Assembly (NCBI GenBank): GCA_944382905.1
Contig: CALWNU010000042.1
Span: 1-64,000 of the forward strand
Direction: 5' to 3'
Origin: an uncultured Clostridia bacterium
Lineage (GTDB): Bacteria > Bacillota > Clostridia > Oscillospirales > Ruminococcaceae
DNA: 64,000 nucleotides
Shown here: positions 1-64,000 of the stretch, one piece after another
Numbering within the stretch: the stretch's first letter is position 1
Layout: each line of letters opens with the position of its first letter
Translations under genes and position numbers: made by a program
The notes under the pieces: generated by a model
The model's database searches: none
What the model was told of the DNA's origin: nothing
Seen by the model: the letters and a program-made list of their open reading frames with translations, nothing else

Positions 1-20
1 TTTGATAGGGAGGCTTTCTC

Positions 21-182
21 ATGCCCTGCTGTGAAAACAAAAACAAAACCTGGATCATCGTCCTGGCGTTCATCCTGCTGTACGTTCTGTACTGCGATTT
101 TGACCTGTGCAGCATTTTTGGCGGCAACAACTATAGCAACTGCAACTGCAATCGCAATGTGCCTCCGTACTGCTGCGACTAA
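21..182 (+). CDS. Cys-rich mini membrane protein (unknown)
   Basis: A 53-residue protein that I do not recognise. The ATG follows a GGGAGG ribosome binding site at about 9-14, and the gene ends directly before a strong terminator, so it looks like a genuine expressed gene. It starts with a Cys-Cys pair (MPCCENKNK), has one hydrophobic segment (about residues 11-24), then a Cys- and Asn-rich tail ending in PPYCCD. Eight of the 53 residues are Cys. The layout suggests a single-pass membrane peptide with a metal-binding or disulfide-forming exposed tail; function is unknown. Its promoter would lie outside the window. Confidence 0.6.
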   Translation: MPCCENKNKTWIIVLAFILLYVLYCDFDLCSIFGGNNYSNCNCNRNVPPYCCD

Positions 183-192
183 TTTGAAATAA

Positions 193-224
193 GAAGAAGC
201 CCGCGTCAGCGGGCTTCTTCTTTT
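193..224. terminator. Bidirectional rho-independent terminator
   Basis: Perfect 12-bp stem (193-204 with 209-220) with a GTCA loop, T-rich on the plus side and A-rich on the other. It separates the mini protein from the convergent unknown gene at 231. Confidence 0.9.
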
Positions 225-230
225 GGTGGA

Positions 231-881
231 TTATTGACAAAATTGAGTTTCTTCGATCATTTGCCTGCAAAGTTTTTCGTACGCGTGAAATAGATTTTCT
301 CCCAACTGGATCATCTGTTGATCATCTTTTTTACCGCACAGGCGGGCAAAGGCCTCTCCGATTTGCTCAAACTGTCCTTTTCCATTGCCGCAAAGCAGAT
401 AAAAAGACAGGGTCTTGGAATCGTTGATCTGTTCATGTAAAAGAGGGTCTGTTTGCCTGATCTGGGAGGAAATTTCCTGAAAAGCGGTTTCTGCCAAAAT
501 CGACGGCAACCCGGCGTTTAATACCGCATTGGTCACAAAGGAAAAAAGCACTTTTCTTTGCAGCCGGATTTCTGGCTGGTCGCTTATTTCGCACAGGGTC
601 AAAACCGGACCGTTCTCTGCAAAGAGCAAAGCCGCTATTTTGTCCCCCAATGCATACGCCTTTTGGATGTTCCCGTTTTTCTTTTGGGTTACAAATTCCA
701 TTGCCGCCAGTTCCCCTTCATCTTTGGGGGGAGTCCGCATTCCAGAAGGAGGCACGATTTTCATATCGCTGTCGTCTCCCGCCACCGCCAGCATCATCTT
801 TTGCTGCAATCCCCTGCGTTCCCGCTGGAGTTTGATGCTGATTGCAGTGATCAAAATAAATAGAAGAACCAGTACAAACAA
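231..881 (-). CDS. Hypothetical membrane-anchored protein
   Basis: A 216-residue protein that I do not recognise. It begins with one hydrophobic segment (FVLVLLFILITAISIKL), probably a signal anchor, followed by a soluble, Gln/Glu-rich, mostly helical region of about 190 residues with no motif I can name. The start chosen is TTG at 881, behind an AGAGGTGA sequence at good spacing; a GTG at 890 would add three residues but has little upstream of it. It is the last gene of the run malic enzyme, TSCPD protein, this gene, and ends at a shared terminator. No functional claim is made. Confidence 0.7.
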   Translation of the reverse strand: MFVLVLLFILITAISIKLQRERRGLQQKMMLAVAGDDSDMKIVPPSGMRTPPKDEGELAAMEFVTQKKNGNIQKAYALGDKIAALLFAENGPVLTLCEISDQPEIRLQRKVLFSFVTNAVLNAGLPSILAETAFQEISSQIRQTDPLLHEQINDSKTLSFYLLCGNGKGQFEQIGEAFARLCGKKDDQQMIQLGENLFHAYEKLCRQMIEETQFCQ

Positions 882-912
882 TTTTCTCACCTCTTTTTTC
901 GTTATGGCGTCT

Positions 913-1188
913 TTATTTGCATTCTTGCGCTTGTTTTAACGCTTCTTCCAATGCAAAAGACAGCTGATCCGGACAGGAAGTCCTTCCCGTTCCGCAGCGG
1001 ACGCCGCGCAGCCGCCGGATAATTTCTTTTGCGTTGCGTCCCTTCACCAGCTGGGAAATTCCCCGGCTGTTCCCGCTGCATCCGCCAATAAATTCGACAT
1101 TTTGGATGGTTTCTCCGTCTAATTCCAGCGTAATAAGCCTGGAACAGACGCCTTTTGTTTTGTATTGATAAGCTGTTTTCTTTCCCAT
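913..1188 (-). CDS. TSCPD domain protein (TIGR03905-like)
   Basis: A 91-residue protein with the family signature near its C-terminus (GRTSCPDQLSFAL) and the conserved upstream GGCSGN motif. The TSCPD domain also occurs at the end of some ribonucleotide reductases and, as here, in short stand-alone proteins whose role is not known. The ATG abuts the TAA of the malic enzyme gene with no intergenic base, so the two are probably translationally coupled. Conserved Cys residues suggest metal binding, which is inference. No link to malate metabolism is shown beyond the shared operon. Confidence 0.85.
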   Translation of the reverse strand: MGKKTAYQYKTKGVCSRLITLELDGETIQNVEFIGGCSGNSRGISQLVKGRNAKEIIRRLRGVRCGTGRTSCPDQLSFALEEALKQAQECK

Positions 1189-2367
1189 TTATTCTTTCGA
1201 CCTCGCCAAACCGTGTTCTACTGCGTTTTTCGCCACGGCGTCCGCCACCGCATCAGCGACCTTGGGATTGAACGGATCCGGCAAAATATAGTCGGTGGTC
1301 AATTCCGATTCGCTGACAATCCCGGCAATGGCATAGGCTGCCGCGACCTTCATCGACTCGCTGATATCCCGAGCCCGCACACGCAAAACGCCTTTGAAAA
1401 TGCCGGGGAATGCCATGACGTTATTGATCTGATTGGGGAAATCCGACCGGCCGGTGCCGATGACATAAGCGCCGCCTTGTTTGGCTTCTTCCGGCATGAT
1501 TTCTGGAACGGGGTTCGCCATAGGGAAAACAATCGATTTGTCGGCCATCGACGCAATCATTTCCCGGGTAACGATATTGGGGGCAGACACGCCAATAAAC
1601 ACATCCGCGCCTTGGAGCATTTGTGCCAGGGTGCCTTGACGGTTTTCCTTGTTGGTCAGTTCCGCCATTTCCTTTTGCGCCGGATTGGTCCACTCGGCGC
1701 CGCGGTAAATAGCTCCCTGCCGATCGCACAGGATAATATCGCCGAAATTCATTTGCAGCAAGAGCTTGGTAATTGCGATTCCCGCCGCGCCGGCACCGTT
1801 GACAACAATATGGGCGGATCCCATTTTGCGTCCGGTGAGTTTCATCGCATTTAACAGCGCTGCAGCGACAATAATTGCCGTCCCATGCTGATCGTCGTGG
1901 AAAACAGGGATATCGCAGCATTCTTTGAGCCGTCTTTCGATTTCAAAACAACGCGGCGCGGCAATATCCTCCAGATTGATACCGCCAAAGCTTTTGGAAA
2001 TCAATGAAACCGTGCGGACGATTTCGTCTACGTCTTTGGAATCAATGCAGATGGGGAATGCATCCACCCCGCCAAACTCTTTGAACAGCGCGCATTTTCC
2101 TTCCATCACGGGCATGGCTGCCGCAGGACCGATGTCTCCAAGACCCAAAACCGCAGTCCCGTCGGTAATGACCGCCACTAAATTGGCGCGGCGGGTCAGC
2201 GAAAAGGATTTGTCTTCATCCTTCTGGATTTCCAAACAAGGCTGTGCAACGCCGGGCGTATAAGCCAAAGACAAATCTTCTTTATTTTGAATCGGAACGC
2301 GAGAGACAATTTCAATTTTCCCTTGCCATTCTTCGTGTTTTTGTAAAGAACGCTCCATGATATTCAT
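1189..2367 (-). CDS. NAD(P)-dependent malic enzyme
   Basis: A 392-residue enzyme of the short bacterial malic enzyme family: oxidative decarboxylation of malate to pyruvate with NAD(P) reduction, cytoplasmic. Visible motifs are the N-terminal SLAYTPGVAQPC, the metal/substrate region FPICIDSKDVDEIV, the PVFHDDQHGTA motif, and the Rossmann nucleotide motif VVNGAGAAGIAITKLLL. Length matches the stand-alone form without a phosphotransacetylase extension. ATG at 2367 follows AGGTGG; a second ATG at 2358 is possible. It has its own promoter upstream and is followed without a gap by the TSCPD gene. Coenzyme preference cannot be read from the sequence with confidence. Confidence 0.95.
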   Translation of the reverse strand: MNIMERSLQKHEEWQGKIEIVSRVPIQNKEDLSLAYTPGVAQPCLEIQKDEDKSFSLTRRANLVAVITDGTAVLGLGDIGPAAAMPVMEGKCALFKEFGGVDAFPICIDSKDVDEIVRTVSLISKSFGGINLEDIAAPRCFEIERRLKECCDIPVFHDDQHGTAIIVAAALLNAMKLTGRKMGSAHIVVNGAGAAGIAITKLLLQMNFGDIILCDRQGAIYRGAEWTNPAQKEMAELTNKENRQGTLAQMLQGADVFIGVSAPNIVTREMIASMADKSIVFPMANPVPEIMPEEAKQGGAYVIGTGRSDFPNQINNVMAFPGIFKGVLRVRARDISESMKVAAAYAIAGIVSESELTTDYILPDPFNPKVADAVADAVAKNAVEHGLARSKE

Positions 2368-2434
2368 TGCTATGCCACCTATCCGTTTATATTTTTCTGC
2401 AGTCCCATCGGAAAAGAGACCCGATTCACATCTA

Positions 2435-2464
2435 ATTATACACCTACTACATCAAAGGAAGCAA
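2435..2464 (-). promoter_or_regulatory. SigA-type promoter of malic enzyme
   Basis: On the minus strand TTGCTT, an 18-base spacer, then a perfect TATAAT, about 70 bases before the malic enzyme start codon. Confidence 0.6.
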
Positions 2465-2503
2465 GGCCCGATTCTAAAACATCTGCAAGTTTGCCTTTTT
2501 AAA

Positions 2504-2540
2504 CAAAAAGATCCCCGCGGTTTTGCCGTAGGGATTTTTT
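2504..2540 (-). terminator. Terminator after gatB
   Basis: Imperfect GC-rich hairpin (ATCCC...CGG with CCG...GGGAT, minus strand) followed by a run of T, just downstream of the gatB stop. Confidence 0.8.
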
Positions 2541-2543
2541 GAT

Positions 2544-3983
2544 TTAATCTTTTTGCAGCATGGTTTCGATAATTTGTTTGAGTACGGCAGGATTCCCTTG
2601 CCCCTTTGACTGGCGCATACACTGCCCCACCAAAAAGCCGACGACATTGGTTTTTCCGCCTTTGTAATCCGCCACCGATTTGGGATTGGCGGCAATTACG
2701 GATTTTACGATTTCTTCCAATGCACCGGTATCGGAAATCTGCGCCAACCCTTTCTCCTTGACCGATTCTTCCGCTGTTTTTTCTGAAAACGCAATGTCTT
2801 CCAACACCATTTTCCCCGCTGTCACGGAGATGGTGCCTTTTTCAATCATGGCGATCATATCCGTCAGTTTCTCCGGCGTCAAACAAGTATCCGACAGCAT
2901 GATGTTTTTCTCGTTCAGCAGCTTGGAAACATCGCCCAACAGCCAGTTGGAAATATTTTTCGCCTTGCAAATCCCTTTTTCCACGCAGGCTTCGAAGAAA
3001 GCGGCTTTTTCCGGATTTTCCGTCAAAAGATTCGCATCGAAATACGGAAGCCCATTGCTTTGCATATACCGTTTTAGCTTTTTATTGGGCAGCTCCGGCA
3101 GCTCTTCTTTCCATTTCTGGATGTCCCCTTCGTCGATGACGATAGTCAGCAGGTCCGGTTCCGGGAAATAGCGGTAATCCTGGGAATCTTCTTTGCTGCG
3201 CAGTAAAAAGTTCTGCCCTTTCGCATCGTCCCAGCGTCGAGTCTCCTGGCCGATGGTCCCGCCGGCTTCCAAAATCTCAATTTGCCGCTTGGCCTCGTAT
3301 TCAATGGCCCGCACCGCACCGCTAAACGTATTGACATTTTTCATTTCGCAGCGTGTGCCCAGCGGATCCCCCGGCCGGCGGACTGATACATTGATGTCGC
3401 AACGGATAGATCCTTCCTGCATTTTGCAGTCGGAAATATCGATATATTGCAAAATGGACTTGATCGTCTCCAAATAGGCTTTGGCTTCTGCAGAACTATG
3501 CATATCCGGTTCGGAGACAATCTCAATCAGCGGCACGCCGCAGCGGTTAAAGTCCACCAAGCTGCCTGAAAAACTTTCGTCGTGCAGCAGTTTTCCGGCG
3601 TCCTCCTCGATGTGGATTCTGGTAACGCCAATCCGCTTGGTCGCGCCGGATTCATCGACGATGACATCCAAATAGCCGTTTTCGCACAAGGGGATGTCAT
3701 ACTGGGAAATCTGGTACGCTTTCGGCAGGTCGGGATAAAAATAGTTTTTCCGGTCCTGTTTGCTGACCGGGTTGATTTTACAGTTCAGGGCATGTCCCAT
3801 TTTCACCGCGTATTCCACGACTTTTTCATTCAAAGTAGGAAGCGTGCCCGGCATCCCGGTGCAAATAGGGCAACAATGGGAGTTGACTTCGGCGCCAAAT
3901 ACGTTTTGGCAGCTGCAGTAAATTTTGGTTGCAGTATTTAATTCTGCATGGACTTCCAATCCGATGGTCATTTCATAATTCAT
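2544..3983 (-). CDS. gatB: Asp-tRNA(Asn)/Glu-tRNA(Gln) amidotransferase subunit B
   Basis: A 479-residue GatB, the subunit that binds the misacylated tRNA and activates the side-chain carboxyl with ATP. The N-terminus MNYEMTIGLEVHAELNT is the family start. A Cys cluster (CSCQNVF...CCPICTG) is the zinc-binding element, and the C-terminal third is the YqeY/GatB tail domain. The start at 3983 follows AGGAGG; a longer open frame upstream carries no GatB sequence. The gatA stop and gatB start overlap as ATGA, the usual coupling in gatCAB operons. Its presence implies indirect synthesis of Gln-tRNA and probably Asn-tRNA in this organism. Confidence 0.97.
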   Translation of the reverse strand: MNYEMTIGLEVHAELNTATKIYCSCQNVFGAEVNSHCCPICTGMPGTLPTLNEKVVEYAVKMGHALNCKINPVSKQDRKNYFYPDLPKAYQISQYDIPLCENGYLDVIVDESGATKRIGVTRIHIEEDAGKLLHDESFSGSLVDFNRCGVPLIEIVSEPDMHSSAEAKAYLETIKSILQYIDISDCKMQEGSIRCDINVSVRRPGDPLGTRCEMKNVNTFSGAVRAIEYEAKRQIEILEAGGTIGQETRRWDDAKGQNFLLRSKEDSQDYRYFPEPDLLTIVIDEGDIQKWKEELPELPNKKLKRYMQSNGLPYFDANLLTENPEKAAFFEACVEKGICKAKNISNWLLGDVSKLLNEKNIMLSDTCLTPEKLTDMIAMIEKGTISVTAGKMVLEDIAFSEKTAEESVKEKGLAQISDTGALEEIVKSVIAANPKSVADYKGGKTNVVGFLVGQCMRQSKGQGNPAVLKQIIETMLQKD

Positions 3984-5464
3984 TTTGTTTGCCCTCCTTC
4001 CCCTTTCATGGACGGCGCGATTCCAAACCCGCCGCAAATCGTTTCATAGCATCCTGCCACGTCAAACAGCATCTGCTCGGAGAATTTTGGCCCAATCATC
4101 TGCATTCCAATCGGCAGACCATTTTCCGATATGCCGCAAGGAACGGAAATGGCGGGAAGGCCGGCGATATTGACCGTTACCGTACAAACATCAGCCGCAT
4201 ACATTTTCAACGGGTCGTCGGTGCGCTCTCCGACGCGGAACGCAGGCGAAGGAGACGTGGGCGTCAGGATCACGTCGCATTGCTGGAAAGCATCTGCATA
4301 TTCCTGCGCAATACGCTGCTGCATCTGTTTTGCTCGTTTGTAATAGGCATCGTAGAATCCGGAGCTGAGCACAAAAGTCCCCAACATGATCCGCCGTTTT
4401 ACTTCATCGCCGAACCCTTCGCTTCTCGTCTTTTCATACATATCGATCAAATTGGTGTAATCTTTCGCCCGGTAGCCGTATTTCACCCCGTCAAAACGCG
4501 CTAGGTTGGAAGAAGCTTCCGCCGAGGAAATGATGTAATATGCCGACAAGGCGTAATCTGTGCTGGGAAGCGTGATGTTCACAGCCTGCGCGCCCTCTTC
4601 TGCCAGGCGCTGAATCCCCGCCATCACGGCAGCTTTGACCTGCGGTTCTACCCCTTCGCCAAAATACTCTTGCGGAATCCCAATCCGGAGCCCTTTGACC
4701 GAACGGTTCATTCCCTGGCAAAAATCCCCGTATTCCCGCTGAGCGCTGGTCGCGTCCATGGGATCTTTTCCGCAGATCACCGAATACAAAGAGGCCACAT
4801 CCGCCACCGAACGGCCCAGCGGCCCGATTTGATCCAGCGAGGAGGCAAAAGCGACCAAGCCATAGCGGGAAACAGAACCATAGGTGGGTTTGAGGCCGAC
4901 CACGCCGCAATAAGAAGCGGGAAGTCGAATCGACCCGCCGGTGTCCGAACCAAGGGCCAGCACCGCTTCCCCGGCACTCACGCAGGAGGCGCTGCCACCC
5001 GAAGATCCCCCGGGGACATAGTCCGGGTTCCAGGGGTTCTTGGCAGGCTTAAAATAAGAAGTTTCACAAGAAGAGCCCATGGCAAATTCATCCATGTTGC
5101 ATTTTCCTACGATCACGGCGCCGGCCTGCTCCAATTTGTCAACGACCGTCGCATTATACGGCGGCTGGAAATTGGAGAGCATTTTGGACCCGCAGCTGGT
5201 CAAAACATCTTTGGTGCAGATGTTATCTTTGACGCCGATCGGGATCCCGGCAAGCGGGGACAAATCTTCCCCTGCCGCGATTTTCCGGTCCACCTCTTTG
5301 GCCTGTTCCAGCGCCTGCTCTTCGCACACGGTAACAAAGGAACCGATGGTACCTTCCACCTTTGCAATTTGGCCGAATACGGAATGGGCGATTTCCACTG
5401 CGCTGCATTCTTTCTTTTGCAGTTTTTCCGAAAGGGATGCAGCCGTCATTTCAAATAATTCCAT
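3980..5464 (-). CDS. gatA: Asp-tRNA(Asn)/Glu-tRNA(Gln) amidotransferase subunit A
   Basis: A 494-residue glutaminase subunit of the amidase-signature family that releases ammonia from glutamine for GatB. The Ser-cisSer-Lys triad is visible: Lys79 in GIPIGVKDN, cis-Ser154 in PGGSSGGSA and nucleophile Ser178 in GSDTGGSIR; these numbers agree with characterised GatA proteins. The gene lies between gatC (14-base gap) and gatB (4-base overlap). Full length, with no sign of damage. Confidence 0.97.
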   Translation of the reverse strand: MELFEMTAASLSEKLQKKECSAVEIAHSVFGQIAKVEGTIGSFVTVCEEQALEQAKEVDRKIAAGEDLSPLAGIPIGVKDNICTKDVLTSCGSKMLSNFQPPYNATVVDKLEQAGAVIVGKCNMDEFAMGSSCETSYFKPAKNPWNPDYVPGGSSGGSASCVSAGEAVLALGSDTGGSIRLPASYCGVVGLKPTYGSVSRYGLVAFASSLDQIGPLGRSVADVASLYSVICGKDPMDATSAQREYGDFCQGMNRSVKGLRIGIPQEYFGEGVEPQVKAAVMAGIQRLAEEGAQAVNITLPSTDYALSAYYIISSAEASSNLARFDGVKYGYRAKDYTNLIDMYEKTRSEGFGDEVKRRIMLGTFVLSSGFYDAYYKRAKQMQQRIAQEYADAFQQCDVILTPTSPSPAFRVGERTDDPLKMYAADVCTVTVNIAGLPAISVPCGISENGLPIGMQMIGPKFSEQMLFDVAGCYETICGGFGIAPSMKGEGGQTK

Positions 5465-5478
5465 TTTCTACACCCTTT

Positions 5479-5748
5479 CTATTCAACGACTTTGGGGACG
5501 ACAATGCACCCTGCCTGGACCTGCGGCGCATTTTTTAACAATTGGTCCCGTTTCAAGGACGGCTTGACCTGGTCTGGGCGCAGCCGCATGGGATTCGACG
5601 GATCCACCGCGGTATATGCGTCGTCCATCGGCGGCAATTTTTCGCACATGGCCACAATTGTTTCCATTTCATGTTGAAACTTTTCCATCTTTTCGTCTTC
5701 AATCGAAAGGCGTGCCAATTTTGCAATATGCCGAATGTCAATTTGCAT
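5479..5748 (-). CDS. gatC: Asp-tRNA(Asn)/Glu-tRNA(Gln) amidotransferase subunit C
   Basis: An 89-residue GatC, the small helical subunit that wraps around and stabilises GatA. The N-terminal IAKLARLSIEDEKME and the late PMRLRPDQV are typical of the family. The ATG follows AAGGAGG. It is first in gatC-gatA-gatB and starts about 54 bases after the ligA stop, so it may be transcribed from ligA as well as from a promoter I could not define. Confidence 0.95.
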   Translation of the reverse strand: MQIDIRHIAKLARLSIEDEKMEKFQHEMETIVAMCEKLPPMDDAYTAVDPSNPMRLRPDQVKPSLKRDQLLKNAPQVQAGCIVVPKVVE

Positions 5749-5802
5749 GGCGTGATACCTCCTTTATGAAATTCAATAGATCATGATCGCCAAGATCGGA
5801 TG

Positions 5803-7944
<2,142 letters not shown>

Positions 7945-8601
7945 TTATTGCGCCGTGGTGGAATTGCCTAGTCCGATGCTGCCGAAAAATTCCGGCACTT
8001 CCCCCACAATCACCGTTTGTCCCAGCTCCATATTGGTAGAGATACTGGTTTTCATGGAAAAGCCGGGGATGACCGCCGAAACATCTGTTTCAATCTGCAG
8101 ATAAATCAAATGTAGGGTCTGATTGACTCCCGCCGCAGAAAATTGATGATATAGATCGGTCTGTACCACCCCCTCCGGCAACAGCCGAAATTGGATATCA
8201 GGTCCGCGTCCCGACAGGATTTTGAATCCGGTCAGCGATCCAAGAGGGATTCGCAACGAAGTTGCAGACAGGCTTTGGATCCTCTCTGCCACTTTTTGCA
8301 TTACCGCGCTTTTGATCTGATTTAACAATACGGAATCGACCTGCAAAGATGTGATTTTGCCGCTTCCGTCCCGAGTTAAGTGGATGATCTGCTGATAGGA
8401 AACGTCCATTTGCTCCAATTGTTCTGCCACAGTCTGATTGATTGCCGCGGTGACTAAGATCCTCGCTTGATAAGACAGCCTGTCGGTAAGGACGGGGGTA
8501 ATCCAAGAACTGATCCCCCAAAGAAGGGCGAAGAAGCCGGCAAAAAATAGGAAAATACGAAAAAGCTTTTTGCGGTGTTTTCTTTTCTTTCCATGCAGCA
8601 T
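7945..8601 (-). CDS. yunB: Sporulation protein YunB
   Basis: A 218-residue YunB, a mother-cell sporulation protein in Bacillus whose exact role is unknown. A basic N-terminus (HGKKRKHRKKLF) is followed by one membrane segment (FRIFLFFAGFFALLWGI) and an extracytoplasmic domain with the family pattern of alternating amphipathic strands (GFKILSGRGPDIQFRLLPEG). The start at 8601 sits behind GGGAGGGG; the longer open frame includes an upstream terminator and is rejected. A CATATACT sequence just upstream resembles a SigE -10, but no convincing -35 accompanies it. This gene supports an endospore-forming host. Confidence 0.9.
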   Translation of the reverse strand: MLHGKKRKHRKKLFRIFLFFAGFFALLWGISSWITPVLTDRLSYQARILVTAAINQTVAEQLEQMDVSYQQIIHLTRDGSGKITSLQVDSVLLNQIKSAVMQKVAERIQSLSATSLRIPLGSLTGFKILSGRGPDIQFRLLPEGVVQTDLYHQFSAAGVNQTLHLIYLQIETDVSAVIPGFSMKTSISTNMELGQTVIVGEVPEFFGSIGLGNSTTAQ

Positions 8602-8660
8602 ACCATTCCCCTCCCTTCCCAGTATATGGACACCCTCCCGGTTCTGTGCGTATTTTCCGA

Positions 8661-8692
8661 AAAAAATGCGCCGGGGATTCCGGCGCATTTCG
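8661..8692 (-). terminator. Terminator after HTH-membrane gene
   Basis: Perfect 11-bp stem (8664-8674 with 8680-8690), five-base loop, and a T run on the minus strand; it insulates yunB from the gene upstream. Confidence 0.85.
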
Positions 8693-8701
8693 CATTTTTG
8701 G

Positions 8702-9970
8702 TTACTTGGTGGGATAGGTAATCTGTGTTTCTGAGGATCGCTCGATGTTTTCGTCCGCAACATCGAAGGAATAGGCGGATTCCTGATACGAAATCCCAAA
8801 TCGATCGACAACCGTGACGACGATCTGCAGCGTTTGCCATTCTCCAGGTGCAAAGCGTTCCTGGATCGGCACGGCGGCGGCGATTTGCCGCAAAGAATAA
8901 CCCTGCATTACGGGAGACTCGCCCTCCTCAAAAGCGGATTCTGGCTGGGTTTCAGAAAAATCAGCAGAGTATTCCCGATATTTTTTTCCGTCCTTGAAAA
9001 GCTGTACGGTTCCGCTTTCCGGATAGTTGGCTAACGCCGGATAGGTGGCGTCGTCGATCAGCGCTTCTACCTTCAGCGATCCGTTCAGCGCCAGCGTGCT
9101 GCCGGAATCAGACAGGCCATATCGAGTCATATCCCCCTCGAAAGAGGTTTGGATGGTCAGCAAGTGCTGATCCAATCCATAAATCGGGTCCAGGGCTTGC
9201 ACGGTTTTTTCCCCATCTTGTTCAAAAGTGATGGTACCATGGATTTCATGCGATAGCGGAAGGGAGACAGTTGTTTCAAAAACACCCGCGTCGTTTTGTA
9301 AGATTTCCTGGTGAATGGTCTCAAAATCAGACCCGGTAAAAGTTAAGAATGCGGTGGTCTGCGCGGTATAGGATTTGGGGAGAACGGTAAATTGGACCTT
9401 TGCCGTTTTAGTAATGGGCTGCAAACTCAAAACGTCGTACCGAAAATCCGCCAAAATGCTGTCTGGATCGGTGGGGCTGTTTTGGCTGTGATCTGACGAG
9501 GAAGAAACATCTGAGGAATTTTCAGCCTGTATTTGGGACAGGTCGCTTTGCAGCCGGTCGATTTGTTGATTCAGCTGGGCGATGGTCCTGTGCTGCATCC
9601 AAAACCCGCCGATAATCGCTGTCAGGCACAGGATGGCCGCTATGCCAATCCCAGCAATCCAAAGCGTTCTCCAGCGCCGGCCGGCTTTTGAGGGCAAAGG
9701 GTCGGGCGCGGCTGGTTCAGACGATAAATTCGATAGATCCTTTGCCTGCGTCTCGGGTTGTGGCACGGTGTAATCCTGCTCTTGCAATAATTCATCCAAT
9801 GAGATGTGAAAAATTCGGCTGATTTCCCGCAGCTTCTCCAATTCCGGCACTGCCTGGCCGGATTCCCATTTCGAGACTGCCTGCCGAGAAACCCCCAATT
9901 TTTCTCCAAGCTCCTCTTGAGAAAAGCCGAATTGTTTGCGCAATTGGGCAATACGGTCCGCCAATTTCAT
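8702..9970 (-). CDS. Membrane-anchored HTH regulator with ectodomain
   Basis: A 422-residue three-part protein. Residues about 5-62 form a clear XRE/Cro-type helix-turn-helix (FSQEELGEKLGVSRQAVSKW). A Pro/Ser linker follows, then one membrane segment (about 105-125, TLWIAGIGIAAILCLTAIIG), a short coiled coil (QLNQQIDRLQSDLSQIQAE), a Ser-rich linker and roughly 250 residues outside the membrane with beta-rich sequence. DNA binding in the cytoplasm coupled to an outer domain suggests a one-component envelope sensor; that is inference, and I do not recognise the ectodomain. ATG follows AGGAG; the gene is monocistronic, ending at its own terminator. Confidence 0.85.
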   Translation of the reverse strand: MKLADRIAQLRKQFGFSQEELGEKLGVSRQAVSKWESGQAVPELEKLREISRIFHISLDELLQEQDYTVPQPETQAKDLSNLSSEPAAPDPLPSKAGRRWRTLWIAGIGIAAILCLTAIIGGFWMQHRTIAQLNQQIDRLQSDLSQIQAENSSDVSSSSDHSQNSPTDPDSILADFRYDVLSLQPITKTAKVQFTVLPKSYTAQTTAFLTFTGSDFETIHQEILQNDAGVFETTVSLPLSHEIHGTITFEQDGEKTVQALDPIYGLDQHLLTIQTSFEGDMTRYGLSDSGSTLALNGSLKVEALIDDATYPALANYPESGTVQLFKDGKKYREYSADFSETQPESAFEEGESPVMQGYSLRQIAAAVPIQERFAPGEWQTLQIVVTVVDRFGISYQESAYSFDVADENIERSSETQITYPTK

Positions 9971-10122
9971 CGTTTTCGCTCCTTTCTCCCTTATCCTACC
10001 AGACAGTCGCTTTTTTCGCTACCAACTACTGCTTTCCTTTTGTCAACCTCTGGTTGCGTCCGGTTGTTTCATTCGATTTTCCGTTGTATTACTGGAAAAC
10101 ATGCCGGCATTGCGGAATGGAA

Positions 10123-10151
10123 TTGCACAAATTCGGAAAAGGTGGTACACT
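10123..10151 (+). promoter_or_regulatory. SigA-type promoter of HAD phosphatase
   Basis: TTGCAC, 17-base spacer, TACACT, ending about 32 bases before the start codon of the HAD gene. Confidence 0.55.
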
Positions 10152-10182
10152 GAGCACAGCAAAAACGAGGGGACGGAGCAGG

Positions 10183-10839
10183 ATGAAAGAACTGGTCATT
10201 TTTGATTTGGACGGAACATTGATCAATTCCATTGACGATCTGGCAGATAGCACCAATTACGCGTTGGCGCAATGCGGGCTGCCCACACATTCGGTGGAAG
10301 AGTACAAATATTTTGTAGGAAACGGGGTCGACATGCAGATCCTGCGTTCTTTGCCGGAAGAAGAAAAGGAAAACCAATCGCTTTTTCAACGCGTCAAGCA
10401 AATTTATTTGGAGCGGTACGAATCCCATAGCAAAGACAAAACCTGTCCATATCCAGGGATCATGCAGCTGCTGCAGCAATGCAATGCAGCTGGGGTGAAA
10501 ATTGCGGTAGTATCGAATAAGCCGCATGATATTACGGCGGAAGTCGTGCGGCATTATTTCCCTCAAATCCGTTTTGCGGCAACCATTGGGCAGAAAGACG
10601 GCATTCCCAAAAAACCGGATCCTGCCGGGGTGCGCGAAGTGTTGCGGTTAACCGGCGTCTGCCCGCAGCAGGCGCTGTATGTCGGAGATACTTGGGTTGA
10701 TATACAGACGGCGCAAAACAGCAACTTGACGTCCTGCGGCGTATTGTGGGGGTTTCGCACCAGACAGGAATTAGAGGAAAATCATGCCGACTATATCGTG
10801 GAACGGCCCGACCAGTTGGCGGAAATTATTTTGAAATAG
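10183..10839 (+). CDS. HAD-family phosphatase (phosphoglycolate phosphatase-like)
   Basis: A 218-residue haloacid dehalogenase hydrolase, class I with an alpha-helical cap. Motif I is FDLDGTLINS near the N-terminus (nucleophile Asp and acid/base Asp), motif II is VVSNKPH, motif III is the Lys of KKPDPAGV, and motif IV is YVGDTWVDIQTA. This pattern fits the Gph group, but close paralogs act on other small phosphomonoesters, so the substrate is open. Start chosen at ATG 10183 behind GGAGCAGG. A second HAD phosphatase of the same type lies at 61839-62483. Confidence 0.88.
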   Translation: MKELVIFDLDGTLINSIDDLADSTNYALAQCGLPTHSVEEYKYFVGNGVDMQILRSLPEEEKENQSLFQRVKQIYLERYESHSKDKTCPYPGIMQLLQQCNAAGVKIAVVSNKPHDITAEVVRHYFPQIRFAATIGQKDGIPKKPDPAGVREVLRLTGVCPQQALYVGDTWVDIQTAQNSNLTSCGVLWGFRTRQELEENHADYIVERPDQLAEIILK

Positions 10840-10842
10840 GTA

Positions 10843-10871
10843 TTGACAATCCCGGCGCAAATGATTATAAT
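10843..10871 (+). promoter_or_regulatory. Strong SigA-type promoter of the Ile T-box operon
   Basis: Perfect TTGACA and TATAAT boxes with the ideal 17-base spacer, immediately upstream of the T-box leader. Confidence 0.9.
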
Positions 10872-10879
10872 GCAAATAA

Positions 10880-11150
10880 TTTCATAGGATCCCATACAGG
10901 CAATGACGGAGACGAGGATATTGCATCGCCCTTTCAGAGAACTGCCGGATGCTGCAAGGCAGTAAGGGCCGGATATTCTAATCACTCCCAAGCCAAGGCA
11001 CCAAAACGCGATGCGTGAGTAGATGTCCTTCGTAAGACTGCGTTAAAGCCAGGAGTTTGTTGGAACTCTGCAAAGAGGCGCGGATATTCCGTGCAAGTTG
11101 GGTGGTAACGCGGGTAATTGCTCGTCCCAGATAAGGGACGGGCTTTTTTA
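10880..11150 (+). promoter_or_regulatory. T-box leader, specifier read as ATC (isoleucine)
   Basis: A tRNA-sensing leader. The T-box sequence (AAGTTGGGTGGTAACGCGG, about 11095-11113) is followed by a terminator hairpin and T run at 11120-11150. In stem I, 10908-10911 (GGAG) pairs with 10985-10988 (CTCC), and 10916-10921 (GGATAT) with 10973-10978 (ATATTC), leaving an internal loop of ACGA opposite TAATCA. The codon followed by a purine in that loop is ATC at 10981-10983, so uncharged tRNA-Ile should promote readthrough. Distal stem-loop sequence (CAGAGAACTGCC...GCTGCAAGGC) also fits the family. The T-box call is firm; the specifier rests on my manual folding. Confidence 0.93.
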
Positions 11151-11172
11151 TTTTTACACAGGAGGATGAACC

Positions 11173-11745
11173 ATGGAAGCGAAGATTATTGAGATTGCAA
11201 TGCGAATTCGTGAATTGCGGGAAATTTTGGAAATCACCCCAGAGCAAGCGGCAAAAGCAACCAATACGACGGTAGAGGAATATTTGGCCTGCGAAAACGG
11301 GCAGAGAGATTTTTCTTTTACGTTTCTCTATCAGTGCGCCAAGCTGTTCGGCGTGGATATGATGGAGTTGGTTACTGGAGAAAATCCCCGGTTGAGTTTT
11401 TACTCGATTGTCAGAAGCGGCGAAGGACTTCCGATCAAACGCCGGGCCGGATTTAGTTATCAGCATCTGGCCTATCTGTTTAAAAACAAAACCTGCGAAC
11501 CCTTTCTGGTCACCGCCCCCTATTCGCAAGAAGAGCAGGATCAGCCGATTCATCTTTCCTACCACAAAGGACAGGAATTCGATTACATTCTGGAAGGCGA
11601 ACTCAAAGTCCAATTGGAGGACCATTGTGAAATTCTCCATGCCGGCGATGCCATCTACTATAATTCAGGCCATGGGCATGGAATGATCGCCACCGGCGGA
11701 AAAGAATGCCGGTTTATCGCCGTGGTGCTCAAAGAGGAGGAATAA
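11173..11745 (+). CDS. HTH-cupin transcriptional regulator
   Basis: A 190-residue regulator with an N-terminal XRE-type helix-turn-helix (about residues 7-65, ITPEQAAKATNTTVEEYL) and a C-terminal cupin_2 fold (about 110-188, with HKGQEFDYILEGEL and HAGDAIYYNSGHGHGM). Proteins of this kind sense a small ligand in the cupin barrel and often control the gene next to them. Here it is first gene after the Ile T-box leader and two bases upstream of the acyl-CoA ligase, so both respond to isoleucyl-tRNA charging. The ligand is unknown. ATG follows AGGAGG. Confidence 0.9.
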   Translation: MEAKIIEIAMRIRELREILEITPEQAAKATNTTVEEYLACENGQRDFSFTFLYQCAKLFGVDMMELVTGENPRLSFYSIVRSGEGLPIKRRAGFSYQHLAYLFKNKTCEPFLVTAPYSQEEQDQPIHLSYHKGQEFDYILEGELKVQLEDHCEILHAGDAIYYNSGHGHGMIATGGKECRFIAVVLKEEE

Positions 11746-11747
11746 TC

Positions 11748-13412
11748 ATGAGAGAAGTTGCTGTAGAAGATCTGTATGAACGCTTTTGCGATGAAAGCTT
11801 TGATAAACACGGCGTATTAAAAACATTCCGGCCGATTTACGAGGAGAATTTCAATTTCGCCTATGATGTAGTAGATGAAATCGCACGTCTGGAGCCCAAC
11901 CGGCGCGCAATGATTTGGTGCAATGACCAAGGGGACGAAAAGATCTTTACCTTTGATGATATGCGTAGATATTCCAATAAAGCGGCAAACCTTTTCCGTG
12001 CGCATGGAATCCAAAAGGGCGATAAGGTTATGCTTGTCTTAAAACGGCATTACCAATTCTGGTTTTCCATTCTGGCATTGCACAAAATCGGCGCTATTAC
12101 GATTCCGGCTACCAATCTGCTGACCAAAAAAGACTATGTCTATCGGTTTGATGCCGCGGGGGTTACCGCTATTGTCGCTACTGCCATCGGCGATGTGGCG
12201 GAACATGTGGAAAGTGCGTGCGAAGAATATCACGGGCTTACCTGCCGGTTTACGGCAATGGGGTCCCGGCCGGGATGGATTGATTTTGACGCCGAGCTGG
12301 AAACGATGTCCGACGAATTTCCCCGGGCGGATACCAAAGCGCTGGAGCCGATGCTGATGTACTTTTCCTCCGGTACCACAGGGTATCCCAAAATGGTACT
12401 GCACGACTATACTTATGCCATCGGCCATCTGATCACAGCAAAATATTGGCATAATATTCCTGCCGACGGTTTGCACCTAACGGTTTCAGACACTGGCTGG
12501 GGAAAAGCGGTGTGGGGCAAATTATATGGCCAGTGGATGGTAGGCTGCACCGTATTGGTCTACGACTATGAAAAATTTGTTCCGCATGATCTGCTGCATC
12601 TGATTGAAAAATATCGGATTACCTCCTTCTGTGCGCCGCCTACCATTTACCGTTTCTTCATCAAAGAAGGTATGGAGGGCTATGATCTGAGCTCGTTAAA
12701 ATATGCTACCACTGCAGGAGAAGCACTGAATCCAGAAGTCTATCACCGGTTTTATGAATATACCGGGCTCAAGCTGTATGAGGGATTTGGCCAGACGGAA
12801 ACGACCCTCACCCTGGCGAACTTGGTCGGCACGACGCCCAAACCCGGCTCTATGGGAAAACCCTCTCCCCTTTATGATATTGTGATTGTGGACGAAGACG
12901 GAAAAGAGGTCCAACCAGGCTTGGTGGGTGAAATTTGCGTACGGACCCATGGGGAAAAACAAGTCGGTTTGTTTATGGGCTATTACCGTGACGAGGCGAA
13001 AACAAAAGAGGCCCGGCATGATGGACTGTATCATACAGGGGATACGGCGTGGATGGATGAGGACGGATATTGCTGGTATGTCGGCCGCACCGATGATGTG
13101 ATCAAAGCTTCCGGCTACCGGATCGGCCCGTTTGAAATTGAAAGCGTGCTGATGGAACATCCGGCCGTGCTGGAATGTGCGGTTACCGGCGCGCCGGATC
13201 CGATCCGCGGGCAGGTGGTCAAAGCGACGATTGTACTGACCAAGAATTATGCCCCGTCCGAGCAGCTGGTCAAGGAACTGCAAACCTACGTTAAAAAACA
13301 GACGGCTCCGTATAAGTACCCACGTATTGTGGAATTCGTCGAGGAATTGCCCAAAACCATCAGCGGCAAAATTCGGCGGGTAGATATCCGAAACGCCAAC
13401 CAAACAAAATAA
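11748..13412 (+). CDS. AMP-forming acyl-CoA ligase (medium/branched-chain type)
   Basis: A 554-residue adenylate-forming enzyme that makes acyl-CoA from a free acid, ATP and CoA. Seen: the AMP-binding loop YFSSGTTGYPKM, the GFGQTET motif, the YHTGDTAW hinge region, and the C-terminal catalytic Lys in PKTISGKIRR. The sequence looks most like the ACSM/medium-chain group rather than acetyl-CoA synthetase. The start is the ATG behind GAGGAGG, two bases after the cupin gene. Because the operon lies under an isoleucine-type T-box, a branched substrate such as 2-methylbutyrate is a reasonable guess (activation before reductive carboxylation to the isoleucine skeleton), but nothing in the sequence proves the substrate. 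Confidence 0.9.
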   Translation: MREVAVEDLYERFCDESFDKHGVLKTFRPIYEENFNFAYDVVDEIARLEPNRRAMIWCNDQGDEKIFTFDDMRRYSNKAANLFRAHGIQKGDKVMLVLKRHYQFWFSILALHKIGAITIPATNLLTKKDYVYRFDAAGVTAIVATAIGDVAEHVESACEEYHGLTCRFTAMGSRPGWIDFDAELETMSDEFPRADTKALEPMLMYFSSGTTGYPKMVLHDYTYAIGHLITAKYWHNIPADGLHLTVSDTGWGKAVWGKLYGQWMVGCTVLVYDYEKFVPHDLLHLIEKYRITSFCAPPTIYRFFIKEGMEGYDLSSLKYATTAGEALNPEVYHRFYEYTGLKLYEGFGQTETTLTLANLVGTTPKPGSMGKPSPLYDIVIVDEDGKEVQPGLVGEICVRTHGEKQVGLFMGYYRDEAKTKEARHDGLYHTGDTAWMDEDGYCWYVGRTDDVIKASGYRIGPFEIESVLMEHPAVLECAVTGAPDPIRGQVVKATIVLTKNYAPSEQLVKELQTYVKKQTAPYKYPRIVEFVEELPKTISGKIRRVDIRNANQTK

Positions 13413-13468
13413 AAGCCGCAGGCGTGGTTTTTGCCGTTTTGCAATATCTCTTATTTTCCCAAAAAGAA

Positions 13469-13530
13469 AGCCCCTTTCCCTGTCTTACACCGGTATTTTT
13501 CCGGCGGTTTCGACAATGGAAAGGGGCTAT
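13469..13530. terminator. Possible bidirectional terminator hairpin
   Basis: 11-bp perfect arms (13469-13479 with 13518-13528) closing a 38-base loop that contains a small CCGG hairpin. It lies between the convergent ligase and mazF genes. T tracts are weak, so termination is likely but not certain. Confidence 0.5.
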
Positions 13531-13563
13531 TTGGGAATCCGTTTTTTTGCGAATGACACGTTC

Positions 13564-13938
13564 CTATGTAATTTTCATAGGAGCATTGTCTTCCCCATGC
13601 AGTCCAAAGCTGATGGAGAGCGCCTGGTCGATTTGCGTCATGGAAGCATGATCCAATTTCCCCATTTTTTCTTTGAGGCGTTTTTTATCAATGGTCCGAA
13701 CTTGTTCGAGCAACACGATGGAATCCTTGGATAAGCCGCATCCATGGGATGGAAGGGCAATATGCGTGGGGAGTTTGGATTTGTCTTTCTGGCTTGTAAT
13801 CGCGGCTGCGATCACGGTAGGACTATATTTGTTGCCAACGTCGTTTTGCACGATCAAAACAGGACGGATCCCCCCCTGTTCCGATCCAACAACCGGGCTT
13901 AAATCCGCATAATAGATATCTCCGCGTTTTACCGTCAA
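13564..13938 (-). CDS. mazF: MazF/PemK-family endoribonuclease toxin
   Basis: A 124-residue MazF (EndoA/NdoA type), an mRNA interferase. The family core is clear: [33 protein letters not shown], the catalytic region [10 protein letters not shown], and [14 protein letters not shown] chose TTG at 13938 because it has GGAG ten bases upstream and the protein then begins at the conserved TVKRGDIYY; an ATG at 13965 without a clear ribosome binding site would add nine residues. No antitoxin gene lies beside it: the sequence upstream has no suitable open frame. In related genomes it often sits after alr near nnrD; here alr is absent but nnrD is close. Confidence 0.93.
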
Positions 13939-14091
13939 GGAAATCACACTCCGTACATTTTTCATTTCTTTGAAGCCTGAATGGTTCCAATGCTAGTATG
14001 CGCGGATGAGAAAAATTTTAATCATCCCCCATACAAAATCGGCTTCAATCCATTATATTTTCCCCGGAGCTTTTTTGATCAAACTGCGCAA

Positions 14092-14121
14092 AAAAACAGA
14101 CGGGAATCCCCATCTGTTTTG
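14092..14121 (-). terminator. Terminator after the lipoprotein gene
   Basis: Minus-strand hairpin AAACAGA..GGG-ATT-CCC..TCTGTTT followed by seven T. Confidence 0.75.
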
Positions 14122-14140
14122 GAAAAGGCAAGCATCCTTA

Positions 14141-14671
14141 TTACTGGTAAGAAAATTCTGTGAATGTCGCTTGGAAATCGTCTTCTGGAATGGTAATCGA
14201 TGCCAAGGCACCTGTCTGCGCATGGATTGTGGCCTCAAAATTTCCATGGCCGTTTTGCAATTGCCCGTTTGCTTTTAACAGATCTCTGTCCAGCGCCAGC
14301 TCAACGGCTCCTTCCTGGCCCAACATGCGGACCGCTTCCACCAATTGCATACCAATCAGATTCTGCGGGACGGAATCTGATTGGTAACTGCCTACCAGCC
14401 CTCGGTATTCTATGGTCAGCAAGCCGGGTTCAAACCGCAGGCACATCCCTTCCAATTCTGCCGGCTCTTGCAAGCAGAGGGTATAGGCCCCGTCTTCCAG
14501 TCGGGAAAACTGCGCTTGCGCCGCAACATGTTCCCCCGTCAAAGAAACCGTGCTTTGAAATGGGCCGGATACTTCTGGCGGAATGGGAACGCTGTTTTGC
14601 GGCGCATTGCACCCGGCAAGAAGCAAAAACGGCAACAAAAGAAAAAACCATCCATACTGCCAGCGCTTCAT
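14141..14671 (-). CDS. Putative lipoprotein (unknown function)
   Basis: A 176-residue protein with a classic lipoprotein signal: basic start (MKRWQYG), hydrophobic core (WFFLLLPFLLLAGC) and lipobox LLAGC with the modified Cys near residue 21. The mature part is beta-rich, with FEATIHAQTGALASITIPE near the end, and may belong to the broad group of LolA-like or DUF-type lipoproteins found beside nnrD in clostridia; I cannot assign a family firmly. It starts 22 bases after nnrD behind AGGAAGGTG and ends at a terminator, so it is probably co-transcribed with nnrD. LspA encoded at 25297 would process it. Confidence 0.85.
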   Translation of the reverse strand: MKRWQYGWFFLLLPFLLLAGCNAPQNSVPIPPEVSGPFQSTVSLTGEHVAAQAQFSRLEDGAYTLCLQEPAELEGMCLRFEPGLLTIEYRGLVGSYQSDSVPQNLIGMQLVEAVRMLGQEGAVELALDRDLLKANGQLQNGHGNFEATIHAQTGALASITIPEDDFQATFTEFSYQ

Positions 14672-14693
14672 ACAAGCACCTTCCTATTGCAAA

Positions 14694-16232
14694 TTACAGG
14701 CCATGACTTGCAAAAATTTGAGCAAGATCCGTCAACAGATCCCGGGGCAGCATACTGTACTGGGAAAGGCGTTTCGCGCAGGCATCTGCCGCCAGCCCAT
14801 GCAGATATACCCCGCATACGGCGCTTTTCAGCGGCGCAATCCCCTGGGCGCAAAAACCAGCCACCATTCCCGCCAACAGGTCCCCGCTTCCGCCTTTTGC
14901 CAAACCGGCATTGCCGGTCTGATTCGTTAAAAACGTGCCCTGCGGCTCAAATATTGTGGTTACGCTGTCTTTCAATATCACAATAACGCCCAGTTCTCTT
15001 GTAAAGTCTTTAAGCTTTTCAATTCTTTTTTCCTTGAGCTGCGCGACAGAAATCCCAAGCAAGCGCGCCATTTCTCCCAAATGCGGCGTGAGAATAACCG
15101 GTCTTTGGGCCTGCCGTAATATTTCTATGCGGCCGGCCAAAAGGTTTATGCCATCAGCGTCAATCACCACAGGGCATCCCTGCTGCTTTAACATCTCCTC
15201 CAGCAAAGCTCCGGCCGCTTTTCCTGTTCCAAGGCCGCATCCAATCAAACAGGCGCTCATTTTACTTGCCGCTTCCAACAGTTTGGGAATATGATTGGCG
15301 TGCATTGATCCCTCAGCGTCCAGCGCCAGGGGGATGGTCATGGCTTCCGGCAAATTCACGTTAACCGGTACCAGCACCGACGCCGGAGCCGCGACGGTCA
15401 GCAGCCCTGTGCCAACCCTGGCTGCTCCCATGGCGGAAAGGACCGCTGCACCAGCAAAACCAATGCTTCCGCAGATATTGAGCAGCCTGCCGTAATGTCC
15501 TTTGTGGGAATCTTCCGGCCTTTTTTCCAAAGCGGAAAACACATCCTCTTCTCCAATGAGCATCCCGTCTTCTAAAACATCCATTCCCTCCCCAGCCGGT
15601 ATGCCGATGGCGACCACCTCTGCCTGGCCCAGGTAGGAACGGGCGGGCCAGTAAAACATCCCAGCTTTGTAGCGGTGGAAAACGATGGTAAAGTCTCCTT
15701 GGATGGCGCCGTCTGCCACCAAGCCGTTTTGGGCGTTGACGCCGCTGGGAATATCCAGACAGAAGATTGCAGCCACCGCATGGTTTATCCGATCAAACAA
15801 GGGTCGAACTGTGGCGGGGATTTCCCCGTGAAAGCCTGTGCCGAAAATCCCATCGACGATTAAGTCGGCCCCCACGATTTTCTGTGCTGCAGGCCCTTCA
15901 TCTGATGTAAAGGATAATACCTCTACACCAAGTCGGAGCAGCTGATCCAGCATCTCCCGGCTCTCTTCGGTTGCCGGAAGCTCATCGGCCAGCACAACGG
16001 AAACCAGGCAGTCTGCTTCGATGAGTTTTCTGGCCACGACGAATGCATCTCCACCGTTGTTTCCCTTCCCTGCAACCACCACGCAGTTGCGCCCGCGGAC
16101 ATCTACTTTCTTGCGGATCAATGCCGCCGCCGCGCTTCCTGCGTTTTCCATCAGCCGCATAAAATCAATTCCCGCCTGGTTGCTAGCGTTTTCGATTTCT
16201 TTCATTCTTTTTACAGTTACAATCCCTGTCAT
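14694..16232 (-). CDS. nnrD: Bifunctional NAD(P)H-hydrate repair enzyme
   Basis: A 512-residue fusion of two repair activities. The N-terminal half (about 1-215) is the NAD(P)HX epimerase, with MENAGSAAAALI and AGKGNNGGDAFVVAR. The C-terminal half (about 225-510) is the ADP-dependent dehydratase of the ribokinase-like fold, with HKGHYGRLLNICGS, VIDADGINLL, VILTPHLGEMARLL and the anion-hole motif GNAGLAKGGSGDLLAG. Together they restore damaged hydrated NADH and NADPH. ATG at 16232 follows AGGAGAGG. It precedes the lipoprotein and mazF genes on the same strand. Confidence 0.96.
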   Translation of the reverse strand: MTGIVTVKRMKEIENASNQAGIDFMRLMENAGSAAAALIRKKVDVRGRNCVVVAGKGNNGGDAFVVARKLIEADCLVSVVLADELPATEESREMLDQLLRLGVEVLSFTSDEGPAAQKIVGADLIVDGIFGTGFHGEIPATVRPLFDRINHAVAAIFCLDIPSGVNAQNGLVADGAIQGDFTIVFHRYKAGMFYWPARSYLGQAEVVAIGIPAGEGMDVLEDGMLIGEEDVFSALEKRPEDSHKGHYGRLLNICGSIGFAGAAVLSAMGAARVGTGLLTVAAPASVLVPVNVNLPEAMTIPLALDAEGSMHANHIPKLLEAASKMSACLIGCGLGTGKAAGALLEEMLKQQGCPVVIDADGINLLAGRIEILRQAQRPVILTPHLGEMARLLGISVAQLKEKRIEKLKDFTRELGVIVILKDSVTTIFEPQGTFLTNQTGNAGLAKGGSGDLLAGMVAGFCAQGIAPLKSAVCGVYLHGLAADACAKRLSQYSMLPRDLLTDLAQIFASHGL

Positions 16233-16269
16233 GGCGTCCTCTCCTTTGGGTCAAATTTTTCTTGAAAAG

Positions 16270-16300
16270 AAGCCCTCGTTATGAAAACGAGGGCTTTCGT
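16270..16300. terminator. Bidirectional terminator
   Basis: Perfect 11-bp stem (16270-16280 with 16286-16296), flanked by T-rich sequence on the plus side and A-rich on the other; it lies between the DUF6106-like gene and nnrD. Confidence 0.85.
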
Positions 16301-16322
16301 CTTTTTGTTTCCAAAATCCAGA

Positions 16323-16847
16323 TTAGTTTCGTCCGAAAAATTCTTGATACATTTGGCGGGGCAATTGCTCTTTGATGGCTTGCAGCAACCGTTCCGACCC
16401 ATTAAATACCACCAGGGTATTTCCTTCGTTCGACCCTTTTGCTACGAAATACCACAAATCATCCGCTTTTAGGCTGCTGCAGGAAAAATATTTTTTCTCA
16501 TATTGTTTTTGCGCATGCTCCTCCGGATGGTACGGGCCAAAATCGTCAAAATTGCGAACAGAAGTCGAAATCAGCCGTTTCCTGGTCCGTTTTGCAATGA
16601 TTTTATCCACGTCAAAGGTGTCGTTTGTCAGGGAATACTCAAATTCCACCGAACGCCTTGTAATGAAAAAATATCCGAAATAGACGGTCAGCCCTGCCAA
16701 TACCAAGCAGAACGGGAAAATCAACGTGAAAAAAAGGAAGACGCCCGTCAGTCCCAAACAGACCGTGAAAACAACCAGGATCAAGAGCCAATCCAACGGT
16801 TCCATTTTTTTCTTTATGATTTCTTCTATAAAAACATCTCGAACCAT
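16323..16847 (-). CDS. DUF6106-like membrane protein
   Basis: A 174-residue protein with a short N-terminal amphipathic stretch (FIEEIIKKKMEPLDW), two closely packed hydrophobic segments (about residues 22-65), and a cytoplasmic C-terminal domain that includes FITRRSVEFEYSLTNDTFDVDKI and a Cys-containing YFSCSS. This arrangement resembles the clostridial family of unknown function that I know as DUF6106; the assignment is from memory of the pattern and is moderate. Start at ATG 16847 behind GGAG. Monocistronic, with its own promoter and terminator. Confidence 0.75.
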   Translation of the reverse strand: MVRDVFIEEIIKKKMEPLDWLLILVVFTVCLGLTGVFLFFTLIFPFCLVLAGLTVYFGYFFITRRSVEFEYSLTNDTFDVDKIIAKRTRKRLISTSVRNFDDFGPYHPEEHAQKQYEKKYFSCSSLKADDLWYFVAKGSNEGNTLVVFNGSERLLQAIKEQLPRQMYQEFFGRN

Positions 16848-16876
16848 AGCGATTCTCCTTTTTTGAAATTGCATCT

Positions 16877-16905
16877 ATTATACCATGGCAACAGTGGAAA
16901 AACAA
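16877..16905 (-). promoter_or_regulatory. SigA-type promoter of the DUF6106-like gene
   Basis: Minus strand TTGTTT, 17-base spacer, TATAAT, about 30 bases before the start codon. Confidence 0.65.
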
Positions 16906-16950
16906 CTGTTTCCCTATTGTCGTTTTTCTGCTGTATTTCAGAAATAATGC

Positions 16951-16979
16951 TTGCATTTTGGAATTGGATGTGCTATCGT
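16951..16979 (+). promoter_or_regulatory. SigA-type promoter of pheST
   Basis: TTGCAT, 17-base spacer, TATCGT, directly upstream of the Phe T-box leader. Confidence 0.5.
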
Positions 16980-16984
16980 TAATG

Positions 16985-17241
16985 ATAATCAAAGAACGCG
17001 AAGACTGGGAAAGTAGGAAGATGCGTCCGTCCAAAGAGAAGGTCTGTCACCGGCTGCAAGCAGACCGATGGAACATTTTTTGAAGTTCGCCCACGAGCGG
17101 CGGCGCTGAAGGATCTGAGTAGGCGTCGACGGGTTGCCTCCGTTATTTGGCATCGAGCGTTTGCCAGCAGGCAAAAATTTGGGTGGTACCGCGGAATCTT
17201 AGAAAGCTTTCGTCCCTTTTTGAGGGAGGAAAGCTTTTTTT
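16985..17241 (+). promoter_or_regulatory. T-box leader, specifier TTC (phenylalanine)
   Basis: tRNA-Phe-sensing leader of pheST. The base of stem I pairs TGGG with CCCA, and the specifier loop holds an AGTA motif opposite GAAGTTCG, giving TTC (17086-17088), which matches the downstream Phe-tRNA synthetase. The T-box sequence AATTTGGGTGGTACCGCGG lies at about 17176-17194, followed by a terminator hairpin (17203-17241) with a long T run. Confidence 0.96.
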
Positions 17242-17362
17242 ATAGATGTTAGCGGCCGGCTACACTTTTCTTTTGGCGATGGCAGACAGCAAATCCGCCG
17301 GAATGAAAATGGCTTTTGTTGCGATGGAACGCCGTGTTTATTTTGAAGTTGAGGTGAAAGAT

Positions 17363-18382
17363 ATGAAAGCTGCTTTGGAAGCGATTCGGCAAAAAATTGT
17401 CGTTGAGCTGCAGGACGCCCATGATATGCAGACCTTGGAGAATATCCGTGTCAAATTCCTGGGCAAAAAAGGCGAATTGACCGCGATTTTAAAACAAATG
17501 GGGAAATTGTCCCCGGAAGAACGCCCTGTCATCGGCCAATTGGCCAATGAAATTCGCGTGTTTATGGAAGAGCATATTGCCACCCGTTCTGCGCAGCTCA
17601 AAAATGAGCTGACCATGCAAAAACTCAAAGAGGAAAAGCTGGATGTTACCCTGCCCGGCAAAAAGCATCCGCTTGGCAAAAAGCATCCGCTGAATCTGGT
17701 GCTGGATGAAATTGAGGAGATCTTCCTAGGGATGGGGTTTGACATCGTCCAAGGCCCAGAGGTCGAACTGGATTACTATAACTTTGAGGCGCTGAACATG
17801 CCCAAAGATCATCCCGCCCGCGATACGCAGGACACCTTCTATATTTCCGACAACGTGTTGTTGCGCACCCAGACCTCGCCTATGCAGGTACGGGTGATGG
17901 AACAGAAAAAACCGCCGATCCGTATTATTGCTCCCGGGCGCGTGTACCGTTCCGACGCCATCGACGCCACCCATTCTCCCCTGTTCCATCAGATCGAGGG
18001 CCTTGTAGTAGATCGGGGCATCACCATGGCGGATTTGAAAGGGACGCTGGAAATCTTCGCCAAACGCTTGTACGGAGAGGATTGTGTGGTCCGGTTCCGC
18101 CCGCATCATTTCCCGTTTACCGAACCGTCCGCTGAATTGGACTGCATGTGCTTCCACTGCCATGGAAAAGGCTGCCGCCTATGCAAAGGCGAAGGATGGA
18201 TTGAGTTGCTCGGCTGCGGGATGGTGCATCCCAAAGTGCTGTCCAATTGCGGGATTGATCCTGAAATTTATAGCGGGTTCGCATTTGGGCTCGGGCTGGA
18301 ACGGGTTGTCATGCGGCGGTTTAACATCGACGACCTGCGCTTGTTCTATGAAAACGACCTGCGGTTTTTAAATCAATTCTAA
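17363..18382 (+). CDS. pheS: Phenylalanyl-tRNA synthetase alpha subunit
   Basis: A 339-residue catalytic subunit. It has an N-terminal coiled coil (about 1-90), then the class II core with motif 1 around [19 protein letters not shown], motif 2 around [19 protein letters not shown] and motif 3 in [19 protein letters not shown] Cys pattern ([14 protein letters not shown]) sits in the insertion before motif 3, as in many Gram-positive PheS proteins. The start is ATG at 17363 behind GAGGTG; the open frame upstream runs back into the leader and is not coding. Thirteen bases separate it from pheT. Expression should rise when tRNA-Phe is uncharged. Confidence 0.97.
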
Positions 18383-18395
18383 GGGGGAACCGATC

Positions 18396-20771
18396 ATGAA
18401 TCTATCGATGAAATGGCTTTCTGATTTTGTCAAGCTGAAAGTAGAGCCCCGGGAATTTTCGGAAAGGATGTCTTTGTCCGGGTCCAAAGTCGAAGGCTGG
18501 GAAATAGAAGGAGAACAAATCAAAAATGTGGTCGTCGGTAAAATTCTTTCTGTCGATCCGCATCCAGACGCGGACAAGCTGGTTATCTGCCAGGTCGATG
18601 TCGGCGAAGCGGAGCCTCTTCAGATTGTGACTGGAGCGACCAACGTATTCCCCGGCGCCATGGTCCCAGTGGCCAAAGACCAGTCGGTCCTTGCCGACGG
18701 CAAAGAAATCCACAAAGGAAAGCTCAGAGGCGTTGTGTCCAACGGGATGCTTTGCTCTTTGGGCGAATTGGGGTTGACCGCACATGATTTCCCCTATGCG
18801 ATTGAAGACGGTATCTTTATCCTGGAGGAAGATTGCCGGATTGGTCAGGATATCCGTTCTGCCATTGGGCTGGATGATACCAGTGTGGAATTTGAAATCA
18901 CCCCCAACCGGCCTGACTGCCTGTCGGTGATTGGATTGGCGCGGGAAGTCGCTGCCACGTTTGACAAACCGTTTACCCTGCACCAACCCAAGCTCCAGCA
19001 GGAATCTGGGAACATCCAGGATTTGCTGGCGGTGTCTGTGGAAAATCCGCAGCTGTGCCCGCGTTATGTAGCGCGGATGGTGAAAAATATCAAAATAGGG
19101 CCTTCTCCTCGCTGGATGAGAGAACGGCTTCGTGCCAGCGGCGTGCGCCCGATTAACAATATCGTCGACATCACCAATTACGTCATGTTGGAATACGGGC
19201 AGCCGATGCATGCGTTTGACTACCGCTATGTAGAAGGCGGGAAAATTGTCGTGCGCAACGCTCAGCCTGGAGAATCCATTATGACGCTGGACGGAGTGGA
19301 ACGCCAGCTTTCGCCGGAAATGCTGGTCATCTGCGATGCGAAAAAGCCTTCTGCCGTGGCAGGCGTCATGGGCGGGGAGTACAGCGGGATTATGGACGAT
19401 ACCAACACAATTGTCTTTGAATCTGCCTGTTTCCTCGGCTCTTCTGTCAGAACAACCGCCAGAAAACTCGGCATGCGCACAGAAAGTTCTTCCCGGTTCG
19501 AAAAAGGGCTGGATAGCGAAACCTGCATTCCCGCAGTGATGCGTGCCTGCGAATTGGTGGAAATGCTTGGTGCAGGCGAAGTCGTCGGCGGGATGATTGA
19601 TGTCGACCATTCCGGATATCAACCCACAAAAATCTTGTTGAATCCCCAGTGGATCAACCAGTTTATCGGAATCGACGTCAGCCGTGAGGAAATGGTTACC
19701 ATTTTGGAAAAGATTGGTTGCCAGATGAAGGGCGATACGATTATCGTACCCTCTTTCCGCAAAGACCTGGAACACAAAGCGGATATCGCTGAAGAGATTG
19801 CGCGTTTTTACGGCTACGACAAGATCCCTTCTACGGCGATCCGCGGGACGGCTCAGGGTGCATTGACCGAATATCAAAAATTCGAGCGGACAGTCCGGGA
19901 AACGTTATTGGCGCAGGGATGTTATGAAATTTCGACCTACTCTTTCATTAGCCCCAAATACTACGATAAAATTTGCCTGCCGGCCGACAGCCCTTTGCGC
20001 AAATCGGTTGTTATTTTGAACCCCCTGGGAGAAGATACCAGCGTCATGCGCACCATTGTGATCCCCTCCATGATGGAGATTCTGTCGAAGAACTACAACA
20101 ACCGGAACGCGTCTGCTAGCTTGTTCGAGTTGTCTAACGAGTATATTCCTGTGGAAGGACAAGAACTTCCCGACGAAAACCCGGTGATTACCATTGGCCA
20201 ATATGGCGGATCCTGCGACTTTTTCTCGTTAAAAGGCATTGTAGAAAATCTGCTGATGGTTTTGGGAGTGAGCGGCGTTTCCATCGAAGCAGAAAGCAAC
20301 CTGCCCTATTATCATCCCGGCCGGTGCGCCAAAATCCTTTTACAAGATAGGACGCTTGGCACGTTGGGAGAAATTCATCCCCAGGTGGCGGAAAATTATG
20401 GGATTGACACGCGGGTTTATGTGGCTAGACTCGATTGCCGTGCGCTGTTCGAAAATCGGTGCCAGAATAAGGAATATCATCCGCTTCCCAAATTCCCTGC
20501 TACGACAAGAGATTTGGCGTTGTTGTGCGATGATTCGCTCCCGGTGCAGACCATTGAAAATGCCATTCGCGCGGGCGCGGGCAAGCTGCTGGAGAGAATC
20601 GATCTATTTGACGTTTATAAGGGAAAACAAATTCCGGAAGGCAAAAAAAGCGTCGCATACAATATTACGATGCGCTCTCCGGACCGGACGCTGACCGATG
20701 AAGATGTGGCGCAGGCGATGGAAAAGATCCTGAATCATCTGTCCACATTGGGTGTATCTGTCCGTCAATAA
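18396..20771 (+). CDS. pheT: Phenylalanyl-tRNA synthetase beta subunit
   Basis: A 791-residue structural and editing subunit. In order: tRNA-binding OB domain (VVVGKILSVDPHPDADKL), B3/B4 editing region (FEITPNRPDCLSVIGLARE), B5 domain, a degenerate class II core, and the C-terminal ferredoxin-fold anticodon-binding domain (PKFPATTRDLALLCDDSLP). Full length for the Gram-positive form. ATG follows AAGGGGG and the gene shares the Phe T-box with pheS. No recognisable terminator follows within about 60 bases. Confidence 0.97.
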   Translation: MNLSMKWLSDFVKLKVEPREFSERMSLSGSKVEGWEIEGEQIKNVVVGKILSVDPHPDADKLVICQVDVGEAEPLQIVTGATNVFPGAMVPVAKDQSVLADGKEIHKGKLRGVVSNGMLCSLGELGLTAHDFPYAIEDGIFILEEDCRIGQDIRSAIGLDDTSVEFEITPNRPDCLSVIGLAREVAATFDKPFTLHQPKLQQESGNIQDLLAVSVENPQLCPRYVARMVKNIKIGPSPRWMRERLRASGVRPINNIVDITNYVMLEYGQPMHAFDYRYVEGGKIVVRNAQPGESIMTLDGVERQLSPEMLVICDAKKPSAVAGVMGGEYSGIMDDTNTIVFESACFLGSSVRTTARKLGMRTESSSRFEKGLDSETCIPAVMRACELVEMLGAGEVVGGMIDVDHSGYQPTKILLNPQWINQFIGIDVSREEMVTILEKIGCQMKGDTIIVPSFRKDLEHKADIAEEIARFYGYDKIPSTAIRGTAQGALTEYQKFERTVRETLLAQGCYEISTYSFISPKYYDKICLPADSPLRKSVVILNPLGEDTSVMRTIVIPSMMEILSKNYNNRNASASLFELSNEYIPVEGQELPDENPVITIGQYGGSCDFFSLKGIVENLLMVLGVSGVSIEAESNLPYYHPGRCAKILLQDRTLGTLGEIHPQVAENYGIDTRVYVARLDCRALFENRCQNKEYHPLPKFPATTRDLALLCDDSLPVQTIENAIRAGAGKLLERIDLFDVYKGKQIPEGKKSVAYNITMRSPDRTLTDEDVAQAMEKILNHLSTLGVSVRQ

Positions 20772-20841
20772 CTTGGGGGAAATAGATAAAAAATCGTCTA
20801 TCTTCACAAACTTATGGAAAAATGTTTGCGGATTCTCCCTC

Positions 20842-20870
20842 TTGTTATTTCGCAGGATTTGGTGTATGCT
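20842..20870 (+). promoter_or_regulatory. SigA-type promoter of ireB
   Basis: TTGTTA, 17-base spacer, TATGCT, about 50 bases before the ireB start. Confidence 0.6.
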
Positions 20871-20922
20871 AATACTATGGTTTGTCAGAAATTAGAAACA
20901 CGACACGAACGGAGGGCGTTTT

Positions 20923-21168
20923 ATGCACGAACCTACCATTTCTTTTTCCATTCATGAGGATAAAGAGCAGGAAATGAAAGAGATTTTGACGGCGGTGTAT
21001 GATGCGCTTCGTCAAAAAGGGTATAACCCGATCAATCAGATTGTCGGGTATATTTTATCAGAGGATCCGACTTACATCACCACCCACAACAATGCCCGCA
21101 GTTTGATCCGCCGGATTGACCGGGACGAACTGCTGCAGATTTTGGTGAAATCCTATTTGAACGATTGA
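20923..21168 (+). CDS. ireB: IreB-family regulatory phosphoprotein
   Basis: An 81-residue protein of the IreB/YrzL (old DUF965) family. Family landmarks are the early [31 protein letters not shown] and the Arg/Asp-rich [14 protein letters not shown]. In Enterococcus, IreB is phosphorylated by the PASTA kinase IreK and affects cephalosporin tolerance; the same role here is inference, since no kinase gene is in the window. ATG follows GGAGGG and the gene ends at its own terminator. In many Firmicutes it precedes ruvX, but ruvX is not present here. Confidence 0.92.
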
Positions 21169-21177
21169 TTTTCTTTG

Positions 21178-21208
21178 CCGCCGGAGGAATTCCGGCGGTT
21201 TTCTTTTT
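21178..21208 (+). terminator. Terminator after ireB
   Basis: 8-bp GC-rich stem (21178-21185 with 21191-21198) followed by a T run, ten bases after the ireB stop. Confidence 0.85.
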
Positions 21209-21228
21209 GGCTGTTCCCTGATTTTCTA

Positions 21229-21257
21229 TTTACTTGCCCTAAAATTTATGGTATACT
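21229..21257 (+). promoter_or_regulatory. SigA-type promoter of the 98-residue gene
   Basis: TTTACT, 17-base spacer, TATACT, upstream of the unknown gene at 21324. Confidence 0.6.
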
Positions 21258-21323
21258 AGTTTTAAAGTATCGTCTAATGTGGAGCATGCTGCTCCTTTCT
21301 TTGTTTTGAAGGAGGTTTCGCCA

Positions 21324-21620
21324 ATGGGTAAGCAGCAGGATGAATTTTTGATGTACAAAGGAAAACCTTTGGTTCGTTCGGGAAATACGTTATATTATGG
21401 CAATATGTCGGATCCGTTTGTGATTATGATGCAGATTTCTTCCAGCCATTCCGGATATGATATGGAAATGGCGGAAAAAGTCTCGATCCAATTATTGGCA
21501 ACGGATACCAACCTGCGTCCCAAAGAGAGAATTATACGGAAAAGCGAAAAAAATGGCCTGTACAATGCGTTGGATATCGGAAGTATCTGGTTGGAACGAG
21601 CATTGTCCGGAACGATGTAA
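21324..21620 (+). CDS. Hypothetical protein, 98 residues
   Basis: A small soluble protein that I do not recognise. It starts MGKQQDEFLMYKGKPLVR behind GGAGG, has a probable strand-rich first half (NTLYYGNMSDPFVIMMQIS) and ends LDIGSIWLERALSGTM; there is no signal sequence, membrane segment or Cys cluster. Own promoter and terminator argue for a real, independently expressed gene. Neighbours (ireB upstream, split transketolase convergent) give no clue to its role. Confidence 0.75.
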   Translation: MGKQQDEFLMYKGKPLVRSGNTLYYGNMSDPFVIMMQISSSHSGYDMEMAEKVSIQLLATDTNLRPKERIIRKSEKNGLYNALDIGSIWLERALSGTM

Positions 21621-21626
21621 AAAAAA

Positions 21627-21657
21627 GAAAGGCGGAATCTCCGCCTTTCTTTTTTTA
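21627..21657. terminator. Bidirectional terminator
   Basis: 10-bp stem GAAAGGCGGA with TCCGCCTTTC (21627-21649), with A and T runs on either side; shared by the 98-residue gene and the transketolase C-terminal gene. Confidence 0.9.
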
Positions 21658-21687
21658 TTCAAAATCCGCTTGAGAAAAACAAACCTC

Positions 21688-22638
21688 TTATTTTTTTCTG
21701 CTCCAGGCCAATTGCGCCTGCTGTGCAATGTGTTCTGCGCTTAACCCGTACAGATCCAGCATTTTTTCCGCAGGACCCGAACTGCCAAAAACGTCGTTGA
21801 CGCCCACCCGGACCACCGGCACCGGGCAAAGTTCGCAGACTGCAGAGCAGACCGCTTCCCCAAGTCCACCAATAATGCTGTGTTCTTCTGCTGTTACAAT
21901 CAGGCCGGTCTCCTGGGCCGCCTTGGCCACCAGCTGCTGATCCAGCGGCTTAATGGTATGCATATTGATCACTCTGGCAGAAATTCCTTTTTCCTGCAGA
22001 AGATCCGCCGCAGCAAGCGCCTTGGCGACCATCAGGCCCGTTGCGATGATGGTCAGATCATGCCCATCCCGCAATTGGATCCCTTTTCCCATTTCAAAAC
22101 GGTAAGTATCCGGGTCATTGATCCGCTCTACGGCCAACCTTCCCAGGCGCAGGTAGACGGGCCCGTCGTATGCCGCAATCGCTTTTACTGCTTCCCGCGT
22201 TTCTACATCATCTGCGGGACTGATCACAACCATCCCGGGAATAGTCCGCATCAGCCCGATATCTTCACAGCATTGGTGAGTTGCTCCATCTTCCCCAACA
22301 GAAATCCCCGCATGGGTCGCGCAAATTTTGACATTGAGATGGGGGTATCCGACCGAATTCCGGATCTGCTCAAAAGCGCGTCCCGCAGCAAACATAGCGA
22401 ACGAAGAAGCAAACGGAATCTTTCCTGCTGCGGCAAGTCCCGCTGCGATCCCGATCATATTGCCTTCTGCAATGCCGCAGTCAAAAAAGCGTTCCGGCGC
22501 TTTTTTTTGAAACAATTCTGTTTTGGTGGATTTCGAAAGATCTGCATCCAATACTACGATATCCGGATTCTCATCTGCCAGCGCCGCCAGCGCTTCCCCA
22601 TAGCTTTCTCTGGTTGCTTTTTTGATCGAATTGGCCAT
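21688..22638 (-). CDS. Transketolase, C-terminal subunit
   Basis: A 316-residue subunit of a split transketolase, which moves two-carbon units in the non-oxidative pentose phosphate pathway. It carries the pyrimidine-binding domain (DADLSKSTKTELF, FDCGIAEGNMIGIAAGLA, with the activating Glu) and the C-terminal regulatory domain (GLGEAVCSAVCEL). The partner N-terminal gene is immediately upstream on the same strand. Start chosen at the ATG before ANSIKKATRESYG; upstream spacing is long (AGGAT about 12 bases away), so a start further up at 22674 is possible. Both halves are needed for activity. A 1-deoxyxylulose-5-phosphate synthase is excluded by the domain split and sequence. Confidence 0.93.
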   Translation of the reverse strand: MANSIKKATRESYGEALAALADENPDIVVLDADLSKSTKTELFQKKAPERFFDCGIAEGNMIGIAAGLAAAGKIPFASSFAMFAAGRAFEQIRNSVGYPHLNVKICATHAGISVGEDGATHQCCEDIGLMRTIPGMVVISPADDVETREAVKAIAAYDGPVYLRLGRLAVERINDPDTYRFEMGKGIQLRDGHDLTIIATGLMVAKALAAADLLQEKGISARVINMHTIKPLDQQLVAKAAQETGLIVTAEEHSIIGGLGEAVCSAVCELCPVPVVRVGVNDVFGSSGPAEKMLDLYGLSAEHIAQQAQLAWSRKK

Positions 22639-22690
22639 ATCTGGAAAACATCCTTTCTTTACAAGCATTTTCAATGGGATTTGCTGATGT

Positions 22691-23530
22691 CTATGCGAGG
22701 CTGTGAAGGATTTTTTCGAGATCCGTCACCGCAGTCTGATACTGTTCCTCATTGGGCGCTGCACCATGCCATGCGACATTATCCGACATAAAGGAGACAT
22801 CTTTCCCTTTGATGGTTTTTGCCACCAAAACCGTAGGCTTCCCTTTGGTTTGCTTGGCTTGTTCAAACGCCGCTTCCAATGCGTCGAAATCATGCCCGTC
22901 TACCTCGATGGCATGGAACCCAAACGCGGTAAATTTCTCTGCAATGGGATACGGTGAGCAAATCTCCCCTACTCGCCCATCGATCTGCAGGCCATTGTTA
23001 TCCACGATCAAGCACAGGTTGTCCAATTTGCGATGGCCGGCAAACATGGCAGCTTCCCAAATCTGCCCTTCTTGAATTTCTCCATCGCCGGCAACGGCAT
23101 AAACCCGATAATCTTTTTGATCCAGCTTAGCAGCCAGGGCCATCCCGCAGGCAGCGGAAAACCCTTGCCCCAGCGATCCGGTAGACATGTCAATTCCCGG
23201 AATGTTCTTCATATCCGGATGCCCCTGGAGCATGGCGCCGGGATGCCGGAACTTTTTCAATTCTTCCATCGGGAAAAATCCTTTGAGCGCCAATACCGTA
23301 TACAATGCCGGGCAGGTATGTCCTTTGGAAAGCACAAAACGATCCCGTTCCGGCCAGCGCGGATTTTGCGGATCAACATGCATCTGCGCAAAATAAAGAT
23401 AGGTCAGAATATCCGCCACCGACAAGGACCCTCCCGGATGGCCGGATTTCCCGGAGTAGACTGCCTCTAGCGCGCCAAGGCGTACTTTGCAGGCAGTTTG
23501 TTGCAGCTGATGTTTAAAAGACGATTCCAT
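22691..23530 (-). CDS. Transketolase, N-terminal subunit
   Basis: A 279-residue thiamine-diphosphate-binding half of the split transketolase. Visible: KSGHPGGSLSVADI, the His of SKGHTCPALY, GSLGQGFSAACGMALA, and the ThDP/Mg motif VAGDGEIQEGQIWEA with a downstream Asn in DNNGLQIDG. ATG follows GGAGGCATTTAGG. It is collinear with the C-terminal subunit, 52 bases upstream of it, and downstream of the Cof-type phosphatase. Split transketolases are common in clostridia and archaea. Confidence 0.94.
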   Translation of the reverse strand: MESSFKHQLQQTACKVRLGALEAVYSGKSGHPGGSLSVADILTYLYFAQMHVDPQNPRWPERDRFVLSKGHTCPALYTVLALKGFFPMEELKKFRHPGAMLQGHPDMKNIPGIDMSTGSLGQGFSAACGMALAAKLDQKDYRVYAVAGDGEIQEGQIWEAAMFAGHRKLDNLCLIVDNNGLQIDGRVGEICSPYPIAEKFTAFGFHAIEVDGHDFDALEAAFEQAKQTKGKPTVLVAKTIKGKDVSFMSDNVAWHGAAPNEEQYQTAVTDLEKILHSLA

Positions 23531-23551
23531 CCTAAATGCCTCCTCCGCAAA

Positions 23552-24355
23552 TTATAGTTGTTCAATATATTCAATCAAGTCCGCCACAGCGCCTTTTGCG
23601 CACGGGCCTACGACCATATCACACATCTCAATAATATCCTTTGCACCGTCGCCGACAGCAACCGACGTGCCCGCCGCTTTCAGCATATCGATGTCGTTGT
23701 AAAAATCCCCAATGGCATAGGTGTTTGGGATCGCAATCCCCATCACACGAGCCAGTTTGCGTAGTCCCTCTCCTTTGTCCACCCCTTTTGCCATGACCTC
23801 GCAGAATACTGCGCTGGAATTGGTATAATAGGTCCCCTCCAGCGGGTTGGCATCCATCCATCGGTGCAATTCTTCCATTTTATCCGCAGAACGGACAAAA
23901 AGGATTTTGAACCAATCCTGCCCGATGGCATCAATGTCACACACTTGGGTACTATTGAGCGATTCCCGCTGCATCGCCAGGCTTTCCGGCGAGGAAATCA
24001 CCCGGAACGCATCCTCCATGGACACGGCAACCGCCATATCGGGAAAAACCCGGCAGGCTTCTTTGACATATGCATTGGCTGAACGCGGAACAAAGGTACG
24101 TTCCATAATCGTCTGCGTCGTGCAGTCATAAATATAGGCGCCATTATTCTGGGCCGAAGGGACATTGATCCCCAACGTCCGAAACAGCTCGGCACAATGA
24201 TAATGAGAACGGCCTGTTGCAAAGGTGAATTTTCCTCCTTTTTGCTGGAACCGCCGAATGGCCTCCAGATTCCGTTTGGGAATTTCCCCTTCATGAGGCA
24301 GCAGGGTATCGTCAATATCCGTTACAATCAAATATTGGGACAGGGATTTCTCCAA
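23552..24355 (-). CDS. Cof-type HAD-IIB phosphatase
   Basis: A 267-residue HAD hydrolase with a C2 cap. Motif I is VTDIDDTLL (two catalytic Asp), motif II TFATGRSHYH, and the late motif IV GDFYNDIDMLKAAG preceded by the Lys of AKGVDKGEGL. This is the Cof/sugar-phosphate phosphatase pattern; substrates vary widely among paralogs, so none is assigned. The start is TTG at 24355, chosen because AGGAGG lies seven bases upstream and no ATG precedes the conserved motif. Lies between rluD and the transketolase genes, all same strand. Confidence 0.88.
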   Translation of the reverse strand: MEKSLSQYLIVTDIDDTLLPHEGEIPKRNLEAIRRFQQKGGKFTFATGRSHYHCAELFRTLGINVPSAQNNGAYIYDCTTQTIMERTFVPRSANAYVKEACRVFPDMAVAVSMEDAFRVISSPESLAMQRESLNSTQVCDIDAIGQDWFKILFVRSADKMEELHRWMDANPLEGTYYTNSSAVFCEVMAKGVDKGEGLRKLARVMGIAIPNTYAIGDFYNDIDMLKAAGTSVAVGDGAKDIIEMCDMVVGPCAKGAVADLIEYIEQL

Positions 24356-24373
24356 AACCGTTCCTCCTAAAAT

Positions 24374-25300
24374 CTATTTTTGTGGCAATCCCGCCAAAAA
24401 GCGGACAAAATAGTCTGGCAACTCGCTGGTGAATTCCAAATACGCATGGGTTCTAGGGTGCACAAACCCGATGGTCTTTGCATGCAGGCACTGCCCGGCC
24501 AAACTGCGGATTACCTTTTTGGGACCATAGACCGGATCTCCTGCAATTGGATGCCCTAGATACGCCATATGCACACGGATCTGATGGGTACGCCCCGTTT
24601 CTAACCGGCAGCAAATATGAGAAAAATCCTGGAATTCCTGCAAAACTTCATAATGGGTAACCGCATTTCTTCCGTGATCAGACGTAACCGCCATTTTTTT
24701 GCGGTCCAATTTGCTGCGACCAATTGGCGCGTCAATGGTCCCGGACTCTTCTTTCATGGTTCCATAGACCACCGCCTCGTACTCTCTGGTAAAACTGTGA
24801 GCTTGAATTTGCGCCGCAAGATGCTGATGGGCATAGTCGTTTTTCGCAACAATCAGTAAGCCGCTGGTGTCTTTGTCAATCCGGTGTACAATCCCAGGCC
24901 GAATCACGCCGTTGATCCCGGAGAGATGGCCCTGGCAGTGAAAAAGCAACCCATTGACCAAAGTTCCAGTCCGGTTGCCCGGCGCAGGATGAACCACCAT
25001 CCCCTTCGGCTTATTGACAATCAGCAAATCTTCGTCTTCATAACAAATGTCCAGCGGGATTTCCTCCGGCTGCGCACAGTCCAGCACAGGTTCCGGCAGA
25101 AAAAGTTCAACCTCGTCCCCCGATTTGATGCGGGCACTTTTGGAAATGGGCTTTCCATTGAGAAGAACATCGCCATTTTCGATCCGTTTTTGAAAAAAAG
25201 ATCGCGTCTGTCCCGGAACTGTTTCCATCAAAAATTGGTCGATCCGCATGCCTTCCTGTTCTGGCGCGACAGAAAAATAAGTGGTTTCACCAAAAGTCAC
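24374..25300 (-). CDS. rluD: RluA-family 23S rRNA pseudouridine synthase
   Basis: A 308-residue RluD-type enzyme that isomerises uridines in large-subunit rRNA. An N-terminal S4 domain (MRIDQFLMETVPGQTRSFF, VLLNGKPISKSARIKSGDEV) precedes the catalytic domain, with the nucleophile Asp in HRIDKDTSGLLIVAK and RLETGRTHQIRVHMAYLGHP. The GTG at 25300 has AGGAGG upstream and its first four bases overlap the lspA stop (GTGA), as in most Firmicutes where lspA and rluD are coupled. The longer open frame lies inside lspA and is not used. Confidence 0.95.
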   Translation of the reverse strand: MTFGETTYFSVAPEQEGMRIDQFLMETVPGQTRSFFQKRIENGDVLLNGKPISKSARIKSGDEVELFLPEPVLDCAQPEEIPLDICYEDEDLLIVNKPKGMVVHPAPGNRTGTLVNGLLFHCQGHLSGINGVIRPGIVHRIDKDTSGLLIVAKNDYAHQHLAAQIQAHSFTREYEAVVYGTMKEESGTIDAPIGRSKLDRKKMAVTSDHGRNAVTHYEVLQEFQDFSHICCRLETGRTHQIRVHMAYLGHPIAGDPVYGPKKVIRSLAGQCLHAKTIGFVHPRTHAYLEFTSELPDYFVRFLAGLPQK

Positions 25301-25785
25301 GGTTTTTCCTCCTGGGAAGGAATCTGTTTCTTCTCCTTTTGCTTTTCGCCCCAAATGATCCAGATTGCAATGGCAAAAACGCCTACTACCACGCAGCAAT
25401 CCGCAAAATTAAAGACGGGATAATGAATCCAGCAAAAGTCAAGATAATCCACAACAAATCCATGGAAAATTCGATCAATCAGGTTCCCAGCGCCGCCGGC
25501 AACCACCATTCCCGCCATCCACGGCAAAAATTTTCCCGGTATTTTGCCCAGAAACAAAAAGACCAAAATCCCAATGATCACAGCCGATGTAACCAAAATC
25601 AAAAACAACTGTTTTCCTTGTAAAATTCCGCCTGCAGCCCCAAAATTTTCCACATAGGTCAGGTGAAATACCTGATCGATTATTGGGACGGATCCCTCCG
25701 GCTGCAAATAGACAATTGCCAAATATTTGAATAATTGATCCAATCCAATCAATACGGCAATCATGCTGATAATCCAGATGGTCAA
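25297..25785 (-). CDS. lspA: Lipoprotein signal peptidase
   Basis: A 162-residue type II signal peptidase that cleaves prolipoproteins before the lipidated Cys. Four membrane segments are visible; the catalytic aspartates sit in GGAGNLIDRI and FNFADCCVV, and the conserved NFGAA motif follows the first segment. The start is TTG at 25785 behind AGGAGG (six bases); an in-frame ATG seven codons later would cut into the first membrane helix. Overlaps rluD by four bases. A likely substrate in this window is the lipoprotein at 14141. Confidence 0.95.
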   Translation of the reverse strand: MTIWIISMIAVLIGLDQLFKYLAIVYLQPEGSVPIIDQVFHLTYVENFGAAGGILQGKQLFLILVTSAVIIGILVFLFLGKIPGKFLPWMAGMVVAGGAGNLIDRIFHGFVVDYLDFCWIHYPVFNFADCCVVVGVFAIAIWIIWGEKQKEKKQIPSQEEKP

Positions 25786-25930
25786 ACAAATCCTCCTCAC
25801 ACCAAAAAAACGCCCGCCAAGCAATAAGATTCCAAACCAAAATAGAAAGCGAACAAAGCTCGCAATTCGATTGGTCTATCCCATCTTAAAAAAGGCGTGC
25901 GTTTTTGGAATTTGCCATGATAGCTCCCAT

Positions 25931-25960
25931 CTTATATTTCTATTTCTGTCGTACAACCAA
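25931..25960 (-). promoter_or_regulatory. Possible promoter of the lspA operon
   Basis: Minus strand TTGGTT, 18-base spacer, TATAAG. It lies in the 260-base gap between divIVA and lspA, where I see no gene or stable hairpin, and would serve lspA, rluD, the Cof phosphatase and the transketolase genes. Confidence 0.4.
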
Positions 25961-26045
25961 ACGGGGAAGGATTTCAGAACCGTGATCATTCGATTTTGGG
26001 ATGCGATTCTCATATTCCCTTCCCTCCCGGCTGTTTTTTCAGAAA

Positions 26046-26726
26046 TTATCGATCTCTTTTTAAATCGTACCCAGCGCCAAAACGCAATGGGCCAAATCGG
26101 GATTCGCGTTCCGGTTCTGCAGCTGTGGACTCTTCCTTTGCCGCAGCCTCCGCAGCAAAAACAGCTTTTTCCTCTTCGGGAGCTTGGGGTTCCTGCGTAT
26201 TTTCAGCAGACATCGATTCTTTCTTTTCTTCCGGTTCCTCTTCTTTGTGGCTGGATGGCGCTTCCGGCTCCTCTGCCTTGGTGTTTTCTGGTAAAGAGCT
26301 AATCAACTCCAAATGATTTTTATACAAGGCCAACAGCTGATTTTTGAAAGTGGCCACCTCTTTTTGCAAGTGGGACAGATTCATTTTTTCTCGTTCCGCT
26401 CGCATTTGAATGCTGTCAATTACCTTTGCCGACTGCGCATTTGCATCCGCTATGATCTGATCTGCTTGTCTTTGCGCGTCTTTCACAATAGATGCGCCAA
26501 GCTTCCGGGCGTCCAAAATAGCCGCACGCATACTGTCTTCGTCTGCGCGATACTCCTCAATTTTTTCCGCCAGGACTTCCAATTTTCTTTCCATTTGCAT
26601 TTTTTCATTCTGCAGCTGATCAAAAACAACTGAAATTTCCTTCAAGAAGCTTTCTACTTCGTCTGCACGATATCCAAATGCTGATTTTTCAAATTTTTTC
26701 TCTATGATTTCCTGCGCATTCAGCAT
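26046..26726 (-). CDS. divIVA: DivIVA-domain protein
   Basis: A 226-residue coiled-coil protein. Residues about 1-40 form the membrane-binding DivIVA head (LNAQEIIEKKFEKSAFGYRA, DEVESFL), followed by a long coiled coil (about 35-140) and a low-complexity Glu/Ala/Pro-rich tail rich in EEPE repeats. DivIVA proteins mark negatively curved membrane at poles and septa and organise division or sporulation factors. Start at 26726 behind AAGGAGTG. It is the last gene of the yggS-sepF-ylmH-divIVA cluster; the usual downstream ileS is absent, and lspA follows instead. Confidence 0.93.
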   Translation of the reverse strand: MLNAQEIIEKKFEKSAFGYRADEVESFLKEISVVFDQLQNEKMQMERKLEVLAEKIEEYRADEDSMRAAILDARKLGASIVKDAQRQADQIIADANAQSAKVIDSIQMRAEREKMNLSHLQKEVATFKNQLLALYKNHLELISSLPENTKAEEPEAPSSHKEEEPEEKKESMSAENTQEPQAPEEEKAVFAAEAAAKEESTAAEPERESRFGPLRFGAGYDLKRDR

Positions 26727-26739
26727 ATAATCCCACTCC

Positions 26740-27507
26740 TTATTCATAGTGTCCCGCTGTAATATGCAGCCGGCCTTTTTTACTCACGCCATCAAAAGCT
26801 TCAATCACATATTTTCCATATCCCCGCACCGAAAGCAAACACCCTGGTTCAACCAATCCTGCTGTATCTGTGCGAATCTGCCCATCCACTTTGACTCGTT
26901 CCTGGCGGATCAGCCCCTGCGCCTTTTCCCGGGACAGCCGGGTCAAAAACGCCACAACCGCATCCAAGCGCGGACTCGGGATGGTACCTTTGACCGGCGC
27001 GATTGTCGGCAAGATCGAATCCAGATCCTGTGCTCCCTTTTCCAAAGAAACACCGACACGCCCTACCTGCTTGCATTCGTCGAAAAGCAACGGGACTGCC
27101 TGTTCCAACACAAAAAGGACTGCGCGCCCCGGTTCCACCAGAATATCCCCAATCATTTCCCGGGAAATCCGCAAGCTCATCAAAGCGCCGAGAAAATCTC
27201 TGTGAGAAAGCACGTCTTTCATTCGGTAACGGAGGGTAATCGCCTGGATGGGGAAAGATTCCTCCCAGTCTTGCGGTTCCTCCGGGAAAAACCCGGCTAC
27301 TTTGCGCTCCGCTTTTGGGAACCCGCCATACAGCCTCCAGTCAGAAAACCCTAACATCGATACGGTTGCGTCCAAAATCGCCTGCTGGCGGAGGTCCAGA
27401 AACCCAATAAATTTCCGTTTTCTCTTTTCTCTTGCCGCACGGACGGCATCGATCACATGGGATTGGAATAATTTTTCTTCGTTTGTCAACTGACGAAAAT
27501 CAATCAT
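26740..27507 (-). CDS. ylmH: YlmH-type S4 RNA-binding protein
   Basis: A 255-residue protein with the YlmH N-terminal domain (NEEKLFQSHVIDAV, RKFIGFLDLRQQAI) and a C-terminal S4 domain (SPRLDAVVAFLTRLSREKAQ, ERVKVDGQI). In Bacillus and relatives it lies in the division cluster and has been linked to rescue of stalled ribosomes and peptidyl-tRNA on large subunits. The start ATG abuts the sepF stop codon with no gap, and its end is close to the divIVA ribosome binding site. Typical length, no oddities. Confidence 0.94.
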   Translation of the reverse strand: MIDFRQLTNEEKLFQSHVIDAVRAAREKRKRKFIGFLDLRQQAILDATVSMLGFSDWRLYGGFPKAERKVAGFFPEEPQDWEESFPIQAITLRYRMKDVLSHRDFLGALMSLRISREMIGDILVEPGRAVLFVLEQAVPLLFDECKQVGRVGVSLEKGAQDLDSILPTIAPVKGTIPSPRLDAVVAFLTRLSREKAQGLIRQERVKVDGQIRTDTAGLVEPGCLLSVRGYGKYVIEAFDGVSKKGRLHITAGHYE

Positions 27508-27942
27508 TTAAAAAAACATACCGCTGTTTTCCAGTTCATCCAGCAAATCGCCCATGATGTCCACGTTATAGGGGGTGATAATATAGGTGCTGTTCGCCAC
27601 CCGCTGAATCTGTCCGTTGTTGGCGTATGCCACGCCGCCGAGAAAATCAATAAGCCGCCGGGAGACATCTTTGCTGGTCTGCTCCAGATTCAAGACCACC
27701 GTACGCTTTGCATTCAGGTGATCTGCGATGGACCGCGCGTCGTCAAAGCGCTCCGGTTTGACCAGGACCACCGCCAGCTGAGTCGTCGCATGGATGTTAA
27801 CGACCTTATTTCTCCTGGAGCTTTGCTCCACAGGAGCAGCGGCATTGGAGGTTCCATCATGAGTCAGGAATTCTTCTTCCTCCTCGTAATCATCCTCCTC
27901 CGGATAATCGAACAATCTCCTGATGCTATCCATTAAACTCAT
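27508..27942 (-). CDS. sepF: Cell division protein SepF
   Basis: A 144-residue SepF, a membrane anchor for FtsZ in Gram-positive bacteria. The N-terminal amphipathic helix that inserts into the membrane is MSLMDSIRRLFDYPEED, followed by an acidic linker and the conserved C-terminal core (VVLVKPERFDDARSIADHL, RRLIDFLGGVAYAN). The ATG follows GGGAGG and overlaps the yggS stop by four bases (ATGA). Together with ylmH and divIVA it forms a division module. Confidence 0.96.
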   Translation of the reverse strand: MSLMDSIRRLFDYPEEDDYEEEEEFLTHDGTSNAAAPVEQSSRRNKVVNIHATTQLAVVLVKPERFDDARSIADHLNAKRTVVLNLEQTSKDVSRRLIDFLGGVAYANNGQIQRVANSTYIITPYNVDIMGDLLDELENSGMFF

Positions 27943-28655
27943 GTTTGTTCCTCCCGATAATTTCTTTTTCCAAATAAAATCGTGCCAAGCCGAACAAGAT
28001 TCGACCCGCAAAGAATGGCCGATTCAAAATCATTCGACATGCCCATTGACAAAAATCGCACATCACTATTATCTAATTTTTTCTGCTTCATGTCAAGAAA
28101 CAGTTGATACATCTTCGAAAAATAGTATTCCTTTTTCGACGCATCTCCCCCTGCCGGCGGAATTGCCATCAATCCGGAAAACCGCAGGTGGGGCAATTGG
28201 GAGACTTCTTTTGCCAATTCTGCCAAATCTTGCGGCAATACGCCTGATTTTGTCGCTTCTTCCCCGATGTTGACCTCCAGCAAGAAATCCATAACCTTCT
28301 GTGCTGCCGCAGCCCGTTTTTCGATCTCTAGCGCAAGGCGCAGACTGTTCACCGACTCAATCATATCTACTTTGTCCACGATGTACTTTACTTTATTTGT
28401 CTGTAGAGAACCGATAAAATGCACAGAGCAGTCTTCCTTGTGGTAAAGCGGGAGTTTTTCCAAATATTCCTGGACACGGTTTTCTCCCAACAGCTTCAGC
28501 CCGCAATCAATTGCCTGGTTGACCCGTTGGGCCGGGACGGTTTTGGTCACTGCCATGATGGAAACAGCGTCGGCTTCCCTACCACTTCGTTCCGCTGCAA
28601 ATGCAACCCGTTTTCGGACTTCCTCAATCCGTTGGGAAAGTTCTTTATCGGGCAT
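27939..28655 (-). CDS. yggS: YggS-type PLP homeostasis protein
   Basis: A 238-residue single-domain protein of the alanine-racemase fold that binds pyridoxal phosphate. The PLP lysine is in VSIMAVTKTVP, with later markers GENRVQEYLEK, HFIGSLQTNKVK and LSMGMSNDFESAI. It buffers PLP and amino/keto acid pools rather than catalysing a known reaction. Start chosen at the ATG 28655, ten bases after AAGGA; an ATG at 28673 would add six residues. Either start overlaps the end of the HlyD-like gene, implying coupled translation. Belongs to the division cluster, as in most Firmicutes. Confidence 0.94.
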   Translation of the reverse strand: MPDKELSQRIEEVRKRVAFAAERSGREADAVSIMAVTKTVPAQRVNQAIDCGLKLLGENRVQEYLEKLPLYHKEDCSVHFIGSLQTNKVKYIVDKVDMIESVNSLRLALEIEKRAAAAQKVMDFLLEVNIGEEATKSGVLPQDLAELAKEVSQLPHLRFSGLMAIPPAGGDASKKEYYFSKMYQLFLDMKQKKLDNSDVRFLSMGMSNDFESAILCGSNLVRLGTILFGKRNYREEQT

Positions 28656-29865
28656 TGATGGATTTTCCTTCATATAAATCGGTCCCTTCTACGACAATAT
28701 CGTCATACAGCTGAACAAGTTCCGTGTTATTGCTGTCGATCCGGCTGATAAAAAATCCAATGCCTTCATACAGGATGTCCACCTTTTTGAATTCCAGTAT
28801 TTGGTTGGATACAATGTAAACACCTTGCTGCCCATCCTGGAAACGGAGCGCTTTGTAAGGGATTTTCAGCCCCTGATATGCGCCCAGGTCAATCTGCACC
28901 GACGAGTTGCGAAGGCGCGAAATCTCCTGAGACATATAATCGCACAAGAAAATCACCGCTGTTTTGTTCGAACTGTCGTCCTGGATCAATCGCTCGACCG
29001 TTGCGGGGATGGATTCCGTAGAAGAAGTCCCGAAGGAAAGATTCGCCGTAGTTCCTACAGAAAACTTTTTTGCATCTTCTTCGCCAACCAATGCGGCGTA
29101 ATACCAAATATAGCCTTGAATCACTTTGCCAGCCTTTGCGCTGTCCTGTTCATACTGCGTTTGGCTGAATTGCTCCAACTGCGCCACCGTGGCCGTATCC
29201 AGCATGGCGGTGGATATGGCGGTCGACGCCGTATCGCAATAGCTGCTGAAATAGCCGTATGCCGGCGACGTGATTTGGCTGACCTGGGTTGACATTTGCG
29301 CTTGAAGCGTTGCTTTTTCATTTTCCAGATTGCTGATTTGACTGGAAAAATCTGCCACATCCCGAATCGCAATGGCCTTTTGGTTCAACGCGTCCTGCAG
29401 CGCATCGCTGGCTTCGTCCGCATTTTGCAGGTTCCCAGAAAGGTTGATGGCAATCAGGTTCCCGATCTGCTCTTCGATTTTTTCCGAAATCGAAGAGACA
29501 TTGATCACACTGGAAGCGCTTTGCTGAATCTCGGTAAGGCGCTGGATTTCATCTTCCACCTCTTCGATGCGGTGCTTAGTCTTAACGCTTTCCAAGCTGT
29601 CGTGCACTTCTGCGACCGGCGTCCCGGTAATCACCCGGACCCCGTCGTCATAAAAATAACTGACGACCCCGGTAGAAACACCGTCTACCGGCACTTCATC
29701 CCGGATCGCGATGCCATTGGCATAAACGATATCGTCAATCATATATTTCTGCGCCGTCTCTGTTTTGATCGGGGAATACAAATACCGGTATCCCTGGTAC
29801 CCGACATAGGCAACCAAAAACAAGGACAGGACAACCGCAAGAATTTTCCCGCTGATGGTGTTCAT
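28645..29865 (-). CDS. HlyD-like membrane adaptor protein
   Basis: A 406-residue protein with one N-terminal membrane segment (ILAVVLSLFLVAYVGYQGYRYL) and a large outer part: a short lipoyl/barrel-sandwich strand region (GIAIRDEVPVDGVSTGVVSY), a long central coiled coil (about residues 90-190), a second barrel half and a C-terminal beta domain. This is the layout of HlyD/MFP adaptor proteins, but no ABC transporter or outer-membrane partner is next to it. It lies between hfq and yggS, overlapping yggS. In clostridia such a protein is often found with the division cluster; its role there is unknown and an envelope scaffold is my inference. Confidence 0.8.
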   Translation of the reverse strand: MNTISGKILAVVLSLFLVAYVGYQGYRYLYSPIKTETAQKYMIDDIVYANGIAIRDEVPVDGVSTGVVSYFYDDGVRVITGTPVAEVHDSLESVKTKHRIEEVEDEIQRLTEIQQSASSVINVSSISEKIEEQIGNLIAINLSGNLQNADEASDALQDALNQKAIAIRDVADFSSQISNLENEKATLQAQMSTQVSQITSPAYGYFSSYCDTASTAISTAMLDTATVAQLEQFSQTQYEQDSAKAGKVIQGYIWYYAALVGEEDAKKFSVGTTANLSFGTSSTESIPATVERLIQDDSSNKTAVIFLCDYMSQEISRLRNSSVQIDLGAYQGLKIPYKALRFQDGQQGVYIVSNQILEFKKVDILYEGIGFFISRIDSNNTELVQLYDDIVVEGTDLYEGKSINAR

Positions 29866-29871
29866 AAACGA

Positions 29872-30123
29872 TTATCTCTCCAGTTCTTCCTCCCGGTCGG
29901 CCGATTCCAAAATGCTGATCGTTTTGACCGGGATAATGGTGGAAATCGCATGTTTATATACCAAATTTTGCTTCCCGTCCGAATCCAAGATGACGACGTA
30001 GGAATCAAATCCCTTGACCGTTCCTTTGAACTGGAATCCATTGGTTAAAAAGATGGTTACAGCAATTTTTTCTCTTCTTGCCTGATTCAAAAACACATCC
30101 TGTAAATTCATCGATTTGTTCAT
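29872..30123 (-). CDS. hfq: RNA chaperone Hfq
   Basis: An 83-residue Sm-like protein that forms hexamers and helps small RNAs pair with mRNAs. Sm1 is [20 protein letters not shown] with [13 protein letters not shown], and Sm2 is the family YKHAISTI motif. The start ATG 30123 fits the homologous N-terminus (MNKSMNLQD). Its place directly after miaA is the standard gene order. The C-terminal tail is short, as usual in Gram-positive Hfq. Confidence 0.96.
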
Positions 30124-30169
30124 AACATCTTGTCCTTTCTCATGCAACATCAATCAAAATAAAATTAAA

Positions 30170-31126
30170 TCATGCCTGTGCGGACATCCGGTCCAGCTGG
30201 CTGCGTACCAGAGAAACAGCCTGCCTGATGAGATCATTATATCCGTCATAATCGTCAATGTAAAGCCAATTCACCCTTTTATCCCGCCGAAACCAGGTCA
30301 GCTGCCGTTTGGCATACCGCCGCGATTCCTGCTGAACGTGCTGTACCGCCTCTTCCAAAGGGCATTTCCCGTCCAGGTAATCAAAGAACTCCTTGTAGCC
30401 AATCGCCTGCGCAGCTGTTTGAGAATACCCGAACCGGATCAGATTTTGAATTTCATCCAAAAGCCCGTCCGCCATCATCTGTTCCACCCGCTGGTCAATG
30501 CGCCGGTAAAGGGTTTGCCGGTCGCGGAAATTCAATCCGATCACGCAGCATTCATAGGGCGGCGGATTCTGCCGGGACGCCTTTTTCTGTTCTGACAGCG
30601 GGATTCCCGTCAGCCGGTACGCTTCGATCCCCCGGATGATTCGGCCCAAATCGTTGGGATGCAGCGCGTTGGCCAAAGGCGGATCCACTTTGGCCAATTG
30701 ATCCAGCAGGTACTGCCCGCCTTTTTGCTGGGCGATTGTTTCCAGTTCCCGCCGCAGCGCCGGATCTCCTTTTGCGTCAAAAAAGGTCACGTTGTCCAAT
30801 AAGGAATGGACATACAGTCCCGTTCCGCCCACCACAACCGGGAGATTGCCCCTGGCATGGATTTGCTGGATCACCGTTTTGGCCAGCGCAACATAGTCCG
30901 CCACGCTAAACGGCTGGTCCGGATCCAGAAATTGGAGCAAATGGTGGGGGATCCCTTTCTTTTCCGCTTCGGTAGGCGCCGCCGTCCCGATGGACATATA
31001 GCGGTAGATCTGCTTCGAATCTGCAGAAACCACTTCTCCATGAAACTGCAGCGCCAAGTCTACCGCCAGCCTGGTTTTCCCAGAAGCCGTCGGCCCCACC
31101 ACGGCGACCAGCGGAATCTTTCCCAT
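30170..31126 (-). CDS. miaA: tRNA dimethylallyltransferase
   Basis: A 318-residue enzyme that adds a dimethylallyl group to A37 of tRNAs reading codons that begin with U. P-loop VVGPTASGKT, substrate motif SADSKQIYR, and the VVGGTGLYV motif are visible, and TWFRRDKRVNWL near the C-terminus is typical. Start at ATG 31126, eleven bases after the mutL stop; an upstream TTG would overlap mutL. MiaB, which continues the same modification by methylthiolation, is encoded further up the same strand. Confidence 0.95.
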   Translation of the reverse strand: MGKIPLVAVVGPTASGKTRLAVDLALQFHGEVVSADSKQIYRYMSIGTAAPTEAEKKGIPHHLLQFLDPDQPFSVADYVALAKTVIQQIHARGNLPVVVGGTGLYVHSLLDNVTFFDAKGDPALRRELETIAQQKGGQYLLDQLAKVDPPLANALHPNDLGRIIRGIEAYRLTGIPLSEQKKASRQNPPPYECCVIGLNFRDRQTLYRRIDQRVEQMMADGLLDEIQNLIRFGYSQTAAQAIGYKEFFDYLDGKCPLEEAVQHVQQESRRYAKRQLTWFRRDKRVNWLYIDDYDGYNDLIRQAVSLVRSQLDRMSAQA

Positions 31127-31136
31127 GGATTTCGCT

Positions 31137-33182
31137 TTATCCAATCCTTCCAAACTGCTTTTCAATCTCCTTTTTGGTCAAGATTACCGCAACCGGACGG
31201 CCGTGAGGGCAATAAAATACCGTTCCGTCTTCCCGCATCAGCCGGAGAATTTCCTGAAGTTCTTCCGGCGTGCTGCGGTCTCCTCCCTTCACTGCGGCGC
31301 GGCAGGAAATGTTATGATAAAGCCAGTCCAGCCGCTCCGGCGAAACGTCTTGTTTCCCCTGCGACAGATAGCCGCAGATTTCTCCCACCGTCTGTTCGAT
31401 CTGCGCATTCTCCAGCCACATGGGCGCGCTGCGCACCAATAAAGAACCGCCGAAATCCTCCGCATCGAACCCACATTCCCGCAGCACGTCTAAATGCTCC
31501 AGCGCAGCGGAATATTCCTCCTGGGACAAAACCACCGTCACCGGCGTCAAAAGCGCCTGCTGAAACTGTTCTGTTTTTCCCGCTTTCATCTGGTTATACA
31601 AAATGCGTTCATGCGCCGCATGCTTATCCACAAGGACCAGCCGGTCGTTGCCTTCGAAGAGGATATAGGTATGGAACAGCTCCCCTAAATAGGACAGATC
31701 TTCATAAGGATCCCATGCGGCTGGATCGCGCTTTTCAGGTGATTGTTCTTCCTCCAGCGGCGCCGCAAACGCCGGGTCGGGCGAAGCGGACGGCGCATCC
31801 TGCACTGGCGCTGCCGGCGGCGCCGGCGATTGCCGGGACGGCATCAGCGCTTCTTCCGCTTCAACGTCAAGATAAGCTCTGCTTTTCCACAAAGAAGGAG
31901 AATACACCGTTTTTTTCTGCGGGTTTGGATTGTTCTGCACGCTGGGTTTTTCGCCTGCGAGCATTGCGAAGGAATCGTCCGCCAAAGAAAAGGTTCGGTT
32001 CTCCCGTCCGGCGTCTGCCGCAAAGTCAGAAGTCTTGACCGTAGGGCCAGATACGGATCCTGGGCGTTTGACATCCGGCTGCGCATTTGCCCCAAACAGG
32101 TTCCGAAACTGCTCGGCGCTCATCCGTTGGGGATCGTTCTTGCCAGCCGTCATGCCGCCGCGGGACGTCCCCAGGGATCCTAACACCGTCAAATCGCTGT
32201 TTTTCAGAGCATTTTTGACCGCAAAGAACACCAAATCAAAAATGTATTTTTCCTGGGTAAATCGCACCTCGATTTTCGCCGGATGGACATTGACGTCCAC
32301 ACAATCCGGCGGAACCCGGACTTCCAATACACAGGCGGGGAATTTCCCCGTCATCACAGAATGCTTATATCCCTCTTCCAGCGCAGCGGCACAGGTGCGG
32401 GACTTCACATACCGGCGGTTGACATAAAAATTCTGCATCGAGCGGTTTGCCCTCGCCTTATGTGGTTTGGAAATATACCCGTTCACCGTAAGGCCGTTAT
32501 AAGAATACTCTACCGGTATCAGGCCGGATCCAAATTCGCGCCCAAAGACCGCATAGATGGCGGAAAGCTGCTGCCCATCCCCAGGCGTGTGCAGTTTTTC
32601 CTCTCCATCCCGAATCAGGCGAAAGGAAATTTCCGGATAGACCAGCGCAATTTTTTCCACAATTCCCGCCACGGAGTTGGCTTCCGAGCTATCTTTTTTC
32701 AAAAATTTGAGCCGCGCCGGCGTGTTATAAAACAAATCCCGTACGAGAATGGTTGTTCCCGCCGGGCAGCCTGCCGCTTCACAGGCCTGTTCTTGCGAAG
32801 CGTCGATCCGATAGCGGATTCCTTCCACCGCGCCTTCCCTGCGCGACATCAGCTCCACCTTGGATACGGCCGCAATGGATGCCAACGCCTCGCCCCGGAA
32901 CCCCATGGTGCCGATGGCTTCCAAATCTTTCGCAGTATGCACTTTACTGGTTGCATGGCGCAAAAAAGCGTTTGGAACGTCTTCGGGATAAAACCCGCAA
33001 CCATTATCCGTCACCCGAATCAGCGACATCCCACCGTTTTGAATCTCCACGGTAATGGCGGTGGCGCCGGCGTCGATGGCGTTTTCCACCAGCTCTTTGA
33101 CAGCTGAAGAAGGACGCTCCACCACCTCGCCTGCGGCAATGAGTTCCGCCACCGATTGGTCCAGCACATGAATGACTCCCAA
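31137..33182 (-). CDS. mutL: DNA mismatch repair protein MutL
   Basis: A 681-residue GHKL ATPase with a C-terminal endonuclease-type domain. N-terminal ATP-site motifs: ELVENAIDAGA, DNGCGF and GFRGEALASIAAV. A Pro/Ala/Ser-rich linker (about 350-470) separates the dimerisation domain, whose motifs are DKHAAHERILYN, CRAAVKGGD and CPHGRPV. The first motif resembles the metal-binding DQHA(X)2E(X)4E but has Lys for Gln and Asn for the last Glu. TTG start at 33182 behind GGGGGAG, giving the conserved MGVIHVLDQSVAELIAAGE N-terminus. Lies between mutS and miaA. Confidence 0.95.
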   Translation of the reverse strand: MGVIHVLDQSVAELIAAGEVVERPSSAVKELVENAIDAGATAITVEIQNGGMSLIRVTDNGCGFYPEDVPNAFLRHATSKVHTAKDLEAIGTMGFRGEALASIAAVSKVELMSRREGAVEGIRYRIDASQEQACEAAGCPAGTTILVRDLFYNTPARLKFLKKDSSEANSVAGIVEKIALVYPEISFRLIRDGEEKLHTPGDGQQLSAIYAVFGREFGSGLIPVEYSYNGLTVNGYISKPHKARANRSMQNFYVNRRYVKSRTCAAALEEGYKHSVMTGKFPACVLEVRVPPDCVDVNVHPAKIEVRFTQEKYIFDLVFFAVKNALKNSDLTVLGSLGTSRGGMTAGKNDPQRMSAEQFRNLFGANAQPDVKRPGSVSGPTVKTSDFAADAGRENRTFSLADDSFAMLAGEKPSVQNNPNPQKKTVYSPSLWKSRAYLDVEAEEALMPSRQSPAPPAAPVQDAPSASPDPAFAAPLEEEQSPEKRDPAAWDPYEDLSYLGELFHTYILFEGNDRLVLVDKHAAHERILYNQMKAGKTEQFQQALLTPVTVVLSQEEYSAALEHLDVLRECGFDAEDFGGSLLVRSAPMWLENAQIEQTVGEICGYLSQGKQDVSPERLDWLYHNISCRAAVKGGDRSTPEELQEILRLMREDGTVFYCPHGRPVAVILTKKEIEKQFGRIG

Positions 33183-33207
33183 ATCCTGCTCCCCCTTTCC
33201 GCCGGGC

Positions 33208-35820
33208 CTATTTGAGCAGCCCTTTTAATTCGTACAGGATATTCAGCGCCTCAATCGGGGTCAGCGCATTGGGATCCACCCGGGACAACCGGTCCCGGAC
33301 GGCGTCTTCCAGCGGCGATCCGAATTGAAGCTGCTGCGTTTCTTCTTTTGCTTTTTTCCGTTTTTCACTTTTGGGCAGCGAGATCAGCTCGCCGCTTTCC
33401 AGCTGGGATAAGATCTCATGGGCCCGCCGGATGACAGAATCCGGGATCCCGGCCAATTTGGATACTTCGATGCCATAGCTGTCGTCCGCGCCGCCGGGGA
33501 CAATTCTACGAAGGAAGGTGATCTCATCCCCGCGTTTTTTGACCGCGATGTTATAATTTTTTACCGAATCCAAAATGGACTCCAGGTCGGTCAGCTCGTG
33601 GTAATGGGTTGCAAAAAGGGTTTTGGCGCCGAGTTTTCGTTTGTCCGCTATGTATTCCAACACCGCCCTGGCAATGCTCATACCGTCAAAGGTCGACGTC
33701 CCGCGCCCAATTTCATCCAAAATCAGCAGGCTCTTGCTGGTGGCGTTTTTGAGGATATGCGCCACTTCGTTCATCTCTACCATAAAAGTCGACTGGCCGG
33801 ACGTCAAATCGTCCGACGCCCCGACCCGGGTGAAAATCCCGTCCACCACGCCGATTTCCGCAGCGGAAGCAGGGACAAAAGAACCCAGCTGCGCCATCAG
33901 CACAATCAGCGCCGTCTGGCGCATGTAGGTAGACTTGCCAGCCATGTTGGGCCCGGTAATAATCGCAATCTGATGGTCACCCCGGTTTAAATAGGTGTCG
34001 TTGGCGACAAAGGGAATCTCCTTTAAGATTTCTTCGACAACCGGATGGCGCCCATCCTGAATCCGGATTTCATCCGACAGACCTACCTCTGGCCGGGCAT
34101 ACCGGTTGCTGACGGCAACCGACGCCAAAGAGCAAAATACGTCCAGACGGGCAATGGCGCTGGAGGTGCGCTGCGTACGAACCAGCTGGGCAGCGACAAA
34201 CTGCCGGACCTCTTCAAACAGCGACGCTTCCAGCCGTAAAATCTGGTCGCCTGCCGTCAGGATTTTGTCTTCCAGGTCTTTGAGTTCCTGCGTGATATAA
34301 CGTTCACAATTTGCCAGCGTCTGTTTGCGGATATAGGTTTCCGGCACCTCGGAGAGAAAGGATTTGGATACTTCCAGATAGTACCCAAATACCCGGTTGT
34401 AGCCGATTTTCAGCGTGCGGATCCCGGTGCGTTCCCGTTCCCGGGCTTCCATTTGGGCAATGTATTCCTTGGTGTGGTCCACCAGGTCCCGCAGCTCGTC
34501 GAGTTCGGCATGATATCCTTTGCGGATGACCCCGCCTTCTTTGACCACTACCGGCGGATCTTCGCAGATCGCCTGTTGTAGCTTTTCCGCTACGTCTTCC
34601 AGCGGATCCAGCCCTTCGTAAATTTCGCGCAGGTACTGGCTTTGCACCTGTTCCATCTGCTGGCGCAGGGCGGGAATTTTTTCCGCTGTACTTTGCAGCG
34701 CTTTCAGATCCCGCGGGGTGGCACTGCCGTATACCACCTTTGTCATAAGCCGGTCCAGGTCAAAAATGCCGCCAAGCGCATAAATCAGCTCCTGGCGCAA
34801 CACGCCCTCCCGGTACAGTTCTTCCACCGCGTTGAGCCGCTTGTTGATGATGGCAGGATTGTTCAGCGGCTGCTCGATCATGCTTTTGATCATTCGCTTT
34901 CCCATAGCGGTGCGGGTACGGTCCAGCACCCACAACAGGGACCCCCGTTTTTCCCCGGTCCGCATGGTCTGGGTCAGCTCCAGGTTCCGCCTCGCAATCA
35001 AATCCAAGTTCATAAATTGGTTTTCAAGATAAAAATGAATGGAGAGCAGCCGCTCCAAGCCGGTTTTCTGGGTTTCGCTCAAATATTGCAGCATGGAGGA
35101 AACAGCCATCCTGCAGTAGGGTTTGTCATCCAGGGAAATCTTTGCCAAATCGGAAACGCCAAAATGGCGCAGCACGATCTCCTCGCTGTCCTGATAGCCC
35201 AAATTCTCCTCTTCCAGCAGATTGGTTGAGCAGGCCAGCTTGTCCTTGACAAAATCATTGACGTCTTTCTGATCCAAAAACCCGCCGTTGAAAATCAGCT
35301 CCGACGGGGAAAACCGCGACAATTCATTGATCAGCTTCTCCCCATAATCAGAACCGTCCAGCTGAGTCGCCTGAATCTCACCAGTGGAAATATCCGTAAA
35401 ACACAAACCGCACCCGTCCAGCTGGCAAAAAATACTGCCAATATAGTTGTTGGATCCTTCGTCCAGCATGCTGGTTTCGATAATCGTGCCGGGGGTGATG
35501 ACCCGGATAACATCGCGCTTTACCAGCCCTTTTGCCAGAGCCGGATCCTCCATCTGTTCGCAGATGGCTACCTTATACCCTTTTTTGATCAGCCTTTGAA
35601 TATATGCCTCACAGCTGTGATAAGGGACGCCGCACATCGGTGCCCGTTCTTCCTGGCCGCAATCTCTCCCTGTCAGCGTCAATTCCAGTTCCTTGGAGGC
35701 CAGTTTCGCATCTTCAAAGAACATTTCATAAAAATCGCCCAAACGGAAAAACAGGATCTGATCCTGATGCTTTTTTTTGATTTCAAAATATTGCTCCATC
35801 ATGGGAGATAATTTGGCCAT
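33208..35820 (-). CDS. mutS: DNA mismatch repair protein MutS
   Basis: An 870-residue mismatch-recognition ATPase. The N-terminal mismatch-binding Phe-X-Glu is in FFRLGDFYEMFFEDA; lever and clamp domains follow, and the ATPase domain has Walker A in ITGPNMAGKSTYMRQ, Walker B in LLILDEIGRGTSTFDG and the signature ATHYHELTDLE. A C-terminal helix-turn-helix supports dimerisation. ATG at 35820 follows GGAGGG. It is 25 bases upstream of mutL on the same strand. Confidence 0.97.
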   Translation of the reverse strand: MAKLSPMMEQYFEIKKKHQDQILFFRLGDFYEMFFEDAKLASKELELTLTGRDCGQEERAPMCGVPYHSCEAYIQRLIKKGYKVAICEQMEDPALAKGLVKRDVIRVITPGTIIETSMLDEGSNNYIGSIFCQLDGCGLCFTDISTGEIQATQLDGSDYGEKLINELSRFSPSELIFNGGFLDQKDVNDFVKDKLACSTNLLEEENLGYQDSEEIVLRHFGVSDLAKISLDDKPYCRMAVSSMLQYLSETQKTGLERLLSIHFYLENQFMNLDLIARRNLELTQTMRTGEKRGSLLWVLDRTRTAMGKRMIKSMIEQPLNNPAIINKRLNAVEELYREGVLRQELIYALGGIFDLDRLMTKVVYGSATPRDLKALQSTAEKIPALRQQMEQVQSQYLREIYEGLDPLEDVAEKLQQAICEDPPVVVKEGGVIRKGYHAELDELRDLVDHTKEYIAQMEARERERTGIRTLKIGYNRVFGYYLEVSKSFLSEVPETYIRKQTLANCERYITQELKDLEDKILTAGDQILRLEASLFEEVRQFVAAQLVRTQRTSSAIARLDVFCSLASVAVSNRYARPEVGLSDEIRIQDGRHPVVEEILKEIPFVANDTYLNRGDHQIAIITGPNMAGKSTYMRQTALIVLMAQLGSFVPASAAEIGVVDGIFTRVGASDDLTSGQSTFMVEMNEVAHILKNATSKSLLILDEIGRGTSTFDGMSIARAVLEYIADKRKLGAKTLFATHYHELTDLESILDSVKNYNIAVKKRGDEITFLRRIVPGGADDSYGIEVSKLAGIPDSVIRRAHEILSQLESGELISLPKSEKRKKAKEETQQLQFGSPLEDAVRDRLSRVDPNALTPIEALNILYELKGLLK

Positions 35821-35883
35821 CCGGTTCCCTCCATCTTTCATACGAGAAGCCGCACTGGAAAATCCAGCGCGGCCAGAGAAATC

Positions 35884-36291
35884 TTAATTGCAGCCGCCGC
35901 AGGTCGAGCAGCTTCCTGTGCAAGAGACATCGGACAGGTCAACCGCGTCCGGGTCCTCCCCATTCACGCTCAGTACCAAAATCCGGTTGATGTTGTTCAT
36001 CAGGGCGTCTACCTCTTTTTTGGCGCCGTTGTAAACCACCATCTTGGGATAGGACATAATTTTCTGGTACAGCTCTTTGATTTCCTTGTCCAGCTGATTC
36101 ATCTTTTCCTGGTCTTTTTCCGCTTTTTGCACTTCTTGGTTCAAGGAGATCCGCTTTAGGTTAAAATCCCCAATCATATCCTGCAAGGCCTGGTCCTCAT
36201 CGTTGGACTGGGTTGCCAGCCGCAGGGCCAAATACCGGTCGTCTTGCTGAATTGCTTTTCCCAATTCTCTTGCCATTTCAATCAAATCCAT
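35884..36291 (-). CDS. ylbF: YlbF/YmcA-family protein with Cys tail
   Basis: A 135-residue helical protein of the YlbF/YmcA (DUF964) family. The helical core has the family pattern (ALRLATQSNDEDQALQDMI, PKMVVYNGAKKEVDALM). The last residues form a Cys cluster, DVSCTGSCSTCGGC, with four Cys. In Bacillus, YlbF, YmcA and YaaT form a complex that binds [4Fe-4S] clusters and helps RNase Y mature certain mRNAs; the tail here fits cluster binding, which is inference. ATG follows GGAGG. It lies between miaB and mutS, near miaB as in Bacillus. Confidence 0.88.
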   Translation of the reverse strand: MDLIEMARELGKAIQQDDRYLALRLATQSNDEDQALQDMIGDFNLKRISLNQEVQKAEKDQEKMNQLDKEIKELYQKIMSYPKMVVYNGAKKEVDALMNNINRILVLSVNGEDPDAVDLSDVSCTGSCSTCGGCN

Positions 36292-36359
36292 CGTTATTTC
36301 CTCCTAAAATCATTGTAACAGCTGCGCGCTTTTTTCCCTGCCGGGATGGCGGCGCCGCC

Positions 36360-37781
36360 TTATTCTGCAATTTCTCCCATTACGCCCCAGTTATGCGCCT
36401 GGGTGACGCGGACCTGGACAAACTGTCCTTCCAACGAGGGATCGCCTGGGAATTCCACCGCGATGTTGCCGTCGCTTTTCCCGCCAACCCATCCCGGACC
36501 TTTCTTGCCCGGGCTATCTACCAATACTCGCTGCAAAGACCCAACCATGGATTCGCACCGTTTTTGCGCAATTTCGCTTTGCACTGCCAGCAGTTCCCGC
36601 AGCCACTTGGATTTTTCAGCCGCCGGCACTGGGTCGTCCATTTCCGCCGCTTTGGTGCCGACACGCTTGGAATAAATGAAGGTAAATAAGAAATCGTATT
36701 CCACCTGGCGGATCAGCTGTACGGTTTGGCAAAAATCCTCGTAAGTTTCCCCAGGAAACCCAACGATGATGTCGCTGGACAAAGTCAAATCCGGGATCTG
36801 TTCTTTGGCATAGCGGATCAGCTCCAAATAAGCCGCCGTGTCATAATGGCGGTTCATCTGACGCAGGATTCGGTCAGACCCGCTTTGCACCGGAAGATGA
36901 ATATGATGGCATAGCTTTTTGCTGCGGGCGATCGTGTCGATCATATCCCGAGTACAATCTTTGGGGTGTGACGTCATAAACCGAACCCGAAAATCCCCCT
37001 CTACCGCGTCCACACGGCGCAGCAGTTCGGGAAAATCAATCGGTTCCTCCAGGCCTTTTCCGTAAGAATTGACATTTTGCCCCAGCAGCATGATTTCTTT
37101 ATATCCAGCCGATGCCAAAGAGCGGACCTCTTCCAGAATCTTTTCCGGCCGGCGGCTGCGTTCTCTGCCCCGGACATAGGGCACGATGCAGTAGGTGCAG
37201 AAATTATCGCATCCGTACATCACCGGCAACCAGGCCTTGATCGTGCCGTCCCGCCGGATGGGCAGATCTTCGATAATGCATCCGTCCTGCGGGGTAATTT
37301 CTTCTACATGTTTTTGCCCCTGCAGCCGCTTTTGCAGCATGGTTGGCAGCAGATGAAACACATGGGTCCCAAAAATCAAATCTACATACGGATAGCTTTC
37401 TCGGATTTTTTTCGCCACATGGGCCTGCTGCATCATGCACCCACAAAGGCCGATGATCAAGTTGGGGTTTGCTTTTTTCAGCTTTTTTAAATTCCCTACA
37501 TTTCCATAAATGCGGAATTCTGCATTTTCCCGCACCGCGCAGGTATTCAAAATAATGCAGTCGGCCTGTTCTACCTGCGAGGTGAAATCATACCCCATCT
37601 CCGCCAGCATGCCGCGGATTTTTTCTCCATCCGAAACGTTTTGCTGGCATCCATAGCTATGGGTATAGGCAAGTGGCTTTCCATCCGGGTATCGCGCTTC
37701 CAGCATTTTTCGGACGACCGCCATAGCAGCCCTTTGCTGCGAAAGGTCTTCTTTGGTTTGCTCCACTGTATTGTTCCTCAT
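36360..37781 (-). CDS. miaB: tRNA-2-methylthio-N6-dimethylallyladenosine synthase
   Basis: A 473-residue radical SAM methylthiotransferase that adds a methylthio group to i6A37. The N-terminal UPF0004 domain has three cluster Cys (HSYGCQQNVSD, NTCAVRENAE, GLCGCMMQQ), and the radical SAM motif is CDNFCTYCIVPYVRGRERSR. A C-terminal TRAM domain follows. I chose the ATG 37781; a TTG at 37826 with AAAGGA five bases upstream would add 15 residues and is a real alternative. It is the first gene after a strong promoter and leads a long collinear run. Confidence 0.95.
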   Translation of the reverse strand: MRNNTVEQTKEDLSQQRAAMAVVRKMLEARYPDGKPLAYTHSYGCQQNVSDGEKIRGMLAEMGYDFTSQVEQADCIILNTCAVRENAEFRIYGNVGNLKKLKKANPNLIIGLCGCMMQQAHVAKKIRESYPYVDLIFGTHVFHLLPTMLQKRLQGQKHVEEITPQDGCIIEDLPIRRDGTIKAWLPVMYGCDNFCTYCIVPYVRGRERSRRPEKILEEVRSLASAGYKEIMLLGQNVNSYGKGLEEPIDFPELLRRVDAVEGDFRVRFMTSHPKDCTRDMIDTIARSKKLCHHIHLPVQSGSDRILRQMNRHYDTAAYLELIRYAKEQIPDLTLSSDIIVGFPGETYEDFCQTVQLIRQVEYDFLFTFIYSKRVGTKAAEMDDPVPAAEKSKWLRELLAVQSEIAQKRCESMVGSLQRVLVDSPGKKGPGWVGGKSDGNIAVEFPGDPSLEGQFVQVRVTQAHNWGVMGEIAE

Positions 37782-37905
37782 GTTTTCCAATGAATCTAAC
37801 GTTCTCCTTTTTGTCTGGCGGCTCAAAAATTCCTTTCGTCTTTTCTGGTCCGCTTTGCCTGATGATCCGGCTTTTGTCCATTAATAGAAGCCGAAAGATA
37901 CGTTT

Positions 37906-37934
37906 ATTATAGCTTACATCCCACAGACCGTCAA
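37906..37934 (-). promoter_or_regulatory. Strong SigA-type promoter of the miaB-divIVA run
   Basis: Minus strand TTGACG, 17-base spacer, perfect TATAAT. It lies about 80 bases upstream of either miaB start. From here to divIVA no terminator is visible for about 12 kb. Confidence 0.8.
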
Positions 37935-37986
37935 TGACAACGCAAGCTGCTCAACCAATCGTACCCGCGGGAAATCCTTGTAAAAA

Positions 37987-39180
37987 TCAAAGCAGTGGAT
38001 GCTCTTTCGACGCATAGCTTTTCGTATCGACGGGCAGATTCTTTTTCTTCAGCTTTTCCTCCGTCCAAATTTTAAACAGAGAATAGATGACCGCAAAAGT
38101 CGGTACGCCTACAAACATACCGAGCACGCCAAAATAGCCGCCGAACAACAAAATCGAAAAAATGACCCAAAACGCCGGCATCCCAATGGAATCTCCCAAG
38201 ATACGTGGCCCTAAAATATTCCCGTCAAACTGTTGCAGGCAGATGACAAAAACCAAAAACCAAAACGCCTGGATCGGATCAATCAAAAAGACGATCAGCG
38301 CAGACGGAATCGCTCCAATGAAAGGGCCGAAATAGGGAATGACGTTGGTTACCCCCACGATGACGCTCACCAGCATAGCCATAGGCATCTGGAACAGGCT
38401 CATTCCCAAAAAACACAAAATTCCAATAATCAAAGAATCCAGCAGCTTGCCGTAAATAAATCCGCTGAAAATCCGGTTGCTGGCATGGGTGACGTCCACC
38501 AGCTTTTTCACAAAATCAGACGGGAAAATCGCATAAAGCACCTTTTTGATCTGCGCGATGAATCGCTCTTTGCCAAACAAAAAATAAATGGAGATGATCA
38601 CACCTAAAATCAAATTGGTGATGCCGGTGGTGAAATGCTTGGTCGCGTCCAGCACCATCGGCAGCGAGGCAGACAGCCAATTATAAAAAGCTTCCAATAT
38701 CGTGTGGGTCAGTTCGTTGATCCGGTCCAGGGTTTGCTGGAAAATCGCGTCTTTCGGCAGCTTTTCAAAAAATAAGTTCAGCCAGTTGCTCACCCGGATC
38801 AAGTAATCAGAAATATTGGAAATGATTCCGGCCACGCTTGCCGTTACCTGGGGGACAACGACCCATAAAAAGATGCCGATCAGCAAAAACGCAACGACAT
38901 AGGTCAGCAGCACGGAGATTCCCTTGTTCCATTTGGGCGGGAGTTTTCCTTTGCTGAGTTTCGGAAGCGCTTTCTTCTCAAAGACGCGCACCACTGGATT
39001 GAGGATAAATGCAATGGAAAACCCGTAAATCACCGGCAGCAAAACCCCGACCAGGCGTTTGAGCGCGGATTGATAGGAGGAAAAATTATGCAGGATGTGA
39101 TAGCACAACAAGGATGCAATCACAACCAGGATCGTATATACCGCAATGGTCGTATATTTGCGGTTCCAATCAATTTTCAA
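37987..39180 (-). CDS. AI-2E family permease-like membrane protein
   Basis: A 397-residue protein of the AI-2E exporter/YhhT family (PF01594). About eight hydrophobic segments are visible, with the family motifs GFIYGKLLDSLIIGILCFLG and GVTNVIPYFGPFIGAIPSAL. Members have been linked to autoinducer-2 export, Na+/H+ exchange and other roles, so no substrate is given. TTG at 39180 with GGTGG upstream gives a start at MKIDWNRKYT; a TTG eight codons earlier is less well placed. The stop lies before the miaB promoter, so it is probably a separate unit. Confidence 0.9.
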   Translation of the reverse strand: MKIDWNRKYTTIAVYTILVVIASLLCYHILHNFSSYQSALKRLVGVLLPVIYGFSIAFILNPVVRVFEKKALPKLSKGKLPPKWNKGISVLLTYVVAFLLIGIFLWVVVPQVTASVAGIISNISDYLIRVSNWLNLFFEKLPKDAIFQQTLDRINELTHTILEAFYNWLSASLPMVLDATKHFTTGITNLILGVIISIYFLFGKERFIAQIKKVLYAIFPSDFVKKLVDVTHASNRIFSGFIYGKLLDSLIIGILCFLGMSLFQMPMAMLVSVIVGVTNVIPYFGPFIGAIPSALIVFLIDPIQAFWFLVFVICLQQFDGNILGPRILGDSIGMPAFWVIFSILLFGGYFGVLGMFVGVPTFAVIYSLFKIWTEEKLKKKNLPVDTKSYASKEHPLL

Positions 39181-39243
39181 AATCCACCCACCCCTTTTGG
39201 ACAAGCAGTTCGCTTGCCATTACAACTGAGATCCTGCCCGGTT

Positions 39244-41169
39244 TTACTCGCTGCTTTGCACCCATTCTTCCATGACGAGGGAAAGCGTTTGCTTGGCCTG
39301 GTCCAGTTCCTTGCACTTTTCTTCCATCAACAAGTAATTGCCGTATACTTCCGGCTGGGCAATGCTTTCTTCCAGCTGGGCAATCTGATCTTCCAATTGG
39401 GAAATCCGTTGTTCCAGCTCTTTTAATGCCTGCCGCTTTTTGATTTGCTCGTTTTTTTGCTGCCTGGTCCGGTACCCGCCGGACGAGGCGGCCTTGGAAG
39501 GATTGCGTTCTTGCTTTTCCGCCTGCCCCTGCGCACGGGCGCGCCGGCGCTCTTTTTCAGCAAGGTACGCATCATACCCACCTTGATACCGTTCCACGCC
39601 GCTTCCCGTAAATTCCAAAATCCAGTCCGGCACCTTATTGAGCATGTACCGGTCATGGGAGACCATCAACAGCGTTCCCTCATATTCCTCCAGCGCTTCT
39701 TCCAGCACTTCTTTGGACGGCAGATCTAAATGGTTGGTGGGCTCGTCTAGAATCAGCACATTCCCCCGCTGCAGCATCAGCTGGGCAAAGGCCAGTTTCG
39801 CTTTTTCCCCGCCGCTGAGCACGGATACCTTTTTGTACACGGCTTCCCCTGTCAACAGCACGCTGCCCAGCAGGCTCCGCACCGCTTGTTCGGTCATCTG
39901 CGGATGGCGCGACCAGATCTCCTCAAGCGCCGTATGGTTGGGATTGAGCCCTTTGAGTTCCTGCTCGTAATAGGCGGTCTTTACATTTTTCCCCCAATAA
40001 AATGCGCCGGAGTCAATGGGAATCTGCTTCAAAATCGCTTTTAAAAAGCTGGATTTTCCCACGCCGTTGGCGCCAATAATTGCGATCTTATTGCCCCGTT
40101 CTACATGCAGATTGATGCCGCTGGCCAACTGTTTTCGGTTTTCCCCCGTTCCTACGGACAGCGACAAATTTTCTACCACCAGCACATCCTTCACCGGTTC
40201 TCTGTCATAGGAAAACGACAACCGAGCCGTCTTCAGCTCTCCCTGCGGCTTTTCCACCCGTTCCATCCGTTCCAAGGCGGCAATCCTACTTTGGGCGCGT
40301 TTGGTGGTGGAAGCGCGGACCAGATTCCGGGCGATAAAATCCTCCATGGCGGCAATTTGCTGCTGCTGTTGCTCGTACTCTTTTTGCTGTCGGTCCCGTC
40401 TTTCCTTTTTCAAAAGGACATATTTGGAGTAGTTTCCCTTGTAGGTTTCCATTTTATGACGTTCTACTTCCCAGATATTGTTGACCAGTTTGTCCAAAAA
40501 ATACCGGTCATGGGAAACCAACAAAAGCGCGCCCTGATAGCCGGAAAGATACTCTTCCAACCAAGTCAGGGTTTTGAAATCCAAATGATTGGTAGGCTCA
40601 TCCAAAATCAGCAGGGTCGGCTGCTCCAGCAAAAGCTTCGCCAAGGCAAGACGGGTCTTTTCCCCGCCGGAAAGGGTGCGGATAATGGAGTCCACCGGCT
40701 TGTCGGAAAAGCCCATTCCGTTTAAAATCGTCCGGATCTTGACGTCGATTAAATATCCTTCCGCTTTGCTGAACGCCTCGTCCAGCCCTGCGTATTCCTC
40801 CGCCAACGCCCGGTACGCCTCTCCTTGATGATCCAACTCAGGCGCCGCCATCTGCTGCTCTAACTGGCGCAGGCGCTGCTCCATTTGGAGCACCGGCGCA
40901 AAGACGCTGCGCATTTCTTCCCAAATTGTATTTTCACTGGACAGGCCGCTGTTCTGCCGCAAAAAGCCGATGCTGACATCGTGGCCCATGGCAATTTCTC
41001 CGGAATCCGCCTGCAGATCCCCTATGATCAAATTGAGCAGCGTGGATTTTCCGGCTCCGTTCACCCCAATCAGCCCAATGCGATCGTGATCTTCAATTTT
41101 GCCTGTAATATCCTGCAGCACCACGTTGGCGCCAAAACTTTTATTGACTTGTTCGATGGAAAGTACCAT
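39244..41169 (-). CDS. ABC-F family ATPase (ribosome-associated type)
   Basis: A 641-residue soluble protein with two ABC domains and no membrane segments. First domain: Walker A GVNGAGKST, signature LSGGEKTRLALAKLLL, Walker B LLILDEPTNHLDF. Second domain: GANGVGKSS, LSGGEKAKLAFAQLML, VLILDEPTNHLD. A charged P-site tRNA interaction linker lies between (about 240-300), and a C-terminal coiled coil is present (about 560-640). ABC-F proteins act on the ribosome as translation factors or antibiotic-protection proteins; which applies here cannot be told. ATG at 41169. Confidence 0.93.
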   Translation of the reverse strand: MVLSIEQVNKSFGANVVLQDITGKIEDHDRIGLIGVNGAGKSTLLNLIIGDLQADSGEIAMGHDVSIGFLRQNSGLSSENTIWEEMRSVFAPVLQMEQRLRQLEQQMAAPELDHQGEAYRALAEEYAGLDEAFSKAEGYLIDVKIRTILNGMGFSDKPVDSIIRTLSGGEKTRLALAKLLLEQPTLLILDEPTNHLDFKTLTWLEEYLSGYQGALLLVSHDRYFLDKLVNNIWEVERHKMETYKGNYSKYVLLKKERRDRQQKEYEQQQQQIAAMEDFIARNLVRASTTKRAQSRIAALERMERVEKPQGELKTARLSFSYDREPVKDVLVVENLSLSVGTGENRKQLASGINLHVERGNKIAIIGANGVGKSSFLKAILKQIPIDSGAFYWGKNVKTAYYEQELKGLNPNHTALEEIWSRHPQMTEQAVRSLLGSVLLTGEAVYKKVSVLSGGEKAKLAFAQLMLQRGNVLILDEPTNHLDLPSKEVLEEALEEYEGTLLMVSHDRYMLNKVPDWILEFTGSGVERYQGGYDAYLAEKERRRARAQGQAEKQERNPSKAASSGGYRTRQQKNEQIKKRQALKELEQRISQLEDQIAQLEESIAQPEVYGNYLLMEEKCKELDQAKQTLSLVMEEWVQSSE

Positions 41170-41245
41170 ATTAATAGTTCCTTTGGTTCCTTTTGCCTGG
41201 TATTTTTTTTATTTTAGCATATCCTTTTTTTTTCATCAACAGATA

Positions 41246-41274
41246 TTGACAAACTTCTTTTCTGTGATTATCCT
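41246..41274 (+). promoter_or_regulatory. SigA-type promoter of the aro operon
   Basis: Perfect TTGACA, 17-base spacer, TATCCT, with an overlapping TACAAT just downstream. Located about 80 bases before aroB. Confidence 0.6.
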
Positions 41275-41354
41275 TACAATAAAAGAAAAAGGACCGGCCG
41301 GTACGATTGGTATCGGCTTTTTTCGATCACATGGGGAATAACGGAGGAATCATG

Positions 41355-42416
41355 ATGAATCCCATTCAAATCCATACCAAAAACCCGTATGAAGTACGGA
41401 TTCAACCCGGTATCCTGCAGGAGGCCGGCACCTGGATCCGAAAAATCAAACCTGCCGCCAGGCTGGCCGTCGTCACCGATTCCAACGTGGCTCCGTTGTA
41501 CCTTCGGACTTTGCTGCATTCTCTGGAACAAGCAGGATATCGGGACATCCCGTCGTTTACCCTGCCCGCCGGGGAAAATACCAAATCGTTGGAATCCGCC
41601 GGCATTTTATATCAGCTTCTTTCCCAGCGCAAGATTTCCCGGGACTGCTGCTTGATCGCGCTGGGCGGCGGGGTGATCGGCGATCTGACCGGATTTGTCG
41701 CCTCCACCTATCTGCGCGGCATCGCGTTGATCCAAATTCCAACCACCCTTTTGGCCCAGGTCGACTCTTCTGTAGGTGGGAAAACAGCGGTGAACCTGCC
41801 TGCCGGAAAAAACCTGGTGGGGACGTTTTGGCAGCCTTCCTTGGTCCTTTGCGACCCGGATACCCTGTCCACATTGCCGGCAGACGTTTTTTCCGACGGC
41901 ATCGCCGAAGCGGTCAAATGCGGGATGATCCGCGATGCGCAATTGTTCGACTGTTTGGCACAAAAGGATCCGCGGGCGAATTTGGAAGAAATTATTTCTC
42001 GGTGCATTCTCGTCAAACGGGATGTGGTGGAACAAGACGAGCAGGATACCGCGGAGCGGATGCTGCTTAATTTCGGCCATACTATGGGACATGCGGTGGA
42101 AAATTGGATGCAGTACCGCCAGCGGCACGGACAGTGTGTGGCGACTGGCATGGTGATGATCGTACAGGCCCAGGTGGCTGCGGGAACGCTTCCTCAAAGC
42201 GTTCTGGATCAGCTGCTTGCCGTTTGCCAAAAATACCGCCTTCCCACCTGCTGCGACGCCCCGCTGGATCAGCTGTTTCAAATCTGCCGACAGGACAAGA
42301 AAAATACCACCAACGCCATCCGTGCGGTTTTGCTGCGCGGGATCGGCGATGGGTATGTTCAGTCTTTTTCCTTCGAACAGTTTCAATCCTTTTTGCAAGG
42401 CGGTGTGGCCAAATGA
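41355..42416 (+). CDS. aroB: 3-dehydroquinate synthase
   Basis: A 353-residue enzyme of the shikimate pathway that converts DAHP to 3-dehydroquinate using NAD and a divalent metal. Visible: DCCLIALGGGVIGDLTGFVA (NAD loop), PTTLLAQVDSSVGGKTAVNL, and the metal ligands in the FGHTMGHAVE region. Two consecutive ATG codons follow GGAGG; the second gives better spacing and is used. It overlaps aroA by four bases (ATGA). With aroA and aroC it forms a compact operon for chorismate synthesis. Confidence 0.96.
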   Translation: MNPIQIHTKNPYEVRIQPGILQEAGTWIRKIKPAARLAVVTDSNVAPLYLRTLLHSLEQAGYRDIPSFTLPAGENTKSLESAGILYQLLSQRKISRDCCLIALGGGVIGDLTGFVASTYLRGIALIQIPTTLLAQVDSSVGGKTAVNLPAGKNLVGTFWQPSLVLCDPDTLSTLPADVFSDGIAEAVKCGMIRDAQLFDCLAQKDPRANLEEIISRCILVKRDVVEQDEQDTAERMLLNFGHTMGHAVENWMQYRQRHGQCVATGMVMIVQAQVAAGTLPQSVLDQLLAVCQKYRLPTCCDAPLDQLFQICRQDKKNTTNAIRAVLLRGIGDGYVQSFSFEQFQSFLQGGVAK

Positions 42417-43666
42417 GAGTTGCAGTTGGGCCGTCCCGCTTGCAGGGCAAAATCGCCGCGCCGGCTTCCAAAAGCGTCGCCCACCGCGCTTTGATCTGCT
42501 CCGCGCTGGCGTCTGGCGCCAGTGAAGTGTTTCCTCTCGCTCCCTCCCAGGATATCCAAGCGACGGCGCAAGCGCTTCAGGCGATGGGCGCATCGATCCG
42601 TTGGGAGGATACCGTCATCCGGGTGACAGGCATCCGCGCCTGCCCGGAACAGGCGCAGATGGATTGCAAGGAGTCCGGTTCCACCCTACGGTTTCTCATC
42701 CCGGTAGCCGCAGCGCTGGGCATTTGCGCTTCTTTTACTGGCAGCGGACGCCTGCCGGAACGTCCGCTAGGCCCCTATCGCACTGCTTTTACATGGAAAG
42801 GTGTTTCCCTTGACAGTGATTTTCTTCCCCTGCATCTGCATGGCCGGTTGCAGCCAGGCTGTTACACCCTTCCCGGCGATATCAGTTCTCAATTTATCAC
42901 CGGTCTGCTGTTTGCGCTTCCGTTGCTCGACGGCGACAGCAGGATCCAGCTTTCTACGCCACTGGAATCGGCGCCTTATGTCGCTTTGACAATAGATGTG
43001 CTGCGCCAATGCGGCATTGTGGTCCACTGGACGGACAACACCATACAAATCCCGGGCAGGCAGCAGTATCAGCCTCGCCAATGGAAGGTGGAAGCGGATT
43101 ATTCTAACGCCGCCTTTTTCCTGGTGGCCGGTGCGCTGGGCAATGATGTAAAGCTTATTAACTTGCCAGATCATTCCCTGCAAGGCGACCAGGATATCTT
43201 GCGCATTTTGGATTTATTTGGCGCAGCTCCTGTCCGAAAAGACGGTGCGGTGTGGTTTCAGCAGCGCATCTGCCGTCCGGTACAGATCGACGCCAAACAC
43301 ATTCCCGATCTGGTGCCGATTCTCTGCGTCGCCGCCGCTGCTGCACCGGGAAAGACTGTCATTACTGGTACAAAGCGTTTAAAAATCAAAGAGAGCGATC
43401 GCGCTGGCGCCATGGTGGATTGTCTGACCCGCCTTGGCGCAGACATCCGGCAGGAACCGGACGCCCTCACCATTTGCGGAGGTCGTCCGCTACACGGCGC
43501 AGTGGTCTCTTCTTATTCAGACCACCGGATCGCCATGTCCATGGCCATTGCGTCCTGCCTTGCGGATTCTCCTGTGGTCATAGAGCAAGCGCAGGCGGTA
43601 GAAAAGTCTTATCCCAGGTTTTTCGAGGATTTCAAGGCATTAGGAGGAATCGTCCATGTCGTCTAA
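42413..43666 (+). CDS. aroA: 5-enolpyruvylshikimate-3-phosphate synthase
   Basis: A 417-residue EPSP synthase that joins PEP to shikimate-3-phosphate. Conserved elements: GKIAAPASKSVAHRALICSA, DCKESGSTLRFLIPVAAALG (the active-site loop that meets PEP), GDISSQFITGLLFALPLL, KESDRAGAMVDCLTRLGA, and the C-terminal SYSDHRIAMSMAIASCL. The start is the ATG inside the aroB ATGA overlap; the same frame is open far into aroB but has no EPSP synthase sequence there. Its last 11 bases overlap aroC. Confidence 0.96.
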   Translation: MRVAVGPSRLQGKIAAPASKSVAHRALICSALASGASEVFPLAPSQDIQATAQALQAMGASIRWEDTVIRVTGIRACPEQAQMDCKESGSTLRFLIPVAAALGICASFTGSGRLPERPLGPYRTAFTWKGVSLDSDFLPLHLHGRLQPGCYTLPGDISSQFITGLLFALPLLDGDSRIQLSTPLESAPYVALTIDVLRQCGIVVHWTDNTIQIPGRQQYQPRQWKVEADYSNAAFFLVAGALGNDVKLINLPDHSLQGDQDILRILDLFGAAPVRKDGAVWFQQRICRPVQIDAKHIPDLVPILCVAAAAAPGKTVITGTKRLKIKESDRAGAMVDCLTRLGADIRQEPDALTICGGRPLHGAVVSSYSDHRIAMSMAIASCLADSPVVIEQAQAVEKSYPRFFEDFKALGGIVHVV

Positions 43667-44741
43667 TTGGGGCAACCACATTAAACTTTCCATTTTCGGC
43701 GAATCCCACGGTCCGTCCATTGGCATGGTGCTGGACGGTCTGCCGGCGGGCGAGCCCATTGATATGGAGCAGCTGCGCGCGTTTATGGACCGGCGCCGCC
43801 CGGGGAAAAACCGGATGTCCACCCCCCGTTCGGAAACGGATGAGCCGCATATTTTGTCAGGAATCTATCGTAACCACACCACCGGCACCCCGTTGGCCAT
43901 CGAGATCTACAACCGCGATACCCATAGCAGCGATTATGCCCAGATGGATCACGTCGCCCGGCCAGGGCACGCAGATTACACTGGCCATTTGCGCTATTGC
44001 GGCGCGCAGGACCCCCGTGGCGGCGGGCATTTTTCCGGCCGATTAACCGCCCCTTTGACCGCCGCCGGCGGGATTGCCCTGCAGATTCTGGCGCGCCGTG
44101 GTGTTTCGGTAGGAGCGCACATTGCCTCTATTGGCCCATTGGAGGATCAGCTGTTCGACCCGGTCTCGCTGTCTGCGGCCATTTTGGCCAAGCCGGGGCA
44201 AAAAGCCTTCCCAGTTTTAGACGATTCGGCCGGGGAATCCATGCAGCAGCTCATTGAAACCTGCCGCGCGTCCCAAGATTCTGTAGGCGGCGTTGTGGAA
44301 TGCGGAATCACCGGTTTCCCGCCCGGAATTGGTTCTCCCATGTTCGACGGGCTGGAAAACCGTTTTGCGTCTTTGCTCTTCGGGATCCCTGCCGTCAAGG
44401 GGTTGGAGTTTGGGGCGGGATTTGATGCCGCACGGCATTTTGGCTCTCAAATGAACGATCCTTTTACCATTCAAAATTCCACCGTCCAAACCAAGACCAA
44501 CCACCATGGAGGAATCCTAGGCGGGATTTCTTCCGGTATGCCGATTCTCTTTCGGGTGGCGTTTAAACCGACCCCTTCTATCTCCCGGCAGCAGGAAACG
44601 GTGGATTTTCAAAAAATGGAGTCTGTGGTACTGTCGATTCGAGGCCGGCATGATCCTTGTATTGTCCCCCGGGCCGTCCCCTGTGTGGAAGCCGCAGCCG
44701 CATTGGCGCTGCTGGACGCCTGGATGGAAAAAACAAAATAA
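43656..44741 (+). CDS. aroC: Chorismate synthase
   Basis: A 361-residue enzyme that makes chorismate from EPSP using reduced FMN. The N-terminus has WGNHIKLSIFGESHGPSIG with the conserved His; RRRPGKNRMSTPRSETD, RPGHADYTGHLRYCG and DPRGGGHFSGRLTAPL follow, and FTIQNSTVQTKTNHHGGILG precedes the C-terminus. No flavin reductase domain is fused, so it is the type that relies on an external reductant. It overlaps aroA by 11 bases and is followed by a terminator. Confidence 0.96.
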   Translation: MSSNWGNHIKLSIFGESHGPSIGMVLDGLPAGEPIDMEQLRAFMDRRRPGKNRMSTPRSETDEPHILSGIYRNHTTGTPLAIEIYNRDTHSSDYAQMDHVARPGHADYTGHLRYCGAQDPRGGGHFSGRLTAPLTAAGGIALQILARRGVSVGAHIASIGPLEDQLFDPVSLSAAILAKPGQKAFPVLDDSAGESMQQLIETCRASQDSVGGVVECGITGFPPGIGSPMFDGLENRFASLLFGIPAVKGLEFGAGFDAARHFGSQMNDPFTIQNSTVQTKTNHHGGILGGISSGMPILFRVAFKPTPSISRQQETVDFQKMESVVLSIRGRHDPCIVPRAVPCVEAAAALALLDAWMEKTK

Positions 44742-44751
44742 AACCGGGTTT

Positions 44752-44790
44752 TCTGCCAGATAGATTTTCCTGTTCTGGCAGATTTTTTTT
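44752..44790 (+). terminator. Terminator of the aro operon
   Basis: 9-bp stem (44752-44760 with 44774-44782) and eight T, eleven bases after aroC. Confidence 0.88.
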
Positions 44791-44791
44791 C

Positions 44792-44821
44792 TTGTTTTTT
44801 TCACATGGGTTCCGATACAAT
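44792..44821 (+). promoter_or_regulatory. SigA-type promoter of the 86-residue gene
   Basis: TTGTTT, 18-base spacer, TACAAT, about 28 bases before the start at 44849. Confidence 0.5.
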
Positions 44822-44848
44822 GGAAGTATCCAGAAAGGAGGGATGTCA

Positions 44849-45109
44849 ATGCAGTGGATCAAAGAAATCCGCCAGCAATTACATACGGTCGGGCCATATG
44901 CGCAGAAGGTTGTCGCATTCGGTTTTTGGTGCGCCGTGATTCAATTCTCCATTGCGCTCATCTCTTACCGGATGGCCTTTTTCCTAGACTACCACCAGCA
45001 GATGCTGATTCACCGCACCGCGATGGAAGCCGCTCCTACTTGTTTTGTCTCCGGGCTGATTGCGGCTTTGATTTGGGACTTGGCCGAACGCTCTTATGGG
45101 AAACAATAG
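44849..45109 (+). CDS. Small two-segment membrane protein (unknown)
   Basis: An 86-residue protein starting MQWIKEIRQQLHTVGP, with two hydrophobic segments (about residues 23-45 and 65-78) joined by a loop containing DYHQQMLIHRTAMEAAP and a short tail (DLAERSYGKQ). The ATG at 44849 is seven bases after GGAGG; an ATG two codons earlier is too close. I do not recognise a family. It has its own promoter after the aro terminator and precedes the small beta-rich protein at 45214. Confidence 0.65.
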   Translation: MQWIKEIRQQLHTVGPYAQKVVAFGFWCAVIQFSIALISYRMAFFLDYHQQMLIHRTAMEAAPTCFVSGLIAALIWDLAERSYGKQ

Positions 45110-45213
45110 CCGGTACCCATCTGGTCTTTGTGACATATGATAAACAAACGAGGCTTTTTCCAGCCGCGCAGGAACCATCCCAACTTACCCAGCGTGGAGA
45201 ATGGAGCTATGTC

Positions 45214-45540
45214 ATGAAACCAAAGACTTCTCCCGGCCCTGCCGGTCCTGTGCTGCAATTACAGCATCCGGGTACTTATACGCTGACCTATCAAATGACC
45301 TTTCCTCCCATGCGCACGGTGGACGCCGCATTTTTCCTCCGCTGCAACGGCGCCGTTCTTGAGCGAACGACACGTCGTCTCCAGAAAAAAAGCGGCTATT
45401 CGTTAACCATGCAGGTCAATACCGTCTGCAATTTGCCGTGCTGCGCCAAAATCCAAATTGATGCGGTTCCCGCACAGGCGATTCATAACGCAACTCCTTC
45501 TTCTTTTCTGCTTTGCGCCAAAATGGAAGGAAAGGTATGA
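45214..45540 (+). CDS. Small beta-rich protein, possible jelly-roll fold
   Basis: A 108-residue protein. The core pattern, LQLQHPGTYTLTYQMTFPP followed by AAFFLRCNGAVLERT and SYSLTM-like strands ending in a SFLLCAKM strand, resembles C1q/TNF-like jelly-roll domains such as the C-terminal domain of BclA-type spore-surface proteins, which usually follow collagen repeats; no collagen repeat is present here. It has five Cys. The ATG at 45214 has GGAG eight bases upstream; the frame is open back to about 44854, and a GTG at 45130 is possible. The fold call is tentative. Confidence 0.5.
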   Translation: MKPKTSPGPAGPVLQLQHPGTYTLTYQMTFPPMRTVDAAFFLRCNGAVLERTTRRLQKKSGYSLTMQVNTVCNLPCCAKIQIDAVPAQAIHNATPSSFLLCAKMEGKV

Positions 45541-45558
45541 AAACTTTGCAGAAAAGCC

Positions 45559-45587
45559 TTGACTTTTTGCCCGCTTTGTAGGATAAT
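45559..45587 (+). promoter_or_regulatory. SigA-type promoter of tRNA-Gly
   Basis: TTGACT, 17-base spacer, GATAAT, ending 15 bases before the tRNA. Confidence 0.7.
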
Positions 45588-45602
45588 AAAAAACGTTCTA
45601 TT

Positions 45603-45676
45603 GCGGGCATAGTTTAGTGGTAAAACATCAGCTTCCCAAGCTGAGGTTGCGAGTTCGATTCTCGTTGCCCGCTCCA
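45603..45676 (+). tRNA. tRNA-Gly (anticodon CCC)
   Basis: Complete cloverleaf: acceptor GCGGGCA with TGCCCGC, discriminator T, encoded CCA at 45674-45676. The anticodon stem TCAGC/GCTGA closes the loop TTCCCAA, giving anticodon CCC, which reads GGG. The T arm has GAG-TTCGATT-CTC. It has its own promoter and terminator. Confidence 0.96.
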
Positions 45677-45684
45677 AATGCAAC

Positions 45685-45726
45685 GAAGCACTCAAAGCAA
45701 TACCTGCTTTTAGTGCTTCTTTTGTT
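45685..45726 (+). terminator. Terminator after tRNA-Gly
   Basis: 8-bp outer stem GAAGCACT with AGTGCTTC (45685-45692 and 45712-45719) with an inner AGC/GCT pairing, followed by a T run. Confidence 0.85.
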
Positions 45727-45770
45727 TTCCCCAAGTCAGAGGCTTCATATATTATTTTGCGGTGTAAGGA

Positions 45771-46112
45771 TTAGCGTGTAGAGAGGATCTTTACCAGCCG
45801 TTCGAACAATTTCATCGCCTCCTGCTGATCTTCTGGCGACAATTGTAAAAATGAATGCAAGGATGATAGGAAGCTTTTGGCGGTGTAGAGCTGGTTTACA
45901 TCATAATCGTCTGAGATTAAGCTCATCGGGGGGATTTCCAGCTTTTTGGCAATCTGCTGAATGGTTTCCAAAGTAGGGTTCGCTTTGCCAATCTCGATAT
46001 TTTGCAACGAGGTTCTGCTGATTTCCAGCTCCTCTGCAAATTCTGTCATGGAAGCACCGCTCAATTTCCGCAATATTTTCATTTTTAATTGCAGTATTTC
46101 ATTCATGTTCAT
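45771..46112 (-). CDS. Small XRE-family HTH regulator
   Basis: A 113-residue regulator. The helix-turn-helix is at about residues 10-64 (MTEFAEELEISRTSLQNIE, PTLETIQQIAKKLEI). The C-terminal part (SFLQLSPEDQQEAMKLFERL) looks like a short helical oligomerisation segment, as in SinR-like proteins. The ATG at 46112 has GGAGG eight bases upstream; an ATG five codons earlier lacks one. It lies alone between the two tRNA genes, with its own promoter, and its target is unknown. Confidence 0.85.
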   Translation of the reverse strand: MNMNEILQLKMKILRKLSGASMTEFAEELEISRTSLQNIEIGKANPTLETIQQIAKKLEIPPMSLISDDYDVNQLYTAKSFLSSLHSFLQLSPEDQQEAMKLFERLVKILSTR

Positions 46113-46138
46113 GCTCTCGTCCTCCATCCTTGTTTAAA

Positions 46139-46167
46139 ACTATACCATTTGTGGACGAGAACGCCAA
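46139..46167 (-). promoter_or_regulatory. SigA-type promoter of the small HTH gene
   Basis: Minus strand TTGGCG, 17-base spacer, TATAGT, about 27 bases before the start codon. Confidence 0.55.
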
Positions 46168-46279
46168 AGACAGGATAATGATAAACCATACTAAAATAAT
46201 GTTTAAATTGGATAAGATTGGAAATTAAATTTGTATTTTTTCTTTCCGCTTTTTATTCCTTTGTTTTTAAAATTTGCGC

Positions 46280-46308
46280 TTGACAAATATTGCAATATTG
46301 GATATAAT
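46280..46308 (+). promoter_or_regulatory. Strong SigA-type promoter of tRNA-Ser
   Basis: Perfect TTGACA and TATAAT with a 17-base spacer, 26 bases before the tRNA. Confidence 0.9.
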
Positions 46309-46334
46309 AAACAGGCGTTCTAAAGTGAAAAAAT

Positions 46335-46427
46335 GGAGAAGTCGCCTAGCCCGGTTTATGGCGCACGACTGGAACTCGTGTATGGGTTAATAGCTCATCG
46401 AGGGTTCGAATCCCTCCTTCTCCGCCA
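46335..46427 (+). tRNA. tRNA-Ser (anticodon GGA)
   Basis: Class II tRNA with acceptor GGAGAAG paired with CTTCTCC, discriminator G, and encoded CCA at 46425-46427. The anticodon loop CTGGAAC gives GGA, which reads UCC and UCU. A long variable arm (GTATGGGTTAATAGCTCATC) is typical of tRNA-Ser. Own promoter and terminator. Confidence 0.96.
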
Positions 46428-46467
46428 AAAAGAGACAAACTTGTTTTAGAGTTTGTCTCTTTTTTTA
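46428..46467 (+). terminator. Terminator after tRNA-Ser
   Basis: Long A/T-rich stem AAGAGACAAAC with GTTTGTCTCTT around a loop of about ten bases, followed by T7. Confidence 0.9.
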
Positions 46468-46518
46468 TCCTCAAATAGGTGAAAAATAGAGCAATGGATA
46501 CCATTACCAACTTGGAAC

Positions 46519-46677
46519 ATGTATCTTCTATTTCTCCTGGAAGACAACAGCAATGTCCTGCTGTGGGTTGCCCTACTGTTTGTATCGAGCGGTATACTCA
46601 GAGCAGTAACATACAGCAAGAAAAAAAACAGGCAAAGTAACTCATTTACGGAAATACTCCAATTAAACAGGATGTAA
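46519..46677 (+). pseudogene. Decayed 3' end of a sortase-anchored protein gene
   Basis: A 52-codon frame beginning at an ATG without a ribosome binding site. Its translation has LEDNSNVLLWVALLFVSSG, a hydrophobic stretch, then a basic SKKKNRQ. This matches the C-terminal sorting signal of many Firmicutes surface proteins (an S/LPxTG-type motif, then GDNSN, membrane segment, Lys-rich tail). Just upstream the other frame reads TCTCCTGGA, as if an SP-x-T-G motif had been shortened and shifted. I read the stretch as a gene remnant. The rest of 46468-46757 shows no other gene. Confidence 0.4.
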
Positions 46678-46757
46678 TGTATAAGTGAGTAGGTTGCACC
46701 AGAAAATATTAGATTATCCTATTACAACATCAGAGAAAAGCAAAAGATTTTTATAAG

Positions 46758-46793
46758 CAAAAAGCAGGAACGACGAAGCCGTTCCTGCTTTTT
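46758..46793 (-). terminator. Terminator of the redox/MATE cassette
   Basis: 13-bp stem AAAAGCAGGAACG with CGTTCCTGCTTTT, six-base loop, T run on the minus strand, 26 bases after the aldo/keto reductase stop. Confidence 0.9.
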
Positions 46794-46819
46794 ACAATTT
46801 TTATGTGACTTGCTGTTGG

Positions 46820-47971
46820 TTATTGACGTCTGAAAATTTTTTGCGCCTTTTTCATGTTTTCTCGTACCTTAACACCGAACGGACAGTTTGGCTCGCACCG
46901 GCCACACATCAGGCAATCGTCTGCCGTGGCTGAAAGCGCCCAATAATGCTGCGCGACTGTTTCCGGCACAGTGTCCTGCTGTGTTGCTAAATCTAAAAAT
47001 TTGGTTACAGCTGCAATATCGATATGTGCGGGGCAGGGTTGGCAGTGGTTGCAGTACATGCAGCGCCCGGTCATATGAATGGCATTCCCGCCGCTGAAAA
47101 TGTGGGCATAGCTGCGTTCTTCATCGGACACTTGATAGTATTTTACCGCTTCCAGCACTTCTTCTACAGTATGACAACCGACGATCACGACTTTTACTCC
47201 GTTGCGGTCCAGACAATATTGAATACACTGGGGCACCGTCATAGCCACACCAAAGGGAGAACTCTCCGCTTTTAGCAGTGTACCGGCACCTAAGGGCTTC
47301 ATAACGGTAATCGCTACGCCTTTGGCTTCACAGGCGGAATATAGCTTCTGACGTACCTCATCCACGACCAGACCGCTCTTTTCCATCCCCTTAAATTCCA
47401 TCAGATCGTTAATATCTGTGTCGGCTTCCTCCATATCGTAGGCGGGATTGATGCTGAACATTAGAACGTCGATCCAACCGCTCTCCACAGCTTTCAGGGC
47501 AATGTGGGGATTATGGGAACTCATGCCGATATGCCGGATAACGCGCTTCTCCTTCAGTTCCTTTGCGTATTCCAGAACAGATCCTTCAAAAACAGTCTGG
47601 AAATCCTCTTCACTGTCAATGTAATGGATCATACCAACATCAATATAATCGGTATGCAGACGTTCTAGAAGATCGGCAAAGGAGCGTTTTGTCTTTTCTA
47701 TATCACGGGTACGGGTATATTGGCCATCCTCATAGATGGTGCAGAGATGTCCCTGGATAATAAATTGATTCCGGCGGCCCCGTAAGGCGACACCGAGGTT
47801 ATCACGGGTGGGGGCCTGCGGCATAAAGATGTCGATGTAGTTGATCCCATGCTCCTGTGCCGCATCAACGATTGCGATGCTTTCTTCGGCAGTCAGACCG
47901 TTGAACCACTCACCACCTAGTCCGATTTCGCTGACTTTTAATCCGGTTCTTCCCAATGTTCTGTATTTCAT
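46820..47971 (-). CDS. Aldo/keto reductase with C-terminal 4Fe-4S domain
   Basis: A 383-residue protein. Residues about 1-280 form the aldo/keto reductase barrel (LGRTGLKVSEIGLGGEW, IDVGMIHYIDSEEDF, IRHIGMSSHNPHIALKAVES, VMKPLGAGTLL). The C-terminal part carries two ferredoxin-like Cys sets, CMYCNHCQPCP and CLMCGRCEPNCPFG. In the place of the usual catalytic Tyr region the sequence is IDIFMPQAPTRDN, as in other iron-sulfur members. Substrate is unknown. ATG follows AAGGAGG. It is the last gene of the HxlR/MATE cassette and appears intact. Confidence 0.9.
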   Translation of the reverse strand: MKYRTLGRTGLKVSEIGLGGEWFNGLTAEESIAIVDAAQEHGINYIDIFMPQAPTRDNLGVALRGRRNQFIIQGHLCTIYEDGQYTRTRDIEKTKRSFADLLERLHTDYIDVGMIHYIDSEEDFQTVFEGSVLEYAKELKEKRVIRHIGMSSHNPHIALKAVESGWIDVLMFSINPAYDMEEADTDINDLMEFKGMEKSGLVVDEVRQKLYSACEAKGVAITVMKPLGAGTLLKAESSPFGVAMTVPQCIQYCLDRNGVKVVIVGCHTVEEVLEAVKYYQVSDEERSYAHIFSGGNAIHMTGRCMYCNHCQPCPAHIDIAAVTKFLDLATQQDTVPETVAQHYWALSATADDCLMCGRCEPNCPFGVKVRENMKKAQKIFRRQ

Positions 47972-48050
47972 AAGACCCTGGTCCTCCTTTTTATTATTTC
48001 AAAAAACGCCGTAGCAGATCCATAAAATCCACTGCGGTAATCCGTCCGCT

Positions 48051-48440
48051 TTAGTCTTCCTGCTTCGTTTTTGCAATCACGATTTCACGGACGCAGACAT
48101 TCTGCGGCATCTGATAAGCAAACCAGGCGCAGTCTGCAATTTTGGAAGACTCCAGCCCGCCCTCAATGCTCTGCTTCCAAAGATTGTAGTTGTCCTTGAT
48201 TTCCTGATTGGAGGTATGGGAGAGAAGCGGTGTCTCCACAATTTCTTTGATAGCGGCCTGCATAGCGGAAAGGTCGGTGACATCCACACTGCGGCACAGG
48301 CAGTTGGGCAGATTCAGCTCCTCCATCACTTCTTTTCTTCTGGCCAGCATAAGGACAGGATGCCCTTCGCTGGAAAAACGCTTGGCAAACTCCATACCAA
48401 TTCCGGAACTTGCGCCGGTAACAACAACTAATTTTTTCAT
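48051..48440 (-). pseudogene. Short-chain dehydrogenase with internal deletion
   Basis: A 129-residue in-frame product of an SDR gene that should code for about 240 residues. The N-terminal half is normal (VVVTGASSGIGMEFAKRF, then DVTDLSAM), and the C-terminal part is normal (PLLSHTSNQEIKDNYNLWK, QNVCVREIVIAKTKQED), but between residue 68 and 70 (near 48233) about 110 residues are missing. The lost part holds the NNAG motif, the catalytic Ser and the YxxxK motif, so the product cannot be an active reductase. The ribosome binding site (GGAGG, seven bases before ATG 48440) is intact. Confidence 0.8.
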
Positions 48441-48454
48441 CATAATACCTCCTT

Positions 48455-49003
48455 TCAATTCTGGTTTGTAATGGTATCACAAGCCTCTTTCAGCTGATTG
48501 AGTACGCCATCCTGCGTCATCAGTTCGCCCGGCTCATATGCGGAGAAGGACAGTGAAAATGCTAAATGCCAATGAAGAAATTCTGCGATACAGCGGAATT
48601 AATCGTGGATCAGACGGTACTGCGGATTTTCCATATTATTGGCACCGACTACTATAACGCCGATCTTTTTCCCCATGGTTTTGAACTGGGAATCCTGGGA
48701 ATAGAACTTGTCCACAACCATTTTCAGTTGTGCAGACATTCCCCACCAGTAAACCGGCGTGCCGAAAATGACAGCATCAGCCTGTACGATTTTTTGAATC
48801 ACTGCATCGGATTCGTCCTGACAAACACAATGTCCTCCATTCCTCTTACATCCATCACAGGCACAGCAGCCGCTGAGCTTCAAAGTACTGACATCCAGAA
48901 CTTCAACTGTGTTCCCGTCCTCCAGAATGGTTTTCATCGTTTGGAGAGCCGCACGGGTGTTGCCATGATATCTTGGACTTCCGTTCAGAATGAAAATATT
49001 CAT
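48455..49003 (-). pseudogene. Flavodoxin-family FMN reductase with nonsense codon
   Basis: An NADPH-dependent FMN reductase/flavodoxin-like gene. The open part (48599-49003) has the FMN-binding start ILNGSPRYHGNTRAAL, a Cys-rich loop (CCACDGCKRNGGHC) and FGTPVYWWGMSAQLK. It stops at TAA (48601-48599) after NPQYRLIHD, yet the same frame goes on for 47 codons to a TGA at 48455 with family-like sequence (FRCIAEFLHWHLAFSLSFSA, YEPGEL). The simplest reading is one CAA-to-TAA change. Full length would be about 182 residues. It abuts the MATE stop and ends 14 bases before the broken SDR gene. Confidence 0.8.
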
Positions 49004-49006
49004 CAC

Positions 49007-50365
49007 TCAGCTTTCCTTTCTGTTCATATTAATTTGATTCATCCAATTCACTTGCTTATAGTAAAAGAAAAACACAATCGAGCTGAGCCCCCATGTTAAC
49101 GGATAGACCACGTATACCATTTGAATGGCATGGGTCAATGGTATGCTAACTGCAAGAAATGCAACCCGGATCACACACCAGAAAACCATCATAATAATCA
49201 TGGGCACAACCGCTTTTCCGGCTCCACGGAGTATGGCGGCAACAGAGTGGGAATAAGCCAACAGAAAATAAAACAGTGCGGCTGTTCTGGCTTTTTCTAC
49301 CCCAAAACGGATTACCTCCGGTGTGGAATCAAATGCGGCTATCAGCTGCGGAGCCAATAAGAATACCAGAATTCCGATCAATTCAGCCAAAATGACCGTT
49401 GCCAAAATTCCAAACCGTGCGCCTCTTTTTGTCCGATCTGCCTGCCCTGCACCGAGATTTTGTCCTACAAATGTCGTAATGGCCATGGTAAAGCTGTTGA
49501 TCGGCAAAAAAGCAAAGCCTTCAATTTTGCTGTAAGCTCCATAACCCGCCATTGCCATTTCACCAAAGGCGTTAATGTACGACTGTACCACAACATTTGC
49601 AAACGCTATGATGGAGTTTTGTACTCCGGAGGGAAGTCCAACGCATATGATCTGTCCCAGCATTTTGGCATCAAACCGGATTTTTGTGATTTGAAGCTTG
49701 TAGCTGTCATTTGTCCGAAGCAGCTGAATAAAACATAAAATTGCGCTGAATCCCTGTGAAATCACAGTAGCCAACGCCGCTCCACCAACGCCTGCGTGGA
49801 AAACCTCGATAAATAAGATATCCAGTACAAGATTGATTACCGAGGAAATCATCAGATAATACAACGGATGGCGGCTGTCTCCAACCGCTTGCAGAATACC
49901 TACAAAGATGTTGTACATGACAAAGCCAAGGGAACCGGAAAAATAAATCTGCAAGTATGTAATCGATTCCGGCATGACGCTTTCCGGCGTCCCCATCCAT
50001 ATCAGGATCTGTGGGGATAATAAAACGCCTGCTGCAGTCATCAACACTCCGGCAACAAGACCGAAGGCAACTGTCGTATGAACTGCACGGTGAACACCAT
50101 TTTTATCTTTGGCCCCGAAATATCTGGACACAATAACTCCGGCACCAGAGGAAATGCCACTTAAGAAACCAATCAGCATAAAAATCAGACTACCAGATGA
50201 ACTGACTGCAGCCAACGCACTGCTTCCTAGAAAATTACCCACAATCAGGGAGTCGACCGTATTGTACAGCTGCTGAAACAAGTTTCCCAGCAAGAGCGGC
50301 AAAGCAAAGAAAATCATACGTTTCGAAATCGAACCGCTCGTCATCGGTTCGATCTTTTTTTCCAT
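49007..50365 (-). CDS. MATE-family multidrug/cation efflux transporter
   Basis: A 452-residue membrane protein with about twelve hydrophobic segments in two repeats. The MATE marks are KRMIFFALPLLLGNLFQQLY, VDSLIVGNFLGSSALAAVS, and the second-half GLPSGVQNSIIAFANVVVQS and FVGQNLGAGQADRTKRGARF. MATE proteins export cationic drugs and metabolites using Na+ or H+ gradients; the substrate is unknown. It is first gene of the minus-strand cassette and divergent from hxlR, whose product probably controls it. ATG follows GGGAGG. It appears intact, unlike two of its downstream neighbours. Confidence 0.93.
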   Translation of the reverse strand: MEKKIEPMTSGSISKRMIFFALPLLLGNLFQQLYNTVDSLIVGNFLGSSALAAVSSSGSLIFMLIGFLSGISSGAGVIVSRYFGAKDKNGVHRAVHTTVAFGLVAGVLMTAAGVLLSPQILIWMGTPESVMPESITYLQIYFSGSLGFVMYNIFVGILQAVGDSRHPLYYLMISSVINLVLDILFIEVFHAGVGGAALATVISQGFSAILCFIQLLRTNDSYKLQITKIRFDAKMLGQIICVGLPSGVQNSIIAFANVVVQSYINAFGEMAMAGYGAYSKIEGFAFLPINSFTMAITTFVGQNLGAGQADRTKRGARFGILATVILAELIGILVFLLAPQLIAAFDSTPEVIRFGVEKARTAALFYFLLAYSHSVAAILRGAGKAVVPMIIMMVFWCVIRVAFLAVSIPLTHAIQMVYVVYPLTWGLSSIVFFFYYKQVNWMNQINMNRKES

Positions 50366-50402
50366 GGAATTCCTCCCAAAAATTCAAATTGTAATATTGC
50401 AT

Positions 50403-50420
50403 TATCGTAAAAAAACGATA
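50403..50420. promoter_or_regulatory. Inverted repeat, candidate HxlR operator
   Basis: TATCGT and ACGATA arms separated by six A, placed just downstream of the -10 of the MATE promoter, where a bound repressor would block transcription. Operator function is inferred from position only. Confidence 0.45.
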
Positions 50421-50427
50421 TACTTGT

Positions 50428-50456
50428 ATTGTATTCTTTTTTGAGATTTATAACAA
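50428..50456 (-). promoter_or_regulatory. SigA-type promoter of the MATE cassette
   Basis: Minus strand TTGTTA, 17-base spacer, TACAAT, about 63 bases before the MATE start codon and in the gap shared with hxlR. Confidence 0.65.
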
Positions 50457-50511
50457 GTACGCACATTATTTTTAGAAAGTAAAAAAGTTTTCACTATGAA
50501 GGTGGGATACA

Positions 50512-50877
50512 ATGGAAAAAATTATGGTAACCTGTGAGATGGAAGTAACATTAAAGATGATTGGCGGGAAATGCAAACCACTTATTTTAGATAGCTTAAT
50601 CCGTAACGGCACACAGAGGTTCAGCGAATTGATGAGGGAGGTCACCCAAGTTTCTCAAAGAACTCTCACAAACCAGCTTCGTGAACTGGAAACCGACGGC
50701 TTAATTGTCCGTACTGTATTTGCGGAAGTTCCGCCACGGGTAGAATATTCTATTACTCCAAAGGGGAAGTCTTTGGAACACATTTTGGAACTTATGTGTG
50801 AGTGGGGCGAAAAGAATATCGACGACCGGTTCGTTATGACAAATCCGCAATGTTCCGATTGTGAAGATCAACTGTAA
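50512..50877 (+). CDS. HxlR-type winged-helix regulator
   Basis: A 121-residue regulator of the HxlR/MarR-like group. The winged helix covers about residues 12-95 (FSELMREVTQVSQRTLTNQL, PPRVEYSITPKGKSL). A conserved N-terminal Cys (Cys8) precedes the fold, and Cys21 replaces the usual Trp in the GGKxKPLIL motif. Several HxlR proteins (for example YodB) sense electrophiles through Cys; the same here is inference. It is divergent from the MATE cassette. A CSDCEDQL tail adds two more Cys. ATG follows AAGGTGGG. Confidence 0.92.
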   Translation: MEKIMVTCEMEVTLKMIGGKCKPLILDSLIRNGTQRFSELMREVTQVSQRTLTNQLRELETDGLIVRTVFAEVPPRVEYSITPKGKSLEHILELMCEWGEKNIDDRFVMTNPQCSDCEDQL

Positions 50878-51047
50878 TGAAACACCATTGAAATCTGAAC
50901 CCTCTCGTTCAATTTCAGATATTCTCCAAAGTGCCGTTTACCGGTGTTGTCCACCCTGTCCTTTGCAGTTGTCTTATCTCGTGCGAGGGTGCAACTCCAT
51001 CAGCCAAAATCGCAAATATATCTTTTTTATAGCCCTTAGACAAAAAG

Positions 51048-51082
51048 AGACCTGGAGCCGATTGTGTTCCAGGTCTTTTTTA
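51048..51082. terminator. Bidirectional terminator
   Basis: 9-bp stem AGACCTGGA with TCCAGGTCT (51048-51056, 51068-51076), with T-rich flanks on both strands, between the convergent hxlR and yqfD genes. The stretch 50878-51047 holds nothing else I can identify. Confidence 0.85.
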
Positions 51083-51144
51083 TTTTGCTTTTCATGAAAT
51101 TTGTCCAATCTACTTTAAACAGCAGGCGGTCTTTCCCAGCGCCG

Positions 51145-52329
51145 TTATCGATCCAGCAGAATTTCCTGCTCCTTGCCGATTTCCATTTTGCACAGATACG
51201 ACGCTTTCAATGTATAAATGCCGTCTTTTTGCGAAACGGAAAGCTCCTTTTCTAAAATTTCCGCATCTTGCAGCTGCGCCTCCTCCTGTTTTTGCAGCAA
51301 GGCCAACGCTTCTTCTTTCGCCTGTACCTCTTGATAGGTCACCAGTTCCGTCGTATAATAGGCGCGCGTTTCTTCTACCAGGGCGAAAGGAGTAGACAGA
51401 CCGAACGGCGCAAATGGAACTGTTGTTTGTTGAGAATCATATGACACCTGTTGGTCCCGGTCCCAGAACAAGGGAATCTTCCAGGTGAGAATTTTGAGAT
51501 ATTTTTTTTGAACAACCTCCCCGGTCGGAACACGCTTTTCCTGCTGCATGGGCACCTGCACTTCGATTTCATAATCCGTATACGCCTGGATATCCGCCCT
51601 GGCATGCACAAATCGCGTTTGGCCTTTTCCGTCCTCGATCACGCCGCTCACAATCAGGTCTCCTGCCAAAACAGTGTCTCCGACCTTCAGGTCGCTTTGT
51701 CCGTCATACACATCCATCGAGCAAATCTGTCCGGTATATTTTGCCACGATATTACATGCTTTATCGTCGTCTAAGTACATATCGGGCGCCAGAACCCGCT
51801 CATTGACTTCTACCGTTACCGTGCTCCCGGTGATATTCACCGCAATCCACGAAAGCTCTTTTAATTCCAGCAGCGTTTTCCGCTCCAGTTCCCGCGCATC
51901 CAAGGAATGTTTGAACGCGCCGACTTTTAGCCCCTGTTCCGCCAGATAATCGAGGATTGCATCGGAAGAAACCAGCTCGTTTCCCACTACGTCGATGGTC
52001 CAGACAAAATTGCCCAACAACCCCAAAATCCCCAAAAAGACGACCACCCCCGCCGCCAGTCCGACTCTACGGCGGTATTTTTTTTTCCACATAGGCCAGC
52101 CGAAACGCTTTTCAATCCGCATCTGGACGCCGGTCTTTTTGGCGAATGGGCGCAGCTTTTTGTAATGGCGCATGAGCGTATATCCGGTGTACTGCGTCTG
52201 TGTCTTGACGCCGCCCCACAAATTGACGCCGCCGCGAGACACCAAATTTAAAAATCGCTCAATGAAAACGCCTGTGACGCGAAATCGGACATAACCGCAA
52301 ACAAAACGCAAAAAACGAACGATAAACAT
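51145..52329 (-). CDS. yqfD: Sporulation protein YqfD
   Basis: A 394-residue membrane protein of the YqfD family (stage IV sporulation, mother-cell expressed). The N-terminal cytoplasmic part has FLNLVSRGGVNLW and the basic WKKKYRRRVGL; one membrane segment follows (about 87-110, VVVFLGILGLLGNFVWTI), and the outer part has the VVGNELVSSDAILDYLAE and SWIAVNITGSTVTVEVNER pattern. It lies downstream of yqfC as in Bacillus; phoH, which usually follows, is not here, and the accessory cassette begins instead. ATG at 52329 follows GGAGAAG. Confidence 0.94.
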   Translation of the reverse strand: MFIVRFLRFVCGYVRFRVTGVFIERFLNLVSRGGVNLWGGVKTQTQYTGYTLMRHYKKLRPFAKKTGVQMRIEKRFGWPMWKKKYRRRVGLAAGVVVFLGILGLLGNFVWTIDVVGNELVSSDAILDYLAEQGLKVGAFKHSLDARELERKTLLELKELSWIAVNITGSTVTVEVNERVLAPDMYLDDDKACNIVAKYTGQICSMDVYDGQSDLKVGDTVLAGDLIVSGVIEDGKGQTRFVHARADIQAYTDYEIEVQVPMQQEKRVPTGEVVQKKYLKILTWKIPLFWDRDQQVSYDSQQTTVPFAPFGLSTPFALVEETRAYYTTELVTYQEVQAKEEALALLQKQEEAQLQDAEILEKELSVSQKDGIYTLKASYLCKMEIGKEQEILLDR

Positions 52330-52342
52330 AATCTTCTCCTGA

Positions 52343-52633
52343 TTACTCTAAAAATTCTACTGAAAAAATCCGTCCGTCAATGATGACATTTTCTCCCGTC
52401 ATGCATTTAATCTGCAAATCCTTTCCTGTAAATTTCACCATCTGTCTGCCCAACTTCAATTTTATAAAATCATCCTCGTATTCCACTACGCCCTGACACC
52501 CGTCCAGCACGGCTTCCCGGCTGCCGGAAAGAACAATCTGGGAATAAGAGTCGAACATGTTTCCCGGAACATCCAAAATTTTCGCCAGTGCCTGTGGAGA
52601 AGACTGCCGGCTTTTTTTCTCTTTCCGTTTCAT
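52343..52633 (-). CDS. yqfC: YabP/YqfC-family sporulation protein
   Basis: A 96-residue soluble protein of the YabP/YqfC family. The characteristic core is QIVLSGSREAVLDGCQGVVE followed by the strand-rich LKLGRQMVKFTGKDLQIK and a short C-terminal GRIFSVEFLE. The N-terminus is basic (KRKEKKSRQ). It sits 13 bases upstream of yqfD and behind a SigE-like promoter, consistent with mother-cell expression during sporulation. Start ATG follows GGGGAGGAG. Confidence 0.94.
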   Translation of the reverse strand: MKRKEKKSRQSSPQALAKILDVPGNMFDSYSQIVLSGSREAVLDGCQGVVEYEDDFIKLKLGRQMVKFTGKDLQIKCMTGENVIIDGRIFSVEFLE

Positions 52634-52665
52634 CCTTTCAGCTCCTCCCCATTAAAACCTGTTCC

Positions 52666-52694
52666 ACTATATGTTTTTGCGGGAACTGATATAC
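52666..52694 (-). promoter_or_regulatory. SigE-like promoter of yqfCD
   Basis: Minus strand GTATATC, 14-base spacer, CATATAGT, close to the SigE consensus (ATATT-type -35, CATACAnT -10). It lies about 30 bases before yqfC, matching its known sporulation timing in relatives. Confidence 0.55.
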
Positions 52695-52748
52695 ATTTTC
52701 TGGCAGACAGGTTTATAAAATATAGGGAAAAGAAAGGCGGTGGATCCG

Positions 52749-53822
52749 ATGATTTTCTCTTGGGCAAAAAAAGTGCAGCGCCTGGTTTCCCTTTTCGCTT
52801 TTCTCTCCCTGGCGGTTTGTCTGCTGGTTTATTCGGATGTGGTCCGGCGAGGCGTCGTATCCGGCCTGCAAACCTGCGCGACGGTACTAATCCCTTCCCT
52901 ATTTCCCTTTATGGTTCTCTCCGGCGTGCTGGGGGAAAGCCGAACGGCCCGCACCATGCAATCCCTGCTTTCTCCGATCATGCGCTATGGATTTCACCTC
53001 CCCCCGTTTACGGCCTGTACCGTGTGCATGGGATGGATCGGCGGATATCCAGTAGGAGCCAAAATGATTGCCTCGCTACTAGAGCAGGGCCGAATTGGCC
53101 AGGCAACGGCAAAACGCCTGCTGGCTTTTTGCGTCAATGCCGGGCCATCCTTTTTAATCTGTGCTGTCGGCGCCGGATTTTTGGGCAACGCAAAGGCCGG
53201 AATCCTGCTGCTGTGTTGCCAGCTGGCATCGTCTTGGATCATCGGCGTACTGCTCGGGATATGGCACCGGCGGGACCCCATTGAACCGGATGAGGCAAAA
53301 GAGCCGCCTTTGCCCTTTTCCCACGCATTGGTGCATGGGGTGCAAAGCGGCATCAACGGGATGCTTTCGGTCATCGGATACGTCCTTTTGTTCTCTGCAG
53401 GGATTGAACTGCTGTCCTATTTTTTTGCTGACCGCTGCCCTGGCATTTTTCTTCTTACCGGATTGCTGGAAGTAACCACCGGATGCCTACAGGCGGCAAA
53501 ACAATCGAACCTGGTATTGATCGGGTTTCTGGTCTCTTTTTCCGGTTTGTCGGTAATCTTCCAGGTATTGTCATTTTTCAAAGGAATGCCCGGCCTGTTT
53601 TGGCCTTTGCTTTGCTCCAGGCTAGCGCACGGGGTGCTCACCGCCTGCCTGGTCCGTTTGGGAATGGTTTTATTTCCGCAGACGGCTGCAGTTTTTGCCA
53701 GCGCTTCTCAGCCGCTGGTCCCGCAGCTTTCCGCAACGCCGGCCGTGTCGATTCTGCTGGCTGTTTTATGCGGCGTTTTCTTGTTTTCCCTGTTCCCGCG
53801 TAATTTCCGCAGATTGGATTAG
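52749..53822 (+). CDS. ylbJ: Sporulation integral membrane protein YlbJ
   Basis: A 357-residue membrane protein of the nucleoside-recognition (Gate) family, YlbJ branch, with eight or more hydrophobic segments. Key motifs are TVLIPSLFPFMVLSGVLG in the first half, GWIGGYPVGAKMIA, and GLLEVTTGCLQAAK in the second. In Bacillus ylbJ is needed for resistant spores, but its transported compound is unknown. The ATG at 52749 is preceded by AAGGCGG; a GTG three codons earlier is possible. It is divergent from yqfC. Confidence 0.92.
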   Translation: MIFSWAKKVQRLVSLFAFLSLAVCLLVYSDVVRRGVVSGLQTCATVLIPSLFPFMVLSGVLGESRTARTMQSLLSPIMRYGFHLPPFTACTVCMGWIGGYPVGAKMIASLLEQGRIGQATAKRLLAFCVNAGPSFLICAVGAGFLGNAKAGILLLCCQLASSWIIGVLLGIWHRRDPIEPDEAKEPPLPFSHALVHGVQSGINGMLSVIGYVLLFSAGIELLSYFFADRCPGIFLLTGLLEVTTGCLQAAKQSNLVLIGFLVSFSGLSVIFQVLSFFKGMPGLFWPLLCSRLAHGVLTACLVRLGMVLFPQTAAVFASASQPLVPQLSATPAVSILLAVLCGVFLFSLFPRNFRRLD

Positions 53823-53878
53823 ATTTTTTTTTCCGCATTTGTTATAATGAATAAAATGACGAATTGGGAGAGGTTTTT

Positions 53879-54091
53879 ATGCGCAAAATGCTTTTCGACC
53901 AACAGATTGCTCCCGCCTGTCAATATTGCAGCCGCGGATCTCTCAGTGCAGACGGGAAAAGTATTCTATGCCCGCACAAAGGCGTGGTGACAGGCGAGTA
54001 CTTTTGCCGGAAATTTCGATATGATCCGCTCAAACGGGTTCCAAAAAAACCTGTCCGACAAGTATTTCAAAAGGAAGATTTTTCCCTTTAA
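53879..54091 (+). CDS. Cys4 mini protein (zinc-ribbon-like, unknown)
   Basis: A 70-residue protein starting MRKMLFDQQIAPACQYC behind GGAGAGG. Four Cys in the order CxxC...CPHKG...YFCRKF could form a small zinc-binding fold; the C-terminus is basic (PLKRVPKKPVRQVF). I do not recognise a named family, although the pattern suggests a conserved clostridial small protein. It lies after ylbJ with a TATAAT at about 53843-53848 upstream, and before the amidase gene. Confidence 0.65.
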   Translation: MRKMLFDQQIAPACQYCSRGSLSADGKSILCPHKGVVTGEYFCRKFRYDPLKRVPKKPVRQVFQKEDFSL

Positions 54092-54116
54092 CCTATCGCC
54101 AAAACAGGAGGCCTCT

Positions 54117-56870
54117 ATGGAAAAAAGAATGCGTCAATGGACCCTTTCTGCGCTTGCTGCTGTTGTAGCATCCGCGTCACTTTGGTCCGCTGCGGCAAAT
54201 CCGCCCCAGACTGATTCCGAACAAGCCCCGACTGCTGGAGGGTTGTTTTTTTCGGCGTTATCTGGGACCGATTCTGCCGAACAGATCGATAATCTGTTGG
54301 ATTTTGCCGGGAAATGTGGATTGAACCGGATCTATTTCTCCTGTCAAAAATCATCGGCGCAAGACGGCGCGTCTTTGCCCTCCTTTTCCATTGCCTCGAT
54401 GGATGAAACCATGCAAAACCTCACGAAGCTGGCAGCCGAAATGGAACAGACCGATCTGTACCTTTCTTTGGTGCTGGATCCGTTTGTCTTAGATCATACG
54501 CATCCTGCGTATCCGTACGTGCGCCGGATTACCCAGTTGGGCGGATCGATCGCCGTTTGGAAAGACGGGGTCTTATACCTGGACCCGACCATCCCGCAAA
54601 ACCAGCAGCTCGCGCAGTGGGAATTGCAAAAATGGCTGGCCGCCGGCAGCCGAACCGATGAACTGGTTGTGAAAAGCACGGCGTTTTTGTGCCATTCCGG
54701 CGACGGACAGGCCAACGACCAAGTTTCCCAAGCGCAGCGGATGGCGTCCTTTTTTGAGGAAATCAGCGGCAGCGGCGTTTCCATTTCCGTGCTGTATGAT
54801 CTACCTTCCTCGCCGTATCAAAGCAGCTTACAATGGATGCATATGCCCGGCCTTTCCCCGCAGACGCTGGCGGAAAATCAGCTGGCGAATACGGTGTATC
54901 CCGCGGCACAAACCAATTGGGAATCCTATGAAGCCCAAATGGAAACCTGGCCGGAAACCTTTGCCGGATTATCGGTATCTCCCTTTTTTGGCCAGGCCGC
55001 CGTTTCGGAAGATCATGCGGCCTTTGCCATCAGCAGCATGATTTTTTCCGCCCGTCAAGCGGGGATCACCTCTTTTGCGGTGGACGGATATGAGCAGCTG
55101 GCCGCCGGCGGAACAGAGGACGCAGTTTTGCTTTGCGCAGCGTTGTCCAGCGACCTTGCCATCATTCCCGACGGATATTCTTTGGAAGTCCCCCAAACCT
55201 TTTCCGTCACCCGTCCCAGCGGCGATATTGCCATCTCTTCCTCCTCCTATTATGTGATGGGCACTTCAAACCCGGATCTGCCTTTATACCTGGATGGCGA
55301 ACCCATCCAGCGCCAAACGTCCAACGGCGGGTTTGGCGTGTATCTGACCGACATTCCCATCGGCACCAGCACCTACACCTTTTCTCAGGGATCCCAGAAA
55401 AAAACGATTTTCATTACCCGGATGGATCCTGACGAAAGTGAAATCACGTTGCTGTCGAATATCGTGCAAAACTCCATGTACCCGTCCTATGACGAGGCGG
55501 TGAAAGTCGGAGAAGACATTTCCCTTCGATGCACCGCGCCGGCGGGCGCCAGTGTTTATGCCACCTTCCAGGGGAAAACCGTGCAATTGCGGCAGGTGGC
55601 GGTGGCGCAGGAGGGCGTACCGGCTACCTATACGGGAACGATGAGCATGCCGGCAGTAGGCAGCGAAGACGAGACTACCCAGGTCGGATCGGTGACCTAC
55701 ACGCTGGAATATCAAAGCTCGACTACCACCTACTCCTCCAGCGGAGAATTGTATGCCGTTGGGGAAAACGCATCTTTGGCGGTGATGGCAAACGATTATA
55801 TCAATAACGTGTACGGCGACGTTTCCATCGAAGATGATTTTTATATGACGCTTTACAACGGTGCGTGCGACTATGTGGAGGAAATCACCGACAATTACTA
55901 TAAGCTTCGTTCCGGCGGGTATTTGCCCAAATCCACTGCGGAGATTCTTACCGGCAGCCCGGTCGTGGACAATCAGGTTTCCGCCGTGGACTTCTCCGTT
56001 TCCGAACGCGGGGAAACACTGACCTTATCCGGAACGGCAAAAGCACCCTACCGCGCCCAGATGAATGATTCCTGCCTTACGGTAACGCTTTGGAATACGA
56101 CAGGGATCCCTTCGTCGATCCAGGCGGAAAATTCCACCTTGTTCCGGCAGATTTCCTCTGTGGAAAACGAGGACGGCTCGGTTACGCTGACGTTGGATTA
56201 TCAGGATAACGGGGCGCTCTGGGGGTATAATGTAGAGTATGACGGCGATCAGATTGTGATTTTTGCGAAAAAAGCGCCGCAACTTTCCGGCGACAGCCAG
56301 CACCCGTTGGAAGGGGTTGTCGTAGTGCTGGATGCAGGGCACGGCGGCGAGGATCCAGGCGCGTTGGGCGTTGCCGGGACAAACGGGCCGACGGAAAAGG
56401 ATCTCAATTTTATTTCCGCCTATGCAACCAAACAGGTGCTGGAATCCCTGGGAGCCACAGTACATATGGTTTCGGAAGAGAATGCAAGGCTGAGTTTTGA
56501 AGAGCGGATGGATCCTGCCAGAAGCTTACGGGCGGACTTTTTCCTGTCCTTCCACCACAACAGCACCAGCGAATCGGCAAACAGCGGCAGCTCGTTCGGG
56601 ACGGAAGTCTATTACCATGAAGAGCAGTCCCGGGTTTTTGCGGAATATGTCCTTGCCGGCATTACCGCTGCAACCGGCCGCGATGCCCGCGGCGCCTACC
56701 AGGATTATTACCGGGTGACCCGCATGACCTACGCTCCTTCTCTGCTGCTGGAGCTTGGGTTTGTCGTCAACCCAGAGGAATATGAGGACCTGTGCCGGCC
56801 GGACCGCATCTTCCAAACGGCGCTGGGCGTAGCGAAAGCTATGGTGCAGACCATTGAGGATTTTCAATAA
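54117..56870 (+). CDS. Secreted N-acetylmuramoyl-L-alanine amidase, multidomain
   Basis: A 917-residue exported protein. A signal peptide (KRMRQWTLSALAAVVASASL) is followed by a barrel-like region (about 35-330, with GLFFSALSGTDSAEQIDNLL and LNRIYFSCQ) resembling glycosyl-hydrolase-like GHL10 domains, then beta-sandwich linker domains (about 330-730), and a C-terminal Amidase_3 domain (about 730-915). Zinc and catalytic residues are in VVVLDAGHGGEDPGA, the Glu of GPTEKDLNF, FFLSFHHNST and SLLLELGFVVN. It should cut the amide bond between muramic acid and the peptide. The ATG is six bases after AGGAGG. Alternative: the first domain may only bind glycans. Confidence 0.88.
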   Translation: MEKRMRQWTLSALAAVVASASLWSAAANPPQTDSEQAPTAGGLFFSALSGTDSAEQIDNLLDFAGKCGLNRIYFSCQKSSAQDGASLPSFSIASMDETMQNLTKLAAEMEQTDLYLSLVLDPFVLDHTHPAYPYVRRITQLGGSIAVWKDGVLYLDPTIPQNQQLAQWELQKWLAAGSRTDELVVKSTAFLCHSGDGQANDQVSQAQRMASFFEEISGSGVSISVLYDLPSSPYQSSLQWMHMPGLSPQTLAENQLANTVYPAAQTNWESYEAQMETWPETFAGLSVSPFFGQAAVSEDHAAFAISSMIFSARQAGITSFAVDGYEQLAAGGTEDAVLLCAALSSDLAIIPDGYSLEVPQTFSVTRPSGDIAISSSSYYVMGTSNPDLPLYLDGEPIQRQTSNGGFGVYLTDIPIGTSTYTFSQGSQKKTIFITRMDPDESEITLLSNIVQNSMYPSYDEAVKVGEDISLRCTAPAGASVYATFQGKTVQLRQVAVAQEGVPATYTGTMSMPAVGSEDETTQVGSVTYTLEYQSSTTTYSSSGELYAVGENASLAVMANDYINNVYGDVSIEDDFYMTLYNGACDYVEEITDNYYKLRSGGYLPKSTAEILTGSPVVDNQVSAVDFSVSERGETLTLSGTAKAPYRAQMNDSCLTVTLWNTTGIPSSIQAENSTLFRQISSVENEDGSVTLTLDYQDNGALWGYNVEYDGDQIVIFAKKAPQLSGDSQHPLEGVVVVLDAGHGGEDPGALGVAGTNGPTEKDLNFISAYATKQVLESLGATVHMVSEENARLSFEERMDPARSLRADFFLSFHHNSTSESANSGSSFGTEVYYHEEQSRVFAEYVLAGITAATGRDARGAYQDYYRVTRMTYAPSLLLELGFVVNPEEYEDLCRPDRIFQTALGVAKAMVQTIEDFQ

Positions 56871-56898
56871 AGCTTGCATACGGCAATCGCTCTGACAA

Positions 56899-56931
56899 AA
56901 GGTTTTCCCCTTTGTGGGAAAACCTTTTTCT
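56899..56931 (+). terminator. Terminator after the amidase gene
   Basis: 11-bp stem AAGGTTTTCCC with GGGAAAACCTT and a T run. Confidence 0.88.
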
Positions 56932-56956
56932 TCCGCCGGAAGATTGGAGGATTCTA

Positions 56957-56985
56957 TTGACGTTTCCCTTGGAGCAGGATATAAT
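56957..56985 (+). promoter_or_regulatory. SigA-type promoter of uvrBA
   Basis: TTGACG, 17-base spacer, perfect TATAAT, about 40 bases before uvrB. A LexA box was looked for and not seen clearly. Confidence 0.8.
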
Positions 56986-57025
56986 GAGAAAGAACATTCG
57001 TTCCTATTGATTTGGGAGGTGCAGC

Positions 57026-58987
57026 ATGGAAAAATTTCAACTGGTTTCGGACTATCAGCCTACAGGCGACCAGCCGGCAGCCATTCAAAAGTTGGTCGAC
57101 GGATTGCGTGCCGGCATGCATGAACAGACCCTGTTGGGCGTAACAGGGTCCGGCAAAACCTTTACCATGGCCAACGTCATCGCGCAAATCAATAAGCCGA
57201 CGCTTGTTTTGGCGCACAATAAAACGCTGGCGGCGCAATTGTGCTCCGAGTTCAAGGAATTTTTCCCCCATAACGCGGTGGAATACTTCGTCTCCTATTA
57301 CGACTATTACCAACCGGAAGCGTACATCGCAAGCACCGACACATATATCGAAAAGGATAGTGCCATTAACGAAGAAATTGAGAAACTCCGCCATTCTGCT
57401 ACCTCCGCCTTATCCGAGCGAAACGACGTGATCATTGTCTCCAGCGTTTCGTGCATCTACAGCTTGGGCGACCCTATCGATTACCGTAACATGGTCATTT
57501 CCCTGCGGCAGGGCATGACCAAAAACCGGGACGATCTTTTGCATAAATTGGTAGAGATCCAATACGAACGCAACGACATCAATTTTGTCCGCAACAAATT
57601 CCGTGTCCGCGGGGACGTGGTGGAAATTTTCCCCTCCTACTCCGGCGACACGGCGATCCGCGTAGAATTCTTCGGCGATGAGATCGACCGGATCAGCGAG
57701 ATCAATACCCTGACCGGGGAATTGAAAAATGTCGTTTCCCATGTGGCGATCTATCCGGCTTCCCACTACATCGCGCCGCCGGAAAAAATGAAAACCGCCT
57801 TGCAGGAAATTGAAGAAGAGTGCAATGAGCGGGTGAAGTATTTCCAGCAGGAAGGAAAGTTGATTGAAGCACAGCGCATTGCGGAACGCACCCGGTATGA
57901 TATGGAAATGATGCAGGAAATCGGATTCTGCAAAGGGATTGAAAACTATTCCCGGATTATTTCCGGCCGGGCGCCGGGCTCCAGCCCCTATACTTTGATG
58001 GACTATTTCCCCAAAGACTTTTTGCTGTTTGTGGACGAGTCCCATGTTACCCTTCCCCAAGTCCGCGGCATGAACGCCGGGGATGCGGCGCGGAAAAAAA
58101 GTTTGATCGACTTCGGGTTCCGTCTCCCCTCTGCGATTGACAACCGGCCCTTGAATTTCGATGAATTTTACAGTAAAATCAATCAAGCGATTTATGTCAG
58201 CGCAACCCCTGGCCCGTTTGAAAAAGAGCACAGCGCCCAACAGGTAGAACAGGTGATCCGGCCTACCGGCTTGGTAGATCCTGAAATCTCGGTCCGTCCG
58301 GTAGAAGGGCAGATTGATGACCTTTTGTCGGAGATTCATCTGCGCGTCGACCGAAAAGAACGTGTACTGGTCACTACCTTGACAAAGAAAATGGCGGAAG
58401 ATTTGACCGCTTACCTGGAAAATATGGGAATTAAAGTGCGGTATATGCACTATGATGTGGATACCATCGAGCGGATGGAAATCATCCGGGACCTGCGCCT
58501 GGGAGAATTTGACGTTCTGGTCGGCATCAACCTGCTGCGCGAGGGTCTGGATATCCCGGAAGTATCCTTGGTGGCGATTCTGGACGCGGACAAAGAAGGA
58601 TTTTTGCGGTCGGAAACTTCCCTAGTTCAAACAATCGGCCGCGCCGCTCGAAATGCAGACGGCAAAGTCATTATGTACGCCGACACGGTAACCGGATCGA
58701 TGGAGCGCGCTATCCGGGAGACGGAGCGCCGCCGCGCCATCCAAATGGCCTATAACGAAGAACATCACATTGTTCCCCAGACCATTCGCAAGGGCGTTCG
58801 GGATGTGCTGGAAATTTCCGCGAAGGATCATGATAAAAAGAAGAGCGGCAAACGGCTGAGTCCGGCGGAGCGAAAAGCGCAGATTGCCAAACTGACAGCA
58901 GAAATGAAAAATGCCGCCAAGCTCTTGGAATTTGAGCATGCGGCCTATTTGCGGGATAAAATCAAAAAATTGCAGAATGAAAAATAA
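57026..58987 (+). CDS. uvrB: Excinuclease ABC subunit B
   Basis: A 653-residue damage-verification helicase of nucleotide excision repair. Walker A is [12 protein letters not shown], the beta-hairpin that inserts into DNA includes [20 protein letters not shown], helicase motifs [17 protein letters not shown] and [13 protein letters not shown] follow, and the C-terminal UVR domain contacts UvrC. Full length. Start ATG behind GGGAGG. The gene is 18 bases upstream of uvrA and the two are co-transcribed, as in most Firmicutes. Confidence 0.97.
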
Positions 58988-59005
58988 ATGATGGAGGAAG
59001 TCCCC

Positions 59006-61828
59006 ATGGCTTTGGAAAAAATCATCATCAAGGGTGCGCGGGAACATAATTTAAAAAATATTGATCTGGAGCTTCCAAGGGATCAATTTATCGTGTTTAC
59101 CGGGCTTTCCGGTTCGGGAAAGTCTTCGCTGGCGTTTGACACCATTTACGCGGACGGCCAGCGCCGCTACGTGGAAAGCCTGTCTTCCTACGCCAGAATG
59201 TTTTTGGGACAGATGGAAAAGCCGGACGTCGACAGCATCGAAGGGCTTTCCCCGGCAATTTCCATTGACCAGAAAACCACATCGAAAAACCCCAGATCCA
59301 CGGTTGGCACTGTGACGGAAATTTACGATTACCTGCGCCTGCTCTATGCCCGGATCGGCGTTCCCCATTGCCCGATCTGCGGACGCGTGATCGAACAGCA
59401 AACGGTGGACCAGATGGTGGATCAGATCATGGCACTTGCGGAAGGCACCCGCATCCAAGTATTGGCGCCGGTGGTCCGCGGCCGCAAGGGAGAACACAAA
59501 AAAGAGCTGGAGAGCGCAAAGCGATCCGGCTTTGTTCGGGTGCGGGCGGATGGGATCCTCTATGACCTGGCGGAAGAAATCAAGCTGGAAAAAAACAAAA
59601 AACACCATATTGAAATTGTCATCGACCGGCTGGTGCTGAAAGAAGACATCCGCTCTCGCCTGTCGGATTCCCTGGAATCCGCCATGTCGGTTTCCGGTGG
59701 GCTGGTGCTCATTGATGTCATCGGCGGCGAAGAAATGCTGTTTTCGCAAAATTACGCTTGTCCCGATCATGGTATCAGCATCGAAGAACTTTCGCCGCGG
59801 ATGTTCTCCTTTAATAATCCGGCCGGCGCCTGTGAAAAATGTACCGGCCTGGGCACCTTTATGAAGGTGGATCCCGCGCTGGTGATCCCAGATCCCAACC
59901 GAAGCATCAAAGGGGGGGCGATTCGCGCCAGCGGCTGGTATTATGCGGAAGGCGGATTGGTACAAGCCTATTTTGAAGCGTTGGCAAAACACTACCATTT
60001 TAGCCTGGATACCCCTTTTTGCCAGCTTCCGCCGGACATCCAGGACATCATCCTGTATGGGAACCACGGGGAAACAATTACCGTGCAGCGGGAAACCGGC
60101 AGCCGCGGCAGCTCCTTTACCACAGATTTCGAAGGAATCATCCACAATTTGGATCGCCGTTTCCGCACCACCAACAGCAACTGGGTCCGCAACGACATTG
60201 CCTCGCTGATGAGTTCGGAACAGTGCCCGGATTGCCACGGACATCGCCTCAAGCCGGAATATCTTGCGGTTACAGTCGGTGAAAAAAATATTTCGGATTT
60301 TTGCCGGATGTCCATTGTACAAGCGTTGGACTTTTTGGATTCTTTGGAACTGACCGAACGGCAAAAGATGATTTCGGCACAGATTTTAAAAGAAATCCGG
60401 GCCCGCCTTGGCTTTTTGCAAAGCGTCGGATTGGAATATTTGACCCTTGCCCGTTCAGCTAGCACTCTGTCCGGCGGGGAAAGCCAGCGCATTCGTCTTG
60501 CGACACAAATTGGCTCTTCGTTGATGGGCGTCCTGTATATCCTGGACGAACCGAGCATTGGGCTGCATCAAAAAGATAATCACAAACTCATCGCCACCCT
60601 CAAACGCCTGCGGGATATCGGCAACACCCTGATTGTGGTGGAGCATGACGAGGACACCATGCGCGCCGCCGACTATATCGTAGACATCGGCCCTGGCGCC
60701 GGCGTCCATGGCGGCGAAGTGGTTTGCGCCGGTACATTGGATCAGATTATCGCCTGCGAAGACTCCATTACCGGGCAGTATCTTTCCGGTAGGAAAAAAG
60801 TGGAAGTCCCCTCCTCCCGCCGAAAAGGCAACGGGCACTATCTGGAAATTGTCGGCGCTGCAGAAAACAATTTGAAAAATATCTCCGTCAAAATTCCTCT
60901 TGGCACTTTTACCGGCGTCACAGGCGTATCCGGTTCTGGAAAATCCTCGTTAATCAACGAGATCCTGTATAAGCGCCTTGCCAGCGATTTAAACGGTGCA
61001 CGAATCCGGCCCGGGAAGCACCAGGAGATCCGCGGAATCGAGTTTTTGGACAAGGTGATTGAAATTGACCAGTCCCCCATTGGACGGACTCCCCGCTCCA
61101 ACCCCGCTACCTACACCGGCGTATTTACGGACATCCGGGAACTGTTTGCTTCCACCAACCAGGCGAAAATGCGCGGATATACTTCCAGCCGTTTCTCCTT
61201 CAATGTAAAAGGCGGGCGGTGCGAAGCTTGCGAAGGAGACGGCATTATCAAAATCGAAATGCATTTTCTGCCGGATATTTTTGTTCCCTGCGAGGTCTGC
61301 AAAGGGAAACGCTACAATCGCGAAACCCTGGAAGTCAAATACAAGGACAAAAGCATTTATGATGTTCTGGAGATGACGGTAGAAGAAGGCCTGGCTTTCT
61401 TTGAACATCTGCCAAAAATCAAGCGGAAACTGCAAACCCTGTTCGACGTGGGATTGGGGTATATTAAAATCGGACAGCCGGCAACCACCTTGTCCGGCGG
61501 CGAAGCGCAGCGTGTCAAATTGGCGGCGGAACTCTGCCGCAAGCCTACGGGAAAAACCATCTATATCCTGGACGAACCTACCACAGGGCTGCATACCGCC
61601 GACGTCCATAAATTGATCGAAGTTTTGCAGACGCTGGTAGACGCCGGAAACACGGTGGTGTTCATTGAACACAATTTGGACGTGATCAAAACCGCGGACT
61701 ACCTTATTGATTTGGGGCCTGACGGCGGCGACAAAGGCGGCGAAATCGTTTTTTGCGGCACGCCGGAAGAACTGGCCCAATGTGAGGCATCTTACACGGG
61801 GCAATATTTAAAGGGGCTGCTGAAATAA
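59006..61828 (+). CDS. uvrA: Excinuclease ABC subunit A
   Basis: A 940-residue dimeric ATPase that finds bulky DNA damage. Two ABC modules: [19 protein letters not shown] with [16 protein letters not shown], and [16 protein letters not shown] with [17 protein letters not shown]. Zinc Cys sets [30 protein letters not shown] and CEACEGDG...[10 protein letters not shown] are present. Start chosen at ATG 59006 ([19 protein letters not shown]), which follows GGAGGA; an earlier ATG right after the uvrB stop would add six residues. Confidence 0.97.
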
Positions 61829-61838
61829 ATGCTATCTG

Positions 61839-62483
61839 CTACTGGATAGCGTCCAGCAAATCCAGCGCTGTGGCGCAAATGACGTCTGCGCCGGCAGTCT
61901 CTAATTCTTCTCGATTGCCGTATCCATACAAAATGCCGATGGATGCAATCCCGGCCTGCTTTGCGCCGACAATATCGTAGGACCGGTCCCCGATCATCAC
62001 CGCTTTGGACAAATCGGTAATTTGAAGCCTTTGCAACACATGCCGGATTACGTCTGCTTTATGCGGGCGCTCCCCCGACAAAGAGCTTCCCCCGATAAAG
62101 GCAAAATAGCCGGTCAAACCAAGCGCTTTTAGAATCGGAGTCGCCACTTCTACCGGCTTCGATGTAGCGATTGTCAGCGTTTTCCCTCTTTTGACAAACT
62201 GCTGCAGCATGGGTAACACCCCCTCGAAGACAGGGTTATGCTCCATTCCATGCTCCGCATAATGCGCCCGATAGATCGGTACGGCAAGCGCAGCCTTTTC
62301 GGGTGAAAAATGATGGAACTGCATCAACGCATCCAAAATTGGCGGTCCGATGTAGCAGCAAAGCGATTCCCGCTGCTCCATAATGCCAAATTGCTGCAAT
62401 GTGTATTGAACCGACTGCAAAATCCCATCCTGGGAATCAATAATCGTTCCATCCAAATCAAACAGTAAGAAATTTTTTTCCAT
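61839..62483 (-). CDS. HAD-family phosphatase (phosphoglycolate phosphatase-like)
   Basis: A 214-residue class I HAD phosphatase. Motif I FDLDGTIIDSQDGI, motif II IATSKPVEVA, motif III Lys in SGERPHKADVI, motif IV VMIGDRSYDIVGAKQAG. Substrate not known; the protein is close in plan to the one at 10183 and also to PpaX/Gph phosphatases. ATG at 62483 follows AAAGGAG. It is convergent with uvrA, whose stop lies ten bases away; a small GCTATC/GATAGC hairpin at 61831-61851 spans the junction. Confidence 0.88.
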   Translation of the reverse strand: MEKNFLLFDLDGTIIDSQDGILQSVQYTLQQFGIMEQRESLCCYIGPPILDALMQFHHFSPEKAALAVPIYRAHYAEHGMEHNPVFEGVLPMLQQFVKRGKTLTIATSKPVEVATPILKALGLTGYFAFIGGSSLSGERPHKADVIRHVLQRLQITDLSKAVMIGDRSYDIVGAKQAGIASIGILYGYGNREELETAGADVICATALDLLDAIQ

Positions 62484-62560
62484 CGGATAACTCCTTTCAT
62501 AAACGCGGCGCTCCTGCGCAGTCTATTATTGACCCCATTTCTGTTTAAAGGAGAACGCAT

Positions 62561-62719
62561 ATGCCAAACGCATCTGATCGGCGTCCGCAAAAGAAAGCAA
62601 AGAAAATTGCCAAAGCTTTTACCGAGTCATCTTCTTTCCAGAACGACCCGTTGGGAAGCTATACCGGAAAAAACGCCAATCCGTCGGAAAAACCGGTGCA
62701 GGACGCCGACGATCTTTGA
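62561..62719 (+). CDS. Small soluble protein ending DADDL (unknown)
   Basis: A 52-residue protein with a good ribosome binding site (AAAGGAGA, nine bases before ATG) and a terminator right after its stop. It starts MPNASDRRPQKKAKK, a basic helix, and then has NDPLGSYTGKNANPSEKPVQ and a DADDL end. This half-basic, half-disordered plan is, from memory, similar to small uncharacterised clostridial proteins with a SYTG...PVQDADDL tail. No function can be assigned. Confidence 0.6.
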   Translation: MPNASDRRPQKKAKKIAKAFTESSSFQNDPLGSYTGKNANPSEKPVQDADDL

Positions 62720-62724
62720 GAAAG

Positions 62725-62761
62725 AAAAACGGCCATGCATGTCATGGCCGTTTTTTCTTTT
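62725..62761. terminator. Bidirectional terminator
   Basis: 9-bp stem ACGGCCATG with CATGGCCGT (62729-62737, 62743-62751), five-base loop, A and T runs on either side; shared by the small gene and folT. Confidence 0.9.
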
Positions 62762-63368
62762 AATGATACAGCCGCTTCTGCGTCTTTTGGACAAAAGTCA
62801 GCACAAAGAATAAAAGAGCAGTATCGATCGGCAGCATCACTGCATTTTTAATCAGCCGCGCCGATACCATAAATTGATACGCTTCTCCATACAGCTGCGC
62901 CAGCCACAGCGGCGTCAAGAACAGGTTAATGATAAACACCGTCGACAATTTCGCCACCAGCGAACGCACCACCGTCACCTTTTTCCGATACAGGCAGATC
63001 CCGTATAAAAATCCGATGACGAATTCGTTCAGCGTAAAGCCGGGATGAAACCCGCCGTCCGGGCTTACCATGTACTTGATCAAATCCGCCGCGATGCCCA
63101 CAACCCCGGTGGTCAGCGGGCCAAACAGCATCCCGGACACCCCGTAGGTCAAAAAGGAAAAACTGATTTTCACATACGGGCCGACGGGAATTTCGAACTG
63201 GGCGATGACAATGTTCAGCGCCGCCAACATCGCCGCCCCCACCAGCGCCCGGACGTTTTTCATCTCCCGGGCGGAAGATAGCAGCAAAGACGGCAGTTGC
63301 GTGATCTCCGCTGCAAAATGACAAAACGCGTTCTTGACCTTTCCCAGTCCACCAATTGCTTTTTCCAA
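62760..63368 (-). CDS. folT: Folate ECF transporter S component
   Basis: A 202-residue substrate-binding membrane protein of an energy-coupling factor transporter for folates. After about 35 N-terminal residues come five or six hydrophobic segments; FolT-like pattern: LVGAAMLAALNIVIAQFEIP, VKISFSFLTYGVSGMLFGP and GGFHPGFTLNEFVIGFLYG. The ECF ATPases and T component are not in the window. The TTG at 63368 follows GAGGG; the next in-frame ATG would remove the conserved N-terminal extension. The THF riboswitch just upstream supports a folate substrate. Confidence 0.93.
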   Translation of the reverse strand: MEKAIGGLGKVKNAFCHFAAEITQLPSLLLSSAREMKNVRALVGAAMLAALNIVIAQFEIPVGPYVKISFSFLTYGVSGMLFGPLTTGVVGIAADLIKYMVSPDGGFHPGFTLNEFVIGFLYGICLYRKKVTVVRSLVAKLSTVFIINLFLTPLWLAQLYGEAYQFMVSARLIKNAVMLPIDTALLFFVLTFVQKTQKRLYH

Positions 63369-63420
63369 AAAAATACCCTCTCTTTCTGTCGCCAGTCATT
63401 ACAGCCACAGAAAGAGAGGG
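63367..63420 (-). terminator. Riboswitch-linked terminator overlapping the folT start
   Basis: Minus-strand hairpin with 14-bp arms (CCCTCTCTTTCTGT and ACAGAAAGAGAGGG) followed by TATTTTTTTT. The 3' arm holds the GAGGG ribosome binding site and the TTG start lies in the T tract, so the hairpin could act on both transcription and translation. Confidence 0.8.
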
Positions 63421-63432
63421 AGTCTCCCCTTC

Positions 63433-63537
63433 ATGCAGCAGCGGGATGCGAAATTTGTACCGCAAGTTTACCTTTTCGTCCGTCTGACAACTCCCCGTTC
63501 AGACAGCACTTAACGCACAAAAATCTACTCTGCCAAT
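63433..63537 (-). promoter_or_regulatory. Tetrahydrofolate riboswitch (folT class)
   Basis: Minus-strand leader of folT. Conserved blocks appear in order: AGAGTAGA, GCGTTAAGTG, GAACGGG, a GACGAAAAGG segment, GCGGTA, and GCATCC near the end, with GC-rich outer stem sequence (GGCAG with CTGC-type partner). This matches the THF-I riboswitch found upstream of folT in clostridia. Folate should switch the terminator downstream off or on; in this class ligand usually lowers expression. Confidence 0.95.
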
Positions 63538-63615
63538 GACGATTGACTTGTTATTTTTCTAAACCGGGACAGCTTTTGCCGCGATGACGCCGCGTACCCC
63601 GGAAATAGACTTCGC

Positions 63616-64000
63616 CTACACCTCTTTTTCGCAGATGATCGGAATGCCGCCTTCTTTCAGCGCGGCAATCGCCTTTTCGTTGTCCTGCACCCGCAGGATC
63701 ACATAGGCCGTATCCCTCTTTTGCGAAACAAAAGCATACATATACTCCACTGCAATGCCGACCTGGGCCACGTATTTCAGCGCCTGGGACAACCCGCCTG
63801 GCTGATTCTGGACCGCAATGCCAATGACATCGGTCAGGGAAACCTTGAACCCCGCCGCTTTCAGCGCGGCTTCCGCCTCCTGCGGCTTATCGACAATCAG
63901 ACGCAGGATCCCATAGCGTTCGGTATCCGCTACCGACAGCGCGCGCATATCGATTTGGTTTTCGCCGAGCACGCCGGTAATTTCCGCCAACGTACCAGGT
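63616..64000 (-). CDS. ACT-domain protein, partial (5' end outside window)
   Basis: At least 128 codons with no start inside the window. The frame opens with PGTLAEITGVLGENQIDMRA and continues with LSVADTERYGILRLIV, then a second ACT repeat (IGIAVQNQPGGLSQALKYV, VEYMYAFVSQK). Two ACT domains in tandem bind amino acids, as in small regulators found beside phenylacetate-CoA ligase and indolepyruvate oxidoreductase genes. Here the true upstream neighbours are unseen. A GC-rich hairpin at about 63563-63600 may end the transcript. Function is not assigned further. Confidence 0.85.
   Translation of the reverse strand, partial: PGTLAEITGVLGENQIDMRALSVADTERYGILRLIVDKPQEAEAALKAAGFKVSLTDVIGIAVQNQPGGLSQALKYVAQVGIAVEYMYAFVSQKRDTAYVILRVQDNEKAIAALKEGGIPIICEKEV

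Follow-up and report, generated by a model that had tools for sequence, protein, structure and literature searches.

How did a compact efflux and redox unit come to carry both intact and broken genes, and what does that mixture say about its use? Within the 64-kb stretch of DNA analysed here (the window), a divergent HxlR regulator gene is followed by genes for a MATE transporter, an FMN reductase of flavodoxin fold (hereafter flavodoxin), an SDR and an iron-sulfur-type AKR, and the whole lies between tRNA-Ser and yqfD. An earlier note on this DNA took the damage to the two middle genes as a sign that selection is relaxed on the redox steps but kept on efflux. Comparison with related loci makes a modest case for something else, a mobile, regulator-bearing detoxification cassette with recent and haphazard damage, and artefacts of draft assembly are the main doubt. 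At a probability of roughly 0.6, we read the locus as a detoxification cassette that was acquired by horizontal transfer, regulates itself and is in early decay; it would be controlled by a thiol- or electrophile-sensing HxlR protein and equipped for efflux.

Layout and identity of the genes

All five genes were found where the earlier note had placed them (Table 1), and profile searches bore out its family assignments (HxlR, MatE, FMN_red, adh_short and Aldo_ket_red, the last with a weak additional Fer4_8 match). The MATE and flavodoxin genes are separated by 3 bases. The MATE protein is full length, with residues 23-407 covering positions 1-384 of the 396 in the TIGR00797 profile, and is 94% identical in amino acids to the copy at locus L059 and 93% to that of genome G348; the AKR is 95% identical to both over its full length. 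When the AKR is aligned with 1ynp, the Asp and His of what we take to be the Asp-Tyr-Lys-His tetrad are retained, the Tyr is replaced by Met and the Lys by His, leaving the classical tetrad incomplete. Absence of the classical Tyr and Lys is usual in iron-sulfur AKRs. Two CxxCxxC-type motifs are visible at the C-terminus, where Fer4_8 scores 21.2 bits, below its cut-off of 27.

Table 1. Features of the unit and of its tRNA neighbour in the window
Feature	Position	Strand	State or remark	Support
tRNA-Ser(GGA), neighbour	46335-46427	+	orientation relative to yqfD opposite to that in same-genus G001 and G002	
Terminator-like hairpin (intrinsic type), operon end	46758-46819	-	46759-46793 matches its own reverse complement	
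Aldo/keto reductase (AKR)	46820-47971	-	intact; C-terminal 4Fe-4S-type cysteine motifs	PF00248, 76.7 bits
SDR (adh_short family)	48051-48443 (frame given also to 48458)	-	330-bp in-frame internal deletion; catalytic block missing	sequence alignments
NADPH-dependent FMN reductase/flavodoxin-fold gene	48459-49003	-	stop at codon 135	PF03358, 83 bits
MATE efflux transporter	49007-50365	-	intact	TIGR00797, 222.4 bits (cut-off 147.4)
Divergent promoter region	50366-50511	.	inverted repeat GTGAA-N6-TTYAC at 50479-50494	12-copy alignment
HxlR (MarR/DUF24) regulator	50512-50877	+	intact; N-terminal Cys8	PF01638, 102.6 bits (cut-off 20.8)

Related copies and their gene content

The MATE protein picked out 62 loci in a scan of the genome collection, and mapping of the proteins onto loci revealed 12 distinct ones in which an HxlR gene lies divergently beside members of the set. 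(Rows L003-L005, L134, L143 and L145 were dropped, L134 being apparently the same contig as L057 and L003 apparently the same as L074, as were L111 and L112, which fall below 50% identity.) In six of these loci all five genes are recognizable in the order HxlR<>MATE-FLAV-SDR-AKR: the window, L055, L059, L102 (its AKR cut by the contig end), L132 (genome G122) and L133 (genome G348). The identical gene order in five further genomes upholds the earlier proposal that these genes form a coherent unit. The other six loci hold partial sets, namely MATE-FLAV-SDR in L057, MATE-SDR in L054, MATE with a flavodoxin fragment in L051, MATE-AKR in L093 (Negativibacillus massiliensis), MATE in L077 and AKR only in L135 (genome G016).

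A sixth gene, overlooked in the earlier note, lies beyond HxlR in L059, L055, L133 and L102 and encodes a VOC/glyoxalase protein (PF00903); in L102 it is matched in two pieces in different frames, and neither the window nor L132 gave a match.

Searching with the flavodoxin through 394 sampled genomes of the order gave 30 at E <= 1e-20, and cassette copies are present in the window genome and three others among them (G122, G348 and G284). In a sample of 391 genomes from the class, the window genome and G122 were the only ones with cassette DNA, apart from G031 with a match to MATE alone, so the cassette is rare. Three plasmid and three phage records gave only short matches to the regulator gene or matches to the MATE region (64-76% identity), and among the viral contigs searched no relative of the cassette was confirmed.

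Evidence for horizontal transfer

The cassette of the window resembles that of another family more closely than its host genes resemble those of its own genus. Against G348, which belongs to another family, MATE, AKR and HxlR are 93%, 95% and 96% identical with dS of 0.57, 0.78 and 1.19, whereas the host proteins AroC and YqfD are 57% (dS 2.26) and 31% (dS saturated) identical; AroC and YqfD are 77-78% identical to their same-genus counterparts, at dS values that run from 1.36 to saturation. Judged by MATE and AKR, the ancestor of the cassette is more recent than that of the genus; the HxlR dS of 1.19 lies only slightly under the lowest same-genus host value (1.36, AroC against G004) and by itself would not show this. 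The cassette region has single matches of 115, 56 and 156 bases in three of four same-genus genomes and none in the fourth, and this near-absence, together with the contrast in dS (0.57-1.19 for the cassette between families, 1.36 to saturated for host genes within the genus), supports the earlier suggestion that the unit is accessory DNA and shows that it was transferred.

Base composition also speaks for transfer. GC content is 0.36-0.50 over 46000-51000, compared with 0.50-0.59 over 41500-45500 and 0.48-0.56 over 52500-58000, and is 0.45-0.51 over 51000-52500, which is mostly yqfD. Similarity between the window and the other copies stops at the end of HxlR on one side and at the operon terminator on the other (the L059 alignment reaches 46758 and that of L055 reaches 46765); the VOC-bearing copies are alike further. 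Recombinase fragments occur near the L059 and L055 copies, and the eight window proteins scanned near the cassette included no integrase. The best reading of these data is that the cassette moves between gut Clostridia.

The site of the unit

In the same-genus genomes G001 and G002, the tRNA-Ser block and the DNA upstream of it lie downstream of yqfD, at about 100 and 760 bases from it, in an orientation opposite to that of the window, and both contigs end inside tRNA-Ser. In G004, the DNA that comes after aroC and tRNA-Gly does not match the window, and its long frames appear, by eye, to be proA- and proB-like. Because the tRNA-Ser block is inverted in G001 and G002 and the G004 DNA is unmatched, the window locus looks like a rearranged junction, though one that carries no att repeat; the tRNA-Ser gene may instead mark a misjoin.

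The earlier note had also seen in the neighbouring tRNA-Ser gene and gene remnant a common site for accessory DNA. The adjacency to tRNA-Ser is real, and the link to it as such a site is weak: the 64-kb window, searched at up to 3 mismatches, does not contain the tRNA-Ser 3′ end a second time, and ARAGORN found no tRNA-Ser in the available DNA beside the five other five-gene loci (L055 has a tRNA-Arg). Integration of a tRNA-targeted element at a tRNA-Ser attachment site was rejected on the lack of a duplicated tRNA 3′ end. An Rfam search returned two tRNAs only. The remnant, at about 46480-46640, looks by eye like the C-terminus of a surface protein; it gave no Pfam hit at E 0.001 and no significant non-self match in its own and four same-genus genomes (best other E 0.125).

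Two further elements lie close by. A Cro/C1-type HTH gene (45771-46127; HTH_3, 47 bits) stands alone between tRNA-Gly and tRNA-Ser and has no DNA match in the aligned same-genus stretches (L137-L140). In the gap between HxlR and yqfD, 64 bases (50982-51045) match G028 (78%) and partly G005 (87% over 39 bases), and are possibly a short sequence dispersed in the order.

A conserved regulator and intergenic region

The inverted repeat GTGAA-N6-TTCAC is present in 11 of the 12 aligned intergenic regions, and the window copy differs from it at one half-site base. A second conserved block, GTGCGTACTTGT, carries 1-2 differences in L077, L093 and L135 and overlaps -35/-10-like hexamers for MATE, as read by eye. 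Regulator and repeat are conserved across all 12 loci despite differing payload. In L093 (HxlR<>MATE-AKR) and in G016, where the regulator faces AKR alone and both repeat and block are retained, the same regulator family member accompanies a reduced payload, with no flavodoxin or SDR found beside it. A wider regulon read from the inverted repeat was rejected, as the pattern occurs at three sites in the genome including its own (1 forward, 3 reverse; 4 and 3 for the reversed-pattern control); the perfect genomic match falls inside a long coding frame.

The closest solved structure to the window regulator is B. subtilis HxlR (E 4.6e-27; 98 bits, compared with 51 for YodB). Cys8 is found in 11 of the 12 regulator copies, the window included, and is Ser in L057; Cys96 and Cys114 are found in all 12. 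The formaldehyde response of B. subtilis HxlR needs a Lys two residues after the Cys (PMC7835342). The sensing Cys is common to both proteins, but Met takes the place of this Lys in the window and the 11 other copies. Formaldehyde sensing through a Cys-x-Lys motif was accordingly rejected, the sequence being Cys-Glu-Met in 11 copies and Ser-Glu-Met in one.

Proposed function

The B. subtilis YodB, CatR and HypR regulons (azoR1, yodC, catDE, hypO) likewise join an HxlR/DUF24 regulator bearing an N-terminal Cys to a flavin-dependent reductase. They share with the fuller cassette copies a VOC-type enzyme, CatE, which we take to be of this fold. Unlike in these regulons, the genes described here sit together with MATE, SDR and AKR in a single transferable cassette. 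Solved relatives of the FMN reductase include azoreductases and a quinone reductase. HypR, YodB and CatR use an N-terminal Cys to sense HOCl, quinones and diamide (PMC6943732). Because of the regulator Cys, this published DUF24 sensing and the azoreductase and quinone-reductase kin of the FMN reductase, we infer that detoxification of electrophiles or quinones is the likeliest role. Points against the preferred reading as a whole include the Ser at position 8 in L057, the half-site difference in the window repeat, the closeness of the HxlR dS (1.19) to the lowest same-genus host value (1.36), and the draft or MAG status of several of the genomes.

A working scheme can be proposed from these parts. 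The HxlR/DUF24 regulator would bind the inverted repeat, a putative operator, in the divergent promoter, and modification of its N-terminal Cys by an electrophile or oxidant (a quinone, a carbonyl or a disulfide-forming compound) would switch on the MATE operon. Enzymatic conversion of the reactive compound would follow, by the FMN reductase, SDR and AKR, joined by the VOC protein in fuller copies, and the MATE pump would export that compound or its products. In the window genome the regulator, pump and AKR remain, VOC is absent, and the flavodoxin and SDR have most likely lost their activity; the cassette would be eroding recently and haphazardly, losing different genes in different hosts.

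That the cassette serves mainly to export drugs or bile acids, with the enzymes as accessories, is a rival that we hold to be doubtful, though it has the position of the pump in its favour: MATE adjoins the HxlR regulator in 11 of the 12 HxlR-linked loci, and MATE relatives occur in many loci without the rest of the set. Against it, AKR is the only payload gene beside this regulator and its intergenic repeat at the G016 locus, and the cassette enzymes belong to families that include detoxifying members. A broader idea, which we put forward only tentatively, is that HxlR and its intergenic DNA are a transferable chassis whose payloads are exchanged among gut Clostridia, costly payload genes breaking independently and recently by microhomology-free deletions while the regulator stays intact. 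The payloads seen are AKR, MATE-AKR, MATE-SDR, MATE-FLAV-SDR and the full six genes.

No paper on a cassette with this gene set and regulator class was found by title or abstract start in the open-licence literature. Should the preferred reading of a self-regulated detoxification cassette hold, gut Clostridia would have a named mobile cassette for stress resistance, and its operator and inducer class could be tested.

Lesions across the copies

As the earlier note had recognized, both middle genes of the window are damaged. The flavodoxin stop (48599-48601) is in frame, and the frame stays open beyond it to the length of the other copies; the window gene thus falls short of the 183 codons of open frame in the five other five-gene copies. 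Measured against any of the seven other SDR-bearing copies in the alignment, the SDR gene has lost 330 bp (110 codons) without a shift of frame; the junction lies near 48241-48244, and the open frame that is left encodes 130 residues instead of 239-240. The lost stretch holds the NAG, Asn, Ser and YxxxK motifs; in a protein alignment, the catalytic Asn, Ser and YxxxK deleted from the window are present in L059, L102, L054 and L057.

Damage in the sister copies falls elsewhere. With the whole copies L059 and G348 as reference, MATE lacks 341 bp in L102 and 626 bp in L132, and L055 has lost 75 bp of MATE in frame and 287 bp of AKR; L054 is without the flavodoxin gene (553 bp), and L051 is without most of it, with no SDR or AKR found there. 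At least one gene is clearly broken in four of the six five-gene copies (none in L059 and L133), and no lesion is common to any two copies. At six measured junctions the flanks share 0 or 1 base, a count made against related, not identical, sequence that could hide a few bases. By a 90%-length criterion, under which the in-frame loss in L055 does not count, MATE is broken in 2 of 6 five-gene copies and in 1 of 56 comparison genes (Fisher's test, p = 0.023, with ascertainment bias possible). The comparison genes are those of L051-L110 minus L055, L059, L102 and the edge-cut L108, and still include five HxlR-linked loci (L051, L054, L057, L077 and L093).

The main rival for the lesions, in our judgement an unlikely one, is that the real cassettes are intact and the lesions come from assembly errors or strain mixture in draft genomes, which were probably assembled from metagenomes. 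The window genome (52 contigs, 88.5% complete) and G122 are drafts, L055 and L102 are MAG records, each copy's lesion is unique, and aroC of G122 also carries an internal stop. The 0-1 bp shared at the six junctions would, however, be shorter than any k-mer by which a graph assembler joins sequence, and only one of the 56 comparison MATE genes is broken although many come from MAGs. We favour real lesions, which would have arisen after transfer. The aroC match of G122 (L129, G122:C81:207-1286) contains one in-frame TAA, and for this reason the quality of that assembly, or of the gene, is doubtful.

Patterns of substitution bear on the earlier proposal that the redox enzymes are under relaxed selection and efflux is kept. 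In the window MATE, AKR and HxlR are open and both middle genes are broken, as it would expect, and the SDR remnant shows a weak excess of private replacement changes (replacement to silent 4:8 versus 5:54 in other lineages, which were counted over the whole gene; p = 0.039, uncorrected), at most a hint that this gene has been free of constraint for some time. But AKR, itself a redox enzyme, is open in the window, and the ratios for flavodoxin (10:9 versus 25:27 in five other lineages, p = 0.79), MATE (16:45 versus 38:87, p = 0.61) and AKR (13:43 versus 21:61, p = 0.84) reveal no such pattern; each of the four operon genes also has a low pairwise dN/dS between five-gene copies (0.008-0.165). 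Because flavodoxin shows no replacement excess and SDR a weak one, the window lesions seem to be recent and are a poor guide to selection in the long term. Elsewhere the broken gene is MATE itself (L102 and L132, with the in-frame loss in L055), and flavodoxin and SDR frames are open in sister copies where MATE (L102, L132, L055) or AKR (L055) is damaged. Because the damage in four of six copies falls in different genes, MATE included, the proposal is unsupported, and we regard it as very improbable. The pattern of broken genes in one genome can mislead; sister copies show damage to efflux and redox genes alike.

That the SDR (130 aa) and flavodoxin (134 aa) still function in their shortened form as mini-proteins is scarcely credible: the SDR deletion keeps the reading frame and the truncated flavodoxin is modelled at moderate confidence with its first four core strands (pLDDT 72.3), but the SDR catalytic stretch is gone, its AlphaFold model is poor (mean pLDDT 55.5, residues 70-130 below 50; both models used five input sequences and are weak evidence), and neither short form occurs in any other copy.

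Beside the damaged copy in L055, a D-Ala-D-Ala dipeptidase-like frame (Peptidase_M15; L055:7573-8409) has a weak phage-integrase match at its end.
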